From assembly GCA_029778615.1 (NCBI GenBank), contig JAKOPZ010000306.1:1-36604 (forward strand): a stretch of 36,604 nt of DNA, read 5' to 3'. The notes below the pieces were generated by a model. The model saw only the letters and a program-made list of their open reading frames with translations, made no database searches and was not told the DNA's origin. The DNA comes from Chloroflexota bacterium (GTDB lineage Bacteria; Chloroflexota; Anaerolineae; UBA4142; SHND01). Shown here piece by piece: positions 1 to 36,604 of this stretch. The translations under genes and the position numbers were made by a program. The stretch's first letter is position 1. The number at the start of each line of letters is the position of its first letter.

Positions 1-920
1 CTAATACGCCGACCCGTCAATTTCAAAAACACATCTTCCAATGTCGCGCGGCGTACGACGAGATTGTCGAAATGCAAAATGTTTTGCTGTGAAAGCGCGA
101 GCAGTCCCGCCATGGTTACGGGAACGTTGGTAGTGAACACCGTAATTTGTTTGTCTCGAATTTCCGCGCGCGTGACGCCGGGGATGTTTTGCAAAGATTC
201 CTGCGCGGGTGCCTGCGCGGACTCGAACTCTATCGCTTGTTCGGAAAAATTTTCGCGCACCAACGCGTCGGGCGTATCGAGTGCAATAATTTTACCGTGG
301 TCCATGACGGCGATGCAGTCACACAATTGTTCCGCTTCTTCCATGTAATGCGTCGTGAGCAAAACGGTCTTGCCTTGCGCGCGCAAATGTTCAATGACAT
401 CCCACAGATTGCGGCGCGCTTGCGGGTCGAGTCCCGTCGTCGGTTCATCGAGAAAAATCAAGTCGGGGTCGTTCACCAGCGCGAGCGCGACGGACAAGCG
501 TTGTTTTTGTCCGCCGGACAAATCTTTGGTGCGCGCGTTGGCGCGTTCTTGCAGCCCCGTCATTTCAATCAATTGCGCGGTCGGCAGACGCCGCGTATAA
601 AACGACGCGAACAATTCAATCACTTCACGCACCGCGAGTTTTGGATACAGTCCCGTCGTTTGCAATTGAATCCCGATTCGTTCTTTGAGCGACTTGGGTT
701 CGTGCCGCGCGTCCAGACCGAGCACGCGAATTACGCCGCCGTCCGGCACGCGCAGACCTTCAATACATTCGACGGTGGTGGTTTTGCCCGCGCCGTTCGG
801 TCCGAGCAAACCAAACACTTGCCCGCGCGCAACGTGAAACGAAATCGCGTCCACTGCAATGAGGGCGTCATAGCGTTTGGTCAGTTGCTGTACATCAATT
901 GCAAAATCGTCGTTCCGCAT
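1..920 (-). CDS. ABC transporter ATP-binding protein, daunorubicin/multidrug type (3' end cut by window)
   Basis: This is the nucleotide-binding subunit of an ABC exporter; it hydrolyses ATP on the cytoplasmic face to drive a partner permease. The minus-strand frame is open from the ATG at 918-920 to the window edge, giving 306 complete residues. Visible motifs are Walker A GPNGAGKT (residues 40-47), signature LSGGQ (134-138), Walker B LIFLDEP followed by a D-loop (about 154-166), and the switch His in LLTTHYMEEAE (191). The C-terminal part ends in LEDVFLKLTGRRI, which is how DrrA/CcmA-type ATPases usually finish, so only a few residues should be missing. The permease gene would be expected just beyond position 1. 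The start lies close to a weak promoter-like stretch and has no good Shine-Dalgarno. The substrate cannot be told from the ATPase. Confidence 0.95.
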   Translation of the reverse strand, partial: MRNDDFAIDVQQLTKRYDALIAVDAISFHVARGQVFGLLGPNGAGKTTTVECIEGLRVPDGGVIRVLGLDARHEPKSLKERIGIQLQTTGLYPKLAVREVIELFASFYTRRLPTAQLIEMTGLQERANARTKDLSGGQKQRLSVALALVNDPDLIFLDEPTTGLDPQARRNLWDVIEHLRAQGKTVLLTTHYMEEAEQLCDCIAVMDHGKIIALDTPDALVRENFSEQAIEFESAQAPAQESLQNIPGVTRAEIRDKQITVFTTNVPVTMAGLLALSQQNILHFDNLVVRRATLEDVFLKLTGRRI

Positions 921-1061
921 AGACTTGGGTTTTAGCACAGATGCTTGGATACAACAATCCGCAGCGTAGGCGAACAAGAGAATGGGCAAGCATCACGCAT
1001 TGACCGACGCGTGTGCGCTCGAGGCGCGAACGCATGGCAATGCTTTGTCCCTACACGCGCG

Positions 1062-1090
1062 AAATAAAAAAGGACACGCGTAGCGTGTCC
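1062..1090 (-). terminator. Rho-independent terminator after greA
   Basis: On the minus strand a perfect 8-bp stem GGACACGC/GCGTGTCC with a 3-base loop is followed directly by TTTTTT. It lies 26 bases past the greA stop and separates greA from the ABC gene. Confidence 0.85.
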
Positions 1091-1115
1091 GGGGCTCACC
1101 GCGTGTCCTCTCCGC

Positions 1116-1586
1116 TTACGAAACTTGAATCAAACGGAGCTGACGTTCGCCGGCGGGTGTCTTGACGGTCACCACGTCGCCCGGTTTCTTGCCCATCAAC
1201 GCGCGTCCGACGGGCGATTCATTTGAAATGCGTCCTTTAATCGGGTCGGCTTCGGCAGACCCGACGATTTGGTATTCTTCGTCGTCTTTGGTCCCTTTCT
1301 CGACAACTTTGACGCGCGAGCCGAGACGCACCACGCCGGTCGCTTCTTGTGATTCGATGATGGCAGCGTTTTTGAGCATTTGCTCCAGCTGCATAATTTT
1401 GCCTTCGACAAAGGCTTGTTGTTCTTTGGCGGCGTCGTACGCGGAATTTTCCGAAATGTCGCCTTCTTCTTTGGCAGAGTGAATGGCTTCGGCAACTTCG
1501 GGGCGTTTGACGTTGATGAGAAATTCGAGTTCTTTGATAATTTTCTCGCGCCCCTCCGGCGTGAGAAAAACGGGCTTGTCAGCCAT
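1116..1586 (-). CDS. greA: Transcription elongation factor GreA
   Basis: GreA rescues backtracked RNA polymerase by stimulating cleavage of the nascent RNA through the secondary channel. The protein is 156 residues, close to the usual 158. The N-terminal coiled coil carries the acidic tip motif GDISENSAYDAAKE with Asp43 and Glu46, equivalent to E. coli Asp41 and Glu44. The C-terminal FKBP-like domain has the typical run SPVGRALMGKKPGD followed by V-V-V-T-P. The frame extends 56 codons upstream, but the start chosen is the ATG at 1584-1586, which opens with the family's usual N-terminus (MADKPVFLTPEG) and has an AAGGAAG ribosome site 8 bases before it. It is monocistronic, with its own promoter and terminator. 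Confidence 0.97.
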   Translation of the reverse strand: MADKPVFLTPEGREKIIKELEFLINVKRPEVAEAIHSAKEEGDISENSAYDAAKEQQAFVEGKIMQLEQMLKNAAIIESQEATGVVRLGSRVKVVEKGTKDDEEYQIVGSAEADPIKGRISNESPVGRALMGKKPGDVVTVKTPAGERQLRLIQVS

Positions 1587-1679
1587 GAGCGTGCTTCCTT
1601 TGCGTCGCCTTGCGGGCAACGCCATAATAAAAACGGACATCGCCGCGCCCAGTTGCTGCGCCGATATCCGACGGCGAGA

Positions 1680-1707
1680 ATTATATCCAAAACTCTTTTT
1701 GTCGCAA
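1680..1707 (-). promoter_or_regulatory. Probable greA promoter
   Basis: Reading the minus strand there is TTGCGA (1707-1702), a 16-base spacer and a perfect TATAAT (1685-1680). It lies about 95 bases upstream of the greA ATG, so a leader of roughly 85-90 bases is predicted. Confidence 0.55.
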
Positions 1708-1755
1708 ACTGCCTCGCGATGTATGCGAATCGAATTCGCGCCAACACATCGCAAA

Positions 1756-2018
1756 ATCGGCGTCCGCCGATGAGTACTACTTTGTCAGTTCAATTCTTGG
1801 CGATTAGAAATCGCAGCAACGCATAGCCAAGTCTGCCTACGCAGACTTGAAACGGCTCAAAATTATGCAAAATCTCAATCGGCGGAGGCCGATTTCGCAC
1901 TGGGTTGCCGCGATTTGAATCGCCCAACCGTAAAATGACAAAGTAGTATTAGTGAACGCGGGTTCACTTGCGATATGTTGCCGCGATTTCAATCGCCCGC
2001 AAAAATTTGACAAAAGAA
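1756..2018. repeat. Palindromic repeat cluster in the greA-marR gap
   Basis: This gene-free gap (1587-2053) is packed with small hairpins. A perfect 13-bp inverted repeat, TACTACTTTGTCA (1775-1787) and its complement (1936-1948), encloses AAGTCTGC-CTAC-GCAGACTT (1829-1848) and AATCGGC-GGAG-GCCGATT (1877-1894). Just inside each outer arm lies a GCGATT-n-AATCGC hairpin (1800-1814 and 1910-1923) next to a GCAAC/GTTGC run. A third, partial copy of the right arm (GTTGCCGCGATTTCAATCGC then TTTGACAAA) lies at about 1978-2013. ATCGGCG-TC-CGCCGAT at 1756-1771 adds another hairpin. This resembles a MITE or REP-like element with one and a half copies. No coding gene is supported here. Confidence 0.6.
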
Positions 2019-2034
2019 CATTCCGCCATAGAAT
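2007..2034 (+). promoter_or_regulatory. Promoter of the marR-adaptor-RND operon
   Basis: Perfect TTGACA (2007-2012), 16-base spacer, TAGAAT (2029-2034). The -35 hexamer lies inside the partial third copy of the palindromic repeat (TTTGACAAA). The predicted transcription start near 2041 gives a leader of only about 13 bases. Confidence 0.7.
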
Positions 2035-2053
2035 ATTTCCACCTTGGAAATAT
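2033..2053. promoter_or_regulatory. Putative MarR operator (9-3-9 palindrome)
   Basis: ATATTTCCA-CCT-TGGAAATAT is a perfect 9-bp inverted repeat with a 3-base centre. It begins in the -10 box and ends on the base before the marR ATG. Size, symmetry and position are what an autorepressing MarR dimer would need. The right arm also contains the only Shine-Dalgarno-like GGAAA. Confidence 0.65.
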
Positions 2054-2602
2054 ATGCCTGCTAAACGAATGAGCGCCGAGCGCGCCATCCAAATCCAACA
2101 GCTGCGTACCTGTTGGGAAGCGCTCATGTTTCTCCTCCCGCGCCTGCAATCCACAATGCCCGCCGTCATGGTGCAAGCGCGCGAAAAATTACGCCGCCAC
2201 AATCTCGCCGCCGGTCCCGAATTTGACAAAGTGGTCTTGTTCGCGTTCTACCGCCTCGCCGCCCTTTTGACCTTGCGCCAAGAACCCATCACGATGCGCG
2301 AAGTCGGCGAAGTGTTGGAAACACCGCTGAGCAGCGCGACGCGTTTGGTGGACGCGTTGGTCGAAAACGGTTTTGTCGAACGCGTGGCAGACCCGCAAGA
2401 CCGCCGCGTGGTGCGCATTACGCTCACCCGCGCAGGCAAAGCATTGTACGACACTGCCGTCGAATTTTTCAACGCGCGTCTCGCGGATTTTTTGTCGCAC
2501 TTTGACGCGCAGGAACGCGAACAGCTGCTTGCCTTGTTTCAAAAAACGATTCGCGTTCTGCAAGAACTCAACCCCCAAAACCTTTCCGCAAGGAGTCAAT
2601 GA
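2054..2602 (+). CDS. MarR-family transcriptional regulator
   Basis: A winged-helix dimeric repressor of 182 residues. The core reads as a MarR DNA-binding domain: a helix-turn-helix with TMREVGEVLETPLSSATRLVDALVENGFVER and the wing DPQDRRVVRITLTRAGKAL, in which the D-x-R-D-R-R signature is nearly intact. Flanking helices (about residues 5-60 and 140-175) would make the dimer interface. The frame is open from a GTG at 1952, but the ATG at 2054 is chosen because the promoter and palindromic operator lie immediately before it; an in-frame ATG at 2069 is an alternative. It is the first gene of an operon with an adaptor and RND pump, 4 bases from the next ATG, so it probably represses the pump until a toxic ligand binds. 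The ligand is unknown. Confidence 0.92.
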   Translation: MPAKRMSAERAIQIQQLRTCWEALMFLLPRLQSTMPAVMVQAREKLRRHNLAAGPEFDKVVLFAFYRLAALLTLRQEPITMREVGEVLETPLSSATRLVDALVENGFVERVADPQDRRVVRITLTRAGKALYDTAVEFFNARLADFLSHFDAQEREQLLALFQKTIRVLQELNPQNLSARSQ

Positions 2603-2606
2603 ATTT

Positions 2607-3905
2607 ATGAACGTCAATCCGTTTGGACGCGCGACGCGCGGTTTCCGCTTGCCTGCGCTCGTGCTTGTCATTTTGAGTATTGCGCTCGTCGGCGCCGCGT
2701 GCGCGAACGCGCCCGCATCAAGCAACCCCGCGCCCACCGCCGTCGCAGTCCAAGCCACAGCCGTGCCGCCCGCGCCCACACCATTCCCGACCGTCATCAA
2801 TAATGACAGCGCGAGCGGCGCGCGCGTCACCGGCAATTTTGTTTCCGCCAATCAAGCCGCCATCGCCTTTCAAATGCCGGGACGCCTCAAGGAATATTCG
2901 GTCAAAGAAGGGGACAAGGTAAAAGCAGGTGACGCGTTGGCGTCGCTCGATACCACACTGCTGGAATTGCAAATCGCGCAAGGGCAGGCGGCAGTTGCGT
3001 CCGCGCAAGCAGCAGTAAACACCGCACAGGCGGCGGTCGCTTCCGCCGAGGCGCGTTTGAAACAGACGCAAACGCCGGCGAGCGCCGAAGCGGTAGCGGC
3101 GGCAGCCGCTGCCGTCAAAGCAGCCGAAGCCAATTTTGCGCGCGTGTCGCAAGGACCTACGGCGGATGACCTCGCGCTTGCCAAAGCAAATCTTGACCGC
3201 GCGAAAGCGGCGCTCGACCAGGCGCAAGCGTTATATGACCGCGCCGGCGGCGCAACGAATCCGTACTCGGGAATGCTGCCCACTTCGGTTGGATTGCAAC
3301 AAGCGACGGCGGGGTACGAAGCCGCGCTCGCGCAATACAACCTCGCCAAAAATCATCCGACGATTGCGGAACTCGCCGGAGCCGCCGCGCAGCTCGCGCA
3401 GGCGAAATCGGTGCAGGCATCGTTAGTCCCCACTGCCGAAAATCTCGCCATCGCGCAAGCGGGCATCACTCAGGCACAGGCAGGAGTCATGCAGGCGCAA
3501 GCCGGCGTGAATCAGGCACAAGCTGCGCTCGACCTCGCGAAAGCGAATTTGGGAAATGCCACCATCGCCGCGCCGTTTGACGGCGCCGTCGTTTTGACCG
3601 GTCCAAAAGTGGGCGAGTATGTGAACCCCGGCGTGCCGATTGTGACGCTCGCCGATTTATCCAAGATGCAAGTGGTCGCGAATGTGGATGAAATCACGTT
3701 GAGCGGAATTCGAGTGGGACAGAACGCAACGTTGATTGTGGATGCGTTGGGTGAAAAAACGTTGACCGCGCGCGTTTCCAAAATCGGTCTGTGGGCGACG
3801 ACGCAAGGCGGCGTGACGAGTGTGCCCGTTACGCTCGACGTGACAAGCACCGACGCAAATATTTATCCCGGGCTCAGCGCAACAGTCCAATTCGAGGCGC
3901 AATAA
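2607..3905 (+). CDS. RND efflux periplasmic adaptor (HlyD/AcrA family), putative lipoprotein
   Basis: The membrane-fusion adaptor links an inner-membrane RND pump to downstream export. The protein is 432 residues. It starts at the ATG 2607, 11 bases after AAGGAG, and opens with a basic N-terminus, a hydrophobic stretch and a Cys at residue 32 (LVGAAC), suggesting a lipoprotein; the lipobox is imperfect at -3. The first lipoyl half (about 75-110, with AIAFQMPGRLKEYSVKEGDKV) and the second (about 310-345, TIAAPFDGAVV) bracket a long Ala/Gln-rich coiled-coil hairpin (about 110-305) containing several repeated QAQAxVxxAQAA segments. A beta-barrel domain follows. Just upstream of 4012 the RND pump begins. 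The adaptor hairpin is long, although no outer-membrane factor gene is present nearby. Confidence 0.93.
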   Translation: MNVNPFGRATRGFRLPALVLVILSIALVGAACANAPASSNPAPTAVAVQATAVPPAPTPFPTVINNDSASGARVTGNFVSANQAAIAFQMPGRLKEYSVKEGDKVKAGDALASLDTTLLELQIAQGQAAVASAQAAVNTAQAAVASAEARLKQTQTPASAEAVAAAAAAVKAAEANFARVSQGPTADDLALAKANLDRAKAALDQAQALYDRAGGATNPYSGMLPTSVGLQQATAGYEAALAQYNLAKNHPTIAELAGAAAQLAQAKSVQASLVPTAENLAIAQAGITQAQAGVMQAQAGVNQAQAALDLAKANLGNATIAAPFDGAVVLTGPKVGEYVNPGVPIVTLADLSKMQVVANVDEITLSGIRVGQNATLIVDALGEKTLTARVSKIGLWATTQGGVTSVPVTLDVTSTDANIYPGLSATVQFEAQ

Positions 3906-3920
3906 AACCTCTCCCGCCCG

Positions 3921-3991
3921 CTCCTTGACAAGGAGTGGTTGCCAACACGGCGCGGATGCAAGGAAATCCAAGCGCGCCTTGTGGTTGGCAA
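3921..3991 (+). promoter_or_regulatory. Two hairpins in the adaptor-RND intergenic leader
   Basis: CTCCTT-GAC-AAGGAG (3921-3935) is followed by a larger two-part stem: TTGCCAAC (3939-3946) pairs with GTTGGCAA (3984-3991), and inside it GGCGCG (3949-3954) pairs with CGCGCC (3973-3978). The structure ends 2-3 bases before the GGGGTGAGG ribosome site of the RND gene. No T-tract is present, so it is not an ordinary terminator; it may be a processing or stability element that sets adaptor:pump ratios. Confidence 0.4.
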
Positions 3992-4011
3992 ATGGGGTGA
4001 GGTCTTGACCT

Positions 4012-7000
4012 ATGAACATACCCAAGCTTTCGATTACGCAACCTGTTCTGATTACGATGGTGGTGCTCGCCGCCGTCGTCGTCGGCGCGCTCGCATTCAC
4101 TTCGTTGCCGGTAGACTTGCTGCCCAATATTTCGTTTCCGGTTGTCGCCATCAGCACCGTGTATCCCGGCGCGGGCGCGTCGGATGTGGAACGCTCTATC
4201 ACGAAACCGATTGAAGAAGCAGTGAGTTCGCTCAACGGCGTGGATACTGTCACATCCACTTCGCAAGAAAATCTTTCGCTGGTGACGATTCAATTCACGC
4301 TGGAGACAGACCCGCAAAAAGCCGCGCAAGATGTGCAGGAAAAAATCAATGCCATTCGCGGCAGCTTTCCGCGCGATGCGTTGAGCCCGACCGTACAGCG
4401 TTTTGATTTTTCGGCAGTGGCGATTATGACGCTCGGCGTTACGGACACGACGGGCAACTTGAAACCCGACGAGCTGCGCCGCTTTGTGGATGACAAAATC
4501 AAATCGCGTTTTGAACGCATTGCCGGCGTGGCACAAGTGAATGTGACGGGCGGTTTGCAGCGGCAGATTCAAGTCAATATGAATCTCGACGCGCTCCGCG
4601 CGCGCCGCATTGCGCCCGCGCAAGTGACCGGCGCCATTGCGCAAGCCAACGCGAGTTTGACCGGTGGACGTTTGCAGGAAAACGGACAGGATGTTTTGAT
4701 TCGCACGCCCGGCGATTTCACCTCGCTGGAAGAAATCAATAACGTCGTCGTCACGACGCAGCGCGGCGTTCCCGTGTATGTGCGCGACATCGCCACCGTC
4801 ACGGATGGCTTTGCCGATGTGGAAACATACAGCCGCTTGAACGGTACGGACAGCATCGCGATTTCGATTCAGAAACAATCGGGGACAAATACCGTCGGCG
4901 TCGCGGATGCGGTGCAAGCGGAATTGACAAAAATCCGCGCGGAAAATCCGAATCTCACCATCGTCGTCGCGAGCGACCAATCCACGTTCATTCGCGAATC
5001 GGTGAATGATTCGTTGTTCGATTTGGGACTCGGCGCGTTGTTTGCCGCGTTGGTGGTGTTGTTCTTTTTCCGCGATGTGCGAAATACCGTCGTCACCGTC
5101 GTCGGTCTGCCGGTGATTATCATTGCGACCTTTGCGGCGATGCAATTTCTCGGCTTGTCGCTCAATTTGCTCACGCTGCTCGCGTTATCGCTCGCGGTCG
5201 GTTTGGTGATTGACGATGCGATTGTGGTACGCGAAAACATTTTCCGTCATATGGAACGCGGCGAAGACCCCAAGACCGCATCGCTGAATGGAACGAATGA
5301 AGTCGGACTTGCGGTGGTGGCAATGACGCTCACCGTCGTTTCTGTCTTTTTGCCGATTGCGTTCGTGTCGGGCATCATCGGACGCTTTTTTCAATCGTTC
5401 GGTCTCACCGTCACCGCCGCCGTTTTGATTTCACTCGTCGAAGCATTCACGCTCGCGCCGATGCTTTCGGCGTACTGGTTCAAGCAGCGTAAACTCAAAC
5501 CCGAAGAAGAAAAAGAGCTCGCCGCCGCGCACGAACAAGCGCACGGCGATATGGAATTGGAAGAAGCCGTAACGGCGCGTTTGGGCTGGCTCGACCGCAC
5601 GTATCGCACCGCGCTGCGTTGGACACTGCATCACAAAATTATCACGGCGGGAATTGGCGCGCTCGTCTTTCTGGGAATTCTCGCGTGCCTTCCCTTTTTG
5701 CAATTCAACTTTTTGCCGAACACGGGACAGGACACGTTGAGTCTGGCAATTCTTTTGCCGCCGGGCACGCCGCTCGACGCGACCGATGCCGAAGCGCGCA
5801 AAATCGAATCCACACTCCGCGCGCTCCCGGACGTGCAAGATGTTTTCGTCACCGTCGGCGGCGCGGGCACACCCGAACGCGCGTCGTTCACGGTGAAACT
5901 CAAAGAAGCGAATGTGTACAACGCCGTCGAAAAAGAATTGCGTGAAAAATTGGCAGGAACGCCGGGGCTCGCGTTCAGCGCGGGCGGATTCGCCGGCGGC
6001 GGCACGAGTGTCACCGGACGCACGATTCAAATGAACTTGCAAACGACCGGTTCGGTGGACGACCTTGTAACCGCGTCGCAGCAAATTCTGGATGCGATTC
6101 AAGATGTGCCGGGGCTGGTTGACCTCGGGCGCAGCTATCAATCCGGCAAACCGGAACTGCACATTGACGTTGACCGCGAACGCGCCGCGCGGCTCGGACT
6201 TTCCACTGCCGCCGTCGGTTCGACCGTGCGAACGTTGGTCAATGGCGATACCGCATCGCGGTACCGCGAGCCGGGCAAGGAAGCGGATATTGTCGTACGC
6301 TTGCGTCCCCAAGACCGTTCGCGTTTGCAGGACATTCTCGATTTGTCATTGACGACGGCGACGGGCCAAGTGGTGCCGCTCCGCAATGTTGCCACGTTGT
6401 CAAACGCGTCGGGACCGACGGCGTTGGAACGGCTGAATCGCGAATCCAAAATCACGGTCGGCGCAAACATTCTCGGACGCGCGCAGCAAACCGTTGCCGA
6501 TGAGATTCAAGCGCGCGTGGATAAATTGCAGCTGCCCGCGGGGGTGTCGGTGAAATTTGGTGGACAGGTCCAGCAGTTTAACGAATCGTTTCGTTCGCTG
6601 TTCATTTCGCTGCTGCTCTCGGTGCTGTTTGTGTACATGGTCTTGGCATCCCAGTTCGGCTCGTTCACACAGCCAATCATCATGATGTTGGCGCTGCCGC
6701 TGTCACTGCTCGGCGCGTTCCTCGCGCTGTTGGTGACGGGAATCAACTTTGACCTGACCGCGATGATTGGCATCATCATGCTGTTTGGTCTCGTGACCAA
6801 GAATTCGATTCTGCTCGTGGACTTTGCCAATCGCTTGCGGCGTAGTGGCGTGCCGCGCGACCAGGCACTGCTCATCGCGGGACCGATTCGTCTGCGTCCC
6901 GTGTTGATGACATCGCTTTCGTTGATTCTCGGTTCGCTTCCCGTCGCGCTCGGTCTCGGCACCGGCGGCTCGTTCCGACAACCGCTCGCGCTCGTCGTCA

Positions 7001-7143
7001 TTGGCGGTCTGATTACTTCGACAGTTTTGACATTGCTGCTCGTGCCTACTGCGTATGCGCTGCTCGACGCGGTGCAAATGCGGTTCAGTCGTAAACCGAA
7101 AGTGGAACAACCACAGGCGGCTGCGGCACCGGCGGCGGAATAA
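4012..7143 (+). CDS. RND multidrug efflux pump, AcrB/HAE1-like
   Basis: This is a proton-driven inner-membrane exporter of 1043 residues, the usual size for the family. It has the duplicated layout: TM1 near residues 10-30, a large porter loop (about 35-335), TM2-6 (about 335-485), a second loop and TM7-12 to about 1025. The TM4 proton-relay pair is present as LVIDDAIVVREN with Asp401/Asp402 (AcrB Asp407/408), and the TM10 Lys is present in GLVTKNSILLVDFANRLRR. The N-terminus after TM1 (SLPVDLLPNISFPVV) and the porter motif YPGAGASDVERSITKPIE are classic. The start is the ATG after GGGGTGAGG. The DD pair and lack of heavy-metal-type sequence favour hydrophobic drugs or lipids over metal ions, but the substrate is open. 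It is third in the marR operon. Confidence 0.96.
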   Translation: MNIPKLSITQPVLITMVVLAAVVVGALAFTSLPVDLLPNISFPVVAISTVYPGAGASDVERSITKPIEEAVSSLNGVDTVTSTSQENLSLVTIQFTLETDPQKAAQDVQEKINAIRGSFPRDALSPTVQRFDFSAVAIMTLGVTDTTGNLKPDELRRFVDDKIKSRFERIAGVAQVNVTGGLQRQIQVNMNLDALRARRIAPAQVTGAIAQANASLTGGRLQENGQDVLIRTPGDFTSLEEINNVVVTTQRGVPVYVRDIATVTDGFADVETYSRLNGTDSIAISIQKQSGTNTVGVADAVQAELTKIRAENPNLTIVVASDQSTFIRESVNDSLFDLGLGALFAALVVLFFFRDVRNTVVTVVGLPVIIIATFAAMQFLGLSLNLLTLLALSLAVGLVIDDAIVVRENIFRHMERGEDPKTASLNGTNEVGLAVVAMTLTVVSVFLPIAFVSGIIGRFFQSFGLTVTAAVLISLVEAFTLAPMLSAYWFKQRKLKPEEEKELAAAHEQAHGDMELEEAVTARLGWLDRTYRTALRWTLHHKIITAGIGALVFLGILACLPFLQFNFLPNTGQDTLSLAILLPPGTPLDATDAEARKIESTLRALPDVQDVFVTVGGAGTPERASFTVKLKEANVYNAVEKELREKLAGTPGLAFSAGGFAGGGTSVTGRTIQMNLQTTGSVDDLVTASQQILDAIQDVPGLVDLGRSYQSGKPELHIDVDRERAARLGLSTAAVGSTVRTLVNGDTASRYREPGKEADIVVRLRPQDRSRLQDILDLSLTTATGQVVPLRNVATLSNASGPTALERLNRESKITVGANILGRAQQTVADEIQARVDKLQLPAGVSVKFGGQVQQFNESFRSLFISLLLSVLFVYMVLASQFGSFTQPIIMMLALPLSLLGAFLALLVTGINFDLTAMIGIIMLFGLVTKNSILLVDFANRLRRSGVPRDQALLIAGPIRLRPVLMTSLSLILGSLPVALGLGTGGSFRQPLALVVIGGLITSTVLTLLLVPTAYALLDAVQMRFSRKPKVEQPQAAAAPAAE

Positions 7144-7149
7144 AAAAAA

Positions 7150-7194
7150 CGTCGTAACGAATTCAATCGTTGTGCGAAGGAATTCGTTACGACG
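7150..7194. other. Perfect 15-bp stem hairpin between pump and TolB-like gene
   Basis: CGTCGTAACGAATTC (7150-7164) and its exact complement (7180-7194) enclose a 15-base loop. The stem begins 7 bases after the RND stop and ends 9 bases before the next ATG. An A8 run precedes it, so the T-tract needed for termination lies on the minus strand, where no gene ends. On the plus strand it is followed only by CGGCTTT, so it may be a weak terminator or an mRNA-end stabiliser. Confidence 0.6.
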
Positions 7195-7203
7195 CGGCTT
7201 TAT

Positions 7204-8613
7204 ATGAAACATTTCCGAATTGCAATTTTGGTTACTGCATTGTTTGTGCTGTTGGCAAGCGTGAGCTTGGCGCAAGGCGGCGCGAATGACGCACTCTGGG
7301 CGGATGGCGCAGCGCAAACCGTTGCGCCGCATTCCGCGTTGTGGTTCCGTTTCGATTATGGCGGCAACAACAAACAAATTGACGTGACCCTCGATGCGAA
7401 TGACGCGTCGCATTTGCGGCTCGCGCTGTACACACCGCAAGCGGTGCAAGCGTGGGGCAGCGGCGAAAAATTGAACGCGGTCGGTTGGGGGAGTTCCGTC
7501 CAAAATCACGCGCTCGGCTGGAGCGGACGTTTCCATTTCAACGGCACGTTTTATCCGGTGGTGTATAACGACGGCGACGCGGCGGTGAGTGTACAAGTGC
7601 GCGCGTTGGGAGAAAATGTGACGACGGGAATCGTGACCGCGCCGCCGAAACCGACCGCGATTCCAAATCCGTTTCCGAACGATACACCGATTGGTAAAGG
7701 CGTGAATGGAAAAATTGCCTTGCTCGACGCGCAAGGCGGCAATCTGTACACAGTGAACGGCGACGGCACGAACTTGCAGCGCATTAGTTTCGGCATGGAC
7801 CCGCAGTGGAATCACGCGGGAAACGCCATTGCACTCGCGCGGCAAGGACCCGTCGCCGGAATTTTCACAGTGGATGCATCCGGCGGCAGTGAAAAATTAT
7901 TGTACGGCACGAGCGAACCGCGTTCACCCGATTGGAGTCCCGACGATGCGACGTTAGTGTTTACGCGTCAGACGGCGGTCAAAGGCGGCGGTCAAATTTG
8001 TTTTGGCGCGCGCTGTTTCAACATCCCTGCCGATTCGCAATGGAAGCTCGGTCTGCTCGACGCGCGTGATGGCGCGTACCGCGACGTGCCCACCACCAAT
8101 CACGCGTTCACGCCAACGTGGAACGCGGACGGAACGACGATTGCGTACAATGACACGGCGCTTGGCATCGTCAAAACATCTACGACGGGCACACCGTCTC
8201 TCGAACCGTTCATCGGCGATTTGCGTCCGGGCGTTGGCACCTATGACCCGCTTCAGGTGCGCTCGCCGCAATTTTCGCCTGACGGCGCCAAGATTGTGAT
8301 GATGGTGGGGCAGCCGCCCGTATGGCAAATTGCCATTGCAAACGCGGACGGTTCCGACAGACACTTGCTGACGCGCATGAACTATCTCGATTTCACACAC
8401 GCAAACAACGTCGCGCCCGTGTGGTCACCCGACGGCAAACAAATTCTGTTTCTCTCGGACCGCAACGGAATTGGGAGTGGTTCGCGCAAATGGGAAATTT
8501 TTGTCATGAACGCGGACGGTTCCAATGTGCAGCAAGTGTTGAAAAATGTGACCGACCAAATCGCGTTGCAGTACAGTTTTCAAGGCGAACGAATGTTGAG
8601 TTGGACAAAATAA
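7204..8613 (+). CDS. Secreted TolB-like/PD40 beta-propeller protein
   Basis: A 469-residue exported protein with a clean signal peptide (residues 1-23, cleavage after SLAQ). The N-terminal third (about 25-145) looks like a beta-sandwich. It is followed by a Pro-rich linker and a WD40-like propeller (about 165-469) built from PD40-type repeats: WSPDDATLVFTR, FSPDGAKIVMMV, and WSPDGKQILFLSDRNG followed by EIFVMNADGSN. This is the pattern of TolB and of Chloroflexota 'PD40 domain' proteins, where it usually mediates protein or ligand binding. No catalytic motif is visible. The ATG at 7204 lacks a good ribosome site and lies just after the 15-bp hairpin. Whether it belongs functionally to the RND operon is unclear; a strong terminator ends the unit after it. 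Confidence 0.8.
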   Translation: MKHFRIAILVTALFVLLASVSLAQGGANDALWADGAAQTVAPHSALWFRFDYGGNNKQIDVTLDANDASHLRLALYTPQAVQAWGSGEKLNAVGWGSSVQNHALGWSGRFHFNGTFYPVVYNDGDAAVSVQVRALGENVTTGIVTAPPKPTAIPNPFPNDTPIGKGVNGKIALLDAQGGNLYTVNGDGTNLQRISFGMDPQWNHAGNAIALARQGPVAGIFTVDASGGSEKLLYGTSEPRSPDWSPDDATLVFTRQTAVKGGGQICFGARCFNIPADSQWKLGLLDARDGAYRDVPTTNHAFTPTWNADGTTIAYNDTALGIVKTSTTGTPSLEPFIGDLRPGVGTYDPLQVRSPQFSPDGAKIVMMVGQPPVWQIAIANADGSDRHLLTRMNYLDFTHANNVAPVWSPDGKQILFLSDRNGIGSGSRKWEIFVMNADGSNVQQVLKNVTDQIALQYSFQGERMLSWTK

Positions 8614-8619
8614 AACGGA

Positions 8620-8647
8620 ACGGCGCAGCAATGCGCCGTTTTTTTTT
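8620..8647 (+). terminator. Rho-independent terminator
   Basis: ACGGCGCA-GCAA-TGCGCCGT stem-loop followed by a run of nine T starting at 8639. It ends the TolB-like gene. Confidence 0.92.
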
Positions 8648-8656
8648 GAAAAAGTC

Positions 8657-8939
8657 GTTTGGGACAATAAGGCGACTGCAAAGTCCCTTGACAAGGATAT
8701 GTCATAGGACTTTCGCTTGTCATTTCGAACGGAGTGAGAAATCTCGGTTTTTCCACTGAGATTTCTCGCAAAGACGGCTCGAAATGACAACTGAGCGAAA
8801 GTCCTGTGTCATTTCGAACCCCTCAATCCTTCGGGGTAAACTCTGTGAGAAATCTCATTTGTCACGAAAGGTTGAGATTTCTCGCATCCGCTCGAAATGA
8901 CAATTGGCGCGACTTTGCAGTTGCCTTGTTTGGGACAAT
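8657..8939. mobile_element. Nested palindromic element with 12-bp flanking direct repeats
   Basis: GTTTGGGACAAT occurs at 8657-8668 and again at 8928-8939, like a target duplication. Immediately inside are inverted ends AAGGCGACTGCAAAGTC (8669-8685) and its complement at 8911-8927 (16 of 17 match). Within this lie two copies of a core that starts TGTCATTTCGA and ends TCGAAATGACA (8717-8790 and 8807-8903), each with an inner GAGAAATCTC/GAGATTTCTC stem. The first core has its own extra inverted flanks, GGACTTTCGC (8707-8716) and GCGAAAGTCC (8795-8804). There is no coding gene; short open frames here are repeat artefacts. Confidence 0.65.
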
Positions 8940-8966
8940 TTGGCAGTGGCAATGGAAATATGATTA

Positions 8967-8975
8967 TGTTATACT
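8967..8975 (+). promoter_or_regulatory. Extended -10 promoter candidate for the 9216 gene block
   Basis: TGTTATACT matches an extended -10 (TG-n-TATACT) in a locally AT-rich stretch between the two repeat elements. No good -35 is found at 16-18 bases. It is the best promoter candidate ahead of the long co-directional block that starts at 9216, although 240 bases away. Confidence 0.35.
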
Positions 8976-9017
8976 AGCGCGAGGTGACAGTCGGCGACGC
9001 AAACCGGGCTTGCTGTA

Positions 9018-9155
9018 TTACGAGTTCACCTTACGCATGTCATTTCGAACCCCTCCATCCTTCGGGGTAAACTCTGTGAGAAATCTCAGTTTTTTCCACC
9101 GAGATTTCTCGCAAGACCGCTCGAAATGACAATTCTGCGTAACGTGAGTTACGAG
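9018..9155. mobile_element. Third copy of the palindromic core, with 7-bp direct repeats
   Basis: TTACGAG occurs at 9018-9024 and 9149-9155. Just inside are inverted ends TTCACCTTACGCA (9025-9037) and TGCGTAACGTGAG (9136-9148), matching at 11 of 13 positions. The core (9038-9131) runs from TGTCATTTCGAACCCC to TCGAAATGACA and is nearly identical to the core at 8807-8903, including CCTTCGGGGTAAACTCTGTG. It has no coding content. Confidence 0.6.
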
Positions 9156-9215
9156 CTTTGAGTTTGTGGCACACAACAATCCAACGGGGACTGTCGCCAT
9201 GCGTTACCTGCTGAA

Positions 9216-9506
9216 ATGTCGAATTTGGATGACACCCGCCGCCGCGAATTGATTGAGCGCGTTGCCGCGCAGCTGTGCCGATGGAATCTACGCGAGCCCG
9301 CGATTTTTTTTCTGGCAATGCACGCGCCGCTCGCGTTTCTCGGCAGTCAACTTGTAATCGCCGCGCAGCCGTTCGTCGGCATGATGACCGGAGATTCCTT
9401 TGCGCGCGATTTTGCTCTCTTGCTGGAAGACCCGCAAAACATCGAACTGCTCATCGCGCAGCTGGAACATCACGCGCACCCCGCGCAAACGCAACTGCCG
9501 TCGTGA
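9216..9506 (+). CDS. Small conserved-looking protein of unknown function
   Basis: A 96-residue protein without signal peptide. Residues 1-25 are charged and helical (DDTRRRELIERVAAQL). Residues 29-60 form a hydrophobic stretch with small residues (FFLAMHAPLAFLGSQLVIAA), short for a membrane helix but possible as an amphipathic or packing helix. Residues 60-85 (ARDFALLLEDPQNIELLIAQLE) look like an acidic C-terminal helix. It is the first gene after the repeat island and reads in the same direction as the following DUF6754-like gene, 44 bases away. I do not recognise a characterised family. The ATG at 9216 has no clear ribosome site. Position at the head of the block suggests a soluble partner of the membrane proteins, which is inference. 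Confidence 0.6.
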   Translation: MSNLDDTRRRELIERVAAQLCRWNLREPAIFFLAMHAPLAFLGSQLVIAAQPFVGMMTGDSFARDFALLLEDPQNIELLIAQLEHHAHPAQTQLPS

Positions 9507-9550
9507 CGCGAGGCATCGCGTGCGCGTCCAAATTTTGGTACTGACACTCC

Positions 9551-10351
9551 ATGCCCTTTCTGTCTGACCTCTCCGCGCTTTCAGGAATCAACAGCCAGCA
9601 AGCGTTGATGCTGGCAGTGTTTTTGCCCTTTTTGATTCCGTTCTTTTATTTTCTCTATCGCGCGCCGCGTTCGCGCACGGGTCCGCGCTTGCGCGCAATT
9701 CCCGCGTACGATTCGTTGAAAAAATTGATGGCGCGCGCGGCAGAAACGGGACAGGCAGTGCATGTTTCGGTGGGTACCGCAGGCGTCAGCAGCGCGCAAA
9801 CTGCCGACACATTGGCAGGTTTGTACACGTTGGAATTTTTAGCCGACCGCGCGGCGAACAGCGATATTCCGCCATTGGTGACTGTGACCGAGCCGACCGC
9901 GCTGCCCGCTGCGTTGGACCAACTGCGCCGCGCGTACGAACGACAAGGTTATCCGGACGAACATCGCGTGGAACATGCGCGCTTTATTGCGCCGCCCGTC
10001 AATGGCAGTGCAGTGCCGTATGCCGCGGGCGTGATGGACATTTTGAATCACGAACCCGTCACCGCGAACGTGATGCTCGGCGCGTTTGGCGATGAATTTT
10101 TGTTGATGGCGGAACCCGGCGCGCAGCGCGGCGCGTTTCAAATCGGCGGCACGAGCAATCCAAGTGTTTTGCCGTTCGTCTATCTCACCATGACCGAGCC
10201 GATTTTGGGCGAAGAGATTTACGCATCGGGCGCGTATCTGCTCGAACGCATCGGACATTATACGAGTCTCATCGCGCAAGATATTTTCCGCGTCTTTGTC
10301 GTGGTCGTCGTCATTCTCGTTGTCATTGCGCGCACGCTGGGCTTTTTGTGA
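9551..10351 (+). CDS. DUF6754-like membrane protein
   Basis: A 266-residue protein with one N-terminal membrane helix (about 18-38, LMLAVFLPFLIPFFYFLYRA), a soluble domain (about 45-235) and a C-terminal helix (about 245-264, rich in V and I). The soluble domain has the pattern I associate with DUF6754 of Chloroflexota: AIPAYDSLKKLMARAAETGQ, then VHVSVGTAGV and a DTLAGLYTLEFLADRA helix, suggesting an alpha/beta fold. No enzyme motif is visible. The stop codon overlaps the next gene's ATG (TGATG), so the two are translationally coupled and their products probably associate in the membrane. Family assignment is from memory of the pattern, not from a search. Confidence 0.75.
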   Translation: MPFLSDLSALSGINSQQALMLAVFLPFLIPFFYFLYRAPRSRTGPRLRAIPAYDSLKKLMARAAETGQAVHVSVGTAGVSSAQTADTLAGLYTLEFLADRAANSDIPPLVTVTEPTALPAALDQLRRAYERQGYPDEHRVEHARFIAPPVNGSAVPYAAGVMDILNHEPVTANVMLGAFGDEFLLMAEPGAQRGAFQIGGTSNPSVLPFVYLTMTEPILGEEIYASGAYLLERIGHYTSLIAQDIFRVFVVVVVILVVIARTLGFL

Positions 10352-10995
10352 TGCAGCCACGAATCAATTTGGGCGTACTCTTGCGCCGTCAACTGGTACC
10401 TGTCGCCGTCGCCATGGGCGTGGGTTTGGTTGTCCTGCTCGGACAATTCAGCACGAACGAGGGATTGAGCGGCATCGTCGCGTTGCTCATCGCGTGGGGC
10501 GCGATTGTCGCGGCGTTCGCGCTCCTGCTCGGTCTCGCCAATCTGCTTTTGTTTCACACCCGACGCATTGTCAAGCGTGACGCGCAGACACCATTTTCGA
10601 TTTTGATTCTCGCCACCGCCCTGATTGTTTTCTTGTTGGTGCTGCCCGCCGGCGGTTCCGGCAGCGCGGCGCAGTGGATTTTGCGCTCTGTGTACCAGCC
10701 GCTCGAAGCATCTTTTCTCGCGCTGTTGGTCTTTTTCATCGGCACGGCAATGTATCGCGCCCTGCGCGTCCGTACGTGGGAAATGGCATTGTTTGCGCTT
10801 GCCGCATTCGTTGTCCTCGTCGGTTCTGCGCCGTTTCTCCAAGTCCTTTCCCCGTTGATTCCCGCCGCCCGAGATTGGGTGGTTAACGTTCCCGCCTTGG
10901 CAGGCGTGCGCGGCATTTTGCTCGGCGTCGCGCTCGGCATCATCGCGACCGGTCTGCGTTTACTTACGGGGATTGACCGTCCTTATTCAGAATAA
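10351..10995 (+). CDS. Six-helix integral membrane protein, unknown function
   Basis: A 214-residue protein of about six predicted membrane helices (about residues 13-33, 40-68, 79-97, 108-125, 132-154 and 180-208) with short charged loops and no conserved catalytic motif. The ATG at 10351 overlaps the preceding stop; a GTG one codon earlier is also possible. It is tightly coupled to the DUF6754-like gene and is followed, after 61 bases, by the zinc-ribbon protein. It probably forms a membrane complex with these neighbours. No family recognised. Confidence 0.75.
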   Translation: MQPRINLGVLLRRQLVPVAVAMGVGLVVLLGQFSTNEGLSGIVALLIAWGAIVAAFALLLGLANLLLFHTRRIVKRDAQTPFSILILATALIVFLLVLPAGGSGSAAQWILRSVYQPLEASFLALLVFFIGTAMYRALRVRTWEMALFALAAFVVLVGSAPFLQVLSPLIPAARDWVVNVPALAGVRGILLGVALGIIATGLRLLTGIDRPYSE

Positions 10996-11028
10996 AGCGT
11001 GACGCGCGACGAGTGATGGGGTTTTCCA

Positions 11029-11049
11029 CGTCACCCGTCACCTGTCACC
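11029..11049 (+). repeat. Three heptamer repeats ahead of the zinc-ribbon gene
   Basis: CGTCACC, CGTCACC, TGTCACC in tandem, ending 7 bases before the ATG at 11057. They occupy the place where a ribosome site would be expected, and none is visible. Confidence 0.5.
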
Positions 11050-11056
11050 TCTCAAC

Positions 11057-14000
11057 ATGATTTATTGTCCGCAATGCGGCACGCCTAACAAGCCGAACAG
11101 CAAATTTTGCAAAAACTGTGCGGCACTGCTCGCGCCTTCAACGGATATCCAGTGTCCCATTTGCGGCACGGCGAATCCGCAAGAGGCGACGGCGTGTTCC
11201 AATTGCGGCTCGCGCTTGACGACAACCTTTTCCGCTTCATCAGAAAAAACAACGCCCGCCGACACACCGGAAAATATTACGCCCTTCACACCACCCGAAC
11301 TCGCTCAAGATGCCGAAGCGCTTTCAAACGAACCTCCGTCAGGTGAGCCCAGCTCGTCGCGTCCTTCCTTTGCGCGTCCTTCGTCGGAATGGCTCAAGCG
11401 CTTGAACAAAACCGCGCCGTCCCAATCAACGCCCACACCACAGCCCGCGACGCCCGACACATCGAGCACTGCGGTCCCCGAATGGTTGCGTGAGATTCAA
11501 GCCGAAGCAAACAAACAAGCCGCCGCTTCGCGCGATGTGGAAACAGAATCCGAAAAAGCCGCGCCACCCATTGCCGCACAAGCCGCCTCCGAACCGCCCG
11601 CGCCGTCGAAACCGCAGTTGAGCGAAATCAAACTCACCGGCGACGATTACGATTACAGCGACATTGGCGGACAGGTCACGGACGAAATGAAAGCGACGCT
11701 CGAAGCCAATGCCGCGAGCGTCCAATCCGTTGACGACGAAATCGCCCTCGCGCGGAAATTGTTGGGGCTGGATGTCGAGGCGGTCGCAGAAACACCCCCC
11801 CCCCTCGCGGCATCTCAAGCAGAAGCGCCCGCACAAGCGGTCGCGCCAATCGAAACGCCGCCGCCCGCGCCATCCAAGCCGCCGTTGAGCGAAATCAAAC
11901 TCACCGGCGACGATTACGATTACAGCGACATTGGCGGACAAATCACGGACGAAATGAAAGCGACGCTCGAAGCAAACGCCGCGAGTGTCCAATCCGTTGA
12001 CGATGAAATCGCCCTCGCGCGGAAATTGTTGGGCTTGGAGGTCGAGGAAACAATTCCCGCGCCAACGCCAACCGTTTCGCCGCGCGCACAAGTACCAACC
12101 GACACTGTAACTCCTGCCATCTCTGAAATTCCCGCGCCGCCTGAAACCCACGCCGAATCCGAAACGGCTCCTTCTGAAATTTCGCAACCTGTGGCGGAAC
12201 TGGAATCCACCGCGCCCGAAATTTCTGAAATCACTGCGTCCGAACCGCTTGCCGTAGAATCCATCGCGCCAATCGAAACGCCGCCGCCCGCGCCGTCGAA
12301 ACCGCAGTTGAGCGAAATCAAACTCACCGGCGACGATTACGATTACAGTGACATTGGTGGACAAGTCACGGACGAAATGAAAGCGACGCTCGAAGCAAAT
12401 GCTCCGAGCGTCCAATCCGTTGACGACGAAATCGCTCTCGCGCGGAAATTGTTGGGGCTGGATGTCGAGGCGGTCGCAGAAACACCCCCCCCCCTCGCGG
12501 CATCTCAAGCAGAAGCGCCCGCACAAGCAGTCGTGTCGGAACCCGCGCCACCGCCAGCGTCGGATATTGTTGCAGAAGCGCCCGCCGAGGCGGTGTCCGC
12601 GCCTCTCGCCGCCGAGCCGCAAACGGCGGAACACGCTCCGACGCCAACTGCCGAAATTGAGCCGAGCGCGCCAACGGTCAGCGGACTTGAAATCGAGCCA
12701 CCCCTTGCAGCGGAACTACCTGCGGAACCACCGCACGCGGAATTGCCGCCTATTGCCGAAACGATAGAGCCGCCTTCCAAACCGCCACTGGAAAGCGGCG
12801 AACTCCCGGAATGGCTGCGCGAAATTCTTCCGTCCGCCGCGACAGAACCAGCCGTTTCCAGCGAACCGGAAATTTCCGGCGACGAAACCGAAATGCCGCC
12901 GTGGCTGCGCGAAATGGCTCCCGCTGACCTTGATTTGGAAACAGGCGTTCCCGCGCCATCGCGTTCGCTCCTCTCGAGTCTGCCCGAATTGGACGAACAC
13001 GAGCGCGGCGATTTGCCCGATTGGCTGCGTGAGCCACCTGCCCCGGTCCAAACGCGGCAAGCACAAGCCGAGCCGTCCGGTGACGAAAGCCGCGAAGCAG
13101 AAACTACAGCGCCGCTTGAATTGCCCGATTGGTTTTCAGGTGCAGTACCCCTTGGCGCAACCCCGCGTGACCCGTTCGAGGTTATCGAGACAACGGGACC
13201 GCTCGCGGGCGTGAGTGGAATTTTGCCGCTTGCGGTTGCCATCACCGAACCGCACACCCTGACCACGCCGACGCCGGTTCGCAGTGACGGCGGACGGATT
13301 TTTCAAACTCTGCTCGCGGAACCGTTGACGCCGACCGCGCGCACAGAGCCGCAAGCAGAACGACGCGCCCTCTTTACAGCAAATCATCTTTTTTATCTTG
13401 CGATTCTGCTTGCCGCGCTCATTCCCTTGTTCTTTGGACTCGAACAAGCAGGACTGGGGCTCGACGCATCGAAATCGGCAAGCGCGCTTTTTTATGACCA
13501 ACTTGTGAGTGTTCCGCCCAATGAAACGGTGCTGCTCGCCTTTGATTACACGCCGGGGCAAGCGGTGGAACTTGACCCTGCCGCCCGCGCCATTCTCAAC
13601 GATTTGGTCGCGCGTCAAGTGAATGTGGTGGCGGTGAGTTCGAATCCGTTCGGCGCGACGATGGCGCAGACTCTGTTGTCACGCGCACAGGAAACGCAGC
13701 CCAAGTTTCAATTTGTAAATTTGGGTTATGTGTTTGGCAACGAGAGCGGCTTGAAAAAACTCGCGCTCGGATGGGTCCCGGCAAATTATGTGGACGCGAA
13801 CGGGACACGTTGGGACGCGTCGCCATTGGCGCGCACTGTACGCGGCATGGACGATTTCGCATTGGTGATTCTGGTCGCGGGCGAGGATGCCAGCTTGCGC
13901 GCGTGGATGGAACAAGTCCAACCCAACATTCATGCGCCCATCGTCGGCGCAACGACGGCGCTGGTGGAACCCCAAGCGCGTAATTACGTGAACGCGAAAC

Positions 14001-14179
14001 AGCTACAGGCGTCACTGCGCGGACTCACGGGCGCGGCGGAATTGGAATTGTTGTCCAATCAAACCGGACAGGCAGTGAAAACAGTGGATGCGCTCTCGTT
14101 GGTTAGTCTCGTGCTCGCGGCAATTATTATTGCGGCGAACGTGATGGGGTTGCTAAAACGCGGCTCAGGAAGCAAGTAG
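11057..14179 (+). CDS. Large double zinc-ribbon, repeat-bearing membrane-anchored protein
   Basis: A 1040-residue protein of unknown function. Residues 1-54 hold two C-x2-C zinc ribbons (Cys4/7/18/21 and Cys33/36/47/50). A long acidic, Pro/Ala/Glu-rich, probably disordered region follows, with three copies of a 59-residue unit beginning PS-K-P-x-LSEIKLTGDDYDYSDIGGQ (from residues 183, 272 and 413). Repeated short motifs E-W-L-R-E-I, P-W-L-R-E-M, D-W-L-R-E-P and D-W-F-S-G occur at about residues 135 and 580-700. Near 776-794 is a membrane helix, then an alpha/beta domain (about 805-1005; LLAFDYTPGQAVELDPAARAIL, VNVVAVSSNPFGATMAQTLL) and a final helix (about 1012-1034). The repeated WLRE motifs look like peptide docking sites. 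It lies between two membrane-protein genes in the same block. Confidence 0.8.
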   Translation: MIYCPQCGTPNKPNSKFCKNCAALLAPSTDIQCPICGTANPQEATACSNCGSRLTTTFSASSEKTTPADTPENITPFTPPELAQDAEALSNEPPSGEPSSSRPSFARPSSEWLKRLNKTAPSQSTPTPQPATPDTSSTAVPEWLREIQAEANKQAAASRDVETESEKAAPPIAAQAASEPPAPSKPQLSEIKLTGDDYDYSDIGGQVTDEMKATLEANAASVQSVDDEIALARKLLGLDVEAVAETPPPLAASQAEAPAQAVAPIETPPPAPSKPPLSEIKLTGDDYDYSDIGGQITDEMKATLEANAASVQSVDDEIALARKLLGLEVEETIPAPTPTVSPRAQVPTDTVTPAISEIPAPPETHAESETAPSEISQPVAELESTAPEISEITASEPLAVESIAPIETPPPAPSKPQLSEIKLTGDDYDYSDIGGQVTDEMKATLEANAPSVQSVDDEIALARKLLGLDVEAVAETPPPLAASQAEAPAQAVVSEPAPPPASDIVAEAPAEAVSAPLAAEPQTAEHAPTPTAEIEPSAPTVSGLEIEPPLAAELPAEPPHAELPPIAETIEPPSKPPLESGELPEWLREILPSAATEPAVSSEPEISGDETEMPPWLREMAPADLDLETGVPAPSRSLLSSLPELDEHERGDLPDWLREPPAPVQTRQAQAEPSGDESREAETTAPLELPDWFSGAVPLGATPRDPFEVIETTGPLAGVSGILPLAVAITEPHTLTTPTPVRSDGGRIFQTLLAEPLTPTARTEPQAERRALFTANHLFYLAILLAALIPLFFGLEQAGLGLDASKSASALFYDQLVSVPPNETVLLAFDYTPGQAVELDPAARAILNDLVARQVNVVAVSSNPFGATMAQTLLSRAQETQPKFQFVNLGYVFGNESGLKKLALGWVPANYVDANGTRWDASPLARTVRGMDDFALVILVAGEDASLRAWMEQVQPNIHAPIVGATTALVEPQARNYVNAKQLQASLRGLTGAAELELLSNQTGQAVKTVDALSLVSLVLAAIIIAANVMGLLKRGSGSK
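11603..12535 (+). repeat. Three in-frame DNA repeats inside the zinc-ribbon gene, two with C10 tracts
   Basis: The 177-base units at 11603-11779, 11870-12046 and 12293-12469 are nearly identical even at silent sites. Units one and three share a further ~66 bases (11780-11845, 12470-12535) that contain identical runs of ten C (11795-11804 and 12485-12494) within Pro-Pro-Pro codons. The spacers differ (89 and 141 codons from unit to unit). Confidence 0.9.
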
Positions 14180-14234
14180 CAGGCAGCGCGTCGCGCGTGT
14201 TGGCTTGGTTACGCTCTACCTGCGACATTCGACA

Positions 14235-14945
14235 ATGGACGCTTTATTCAATTCTTTCTGCTCCGGTGGTTTATGCGACGCGCTGGGCGTGTGGCTCGCC
14301 GCGCTGTTGACGATTCTTGTATTCACGTACCTCGTGCGCGACACATTTTTGTTTCGCATCGCGTCCGCGCTGCTGGTCGGCACGGCAATCGGATTCGTGA
14401 GCGCCATCGTCATACGCGATATCTTGCTTCCCATTTTGTTGCAGCTCATCGAAAATATTCTCACATTGCCGGACAGTTGGCTCGCGTTGGTGCTGAATCT
14501 CATTCCCGTTCTGCTCGGCGTTTCGTTGTTAATCAAGCTCACGCCGAATTTCCGCAACACCACCTTTAGCAATTTGGGACTCGCGTATTTGTTCGGCATC
14601 GGCGCGGCGTTGGCTATCGGCGGCGCGCTGGCAGGCGCGCTGGCGCCGCAGCTCACGGCGACCATGCTTGCGCTCACACCGCAAAGCGAAGGATTCGATT
14701 GGCTCAATGGACTGCTCATTGTGGTGGGAACGCTGGGCGCGTTTCTCGCGTTTCGTTTTATTCAACCGGGCAAACTCCCATGGCAGCGCGCGTATGATAT
14801 TGTCACAAAGAGCTGGGGCACGCTCGGACGCGGTTTTATCATGGTCGCCTTTGGCGCGCTGCTCGCTTCCCTCATCACCGCGCGCGTCTCGGCGTTGGTA
14901 GGACAACTCTACTTTTTATTGCACGATTGGTTAGGACTCATCTAG
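14235..14945 (+). CDS. Integral membrane protein, unknown function
   Basis: A 236-residue hydrophobic protein with about six membrane helices (about 14-34, 38-62, 75-98, 104-126, 150-171 and 190-225) separated by short loops. The frame is open from a TTG at 14205; the ATG at 14235 is preferred because it gives a natural N-terminus (MDALFNSF), although no strong ribosome site precedes either. A hydrophobic Gly/Ala-rich segment, AYLFGIGAALAIGGALAG, stands out. The stop lies 2 bases before the GlmL-like ATG, so the two are coupled. I do not recognise the family. It is the third membrane gene of the block and could anchor the soluble GlmL-like ATPase, which is inference. Confidence 0.75.
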   Translation: MDALFNSFCSGGLCDALGVWLAALLTILVFTYLVRDTFLFRIASALLVGTAIGFVSAIVIRDILLPILLQLIENILTLPDSWLALVLNLIPVLLGVSLLIKLTPNFRNTTFSNLGLAYLFGIGAALAIGGALAGALAPQLTATMLALTPQSEGFDWLNGLLIVVGTLGAFLAFRFIQPGKLPWQRAYDIVTKSWGTLGRGFIMVAFGALLASLITARVSALVGQLYFLLHDWLGLI

Positions 14946-14947
14946 CC

Positions 14948-16777
14948 ATGGCAGACGTACCCACCTCCATTCTCGTCGCCGACTGCGGCAGTGTTGCCAC
15001 CAAAGTCGGGCTGATTGATGTGGTCGCCGGAGAGTATCGGCTGATTGGCGCAACGCGCACCTTGACCACTGCCGACCCGCCGTACTCGGATATTATGCTC
15101 GGCGTGCGACAGGGCATCATGCAAATTGAGGCGTTGACGGGACGCCGTTTGCTCGACGCGCAAAACGCGCTCATCAAACCAACGCGCGTGGATGGCGATG
15201 GCGTGGACGCGTTTGTCGCGGTCACCAACGCGGCGCTGCCCTTGCACGCGGTAGTGATTGGCTTGTCGCGCGATTATTCGGTGGCGAGCGCACAGCAGGC
15301 GGTGAATGGCACGTACGCAGTGGTTGACCACACCATCGCGGTAGATGAAGAATCGGGACGTTGGGGCACAACAGCGAGCGATGGACGCGCGGGCGGCGCA
15401 AGCGGTTCGGTAGAAAAACTCGCCGCACTGCGCCCGGACATTATCGTCATGGTCGGCGGGATTGACGGCGGCGCGGTAACCCCGTTGCGCGAAATGGCAA
15501 ATATTGTCGCAGCGGTTGGCGCGGCGATGGACCAAGCCGCGCGCCCTTTGGTCATTTTTGCCGGAAATCGTCACGCGCGCAGTGATGTTGCAGAACGCAT
15601 TGGCGGATTGATGCAAGTGACGATGGTGGACAATGTGTTCCCCGCATTGGACCAGATGAACCCCGCGCCATTACAGGCAGAAATCGAAAACCTCTATCGC
15701 AAGCGCCAAATCGAAGCCATTCCCGGTTTTGACAAACTCGCGGCGTGGTCCGAAAAAGGCGTCATGACCACCGCTGATGCGTACACACGCGTCGCCGAAT
15801 ATCTCGCGCGAAAATATCAGCTGCGCGTTCTCGCGCTCGACCTCGGCGCGGGTGCGACGACTTTGATACGCACGGACGGCGTCCAAATGAAGCGCGCCGT
15901 CGTCGAAGAATACAGCGTGGGTTATGGTTTGGACGCGCTGCTAGAACGCGTGGGTATCGAGACGCTCTTGCGCTGGCTGCCTGCGCCGTTTGAACAGAGT
16001 CAAGTCCACGCGCAATTGTTGAATCAGGCGGTGCGCCCGCATGTTGTGCCCACACATTGGCAGGACCTCACGAGCTTGAACGCGGCGGGACGCGAAATTT
16101 TGAAATACGCGGCAGGGGTATGGAGCGCGCGCAGTGGGCACAGCCATTCAACCGAAATGTCTGTCGAATCAATGTCTCGCAAACATCAGAACGGACACAC
16201 TCCCCAAGACCACGCGCTCACCGACAGCGACCTCATTTTGCTTACCGGCGCGCCCATTGCGCGCGGAAGCAAACCGACCGCGCTGCTCTTGATGCTTTTG
16301 GATGCACTGGATGTGCGCGGAATTTTTTCCGTAGCCGCCGACGCGGTGGGACTCGTACCTGCCATGGGCGCGGTCGCGGCAGTGAATCCCGAAGCCGCCG
16401 CCCAAGCTTTGGAAAATGATTGTCTGGTCACATGGGGCACGGTTTTTGTGCCCGACGTGGCAGCGCGTGCGGGCGAGCCGGTCGTGATGAACGTACTCGT
16501 GGAACCTTCGCGCGGCGGGAAATTGGAAGCCGATGTGAAACTCGGTTCGCTCGAATTGATTCCATTGGGCGAAGGCGAAAAAGCGAATGTGGAATTGCGT
16601 ACGGGACGCGGCGTTACGTGGCGCAACCATATCAAAGGTAGCACCTTCAAGCGCGAAGTGCAGGGCGGCACCGTCGGTTTGTTGATCGACGCGCGCGGGC
16701 GCCCTCTACCATTCGAAGCGGGCACAGAACGCCAGCGCGACAAAATTCAGCAGTGGATGTGGGAGGCGGGCGCGTGA
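14948..16777 (+). CDS. GlmL/MutL-like ASKHA ATPase, orphan
   Basis: A 609-residue protein of the glutamate-mutase-activator (GlmL, formerly MutL) family, an actin-like/Hsp70-type ATPase fold. The phosphate-1 motif is VADCGSVATKVGLID (about 9-23), followed by GEYRLIGATRTLTT as in the family, a Gly-rich MVGGIDGGAVTP (about 165-180), and a second phosphate motif LALDLGAGATTLIRT (about 296-310). Classical GlmL sits between the two subunits of B12-dependent glutamate mutase; neither subunit nor any B12-binding D-x-H-x-x-G motif is present here, so it is an orphan. The start is the ATG at 14948, 2 bases after the previous stop. The 3' end overlaps the following GTG (GTGA). It may act as a chaperone-like ATPase for a membrane assembly. 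Confidence 0.88.
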   Translation: MADVPTSILVADCGSVATKVGLIDVVAGEYRLIGATRTLTTADPPYSDIMLGVRQGIMQIEALTGRRLLDAQNALIKPTRVDGDGVDAFVAVTNAALPLHAVVIGLSRDYSVASAQQAVNGTYAVVDHTIAVDEESGRWGTTASDGRAGGASGSVEKLAALRPDIIVMVGGIDGGAVTPLREMANIVAAVGAAMDQAARPLVIFAGNRHARSDVAERIGGLMQVTMVDNVFPALDQMNPAPLQAEIENLYRKRQIEAIPGFDKLAAWSEKGVMTTADAYTRVAEYLARKYQLRVLALDLGAGATTLIRTDGVQMKRAVVEEYSVGYGLDALLERVGIETLLRWLPAPFEQSQVHAQLLNQAVRPHVVPTHWQDLTSLNAAGREILKYAAGVWSARSGHSHSTEMSVESMSRKHQNGHTPQDHALTDSDLILLTGAPIARGSKPTALLLMLLDALDVRGIFSVAADAVGLVPAMGAVAAVNPEAAAQALENDCLVTWGTVFVPDVAARAGEPVVMNVLVEPSRGGKLEADVKLGSLELIPLGEGEKANVELRTGRGVTWRNHIKGSTFKREVQGGTVGLLIDARGRPLPFEAGTERQRDKIQQWMWEAGA

Positions 16778-17877
16778 TTGAATTCATTCCGCAACTTCCC
16801 CAAGTCCGCGTGTCGAATTCCGCGCGGATTCGCCGTGCGCGCGAGCTGTCCATTCCCGGCGAAGTTTCCGGCGCGGTGGGCTTGCGCGTCGGCGCGCAAG
16901 ATGTAATCGCGCGCGCGTATCCGCCAAAAATTCGACGCGCGCTTTCGCTGACGCGCGTAATTGGAGTGCGCGAAGCGGATGTGCCCAAACGTTTGCTCAA
17001 ACATGTTGGCGACCCGGTTGAAGCGCGCGAAATCATTATTGCCAAGCCCATCAACTTTGGCGTGCAGCGGCTCGTGTATCGCGCGCCCGAAGCCGGACAG
17101 ATTGCGGCGATTCAAGGCAGCTGGATGATTTTGGATATTTACGATACGCCGCAGGAGGTGCTGGCGTTGTATCGCGGCAGTATCGTCAACGTCACCCCGC
17201 GCCGCAGTGCCGTCATCGAGGCGCAAGGCGCGCTGGTACAAGGCGTGTGGGGTTCGGGCAAAGAGGCAGTGGGTGTGATAAAATGTTTTGCGAAATCAGC
17301 CAATGATATTTTGGACGCCGATGTATTGGAAGCGGACACACGCGGCACCATTTTGGTCGCCAGCGGCGGCGTGACGGATGCGCTATTGCGCCGCGCGCAT
17401 GAATTGCAAGCGGCGGGGATTGTGACCGGTTCGCTATTGCCGGAATATCGCGCGCTGGCGGGTTCGCTGAATGTGCCCGTCCTCGTCACGGAAGGATTCG
17501 GCGAAATTGCCATGTCCACCCCCGTTTTTGATTTGCTCACGGCGTTGAACGGACAAGAGGCAGGGATTAATGCGCGCTATCAACCGCGCGGCAGGAACGC
17601 AAGCCGCCCCGAATTGTTTGTGCCATTGGTCGTCAGCCGCATGCAAGAGTCCGACCAGAAAGCGGACTCGAGCCATCTCGCAATGACCGCGCGCACACAG
17701 GTGCGCGGCGCGTATGGGGCGTATCTGGGACGTATGGGCACCTTGCCTGACGAATTCACTCTGCATTGGCTCGGCACCGATGCGGGCACGCAAATTCCTG
17801 CTGTCACCGTCGAATGGAATGACACCCCGGGCGAACACGAAACGGTTCCCTGGACGAATTTGGAATTGATTGGATAG
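16774..17877 (+). CDS. Unknown protein coupled to the GlmL-like ATPase
   Basis: A 367-residue soluble protein. The GTG at 16774 is chosen because it overlaps the previous stop (GTGA) and has GGGAGG 7 bases before it; in-frame GTGs at 16753 and 16759 are alternatives. Residues about 20-50 (SIPGEVSGAVGLRVGAQDVIARAYPP) resemble a barrel-sandwich half of the lipoyl type. Residues about 125-160 (GSIVNVTPRRSAVIEAQGALVQGVWGSGKEAVGVIK) form a striking Gly-rich, KOW-like stretch. A later segment, RGTILVASGGVTDALLRRAHELQAAGIVTGSL, looks like alpha/beta. No membrane helix or catalytic triad is visible. I do not know a characterised relative; it is likely a functional partner of the GlmL-like ATPase. Confidence 0.7.
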   Translation: MIEFIPQLPQVRVSNSARIRRARELSIPGEVSGAVGLRVGAQDVIARAYPPKIRRALSLTRVIGVREADVPKRLLKHVGDPVEAREIIIAKPINFGVQRLVYRAPEAGQIAAIQGSWMILDIYDTPQEVLALYRGSIVNVTPRRSAVIEAQGALVQGVWGSGKEAVGVIKCFAKSANDILDADVLEADTRGTILVASGGVTDALLRRAHELQAAGIVTGSLLPEYRALAGSLNVPVLVTEGFGEIAMSTPVFDLLTALNGQEAGINARYQPRGRNASRPELFVPLVVSRMQESDQKADSSHLAMTARTQVRGAYGAYLGRMGTLPDEFTLHWLGTDAGTQIPAVTVEWNDTPGEHETVPWTNLELIG

Positions 17878-17894
17878 CAAGGTAAAAGGAAAGA

Positions 17895-17941
17895 GCTAAA
17901 ACTAAAAACGCGCATCGGTCAAAGCATTTTTAGCTTTTAGC
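17895..17941. other. A/T-rich hairpin before the surface-protein gene
   Basis: GCTAAAACTAAAAACGC (17895-17911) pairs with GCATTTTTAGCTTTTAGC (17924-17941) with one mismatch and one bulge. The plus-strand 3' side lacks a T-tract, so termination would be weak. It separates the coupled GlmL block from the next gene. Confidence 0.5.
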
Positions 17942-17968
17942 CCGGCACTTTATCGTTATGGAGGTTCT

Positions 17969-18454
17969 ATGGCAGAAGTTGCACCATCCGCCGGAGGTGG
18001 CGGCGGCAACCGAAACTTTTTGCTGATTATTGGCGGGCTGGGCGCGCTCGTCATCATCGGACTAATTGCGTTGGGCGCGATTGTTTTGCTTCCGTCGCTG
18101 TTTGGCGATGGCAATACCAACATTGCCGCCGTCACCGCGACGCCCACGCGCATTTCCATTCCGCCAACGCCGACGCGCACGGCACAGCCCACCGCGACGA
18201 CTGTGGTGGTGGCGCAAGCGACCAACGCGCCAACCGCAACCGAGACTCAAGTGCCGCTCGAAGAAACCGCCACGCCGATTCCGATTACGGCAACGCCAAT
18301 TGCGATTACGGCAACGCCGGAAGCGGGTGCGGGAAACGAAACCAACAATCAATTGCCCGAGTCCGGTTTGGGCGAAGATTTGATGTTGTTGTTTGGCGGC
18401 GGGATTTTGCTGCTCGGCGTCATTTTCATCGTGCGGCGAATGCGTTCGGCATAA
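17969..18454 (+). CDS. Cell-surface protein with LPESG sorting-like C-terminus
   Basis: A 161-residue protein. A Gly-rich N-terminus is followed by a membrane helix (about 17-42) and a Thr/Pro-rich extracellular stretch (about 50-120) of ATPTR and ATPIPIT-like repeats. The C-terminal tail is QLPESG, then a hydrophobic helix (LLLFGGGILLLGVIFIV) and a basic end RRMRSA. That tripartite tail is the form of a sortase signal, with Glu-Ser in place of the usual x-Thr of LPxTG. It has two hydrophobic anchors, so it could simply be a double-pass membrane protein. The ATG follows a perfect GGAGGT at 7 bases. No sortase gene is in the window. A strong terminator ends the unit. Confidence 0.75.
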   Translation: MAEVAPSAGGGGGNRNFLLIIGGLGALVIIGLIALGAIVLLPSLFGDGNTNIAAVTATPTRISIPPTPTRTAQPTATTVVVAQATNAPTATETQVPLEETATPIPITATPIAITATPEAGAGNETNNQLPESGLGEDLMLLFGGGILLLGVIFIVRRMRSA

Positions 18455-18551
18455 TGTCAACGGCAGAGCAATTTTGTCCATCACGCGCAACCCAACGCGG
18501 TGCGTGATGCCGATACCACACGCCTTCAGAACCTTCAACTATGCGAAACCA

Positions 18552-18590
18552 AAAACCAACGGAAATATTTCCGTTGGTTTTTTCATTTTT
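18552..18590 (+). terminator. Rho-independent terminator ahead of the CHAT island
   Basis: A perfect 15-bp palindrome AAAACCAACGGAAAT (18552-18566) and its complement (18567-18581), followed by TTTTTTCATTTTT. With A-runs on both sides it could act bidirectionally. Confidence 0.85.
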
Positions 18591-18646
18591 CCGCGCGGAA
18601 AACTTCGCGCGCCGCGCGCGCAAGACGCGCCGACGCGATAAACCCC

Positions 18647-18675
18647 TTTTCAACGCGCGGTGATTACAATATAAT
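18647..18675 (+). promoter_or_regulatory. CHAT-island promoter
   Basis: TTTTCA (18647-18652), 17-base spacer, perfect TATAAT (18670-18675). The predicted start near 18682 leaves a leader of about 23 bases before the ATG at 18705, with no ribosome site visible. Confidence 0.65.
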
Positions 18676-18704
18676 GACAGCCATTCCACCTGCCGCAATT
18701 GCTT

Positions 18705-20657
18705 ATGCCAACTCTTCAAAAATATCTCGATTTTGATTTAGAAATTCTGCGAGATGGTGATGCGTACCGCGCGCATGTTATCAATTCACCTGGCGGACAA
18801 GGCAGCGCGCCTTTCAAAATTCCCTTTAGTGATGAAAAACTTGAAAACTTGATTTTGCGGATGGGACTGGTGCGCGCCAAAACGCGCAGCGCGGCGAATA
18901 CACGTCTCGATGCCGCCAAAGAATTGGGCGGCGCATTGTTTCAAGCTGTGTACACAGGCGATGTTGCGCGGTGTTGGGATGGCAGCTTGACGGCGGCGCA
19001 TTATCAAAACGCCAACCTACGCGTGCGGTTGCGGCTCGACAGTGTTCCCGAACTTGCCGAATTGCCTTGGGAATATCTGTACGCCCCCGCGCCGCAAAAT
19101 CGTTTTTTTCACTTGTCGCCCGACACGCCGCTCGTTCATTTTTTGGAATCGAACTTGCCCCTGCCGACCCTGGAAGTGACCCCGCCGCTCAACATTTTGC
19201 TCATGGCATTCGTGTCCCGCGATCAGATGCCGCTAGACATTGACGCCGAAGAATCAAAACTCAATACCGCTTTGGCGCAAGCCCGTGCGCACGGCGTTGT
19301 CACGCTCACGCGTTTGCCGCGCGCTGATTTGGACACTCTTCAAGATGCCCTTTTGGAAAAAGAGTATCACATCTTGCACTTTATCGGGCATGGAGAATTT
19401 GATGTCCATCGCGAACGCGGCTACTTGATTCTCGAAGGCGATAATGGGTATGGCGAACGCATTGAGGACGAACGGTTTGCGCGCATGATTGGCGACCACG
19501 ATTCGCTCCGTCTCGTAATGCTCAATTCATGCGAAGGGGCGCGTCCCACACGCACGGATGCGTTTGGCGGCGTCGCGCAGCGTTTGATTCAACAAGGTGT
19601 GCCTGCCGTAATAGCGATGCAGTTCGAAATTACGGATGATGCAGCGCTCGCCTTTTCGCGCAAATTCTATACCGCGCTCGGTTTGAATCGCCCGTTGGAA
19701 GCGGCGCTCGCGGAAGGACGCAAAGGAATTTATGCCAAGAGCGATACCGAATGGGGCACTCCCGTTTTATACTCGCGCGCGCCGGATGGAATTTTGTTTG
19801 ACATTCGCGGCGCGCCCACCGCGCCGCCGCCCACAAAAACAGAAACAACCGTACCGCTTGAGCCCGCCACCGAAACGCTGACGTATGACGAATTGATGCG
19901 GCGCGCGACGGCGGCACAAAAACGCGGCGAACAACTTTGGAACGACACACCAACCGATGAACAGGCGTGGCGCGCAAAATTTCAAGACGCGTTTGCACTG
20001 CTCGAACGCGCCGAAAAATTGCGCCGCGATGACATTCCCGCGCTGCTGCAAATGGCGCAAGTCCGCGCGCGGTTGGATACGGATACGAACGCGGCAAAAG
20101 CATTGTTACTGCGCGTGGAAGATTTAATCGGCGAACCGATGAACGATGACCTCGTGCGTAAATTGGGCGAGGCATATTTCCTGCACGCGAATTTGAGCGC
20201 GCCGCCGAACGAAAAATTGTTGGCACGCGCACGCGAACAATTTGAACGGTTGAATGATTTCAAAATGCAGGAACGCATTGACGCGCTGCTGCACCGCGCC
20301 GCGCGTCCGAATGCCAAGAGCTTGGGCGATTTTTACGACGAGACCGCGCCGAAAACGGAAACGGACTTTAACCCGTTGGGCAAGTGGAACATCCAGGTCC
20401 AAGATATGGTCGGCAGTCGGCTGCTGGTTGACCTGGCAAGCAACGGCACATTTCAAATGAACCAACAAGTCGGCATGTATCAGGTGCCCGTCAACGGTTC
20501 GTGGACGTTTAATCCACTCACCAAACAACTCGCGCTCAACGGCGTGGTCAATACCTTTCAGCCGTTCACGCTTTCCATCACCATCAGTGGAAAACTCCCC
20601 AATGGTTATGCGGCAGTGGGTAACGACGGTATCGGTTACGTACTCACGCGCGGATAA
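18705..20657 (+). CDS. CHAT-domain protease with helical repeat and beta-rich C-terminus (CHAT-1)
   Basis: CHAT domains are caspase-like cysteine peptidases used in prokaryotic stress and immune pathways. This protein is 650 residues. Residues 1-370 hold the CHAT unit: His229 in HFIGHGEFD (HxxGH motif) and Cys276 in LNSCEGARPTRTD, followed by the typical AVIAMQFEITDDAALAFSRKFY and WGTPVLYSRAPDG strands. A Pro/Thr linker (about 371-390) leads to an alpha-helical region (about 395-535) resembling TPR-like repeats, then a beta-rich tail (about 545-650) with alternating aromatic and Gly residues, similar to lipocalin-like folds. The frame is open from a TTG at 18699; the ATG at 18705 is chosen. 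Its N-terminal 370 residues are clearly paralogous to those of CHAT-3. Substrate unknown. Confidence 0.9.
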   Translation: MPTLQKYLDFDLEILRDGDAYRAHVINSPGGQGSAPFKIPFSDEKLENLILRMGLVRAKTRSAANTRLDAAKELGGALFQAVYTGDVARCWDGSLTAAHYQNANLRVRLRLDSVPELAELPWEYLYAPAPQNRFFHLSPDTPLVHFLESNLPLPTLEVTPPLNILLMAFVSRDQMPLDIDAEESKLNTALAQARAHGVVTLTRLPRADLDTLQDALLEKEYHILHFIGHGEFDVHRERGYLILEGDNGYGERIEDERFARMIGDHDSLRLVMLNSCEGARPTRTDAFGGVAQRLIQQGVPAVIAMQFEITDDAALAFSRKFYTALGLNRPLEAALAEGRKGIYAKSDTEWGTPVLYSRAPDGILFDIRGAPTAPPPTKTETTVPLEPATETLTYDELMRRATAAQKRGEQLWNDTPTDEQAWRAKFQDAFALLERAEKLRRDDIPALLQMAQVRARLDTDTNAAKALLLRVEDLIGEPMNDDLVRKLGEAYFLHANLSAPPNEKLLARAREQFERLNDFKMQERIDALLHRAARPNAKSLGDFYDETAPKTETDFNPLGKWNIQVQDMVGSRLLVDLASNGTFQMNQQVGMYQVPVNGSWTFNPLTKQLALNGVVNTFQPFTLSITISGKLPNGYAAVGNDGIGYVLTRG

Positions 20658-20690
20658 AGCTTTGCCTTGCAATTTGGAAAGGAGTTGAAG

Positions 20691-20737
20691 ATGTGCGACC
20701 CGCACACCCACGCCAAATGAAAATGTGGGGGCGGTAG
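20691..20737 (+). other. Two overlapping mini-ORFs in the CHAT-1/CHAT-2 leader
   Basis: A 9-codon frame M-C-D-P-H-T-H-A-K (20691-20720) starts after a strong GGAAAGGAG ribosome site. Its stop overlaps (ATGA) a second frame, M-K-M-W-G-R (20717-20737). The segment also contains complementary C-rich and G-rich runs (CCGCACACCCAC around 20700 and GTGGGGGCGG around 20725-20734). This could be a leader-peptide device or the relic of a lost gene start. Confidence 0.35.
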
Positions 20738-20795
20738 GACAAATGGCGAACATCGTTCGCAAGAAATTCTGTCGTACATTTTCCAGAGAGCCCCT

Positions 20796-22922
20796 ATGCC
20801 CATCCCCGAAGACAAAATCAATCACAACTGGCTGGAATGGAGCCGCGACACGACCGTGCGCGAGGCAAAGGAACGCCTCGCGCGCGATGACCGACGCAAG
20901 CAGTGGATTGTCACACCCATTTCGCAAAACGAGTACGCGGTGTGGCGCGTCGCCGATTTGATTGATTATTTGCTGAACGAGTTGTACGTGCACGATGTCA
21001 CCGAACGCATGTTGGACGCGACGCTGGAAGAGATTCGCGGCTTTTTGCCGCGCTTTACGCGCGCAGCGGTGGACGCCAACGCCGATTGGCAAGATGTGCA
21101 AGAGACATGGAGCGCGCTGGCAGACCCGCCGTTGGTCGTTTTGCGCAACGGAACGCCGATTGGCATTTTGCGCGTGGGCTCGCGTCTCGGCGGGGGGGAT
21201 ATTGATTTTATAGACCGGGCACCGATGCCGGAACCCAAAAGCGCGAACGGGGGCGGCGAAAGAGCGGAACCGCCGCCCCCGCAACCCGGAACACTCGGCG
21301 GACCGGAGCCCGCGCCGAGCACCGCACCGACGCGTTTCATCAACGCCGTGTTGCAAGACCACGACAAAAATGCGCCGCTTCAAGTAGGCGAGACCTACAC
21401 GCTCGCGTTCAGCGTGGAATTGGAAAAACTCGCGGCTGCCGTTTCCGCCGAAAAATTCAAAGAGCAAAATTTATTCCCCGAAGGCGTGATGCAGGTCGAG
21501 TTGATGGTGCAGTTGTTGAGCGACGATTTTTTGGTGCACAGCGACCCGCAAAAACTTATTGTGCCGCGCACGGGCAAATCCAAAAACAAAGCGCGCTTTG
21601 ATATTGAACCAACCCAAAATGGCGCGGGCGAACTCACTGCCGTTTTCATCAAAGACGGCAATGCCGTACAGGCTATCAAGCTCACGCTGAACGTCGGCAT
21701 GGCGGGTTCGCCGAGCGTGCTCGGTTCGGAAAACATCGGACGTCAACTCGAAACGGCGGGCGTGTTACAGCCGCGCGATTTGCTCTTGTGGATTGAATAT
21801 ACCGGCACCAATTACACGCTGCGCGTGTTGGACAAGGTGCCGATGAAGGCAACCTTGCCCCTTTCGTCCACCGACCTCGAAAACGCGGTGGTGCAAGCGC
21901 GGCAAACCCTCGAAAGTGTTGTGAATCTCGATTTCAACAACGAAAAAATTTTTCAGGTCGAAACCAAAATTCCGTCGGCAGCGCGCGATATGGCGATGCC
22001 CCTGCTTGCCAAAGCGGGCTATCTGCTCTATCAAGAATTGTTTTATCACGCGCTCGCCGATACGGACACGCGCAAGCTGGGTGATTATTTACGCCAGCGC
22101 GCCCAGAACGAAACATTGAAAATTCAAATCGTCTCTGCCGACATGATGCTGCCGTGGGGTTTGTTGTACATGGAAGACGACCTCGACATCAATCATGTCA
22201 ATCCCGAATCCTTTCTCGGTTTCAAACATCTCATCGAGCATGTGCCGTTTCAATCTGCCACCGGTTATTCCGAAACCATCAACAGCCAGCCGCAGCTCAC
22301 CATCAGCTTGAATCTCAACACGGACATTGACACGCAAATGAATTTTCCGTTGGTGCAAAAACAGCTGGACTATTGGAAAAACAAAAAATTGCCACCCGGC
22401 GTCCAGCTTGTCAAACGCACCAGCGGCAACGATTTGCTCGCCGCGCTCGGAGACGCGACGACGAGCGACCAGATTATGTATTTTTACTGTCACGCTGTGA
22501 GCAAAGAAGCCGCGCAAGGCGGCGCGAATTTGTCCGAGCTGCATTTTGCCAACGGACAAAAACTTTCGCTCGGCGATTTCAAAGCGTTCGCGCCGACGAA
22601 AACGCGTTTGGGCACACTGCCGCTCGTGTTTATCAACGCGTGCGAATCGGCGCAGCTGTCGCCGCTCTTTTACAACGGATTCATGCCCTACTTTGTGGAC
22701 AAGGGCGCGCGCGGCATGATTGGCAGTGAATGTTCCGTGCCCGCGTTGTTTGCGATGGAGTGGTCGTTCAAATTTTTTGACCAACTCTTGGCGGGCAAGT
22801 CCATCGGACAAATCTTTTTGGATTTGCGGCGTGACTATTATTCCCAAAACAACAATCCGCTCGGACTGTTGTACGCGGTGTATTGCGACGCGGACACGCA
22901 AATTGCTCCGGCGGTGGCGTGA
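20796..22922 (+). CDS. Divergent CHAT-domain protein with CBS-like N-terminus and beta-rich middle (CHAT-2)
   Basis: A 708-residue protein. Residues about 15-60 and 108-135 (WIVTPISQNEYAVWRVADLI and LVVLRNGTPIGILRV) read like the two halves of a CBS-type domain, which often binds nucleotides. A Pro/Gly-rich linker (about 141-178) follows, then an Ig-like beta-rich segment (about 179-302). The C-terminal CHAT domain (about 330-700) has its catalytic Cys616 in FINACESAQ, while the usual HxxGH is replaced by YFYCHA with His566. The strand order is otherwise that of CHAT. It lies between two other CHAT genes with a 138-base leader before it and 21 bases after it. It could be active with an altered active site or be a regulatory pseudo-protease. 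The ATG at 20796 has only a weak ribosome site. Confidence 0.85.
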   Translation: MPIPEDKINHNWLEWSRDTTVREAKERLARDDRRKQWIVTPISQNEYAVWRVADLIDYLLNELYVHDVTERMLDATLEEIRGFLPRFTRAAVDANADWQDVQETWSALADPPLVVLRNGTPIGILRVGSRLGGGDIDFIDRAPMPEPKSANGGGERAEPPPPQPGTLGGPEPAPSTAPTRFINAVLQDHDKNAPLQVGETYTLAFSVELEKLAAAVSAEKFKEQNLFPEGVMQVELMVQLLSDDFLVHSDPQKLIVPRTGKSKNKARFDIEPTQNGAGELTAVFIKDGNAVQAIKLTLNVGMAGSPSVLGSENIGRQLETAGVLQPRDLLLWIEYTGTNYTLRVLDKVPMKATLPLSSTDLENAVVQARQTLESVVNLDFNNEKIFQVETKIPSAARDMAMPLLAKAGYLLYQELFYHALADTDTRKLGDYLRQRAQNETLKIQIVSADMMLPWGLLYMEDDLDINHVNPESFLGFKHLIEHVPFQSATGYSETINSQPQLTISLNLNTDIDTQMNFPLVQKQLDYWKNKKLPPGVQLVKRTSGNDLLAALGDATTSDQIMYFYCHAVSKEAAQGGANLSELHFANGQKLSLGDFKAFAPTKTRLGTLPLVFINACESAQLSPLFYNGFMPYFVDKGARGMIGSECSVPALFAMEWSFKFFDQLLAGKSIGQIFLDLRRDYYSQNNNPLGLLYAVYCDADTQIAPAVA

Positions 22923-22943
22923 TGCGCTTTGGCTTGCGCGCAC

Positions 22944-25436
22944 ATGGAACAGCTGACCTACCTCGATTTTGATTTGGTTGTCAAGCGCTTGCCGGACGGC
23001 TATCGCGTCGAGGTTACGCGTTCTCCGGCGGGCAGTGCGCGCGCAGAATTTACGCTCCCTTTTTCTGATATTGAAATCGAAAATGTGTTGTTGAAACTCG
23101 GCGGAGCGCGGCGGCGCGTGCGGCGCATTGAATCCGCCGAAATGGACGCGGCGAAACAATTCGGCGGCAGATTGTTCAACGCGGTTTTCAGCGGCGACGT
23201 GCGGAGTGTGTACGCCGCCAGTGCGCAAGAAGCCAATGCGCGCGATGTGGGTCTGCGTTTGCGGTTGCATTTAGACGACGCGCCCGAGCTCGCCGATTTG
23301 CCGTGGGAATTTTTATACAATCCCGCACTGAATCGTTTTCTCGCGCTGAGCGTCAAAACGCCTGTCGTGCGTTTTCTCGAACTCCCCGAACAAATTCGTC
23401 CGCTCACCCTTCACCCCCCCCTCAATGTGCTGGTCATGCTTTCCAGTCCGACCGATTACGAGTCGTTGGACGTGGAGCGCGAATGGAATCATTTGCAAAA
23501 CGCCCTGGGGGATTTGACGCGGCGCGGCTTTGTCAAACTCGAACGGCTGGAATCCGCGACGCTGACCGAACTGCAAAAAAAATTACAGGAACGCGCGTAT
23601 CACATTTTCCATTTCATCGGACACGGTGCCTTTGACGAACGCACCCAGGAAGGTGTGTTGATTTTGGAAGGAGTTGAAAAACGCGGCAGACGCGTCGGCG
23701 CGCAAATGCTCGGCGCGATTTTGCATGACCACGGTTCACTGCGGCTCGCCGTCCTGAATTCGTGCGAAGGGGCGCGCACTTCGCGCAATGACCCGTTCGC
23801 GGGTGTCGCGTCCAGTTTGGTACAGCAGGCAATTCCCGCCGTGATTGCGATGCAGTTCGAAATCAGCGATGACGCGGCGGCAACCTTTGCGCGCAGTTTT
23901 TATCAAGCGTTGGCGCGCGGCTATCCGGTGGACGCGGCACTCGCCGAAGTCCGCAAAACGATTTTTGCGGACAACAATGAGATGGAATGGGGCACGCCCG
24001 TTTTGTATTTGCGCGCGCCCGACGGCAAAATTTTTGACGTGCGGGAAAATTTCGCGCCCCCCGTCGCGCCAACACCGACGCCGAACAAACCGACGGGGAT
24101 GCCCGAAACGACGAGTCCCCGCGCGTCGCCGCGCGCGCCTGTGCAAGCCGCGCGCGTCAAGCGGGACACGCCGCCCGTCGCCTTTGTAAAAAAATATCCG
24201 CTCCCGCTCGCACTGGCACTCATCGCCTTGCTGAGTCTCGTCGCTGTCGCCGCATCGGGTATTCTGACCCCTGCGCCCGTTTGCACGAATCAAGCGCTCG
24301 TGGTGGGTTCCGATTATCCGCCCGTTGGCTCGACGTTTAACGCGGGCGAAAAAATTCCCATTGTGTGGCGAGTGCGCAACACGGGAACGTGCGCGTGGAA
24401 TAACACGTATCGCGTGTCACAATTCAGCGGCGACGAAATGACGATAGAGGGCGCGTTCCCGAACACCGCAGCGGACGAAGAAGCCGAGATTGAATTTTCC
24501 ATTGTCGCCCCCGCGTTCGCGCGCGAATATCAGGCGGCATGGCGCTTGAGTAACCCGCAAGGAAATTTTTTCGGCGATAAATTTTCGTACGTCTTTTCGG
24601 TACGCGCCGCCTCCGCCGCCGAACCAGCCACACCCACACCGGACAAATCGCCAACGCAAGAAACCGCAACGGCAGAGGAAACCGCAACACCCCAAGCCGA
24701 TGCCATTTATCCACTGCCAACTATCGTCAGCGAAGAACGCGGGAGTACCGGTGCATGGATGGTGTTTGTTCCGGCAGGCGAATTTACCATTGGTACCGAT
24801 GCAGGCGGTGACGATGAAAAACCCGCGCACCAAGTTCATCTCGACGCGTTTTGGATTGACCAATACGAAGTGACCAACACGCAGTACAGGGAATGTTCAG
24901 AGGCGGGCACATGCCAACCGCCGTCAGAAAGCGGCTCGAGTTCGCGCGATTCGTACTATGACAATTCAGATTATGATGACTATCCCGTTATTTTTGTTTC
25001 GTGGCGAGATGCGTGGACGTTTTGTGAATGGGCGGGCAAGCGTTTGCCGACCGAGGCGGAATGGGAAAGCGCGGCGCGCGGTCCCCAAGCGCGGCGTTAT
25101 CCGTGGGGCAATGAATTTGAACAGACTCGTCTCAATTCCAATCAAGTGAATGGCGATACGACCCAAGTGGGCGATTATCCTGACGGCGCCAGTGTGTACG
25201 GGGCGTTGGATATGGCAGGCAATGTTTGGGAATGGGTCGCGGATTGGTTTGGCGCCAAGTATTACGAGAATTCACCGCACGACAATCCCACCGGACCGGA
25301 ATCGGGCGGTTCACGCGAGCTGCGCGGCGGGGCGTGGGACGCGGACGAGTTTTTTGTGCGTATGACCCATCGCGGCGACCGCGCGCCGAAAGAACGCAAT
25401 TACAATATCGGTTTCCGCTGCGCGCAGACGCCGTGA
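22944..25436 (+). CDS. Transmembrane CHAT protease with NBR1-like Ig and FGE-like extracellular domains (CHAT-3)
   Basis: An 830-residue protein. Residues 1-368 form a CHAT domain with His227 (HFIGHGAFD) and Cys274 (LNSCEGARTSRND), paralogous to CHAT-1. A Pro/Arg-rich linker ends in VKRDTPPVAFVKK, then one membrane helix (about 419-441). Positive charges before the helix predict CHAT inside and the rest outside. Outside are an NBR1-type Ig-like domain (about 447-555; PVGSTFNAGEKIPIVWRVRN, then TGTCAWNN), a Thr/Pro linker, and an FGE-sulfatase-like domain (about 602-830; FVPAGEFTIGTDAGG, YEVTNTQYREC, RLPTEAEWESAARG, YPWGNEF, DMAGNVWEWVADWF, GFRCAQTP). In the segment GGAWDADEFFVRMTHRG the catalytic Cys pair of true FGE is absent, so a binding role is likely. 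The ATG at 22944 is chosen over an upstream TTG. Confidence 0.9.
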   Translation: MEQLTYLDFDLVVKRLPDGYRVEVTRSPAGSARAEFTLPFSDIEIENVLLKLGGARRRVRRIESAEMDAAKQFGGRLFNAVFSGDVRSVYAASAQEANARDVGLRLRLHLDDAPELADLPWEFLYNPALNRFLALSVKTPVVRFLELPEQIRPLTLHPPLNVLVMLSSPTDYESLDVEREWNHLQNALGDLTRRGFVKLERLESATLTELQKKLQERAYHIFHFIGHGAFDERTQEGVLILEGVEKRGRRVGAQMLGAILHDHGSLRLAVLNSCEGARTSRNDPFAGVASSLVQQAIPAVIAMQFEISDDAAATFARSFYQALARGYPVDAALAEVRKTIFADNNEMEWGTPVLYLRAPDGKIFDVRENFAPPVAPTPTPNKPTGMPETTSPRASPRAPVQAARVKRDTPPVAFVKKYPLPLALALIALLSLVAVAASGILTPAPVCTNQALVVGSDYPPVGSTFNAGEKIPIVWRVRNTGTCAWNNTYRVSQFSGDEMTIEGAFPNTAADEEAEIEFSIVAPAFAREYQAAWRLSNPQGNFFGDKFSYVFSVRAASAAEPATPTPDKSPTQETATAEETATPQADAIYPLPTIVSEERGSTGAWMVFVPAGEFTIGTDAGGDDEKPAHQVHLDAFWIDQYEVTNTQYRECSEAGTCQPPSESGSSSRDSYYDNSDYDDYPVIFVSWRDAWTFCEWAGKRLPTEAEWESAARGPQARRYPWGNEFEQTRLNSNQVNGDTTQVGDYPDGASVYGALDMAGNVWEWVADWFGAKYYENSPHDNPTGPESGGSRELRGGAWDADEFFVRMTHRGDRAPKERNYNIGFRCAQTP

Positions 25437-25445
25437 TTTTTTGTG

Positions 25446-26819
25446 TTAGGTTGGCAGCGTGAACCAAAAAGCCGCGCCTTGCCCCAATTCACTGGCAACT
25501 CCGATTTTGCCTCCATGCGCCTCGACCCACTGTTTCGCAATTGGCAGTCCCAATCCCGAGCCGCCTTGAGTCCGCGCGCGAGATTTGTCCCCGCGCCAAA
25601 AGCGTTCAAATACGTGCGGCAGAGCTTCGGGCGCAATGCCTGACCCCGTGTCCCGCACCTCAACCCGCACGCCCTGCGCGTCGCGCGTTAGCGACACGGT
25701 AACGCTCCCCTGCGCCGGCGCAAAGCGCAGCGCGTTCGAGAGCAGATTGCGTAAAGTCTGCTCGATGCGCTGAGCATCCACATTCAGCACAGGCACATCC
25801 GATAGTCGCGTCACAAGCTTGATATTTTCTTCTTGCGCTTGCGGCAAGAATGCGGCAGTGGTACGTTCGACCAACGCGCGCAGGTCGGTTGGCGCGCGAT
25901 TCAGCACCAACTGTCCCGCATCCGCGAGCGCCAACTCGCGCACATCTCCGACGAGACGCGCGAGCAAAAGCGTTTCGTCATGCAAAGAGACAAGCTGTTC
26001 CGCATCCGTTGGAAAAACGCCGTCTATCATCGCTTCCAAATGACTCGAAATGATGCCAATGGGATTTCGCAGCTCGTGCGCAATGTCGGCGAGCATGTTG
26101 CGTCTTGCCATTTCCGAAGTCGCCAGTTTGTCCGCCATCGCGTTAAAGGAACGCGCCACCTGCGCGATTTCGTCATTGCCGGTAACGTCGGCGCGTGCGC
26201 TCATATCTCCGCCCGCGATTTTTTCAGACGCGATGGCAAGGGCGTTTAACGGTGTCGTGATTTGTCGAAAGAGAATAAAGCCGAGCGCCAGTGCAATGAT
26301 GCCCGCGACAAATCCCGCCAACAAGAGGGAACGGTTCACCTGATTCAAAAATTCTTGCGCTGCCGGGTCCAGCAGCGCGTTTAATGGGTCCCCCGCGATG
26401 GCGAGTGTGCCGACAACCTGCCCGTCAACCACAATCGGCGTGCCGGACGCGCGCAGCGTCGAGTCCAACGCCTCGCCAATTTGCTGCTGGTACGAATCTG
26501 CCACAATCACGCCCCGCGCATCGGCAAGGAGAATTCGGCTGGACATGCCTGCCATCCCCGCGCCGCGCATCTGCCCGCGACTCATCATCCCGCCATTGCG
26601 CGGAAACAAATCTCCGACGCCTTGCCAACCGCTATGGACGCGATAATAGTTTGCCAGTTCGGCAACAAAATCTTCTTGCTGCACCATTTCGCCGCGAAAC
26701 ATGAATTGGCGAAATTCGTTCGTCGTCGTCTGATTCGCAATCACGGCAACGACAAGGACGCCAATCAAAATGACAAACGCGAACGCGCCCATCAAGCGCA
26801 CAAACAGTCCGTGTCTCAT
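25446..26819 (-). CDS. Sensor histidine kinase, HAMP type
   Basis: A 457-residue membrane kinase with TM1 (about 9-29), an extracytoplasmic sensor (about 30-163), TM2 (about 164-186), HAMP (about 184-236), and a HisKA domain with phosphoacceptor His248 in LADIAHELRNPIG. The HATPase domain has N-box NLLSNALRFAP, G1 DTGSGIAPEALPHVFERFWR and G2 GGSGLGLPIAKQWVEAHGG. The sensor contains a Met/Gly-rich stretch (about residues 76-92, GGMMSRGQMRGAGMAGM). Its start overlaps the stop of the upstream response regulator (ATGA), so they form one unit. It converges on CHAT-3 with a gap of only 9 bases and no terminator between, so overlapping antisense transcripts are likely. The signal is unknown. Confidence 0.95.
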   Translation of the reverse strand: MRHGLFVRLMGAFAFVILIGVLVVAVIANQTTTNEFRQFMFRGEMVQQEDFVAELANYYRVHSGWQGVGDLFPRNGGMMSRGQMRGAGMAGMSSRILLADARGVIVADSYQQQIGEALDSTLRASGTPIVVDGQVVGTLAIAGDPLNALLDPAAQEFLNQVNRSLLLAGFVAGIIALALGFILFRQITTPLNALAIASEKIAGGDMSARADVTGNDEIAQVARSFNAMADKLATSEMARRNMLADIAHELRNPIGIISSHLEAMIDGVFPTDAEQLVSLHDETLLLARLVGDVRELALADAGQLVLNRAPTDLRALVERTTAAFLPQAQEENIKLVTRLSDVPVLNVDAQRIEQTLRNLLSNALRFAPAQGSVTVSLTRDAQGVRVEVRDTGSGIAPEALPHVFERFWRGDKSRARTQGGSGLGLPIAKQWVEAHGGKIGVASELGQGAAFWFTLPT

Positions 26820-27505
26820 TCCGCCCTTTCCGCAAATTTATACCCGACGCCAAAGACCGTGAGGATATAACGCGGGTGTTTGGGGTCGTCGTTAATTTTT
26901 TGGCGCAAGTTTTTGATGTGCGCGTCCACTGTCCGGTCGTACCCCTCGAACGCTTCGCCTTGTACGCGGTCGAGCAGCTGCATCCGCGTAAAAGCGCGTC
27001 CCGGCGCTTGCATGAGCGCGCTCAGCAAATCAAACTCGGTCGGCGTCAACTCGACGGGTTCGCCGCCCACCGTAACGGTATGCTTGGTCAGATTCATTTC
27101 AATTTCAGCTGCGCGCAAAATTTCCATTGGCGCGCCCGCGTTCTCTGCGCGCCGCAGGACCGCGCGGACGCGCGCTACCACTTCGCGCGGGCTGAAAGGT
27201 TTTGTAATGTAATCGTCCGCGCCCAGTTCGAGTCCAATCAGGCGGTCTGCCTCTTCGACGCGCGCCGTGACCATGATGATTGGAATGGATGACTCGCGCT
27301 GAATTGTGCGCGCTACATCGAGCCCATCCACCCCAGGCAAATTCAAATCCAGGAGGACGAGATTGGGTTTCGAATGTCGAAACGCGGCGATGGCTTGTTT
27401 CCCATCCCCGGCGGTGACCACGCCAAAGCCCGCCTTTTCCAGATATGCGCGCAGGACGCTCACAAACTTTTTTTCGTCGTCCACGACCAGAATTGTTTTG
27501 CTCAT
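26816..27505 (-). CDS. OmpR/PhoB-family response regulator
   Basis: A 229-residue two-domain regulator. Receiver domain (about 1-118): acidic pair Asp9/Asp10 in ILVVDDEKK, phosphoacceptor Asp53 in VLLDLNLPGVDG, Lys in ITKPFSPRE. C-terminal winged helix (about 130-227): ELTPTEFDLLSALMQAPGRAF, then AHIKNLRQKIN and the C-terminal ILTVFGVGYKF. The frame extends upstream to 27598, but the ATG at 27505 is chosen: it gives the canonical MSKTILVVDDE and has AGAGGG 4 bases before it. It is cotranscribed with the histidine kinase through a 4-base overlap. Targets are not identifiable from the sequence. Confidence 0.95.
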   Translation of the reverse strand: MSKTILVVDDEKKFVSVLRAYLEKAGFGVVTAGDGKQAIAAFRHSKPNLVLLDLNLPGVDGLDVARTIQRESSIPIIMVTARVEEADRLIGLELGADDYITKPFSPREVVARVRAVLRRAENAGAPMEILRAAEIEMNLTKHTVTVGGEPVELTPTEFDLLSALMQAPGRAFTRMQLLDRVQGEAFEGYDRTVDAHIKNLRQKINDDPKHPRYILTVFGVGYKFAERAE

Positions 27506-27653
27506 AGCCCTCTGTCTACCCTCTGCGCCGGTGGTTTCAATCTTACCCGATACTTGTGAAAAAGAAATGAACACAGAACCCGAACAGCTTGTTCGCAACT
27601 TCTATGACCATTTGTTATGGTGCAGCAATTGCCGAACTGCAAAAGTAACGAAG

Positions 27654-27683
27654 ACAAAAGCCGCGTCTCCTCAGGCGCGGCTT
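27654..27683 (-). terminator. Probable terminator after the 27782-28573 gene
   Basis: AAGCCGCG (27658-27665) pairs with CGCGGCTT (27676-27683). On the minus strand the stem runs into TTTTGTCTT. It lies about 100 bases past the minus-strand stop at 27782. The rest of the 27506-27781 gap shows no gene. Confidence 0.5.
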
Positions 27684-27781
27684 GATTGTCGTGGGCACAA
27701 AATTTTGCGAGAACCGTTTCGGGTACGATAGTCTCGATTCGGGTATCGGGAAGTGCTGCGAATGTTTTTGCCGCAACCGAT

Positions 27782-28573
27782 TTATTTCGCCACGCCAAGC
27801 AAAATGAGATTTGCCCCCGTGACCGGTTGGGCTCCCGAGCCCCCACCATTTTGACCAATTTCTCTAAATTGCACTCTGCCAAATAAGGCGGCATTGAGCT
27901 GTCGTGTTAAATCTTGCGCCACCCCTGTCGCCGAAACATAGCCGACGGATGAACCTTCCGGCGTTGGCAATACTTTGAGCCACGCGGATTCCAATTGAAG
28001 CGGCGTTTGCGTCGTCGTCACATTGATTTGCGCCGCAAACGGAATGCCGCCGAGTCTATCCAAATTTCCGCCGATGGCGATTTGTCCCGGCGAACTCATC
28101 AAACGCGCCTTGCCATTGCTGATGCCCAGCTGCGGTCCAAGAATGAAACGAAAATACGAGCTCACCTCATCTTCGGAAAACTGGACCTGAAAGCGCTGCC
28201 CAGATTGGAGAGAATTTAACTGGCGAATTTTTTCCTGCATCGAGCGCGCCGCATCGAGTGAAGAACCCTCGCGCAGCGGACGATTCAGCGTGGCGACCAC
28301 CGCCGCGCTCGCCACCGCGCCGAGCGCAAAAAAGACCAGCGCGGTAAGAAACACCAGCCCGCCGACGATGAGGGCAATCCGTTGCACATCTTGCGCGCTA
28401 AAGCCGCGTTGTACGGTGACCGTTTGTCCCGAAATCGAATCGCCCGCGACATTCACATCGCCCGCGACAAAATCGCGCGCGGCGCGCACCTCGCCGCCGG
28501 AAATCTCAACGCCGCCGCGCCGCGTTTCATTTTCCTGTGGGGGTCTTTGGGGCAGAGAAGAGGGTTCGTCCAT
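27782..28573 (-). CDS. Single-pass membrane protein of unknown function
   Basis: A 263-residue protein. The N-terminus is Pro/Glu-rich, then a short repetitive beta-like stretch (about 24-54: ISGGEVRAARDFVAGDVNVAGD followed by SISGQTVTV). A membrane helix (about 65-94) and a soluble domain (about 110-263) follow, with QFSEDEVSSYFRFIL and LESAWLKVLPTPEG. The soluble part resembles lipid-binding TULIP/YpmS-like domains in its start (SEDE then hydrophobics), but this is weak. The ATG at 28573 stands 4 bases from a 107-base MITE, and the in-frame stop at 28586-28588 lies inside that element, so there is no longer upstream start. The gene could have lost N-terminal or regulatory sequence on insertion. 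Nothing recognisable links it to the two-component genes. Confidence 0.7.
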   Translation of the reverse strand: MDEPSSLPQRPPQENETRRGGVEISGGEVRAARDFVAGDVNVAGDSISGQTVTVQRGFSAQDVQRIALIVGGLVFLTALVFFALGAVASAAVVATLNRPLREGSSLDAARSMQEKIRQLNSLQSGQRFQVQFSEDEVSSYFRFILGPQLGISNGKARLMSSPGQIAIGGNLDRLGGIPFAAQINVTTTQTPLQLESAWLKVLPTPEGSSVGYVSATGVAQDLTRQLNAALFGRVQFREIGQNGGGSGAQPVTGANLILLGVAK

Positions 28574-28577
28574 CGCG

Positions 28578-28684
28578 CTAGTGCATCATTAACCAACTTG
28601 TTGTGAGTGCGCGTTGAAGCAAGACCGCTTTCTAAACGAGTTTTTGCGCTTGGACGCACAAGAGCTTGTTTAATGATGCACTAG
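28578..28684. mobile_element. MITE with perfect 15-bp terminal inverted repeats and TA duplication
   Basis: CTAGTGCATCATTAA (28578-28592) and its exact complement (28670-28684) bound a 107-base element; similarity extends about 15 bases further inward (caa, ttgtg, gt blocks match). The ends read TA-GTGCATCATTAA...TTAATGATGCAC-TA, the form expected of a non-autonomous IS630/mariner-type insertion at TA. It has no coding content. Confidence 0.75.
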
Positions 28685-28685
28685 G

Positions 28686-28691
28686 ATTATA
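28686..28691 (-). promoter_or_regulatory. -10 box displaced by the MITE
   Basis: On the minus strand TATAAT is read at 28691-28686, directly upstream of the MITE. Without the element it would lie about 9-10 bases before the 28573 ATG, as in leaderless transcripts. No convincing -35 was found. Confidence 0.35.
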
Positions 28692-28725
28692 GTTGTCTTT
28701 GCCGCGCGCCGCAAGGGGATTTTTA

Positions 28726-28754
28726 TGTTAGAATCGCGCGTGAGATTCCACGCG
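28726..28754 (+). promoter_or_regulatory. Promoter and small palindrome for the 28790 two-component operon
   Basis: TGTTAGAAT (28726-28734) is an extended -10. Just downstream CGCGTG-agattc-CACGCG (28737-28754) is a perfect 6-bp inverted repeat near the predicted start site, a possible regulator site. No -35 was found at normal spacing. Confidence 0.4.
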
Positions 28755-28789
28755 ACCCTTCCACAGCGTCACCTCAGAAAGCGAGTGCA

Positions 28790-29506
28790 ATGCGAGGCAC
28801 AACCATTCTCGTCGTCGAAGACGAAAAACCAATTTTGGAATTGATTTGCAAATATCTCGCCGCCGAAGGGTTCAACGTCGTGACCGCGCCCGACGGCGTC
28901 GCCGCGCTCGCGCAAGCGCGCGCGACCCAACCCGCGTTGATTGTACTGGATGTGATGCTCCCGGGCATGGACGGACTCGAAGTCTGCCGTCGCATTCAGC
29001 AAGAGTCCGACGTGTACATTTTGATGCTGACAGCGCGCACGGAAGAGATTGATAAAATCGTCGGCTTGTCTGTGGGCGCGGATGATTATCTCACCAAACC
29101 TTTTTCCCCGCGCGAACTCGTTGCGCGCATCAAAGCGATTTTGCGCCGCAGTCGCGCGGTGGCGGCGGGCAGTGGACGCGACGCGCCGCAAGACCGCACC
29201 CTTCGTTTCGACAACCTCACCATCAATCCCGATACACGCGAAGTTTATCTCAACGATACGCCCGTTGAATTGACCGCGCGCGAATTTGATTTGCTCTACG
29301 CGCTGGCGGAATATCCCGGGCGCGTATTCAACCGCGACCAATTATTGGAACGCGTCTGGGGACATGATTTTGCCGGGATTGACCGCGTGGTGGATGTGCA
29401 CATCGGGCTCTTGCGCCGCAAATTGGAAATTGACGCCGCCGACCCCATGTTGATTCAAACCGTGCGCGGCGTGGGCTATAAATTTGTCGCGCGCAAAACG
29501 TCATGA
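28790..29506 (+). CDS. OmpR/PhoB-family response regulator
   Basis: A 238-residue regulator. Receiver: Glu10/Asp11 in ILVVEDEKPI, phosphoacceptor Asp54 in IVLDVMLPGMDG, Lys in LTKPFSPRE (about 102). Winged helix (about 140-235): ELTAREFDLLYALAEYPGRVF, then VDVHIGLLRRKLE and QTVRGVGYKF. The stop overlaps the next gene's ATG (ATGA), the usual arrangement with a cognate kinase. It is distinct from the minus-strand regulator at 26816. Because the operon continues into the symporter gene 4 bases after the kinase, carboxylate availability is a reasonable guess for the signal; this is inference from order only. Confidence 0.95.
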   Translation: MRGTTILVVEDEKPILELICKYLAAEGFNVVTAPDGVAALAQARATQPALIVLDVMLPGMDGLEVCRRIQQESDVYILMLTARTEEIDKIVGLSVGADDYLTKPFSPRELVARIKAILRRSRAVAAGSGRDAPQDRTLRFDNLTINPDTREVYLNDTPVELTAREFDLLYALAEYPGRVFNRDQLLERVWGHDFAGIDRVVDVHIGLLRRKLEIDAADPMLIQTVRGVGYKFVARKTS

Positions 29507-30642
29507 ACATCCTTCATCAGCTTCGCTGGAAACTTTTTCTTTCCCACATGCTGATTGTGGTGATTGGCGTGGTCGTGTTGTTGGCAACCGCGTTTTTTGT
29601 CGCGGGCGCGCAATTGGGCGAAACGCCGGTGAGTGTGAGTGACGTGTTCGGCGTGAGCGAAACAACCATTCCCGCTCCCGCCGCGCCGACTGCCGCACAA
29701 GAACAATTTCAATTTGTCGTCGAAGAAAGCCTGTTGGTCGCGGGCTTTGCCGCGCTGGCGGCGGCAATTATTGTAAGTTTGTATGTTTCGCGACGCATCG
29801 TGGAACCACTCCAGGAATTATCGCTGGTGAGCCGCCGCCTCGCGCAAGGATATTATCGCGAGCGCACCGTGATTCAATCCGACGATGAAATGGCTGACCT
29901 CTCGTCCTCTATCAATCAACTCGCCGACGCGTTGGAACAGACCGAGCAGCGTCGCTTGACCTTGCTCGCCGATGTCGCGCACGAATTACGCACGCCATTG
30001 ACGACGATTGAAGGATACATGGAAGGACTGATTGACAGCGTTATTGAACCGGAGGCGGAAACGTTCGCGTTGATTCAACACGAGGCGACGCGTTTGAAAT
30101 GGTTGATTCAAGAGCTCGCGCTGCTCTCGCGCGCAGAGGCAGGACAACTGCGCGTGGAAACCAAACCCGTCGCGCTGCAAGAAATTATTCAGAACGTGGT
30201 GATTCAATTTCGCCCGCAATTTACCGCGCAAGAAGTGACGCTCGATTTGGAGCTGCCCGACGCGCCGACAATTGTGCGCGCCGACCCCGACCGCATTGAA
30301 CAAGTGTTGATTAATCTGTTGGCAAATGCGTTACAGTACACGCCGCCCGAAGGGACAGTCACAATTGAGGTTACGCCGTCCGATTATTTCGCACAAGTAG
30401 AAATTCGCGACAGCGGCATCGGCATTCCATCGGAACATTTGCCGCACATCTTTGAACGCTTTTATCGCGTGGATAAATCGCGCACACGGCGCAGCGGGGG
30501 CACGGGCATCGGGCTGACGATTGCGCGGCATTTGGTGTACGCGCACGGCGGCGAAATTTGGGCAGAGAGCAGCGGCATCGGACACGGCGCGCATTTTTAT
30601 TTTACCCTGCCGATGGAAGAGACCGAACGCGAGTTGGCATAG
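29503..30642 (+). CDS. Sensor histidine kinase, HAMP type
   Basis: A 379-residue kinase. TM1 (about 13-36), a short extracytoplasmic loop (about 37-75), TM2 (about 76-96), HAMP (about 95-148), and HisKA with His160 in LADVAHELRTPLTT. HATPase: N-box NLLANALQYTPPEG, G1 DSGIGIPSEHLPHIFERFYR, G2 GGTGIGLTIARHLVYAHGG. The sensor loop is only about 40 residues and Pro/Ala-rich, so it may sense through the membrane or a partner protein. It overlaps the response regulator by 4 bases and is followed by the symporter after 4 bases. Confidence 0.95.
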   Translation: MNILHQLRWKLFLSHMLIVVIGVVVLLATAFFVAGAQLGETPVSVSDVFGVSETTIPAPAAPTAAQEQFQFVVEESLLVAGFAALAAAIIVSLYVSRRIVEPLQELSLVSRRLAQGYYRERTVIQSDDEMADLSSSINQLADALEQTEQRRLTLLADVAHELRTPLTTIEGYMEGLIDSVIEPEAETFALIQHEATRLKWLIQELALLSRAEAGQLRVETKPVALQEIIQNVVIQFRPQFTAQEVTLDLELPDAPTIVRADPDRIEQVLINLLANALQYTPPEGTVTIEVTPSDYFAQVEIRDSGIGIPSEHLPHIFERFYRVDKSRTRRSGGTGIGLTIARHLVYAHGGEIWAESSGIGHGAHFYFTLPMEETERELA

Positions 30643-30646
30643 CATC

Positions 30647-32860
30647 ATGATTTCTACCGAGTGGTTCAGGAATTTTGACTGGTTCGGCTTTGTGTTCATC
30701 GCCGCGTTGTGGGTCGCGGTCGTCGTCGGCGCGCGCGTGGTCACCGATAAATTGTTTCCGCGTGTGGAACATCAAGACCGCGCCGGTCCGCCTTCGTTCG
30801 ACCCTGCGCATTTGTATCCCGCGCCGCCGCGTCCTTTGCGCCAACGCGTCCGCCCATCGCTCAATCCGCGCCCCGCGCTGACGACGTTCAATCCCGCATA
30901 TTGGCGCGCGAACTTGCGTTTGATTGTGCCCCTGTTGACCATTTGGCTCGGGGTGATTCTCGCGCCCGTACTGCTCGCGCCACTGCTCAATCAATTTCAA
31001 ATCCTCACCGGCTTTCCGCTCGGCTATTATCTGGCGGCGCAAGGCGCGTTGATTGTTTTCCTCGCGATTATTATTTTCTACGCGTGGCGCGCCGCGCGGC
31101 TCGACCGCGCGTTTCAGAAAATGTCAACGGTATCGCCCGGCGGGATGCCGCGAGAACAGCGGCTCGGCGCACTTTTTATTTTGCTGGCGGCGGGACTGCT
31201 TTTGCTCGCGGCAGTGTGGGGAATTTTGGAAACGCGTTTTGGTCTCAACGCGAACGATTTGGGATGGGCGTTGTTGATTGCCACGCTCGGCTTGTACGCC
31301 GTCATCGGCATCACGAACCGCACCCACTCGAACGAAGAATATTACGTAGCGGGCAGAAAAATTCCGTCATTCTTTAACGGCATGGCGATTGCGGGCGATT
31401 GGATGAGCGCGGCATCGTTCCTTTCGATGGCGGGAACGTTGTGGCTGTTGGGCTTTGAGGGCTTGGCGTACATTATCGGTTGGACGGGCGGCTTTGTTTT
31501 GTTGGCGCTTTTGCTCGCGCCCTATTTGCGGAAATTTGGGCAATTCACGATTCCGGATTTCATCGGCGCGCGTTATGGCGGCAGTACGGCGCGCATTCTC
31601 GCGGCATTGATTACGGTGATGATTTCGTTCACCTATGTCACCGCGCAAGTGACCGGCATCGGCATTATCATGAATCGCTTTCTCGGCGTGAATTATTTGC
31701 TCGGCGTGGTGATGGGTTTGGGCGCGGTGTTGTTTTGTTCGTACCTCGGCGGAATGCGGGCGATTACGTGGACTCAGGTCGCGCAGTGCGTGGTGCTTTT
31801 GGTCGCCTATCTCACGCCGGTGACGTTGCTGTCGCTGCGCGATACGGGCGTGCCGCTGCCGCAGTTGATGTACGGCGAAGCGTTGAAACACATTGTGGAT
31901 TTGGAAGCGGCGACGGGCATTTCCAATTCGTACGTGACGCCGTTCAACGATTGGACACCGTGGAATTTTCTCGCGCTGATTTTGTGCCTGATGCTGGGCA
32001 CGGCGGGGATGCCGCACATTCTCGTTCGCTTTTACACCGTGCCGACGGTGGGCGCGGCGCGGCGGAGTGTGAGCTGGGCGATGCTGTTTATTTGCCTGTT
32101 GTATTTCACCGCGCCCGCGTATGCGGCGTTTTCGCGTTGGGAAGTTTTGCAAAATGTGGTGGGCAAACCGATTACGTCGGTGCCAAGTTGGGCGTTGAAC
32201 TGGGCAGAGTCGGGACTGCTCACCATTAACGATGCGAACGGCAATGGCATTCTGGAATTTCAAGAATTAAAAATTGACCCCGATTTAGTGGTGCTGGCGA
32301 CGCCGGAAATCGCGGGACTGCCGCAAGCGATTGCGGCGCTCGTCGCAGCGGGCGGGCTCGCCGCCGCGCTTTCGACGGCAGACGGATTGTTGATGGTGAT
32401 TGTTTCCGCGTTGGCGCATGATGTGTATACGCGCACGCTCGTCCCCGAATCGTCGTCGCGTTCGCGCATGTTCATCGGACGGCTCACGGTTTTTCTCGTC
32501 GCGCTCGCGGCGGCGATTACTGCCACGCGACGTTTTGGCATTATCGTGCAGTTGGTGGCGTGGGCATTTTCCTTTGCAGCGGCGACCTTGTTTCCCGCGC
32601 TTGTGCTCGGCATTTTTTGGAAACGCGCCAATGCGCGCGGCGCGATTGCGGGAATGCTTGTGGGTTTGCTCGTAACGCTCGCGTATATGGTAATGAATGT
32701 TTTGAATCCGAATTTTAATTTGTTTGGGATTACAAATGTCGCGGCAGGCGTGTTCGGAGTGATTGCCAATTTTGGTGTGGCGATTACGGTCAGTTTCTTG
32801 ACGCCGAATGTTTCGGAGACGAACGCGCCGCTCGTAGATTCACTGCGTCAGCCGGGCTGA
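30647..32860 (+). CDS. Sodium:solute symporter, DUF4212 small subunit fused to VC_2705-type large subunit
   Basis: A 737-residue transporter, longer than the roughly 550-600 usual for the large subunit. Residues 11-35 are an extra N-terminal helix. Residues about 80-160 match the separate small-subunit family DUF4212: YWRANLRLIVPLLTIWLG, then LLNQFQ, GFPLGYYLAAQG and FYAWRAARLDRAF. After a linking region (about 172-222, two helices) the large-subunit symporter begins with NEEYYVAGRKIPSFFNGMAIAGDWMSAAS (about 229-257) and ends with HDVYTRTL-type helices and a GIFWKRANARGAIAGMLVG segment. The loop D529-A-N-G-N-G-I-L-E-F-Q-E540 is an EF-hand-like Ca site; a similar D-x-N-x-D-G loop is typical of VC_2705 members. 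The likely substrate is acetate or another short carboxylate. The ATG at 30647 is chosen over an upstream frame extension. Confidence 0.92.
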   Translation: MISTEWFRNFDWFGFVFIAALWVAVVVGARVVTDKLFPRVEHQDRAGPPSFDPAHLYPAPPRPLRQRVRPSLNPRPALTTFNPAYWRANLRLIVPLLTIWLGVILAPVLLAPLLNQFQILTGFPLGYYLAAQGALIVFLAIIIFYAWRAARLDRAFQKMSTVSPGGMPREQRLGALFILLAAGLLLLAAVWGILETRFGLNANDLGWALLIATLGLYAVIGITNRTHSNEEYYVAGRKIPSFFNGMAIAGDWMSAASFLSMAGTLWLLGFEGLAYIIGWTGGFVLLALLLAPYLRKFGQFTIPDFIGARYGGSTARILAALITVMISFTYVTAQVTGIGIIMNRFLGVNYLLGVVMGLGAVLFCSYLGGMRAITWTQVAQCVVLLVAYLTPVTLLSLRDTGVPLPQLMYGEALKHIVDLEAATGISNSYVTPFNDWTPWNFLALILCLMLGTAGMPHILVRFYTVPTVGAARRSVSWAMLFICLLYFTAPAYAAFSRWEVLQNVVGKPITSVPSWALNWAESGLLTINDANGNGILEFQELKIDPDLVVLATPEIAGLPQAIAALVAAGGLAAALSTADGLLMVIVSALAHDVYTRTLVPESSSRSRMFIGRLTVFLVALAAAITATRRFGIIVQLVAWAFSFAAATLFPALVLGIFWKRANARGAIAGMLVGLLVTLAYMVMNVLNPNFNLFGITNVAAGVFGVIANFGVAITVSFLTPNVSETNAPLVDSLRQPG

Positions 32861-32861
32861 C

Positions 32862-32889
32862 TTTACAAAAACTTTACCGTTGGTTTAAT
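32862..32889 (+). promoter_or_regulatory. Candidate promoter for the stress-protein gene
   Basis: TTTACA (32862-32867), 16-base spacer, TTTAAT (32884-32889), in an AT-rich stretch just after the symporter stop. It lies upstream of a strong terminator, so transcripts from here would have to read through it to reach 33019. Confidence 0.3.
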
Positions 32890-32939
32890 AAAATTTGTAC
32901 AAATGTTAAACGCATTTGACAATGCTGTGATACTTTGGG

Positions 32940-32974
32940 CGCAGTGAATTTGTAAAAATTCACTGCGTTTTTTT
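32940..32974 (+). terminator. Rho-independent terminator/possible attenuator
   Basis: CGCAGTGAATTT-GTAA-AAATTCACTGCG is a perfect 12-bp stem followed by TTTTTTT. It ends the symporter operon and stands 44 bases before the next ATG. Confidence 0.92.
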
Positions 32975-33018
32975 CCCCCGTTTTCATCACATTCGTTGCA
33001 TGACAACAAGGAGGTGTC

Positions 33019-33456
33019 ATGTACAAAAAGATTTTGGTCCCGCTGGATGGCTCGCCGCTTGCGGAAACAATTCTGCCGCACGCACAGGCGCTTGCCAAAT
33101 CAGAGGGGGCGGAAATTGTTCTCTTGCGCGTGGCAGCAGACCCCGCTGCCGAATTCGCGTTTTCCGACCCTGCCCTCGCCGCCAATTTCGTACAACAGAT
33201 GGAAAGTGAGACCAGTCAGTACATGAGCGACGTGCAAGCGCGCGCGGCAAGTAATGGCGCGCGTGTTTCGACAATCGTTCGCGAAGGACCCATCGCCGAA
33301 ACGATTCTCGCCGTCGCCGACGAAATTCAGGCGGATGTGATTGCCATGTCCACGCACGGACGTTCGGGCATGCGGCGCTGGCTGCTCGGCAGCATCGCCG
33401 ACCGCGTGGTCAATCACTCGCGCGTGCCGGTCATGTTGGTTCGCCCCCAATCATAA
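33019..33456 (+). CDS. Universal stress protein, UspA family
   Basis: A 145-residue single-domain UspA. It begins KKILVPLDGSPLAE and carries the ATP-binding G-x2-G-x9-G-(S/T) motif as STHGRSGMRRWLLGSIAD (about 110-128) followed by VVNHSRVPVMLVRP, so nucleotide binding is expected. The ATG is preceded by a near-perfect AAGGAGGTG. Such genes often sit next to carboxylate symporter and acyl-CoA synthetase genes. It follows a strong terminator and lacks an obvious promoter of its own in the 44-base gap. Confidence 0.95.
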   Translation: MYKKILVPLDGSPLAETILPHAQALAKSEGAEIVLLRVAADPAAEFAFSDPALAANFVQQMESETSQYMSDVQARAASNGARVSTIVREGPIAETILAVADEIQADVIAMSTHGRSGMRRWLLGSIADRVVNHSRVPVMLVRPQS

Positions 33457-33620
33457 ACGCTGCCGCGTAGATGCAAAAATCTTTTGCGCGCGCGGGTGGA
33501 AAGGAGGAACGCGCTTGGAACATTGAGGGCATACACTTGACTACATCGCCGTCAGCCGCCGCGCGGCGGTTGTAAAAATCACCCAGACAGGATACCACTC
33601 ACAGAGAGGAGAGTTGGCAC

Positions 33621-35039
33621 ATGGCAACCCGTTCCCCCGCTATGTCTGAGAATGTTCCCGAACAAGGGCTCCCGCGTATTATCTTTGCTTCCGCTGCGGG
33701 AACCATGATTGAATGGTACGACTTTTATATTTTTGGCAGTCTCGCCAGCGTGATTGCCAGCAAGTTTTATCAGACGGGCACACCGCTTGGCGATATCATT
33801 GCCTGGCTTGCCGCGTTCGCGGTGGGCTTTATCGTGCGTCCCTTTGGGGCGATTGTGTTTGGACGCGTTGGCGATTTGGTCGGACGCAAGTATACCTTTC
33901 TTATCACCATGACGCTGATGGGTCTCTGTACGTTTGCCGTCGGTCTCTTGCCGACCGCTCAGCAAATTGGACCGCTGGCAGGCATCATTCTCATCGGTCT
34001 CCGCATTCTGCAAGGTCTCGCGCTCGGCGGTGAATACGGCGGTGCGGCAACGTACGTGGCAGAACACTCGCCGAACGGGCGGCGCGGCTTTTACACCAGC
34101 TGGATTCAAACCACCGCAACACTCGGCTTGTTCGTTTCGCTCGGCGTCATTCTCGCCACGCGCTCCATCGTGGGTGAAGACGCGTTCAAGGATTGGGGCT
34201 GGCGCGTGCCGTTCCTCATTTCCATCTTTCTCGTGGCGATTTCGTTGTACATCCGCTTCTCGCTGCGGGAATCGCCGATGTATGCCAAACTCAAAGAGCG
34301 CGGCGGCACGTCCAAGAACCCGCTCAAGGAAAGTTTTGGCAATCGCTACAATTTGACGTACGTGGCGCTCGCGCTGTTCGGCGCGACGATGGGACAGGGC
34401 GTGGTGTGGTACACAGGACAATTTTACGCGCTGTACTATCTGCAGAATATCTTTAAGGTGTCGCTGGTAGATTCCAATCTCATCGTCGGCGCGGCACTGC
34501 TGATTGGTACACCGCTGTTCCTGTTTTTCGGAAATCTCTCGGACCGCATCGGACGCAAAAGCATCATGCTTGCGGGCATGGTGCTGGCAGTGGTGCTCTA
34601 TTATCCGATTTATGGACTGATGGGTTCGTTCGCGCCCAAAGCCGGCGAACTCTTTATCTTTCCGTACATCGGTTATAACCCCGTGCTGTTGTCCATTCTC
34701 GTGCTCATCCAAGTCGTTTTTGTGACAATGGTGTATGGACCGATTGCGGCGTTCCTCGTCGAACTGTTTCCCACAAAAATTCGCTACACGTCCATGTCTC
34801 TGCCGTATCACATCGGCAACGGCGTGTTTGGCGGCATGGTGCCGATTATCGGGCTCTCGTTGATTCAAGCCACCGGCAATAACTTTGCGGGCTTGTGGTA
34901 TCCAATGTTAATTGCCGGCATCTGCGCGGTGGTGTGCTTTGCCCGCGTTCCCGAAACCTATCATGTAGATATTTCGTCCGACGCGTCCGTGGCATCCACA
35001 CGCGAACCATCGGGCATTCCCGCTCCTGCTGCGGAATAA
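33621..35039 (+). CDS. Metabolite:H+ symporter, MFS (MHS family)
   Basis: A 472-residue major-facilitator transporter with 12 predicted helices. Family signs are the N-terminal GTMIEWYDFYIFGSLAS, the loop 2-3 motif A GRVGDLVGRKYTF, ALGGEYGGAATYVAEHSPNGRRG, and the second half FGNLSDRIGRK. MHS members move small organic acids or betaines such as shikimate, alpha-ketoglutarate, citrate and proline with protons; the substrate here is not readable. The ATG at 33621 follows GAGAGGAGAG. The gap of 164 bases upstream contains a GC palindrome CCGCCGCGCGGCGG (33556-33569) but no clear promoter. The gene sits between UspA and the acetyl-CoA-synthetase-like gene, so a monocarboxylate role is plausible. 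Confidence 0.93.
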   Translation: MATRSPAMSENVPEQGLPRIIFASAAGTMIEWYDFYIFGSLASVIASKFYQTGTPLGDIIAWLAAFAVGFIVRPFGAIVFGRVGDLVGRKYTFLITMTLMGLCTFAVGLLPTAQQIGPLAGIILIGLRILQGLALGGEYGGAATYVAEHSPNGRRGFYTSWIQTTATLGLFVSLGVILATRSIVGEDAFKDWGWRVPFLISIFLVAISLYIRFSLRESPMYAKLKERGGTSKNPLKESFGNRYNLTYVALALFGATMGQGVVWYTGQFYALYYLQNIFKVSLVDSNLIVGAALLIGTPLFLFFGNLSDRIGRKSIMLAGMVLAVVLYYPIYGLMGSFAPKAGELFIFPYIGYNPVLLSILVLIQVVFVTMVYGPIAAFLVELFPTKIRYTSMSLPYHIGNGVFGGMVPIIGLSLIQATGNNFAGLWYPMLIAGICAVVCFARVPETYHVDISSDASVASTREPSGIPAPAAE

Positions 35040-35088
35040 CGCTGCGCGAAACGACCCGCGCAAACGAAATGTTGTACGTTAAAATGTT

Positions 35089-35114
35089 GAGGCGGGACAG
35101 GAATGTTCCGCCTC
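35089..35114 (+). other. Hairpin before the acyl-CoA synthetase gene
   Basis: GAGGCGG (35089-35095) pairs with CCGCCTC (35108-35114) around a 12-base loop, 24 bases before the ATG. It is followed by ACTCTTT rather than a T-tract. An AT-rich TTAAAAT (35079-35085) precedes it and may be a -10. Weak terminator or regulatory hairpin. Confidence 0.4.
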
Positions 35115-35137
35115 ACTCTTTGGCGTAGGAGCCGCAG

Positions 35138-36604
35138 ATGGACCTCATCAATCCCCTCGTTCGGAAAATGATTGACGATGCGCGCAACGACCCCGAAACA
35201 TTTTGGGGTGATGCCGCGCGGAATATTCCATGGTTCAAAACAGGGGACCGCGTTCTCGATTGGACTCCGCCGACCTTCCAATGGTTCGTCGGCGGACAAA
35301 CGAACGCCGCTTACAACGCGCTCGACGAACATGTCAAAAACGGACGCGGCGGACGCACCGCGCTCATTTACACGAACGAACGCGGCGAACGGCGCGTGTT
35401 CACCTACGCGCAATTGTTGTACAACGTCGAACGCGTCGCGGCGGCGCTGCGCGGTTTGGGAATTCAAAAAGGCGACCGCATCACCATTTACATGCCGACG
35501 ATGCCCGAAGCGATTATGCTCATGCTCGCGTGTGCGCGCGTGGGCGCGATTCATTTGTGCGTATTCGCGGGATTCGGCAGCGGCGCGCTTGCCGATAGAA
35601 TTCGCGCGAGTGAATCGAAATTGATTTTTGCGACGGACGCGATTTATCGCAAGGGCAAAGATGTTCCGCTCAAAGGATTGCTCGACGCCGCGCTCGACAT
35701 GAATGTGCCGAGCATCGAACACGCGATTGTGCTCAATCGAACTGCGCTCGATGTTCCGATGAAAGAGGGACGCGATTTATCGTGGCAAGAATTTCTCGCG
35801 CACGGAGAAGGACAACGCGGCGACTATGAGGTGATGGAATCGAATGAGCCGCTGTACATTCTTGCGACGAGCGGCACGACTGCGCGTCCGAAACTCGTCG
35901 TCCACATGCACGGCGGTTATCAAGTGCATACAGTGAGCATGGGCAAATGGGTTTTTGATTTGAACGCGGATGATGTGTGGTGGGCAACGTCGGATATTGG
36001 TTGGGCGGTTGGGCACGCGTACACCGTGTATGCGCCGTTAATTCTCGGCTGCGCGTCCATTGCGTATGAAGGCGCGCTCGACCATCCAACGCCCGAAACG
36101 TTGTGGCAGATTGTGGAAGAATTTCGCGTCACGGGCATTTTCACTTCGCCCACTGCCGCGCGTTTGTTGATGCGGTACGGCGAGGACATTACAAAAAAAT
36201 ATGACAAATCATCGGTGACAAAAGTTTTCTGCGCGGGCGAAGTGCTCAACGCGCCCGCGTGGGAATGGTTGCAGCACAAAGTGTTCGACGACCACGTTCC
36301 CGTGATTGACCACATGTGGCAAACGGAAACGGGCGGTCCCGTTTTTGCAAATCCGTACGGCGTGGCAATGCTGCCGATTAAACCGGGTTCCGCGACGATT
36401 CCGATGCCGGGCATCGAAGCGCAAATTGTTTCCCCAGAAGGCGAACCATTACCGCCAAATGAAAAAGGCATTATGGTCATCACGCGTCCGTTTCCCGGAC
36501 TCACGCCGATGCTGTGGGGTGAAACGGAACGCTACGGCGCGGATTATTGGGGACGGATTCCGGGAAAATTGTTGTACTATAGCGGCGACAGCGCGATGAT
36601 GGAC
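35138..36604 (+). CDS. Acetyl-CoA-synthetase-like acyl-CoA ligase (3' end cut by window)
   Basis: An ANL-superfamily enzyme that activates a carboxylate through an acyl-adenylate to the CoA thioester. 489 residues are present of an expected 600-650. The ATG at 35138 has AGGAG 6 bases before it. Motifs are the adenylate P-loop LATSGTTARPKLVVHMHGGY (about 242-260), GWAVGHAYTVYAPL (about 287-300), the A5-type HMWQTETGGPV (about 390-400) and the final YYSGDSAMMD near the hinge Asp region. The early WFVGGQTNAAYNALDEHV and the WQTETGG motif favour the acetate/propionate group; acetyl-CoA synthetases have W-W-Q-T-E-T-G and here the first Trp is Met. The C-terminal catalytic Lys domain lies beyond the window. 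Context with the symporter gene supports carboxylate assimilation. Confidence 0.9.
   Translation, partial: MDLINPLVRKMIDDARNDPETFWGDAARNIPWFKTGDRVLDWTPPTFQWFVGGQTNAAYNALDEHVKNGRGGRTALIYTNERGERRVFTYAQLLYNVERVAAALRGLGIQKGDRITIYMPTMPEAIMLMLACARVGAIHLCVFAGFGSGALADRIRASESKLIFATDAIYRKGKDVPLKGLLDAALDMNVPSIEHAIVLNRTALDVPMKEGRDLSWQEFLAHGEGQRGDYEVMESNEPLYILATSGTTARPKLVVHMHGGYQVHTVSMGKWVFDLNADDVWWATSDIGWAVGHAYTVYAPLILGCASIAYEGALDHPTPETLWQIVEEFRVTGIFTSPTAARLLMRYGEDITKKYDKSSVTKVFCAGEVLNAPAWEWLQHKVFDDHVPVIDHMWQTETGGPVFANPYGVAMLPIKPGSATIPMPGIEAQIVSPEGEPLPPNEKGIMVITRPFPGLTPMLWGETERYGADYWGRIPGKLLYYSGDSAMMD

Follow-up and report, generated by a model that had tools for sequence, protein, structure and literature searches.

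Most of what is known about the caspase-like CHAT proteases of bacteria concerns effectors that act singly and are activated by a CRISPR, CBASS or STAND partner. Protease cascades built on them have already been described, namely SAVED-CHAT of type III CRISPR/CBASS, in which the CHAT protease works in such a cascade (PMC11229360), and Craspase of type III-E CRISPR with its TPR-CHAT protein Csx29 (PMC9729208). Sensors of the FGE fold with CHAT and TIR are likewise known, since the CLec/FGE sensors diversified by diversity-generating retroelements (DGR) include a CHAT-TIR target (PMC10907252), and the MoxR-vWA ternary conflict systems combine caspase-like, TIR and FGE modules with TCAD2 (Kaur et al., 2020; PMC7159879). 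No earlier description of a conserved CHAT-CHAT pair was found in the open-licence literature.

This article describes three consecutive CHAT genes (CHAT-1, CHAT-2, and CHAT-3) of an uncultured Chloroflexota bacterium. They lie in a stretch of 36,604 nucleotides, the whole of which is referred to below as the window. The source genome (G000) comprises 6.0 Mb in 372 contigs and holds seven CHAT genes; under random placement 1.4e-4 triples within 7 kb would be expected, so that the clustering observed is far above chance.

Relationship to Described Systems

The locus shares parts with each of these systems and differs from all of them in company or architecture. CHAT-2 resembles Csx29 in having a His-Cys dyad within a separase-like CHAT fold. 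The TPR helices of Csx29 have a counterpart in CHAT-1, where TPR-like helices follow the protease; CHAT-2 and CHAT-3 have none. Neither Cas7-11/gRAMP nor Csx30 was found near the CHAT locus in Pfam scans of 20 window ORFs. SAVED-CHAT (PDB 8tl0) is the best PDB match of CHAT-1 both by sequence and by Foldseek. However, no SAVED domain was recognized in CHAT-1, whose regions beyond the protease are TPR-like and lipocalin-like; the PADLOC SAVED_CHAT model matches the CHAT part only, and no cyclase or Cas10 was found in the window.

The MoxR-vWA ternary systems share module company with the locus, and a fused paralog of the pair in a related genome (G005) adjoins a MoxR-like ATPase; no MoxR, vWA, VMAP or iSTAND genes occur among the ORFs scanned at the window locus itself. 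As in the DGR sensors, CHAT-3 carries a C-terminal FGE/C-type-lectin domain on a conflict-type protein, and the same genome holds a DGR with a NACHT-FGE target, but the CHAT-3 locus lacks a template repeat and reverse transcriptase and the CHAT-3 segment has no template-repeat match. The preliminary description of this DNA had remarked on the absence of STAND, gasdermin and CRISPR partners, which holds for the 20 window ORFs scanned with Pfam; no gasdermin family match was obtained beside the CHAT genes among these ORFs.

Gene Organization and Expression Signals

The elements that delimit the locus are the following.

18551 to 18582, + strand: strong hairpin resembling a rho-independent terminator, at the end of the upstream gene (14-bp stem, T-rich tail; folding z -4.08)
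18647 to 18675, + strand: sigma-70-like promoter candidate TTTTCA-17-TATAAT, with the CHAT-1 ATG 30 nt further on
18705 to 20657, + strand: CHAT-1 (ORF of 652 codons; CHAT score 101.5 bits)
20796 to 22922, + strand: CHAT-2 (ORF of 708 codons; CHAT score 31.7 bits)
22944 to 25436, + strand: CHAT-3 (ORF of 835 codons; CHAT score 111.6 bits)
25446 to 26819, convergent to the CHAT genes and downstream of them: histidine kinase
27782 to 28573, - strand: 263-aa one-helix membrane protein, CHAT-linked across the genus

The probable ATG starts are at 18705, 20796, and 22944. All three proteins pass the curated cut-off of the Pfam CHAT family (PF12770; 24 bits), the CHAT-1 score having been taken on the frame that starts at TTG 18699. 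The arrangement given in the preliminary description, three CHAT genes in a row bounded by a terminator on the left and a convergent kinase gene on the right, is thus borne out by the ORFs, the Pfam matches, the hairpin and the kinase gene.

Sigma-70-like sites occur across the region at chance level, and for the candidate at 18647 to 18675 it is the position that is suggestive. The genes are separated by 138 nt (CHAT-1/CHAT-2) and 21 nt (CHAT-2/CHAT-3). Because the last gap is so short and the scan for promoter-like sites revealed none on the + strand between the three genes, they likely form one operon. The gap between CHAT-1 and CHAT-2 contains a tiny ORF (MCDPHTHAK, 20691 to 20720) with a good ribosome site, which may be due to chance. 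Immediately upstream of the operon (17969 to 18454) lies a gene whose conserved product of 161 aa has a tail of the sortase type (LPESG/TM/RR).

The locus is flanked in the window by housekeeping or transport genes, and in the genomes examined its neighbors likewise serve housekeeping, transport or sugar transfer. A defence island, for which the preliminary description had proposed to score enrichment, is rejected on these flanks.

The 263-aa membrane protein is encoded in 6/6 members of the genus; its gene adjoins CHAT-2/CHAT-3 in G002, G003, and G005 and is also present in G004, in which CHAT-1 and CHAT-2 were not found. It is a possible accessory of the CHAT locus. Glycine-rich beta-strand repeats (e.g., VNIGAGAxVGQxAxGxNI) were observed in CHAT proteins (loci L112, L114, L116, L118, and L120) and in a NACHT-FGE protein, and looser ones in this membrane protein.

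Architecture of the CHAT Proteins

CHAT-1 and CHAT-2

The features of CHAT-1 are listed below.

18705 to 20657, + strand: caspase-like protease (residues 1-372), TPR-like helices (394-533) and lipocalin-like barrel (about 555-650)
19389 to 19391, + strand: predicted catalytic His229, retained in 5/5 CHAT-1 orthologs
19530 to 19532, + strand: predicted catalytic Cys276, retained in 5/5 CHAT-1 orthologs
20358 to 20654, + strand: C-terminal lipocalin-like barrel, eight-stranded (Foldseek 3hty, E 3.5e-3)

The AlphaFold model of CHAT-1 (mean pLDDT 84) matches SAVED-CHAT, separase, TPRs and the lipocalin-like structure 3hty in Foldseek searches. What had been described as a helical repeat and a beta tail thus corresponds in the model to TPR-like helices and to a lipocalin-like barrel of eight strands. 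The barrel occurs as one copy per genome in 5/6 genus members, adjoining CHAT-2 in 5/5 of them, and found no match in 399 other Chloroflexota sampled. In G002 the helical part of CHAT-1 is missing and the barrel is retained.

CHAT-2, which is not a close paralog of CHAT-1 or CHAT-3, is organized differently.

20796 to 22922, + strand: N-terminal alpha/beta domain (about residues 1-125), macroglobulin/Ig-like domain (178-302) and CHAT protease (303-708)
22491 to 22493, + strand: predicted catalytic His566 (YCHA), invariant in 18 homologs
22641 to 22643, + strand: predicted catalytic Cys616 (NACE), invariant in 18 homologs

About 300 residues of its predicted structure (AlphaFold, mean pLDDT 81) can be aligned with separase and Csx29 (VIA-align, Z about 20-22), and the macroglobulin/Ig-like part reaches Z about 9.3-9.5 in the same comparison. 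The Ig-like domain of the preliminary description therefore stands, while the CBS-like domain is unproven: the order of strands and helices at the N-terminus fits a CBS pair in the AlphaFold model, but no CBS match was obtained with Pfam or by fold, the N-terminus being barely covered by the VIA comparison. The active site had been called divergent. Its motif indeed differs, yet His566 and Cys616 do not vary among 18 relatives that represent four families of Chloroflexota, and an inactive CHAT-2 is rejected on this basis at the sequence level.

CHAT-3

CHAT-3 combines a protease with a membrane anchor and an ectodomain.

22944 to 25436, + strand: N-terminal CHAT protease, one membrane helix, NBR1-type Ig domain and FGE/C-type-lectin domain
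23622 to 23624, + strand: His227, predicted catalytic from the sequence motif
23763 to 23765, + strand: Cys274, predicted catalytic from the sequence motif
24198 to 24263, + strand: membrane helix (about residues 419-440; hydropathy 2.58, position read from the sequence)
24327 to 24587, + strand: NBR1-type Ig domain (PF16158)
24756 to 25424, + strand: FGE-sulfatase domain of C-type-lectin fold (PF03781), predicted ligand-binding ectodomain

As previously noted for both proteins, CHAT-1 and CHAT-3 carry HxxGH and NSC motifs, in both cases HFIGHG with NSC, and their paralogy over the first 370 or so residues amounts to 50% identity over residues 5-385. The His-Cys dyad of CHAT peptidases is accordingly found in all three proteins and, as the dyads are kept and the CHAT-2 fold matches separase and Csx29, CHAT-1, CHAT-2, and CHAT-3 are all expected to be active proteases.

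The hydropathy of the helix and the Pfam scores of CHAT-3 (CHAT 111.6, N_BRCA1_IG 58.3, and FGE-sulfatase 199.6 bits) confirm the membrane helix with extracellular domains reported earlier and put a name to the FGE-sulfatase domain. Basic residues precede the helix, which places the protease on the cytoplasmic side. A function as formylglycine-generating enzyme is rejected, as the cysteines of the SUMF1 motif SYMCHRSYC are replaced in the alignment to SUMF1 structures. The segment between RGG and GFRC, which is the presumed ligand face, is hypervariable; among five CHAT-linked sequences its mean identity is 25% vs. 59% for the rest of the FGE domain. The absence of the catalytic Cys pair and the far greater variability of this segment suggest that the domain binds rather than catalyzes.

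CHAT-3 as a DGR target is not supported, given that the template repeat of the genome aligns to it over only about 22 nt; no reverse transcriptase occurs at the locus, and both reverse transcriptase matches of the genome sit on other contigs. A complete DGR is present in the same genome (L063, G000:C152, 465-5434) and consists of a NACHT-FGE target (465-3458), an Avd-sized ORF (3540-3953), a template repeat (4080-4204) and a reverse transcriptase (4403-5434), with 19/20 differences between variable and template repeats located at template adenines. Another CHAT-FGE gene of this genome (L025, G000:C61, 1900-4005) is interrupted by an in-frame stop that separates its protease part from its FGE part, and about 70 nt at the FGE end are similar to the DGR template.

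Conservation of the Pair

Orthologs of CHAT-2 occur in 5/6 genus members (G000, G001, G002, G003, and G005) and in 0/14 genomes from other genera of the same order. CHAT-1 lies directly upstream of CHAT-2 in all five, in the same order, and the left flanks of the pair are of three kinds among these species; in G005, CHAT-1 is split over two contigs that share an exact terminal overlap of 77 nt. Neither gene was found in G004, which is 79% complete. Only G000 and G005 have CHAT-3 at this site, from which it is missing in three of the five species that carry the pair.

The three genes had been regarded as one probable signaling island. A functional link is supported by the adjacency of CHAT-1 and CHAT-2 in five species and by a dead fused copy of the two, whereas a fixed three-gene island is rejected, the full trio recurring in a single other member of the genus (G005). 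The conserved unit is the CHAT-1–CHAT-2 pair and CHAT-3 is optional. The protease domains of the two CHAT-3 proteins are 80% identical; in G005 the FGE and Ig ectodomain has been exchanged for an unrelated extracellular part, and a 176-aa membrane protein is encoded between CHAT-2 and CHAT-3.

In a tree of 36 CHAT domains of the genus the five CHAT-1 proteins group together (support 89/77), as do the two CHAT-3 proteins (100/100). The trees of the pair are not fully congruent, G005 being placed with G000/G002 for CHAT-1 and with G003 and G001 for CHAT-2. CHAT-3 belongs to a dispersed multi-copy family; the genus carries dozens of CHAT genes, including sibling lineages with FGE, SIR2-like or TCAD2 domains.

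Outside the genus most relatives of CHAT-2 have no CHAT neighbor, a clear one being found only in two f27 genomes (L054 and L061), so that the arrangement is not a general one. Locus L054 (G314:C451, 2111-8703), from another family, encodes three same-strand proteases in a row: a CHAT-beta-propeller protein, a trypsin-PDZ protein and the CHAT-2 relative. No CHAT-2 was found in viral contigs, and plasmids gave distant matches only (23-30% identity). Two Streptomyces (Actinomycetota) plasmids carry a CHAT-2 relative head-to-head with another CHAT gene, as observed in Streptomyces sp. Alt3 plasmid NZ_CP120984.1 (L136, 5882-10704).

A Fused Copy Behind a TIR Domain

G005 contains a second copy of the pair (L021, G005:C260, 11534-7374, minus strand), in which a single ORF of 1386 aa joins a TIR domain, a CHAT-1-like CHAT domain and CHAT-2. 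Where active-type proteins have HFIGHG and LNSCEG, the CHAT-1-like part has HLVGEA and LQTHHF; the CHAT-2 part has YCNA and NANE. Both histidines and both cysteines are gone (4/4 catalytic residues), in contrast to all free-standing copies of CHAT-1 and CHAT-2, which retain both dyads. A MoxR-like AAA ATPase is encoded upstream, together with a protein matching TIR below threshold and a C14 caspase-TCAD2 protein, which are the kind of components known from the conflict systems of Kaur et al. (PMC7159879); with the fusion, the cluster spans 7374-16517 of L021.

One scan of the genome contigs returned this fused copy alone. Although a single example, the fusion indicates that the CHAT parts form a unit and may serve without protease activity once another effector is attached. 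Since all catalytic residues were lost in the TIR fusion, the pair could persist as a module in which a TIR effector replaces the protease output. The position of the dead copy behind a TIR domain and beside a MoxR-like ATPase and a caspase-TCAD2 gene is the strongest clue to function. From it we infer that CHAT-1 and CHAT-2 jointly serve a conflict-type system as its module for sensing and switching, the output at the window locus being proteolytic.

Proposed Function and Alternative Explanations

We propose, as a reading with about an even chance of being correct, that CHAT-1 and CHAT-2 constitute a two-protein protease switch, most likely directed against an invader, with CHAT-3 as an optional membrane-anchored input. 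The two proteins would be made together from one operon. The TPR-like helices and barrel of CHAT-1 and the Ig/macroglobulin-like and N-terminal regulatory domains of CHAT-2 may respond to a signal from inside the cell or bind a partner, thereby bringing the two active separase-like proteases together, upon which one would activate the other or both would cut a common substrate. The output would be growth arrest, cell death or a stress response. Where present, CHAT-3 may act as an interchangeable input whose lectin-like ectodomain binds a ligand outside the cell and whose cytoplasmic CHAT domain relays the signal by proteolysis; its adjacency suggests a role in the same pathway as the pair. No substrate gene (gasdermin, sigma factor or Csx30-like) was recognized in the operon, which speaks against this reading, as do the housekeeping or transport flanks, the incomplete congruence of the CHAT-1 and CHAT-2 trees, the mostly solitary CHAT-2 relatives outside the genus, the lack of CHAT-3 in three of the five species with the pair and the single occurrence of the TIR fusion. 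A protease cascade among CHAT proteins is plausible and, given the SAVED-CHAT precedent in type III CRISPR (PMC11229360), not new in kind. The link to defence would come from domain company rather than location, sibling CHAT proteins of the genus being fused to TCAD2 or SIR2-like domains, both known from conflict systems.

The main rival to the defence reading is envelope or stress signaling, in which CHAT-3 would serve at the cell surface as a receptor of sugars or of material from the cell wall, while the proteases would free a transcription regulator, as in the regulated proteolysis of anti-sigma-factor systems. The membrane helix, Ig domain and lectin-like ectodomain of CHAT-3 agree with such a role, as do the two-component genes and transporter that flank the locus, the chromosomal site with its conserved housekeeping flanks, and the match of the CHAT-1 and CHAT-2 models to the CHAT-like domain of DdvA, an anti-sigma factor of the membrane. 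However, no sigma or anti-sigma gene is present among the scanned ORFs, the pair is also fused to TIR within a MoxR-type cluster, and sibling CHATs carry SIR2-like and TCAD2 domains; we regard envelope signaling as rather unlikely.

Two further explanations concern the relationship between the genes. Linked caspase-like chains can split into active and regulatory members, and CHAT-1 and CHAT-2 may have specialized in this way, one cutting the target and the other acting mainly as scaffold or inhibitor; the YCHA of CHAT-2 departs from HxxGH in keeping with this, but the invariance of its dyad across four families argues for retained catalysis and makes such a division of labor rather improbable. 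It is also conceivable that the genes are neighboring paralogs that have no joint function and arose as a tandem array by local duplication in a large CHAT family, as the 50% identity of CHAT-1 and CHAT-3 and the dozens of CHAT genes in the genus might indicate. This explanation appears the least probable, considering that CHAT-2 is not closely paralogous to either neighbor, that the order of the pair is constant in five species despite three kinds of left flank, that barrel and CHAT-2 co-occur one to one, and that a fused version exists.

A broader form of the proposed protease switch, which we hold doubtful at present, is that the hetero-pair of two active separase-like CHATs, barrel-gated on one and Ig/N-terminal-gated on the other, could be a transferable death-switch core that accepts exchangeable membrane receptors of the CHAT-3 type and turns into a TIR system once both protease sites are lost.

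Concluding Remarks

Two different active CHAT proteases that are conserved as a pair without a CRISPR, CBASS or STAND partner, together with a natural dead version tied to TIR, would show how bacterial immune systems exchange the parts with which they sense and kill, and the CHAT-1–CHAT-2 pair offers a simple, testable two-protein model.
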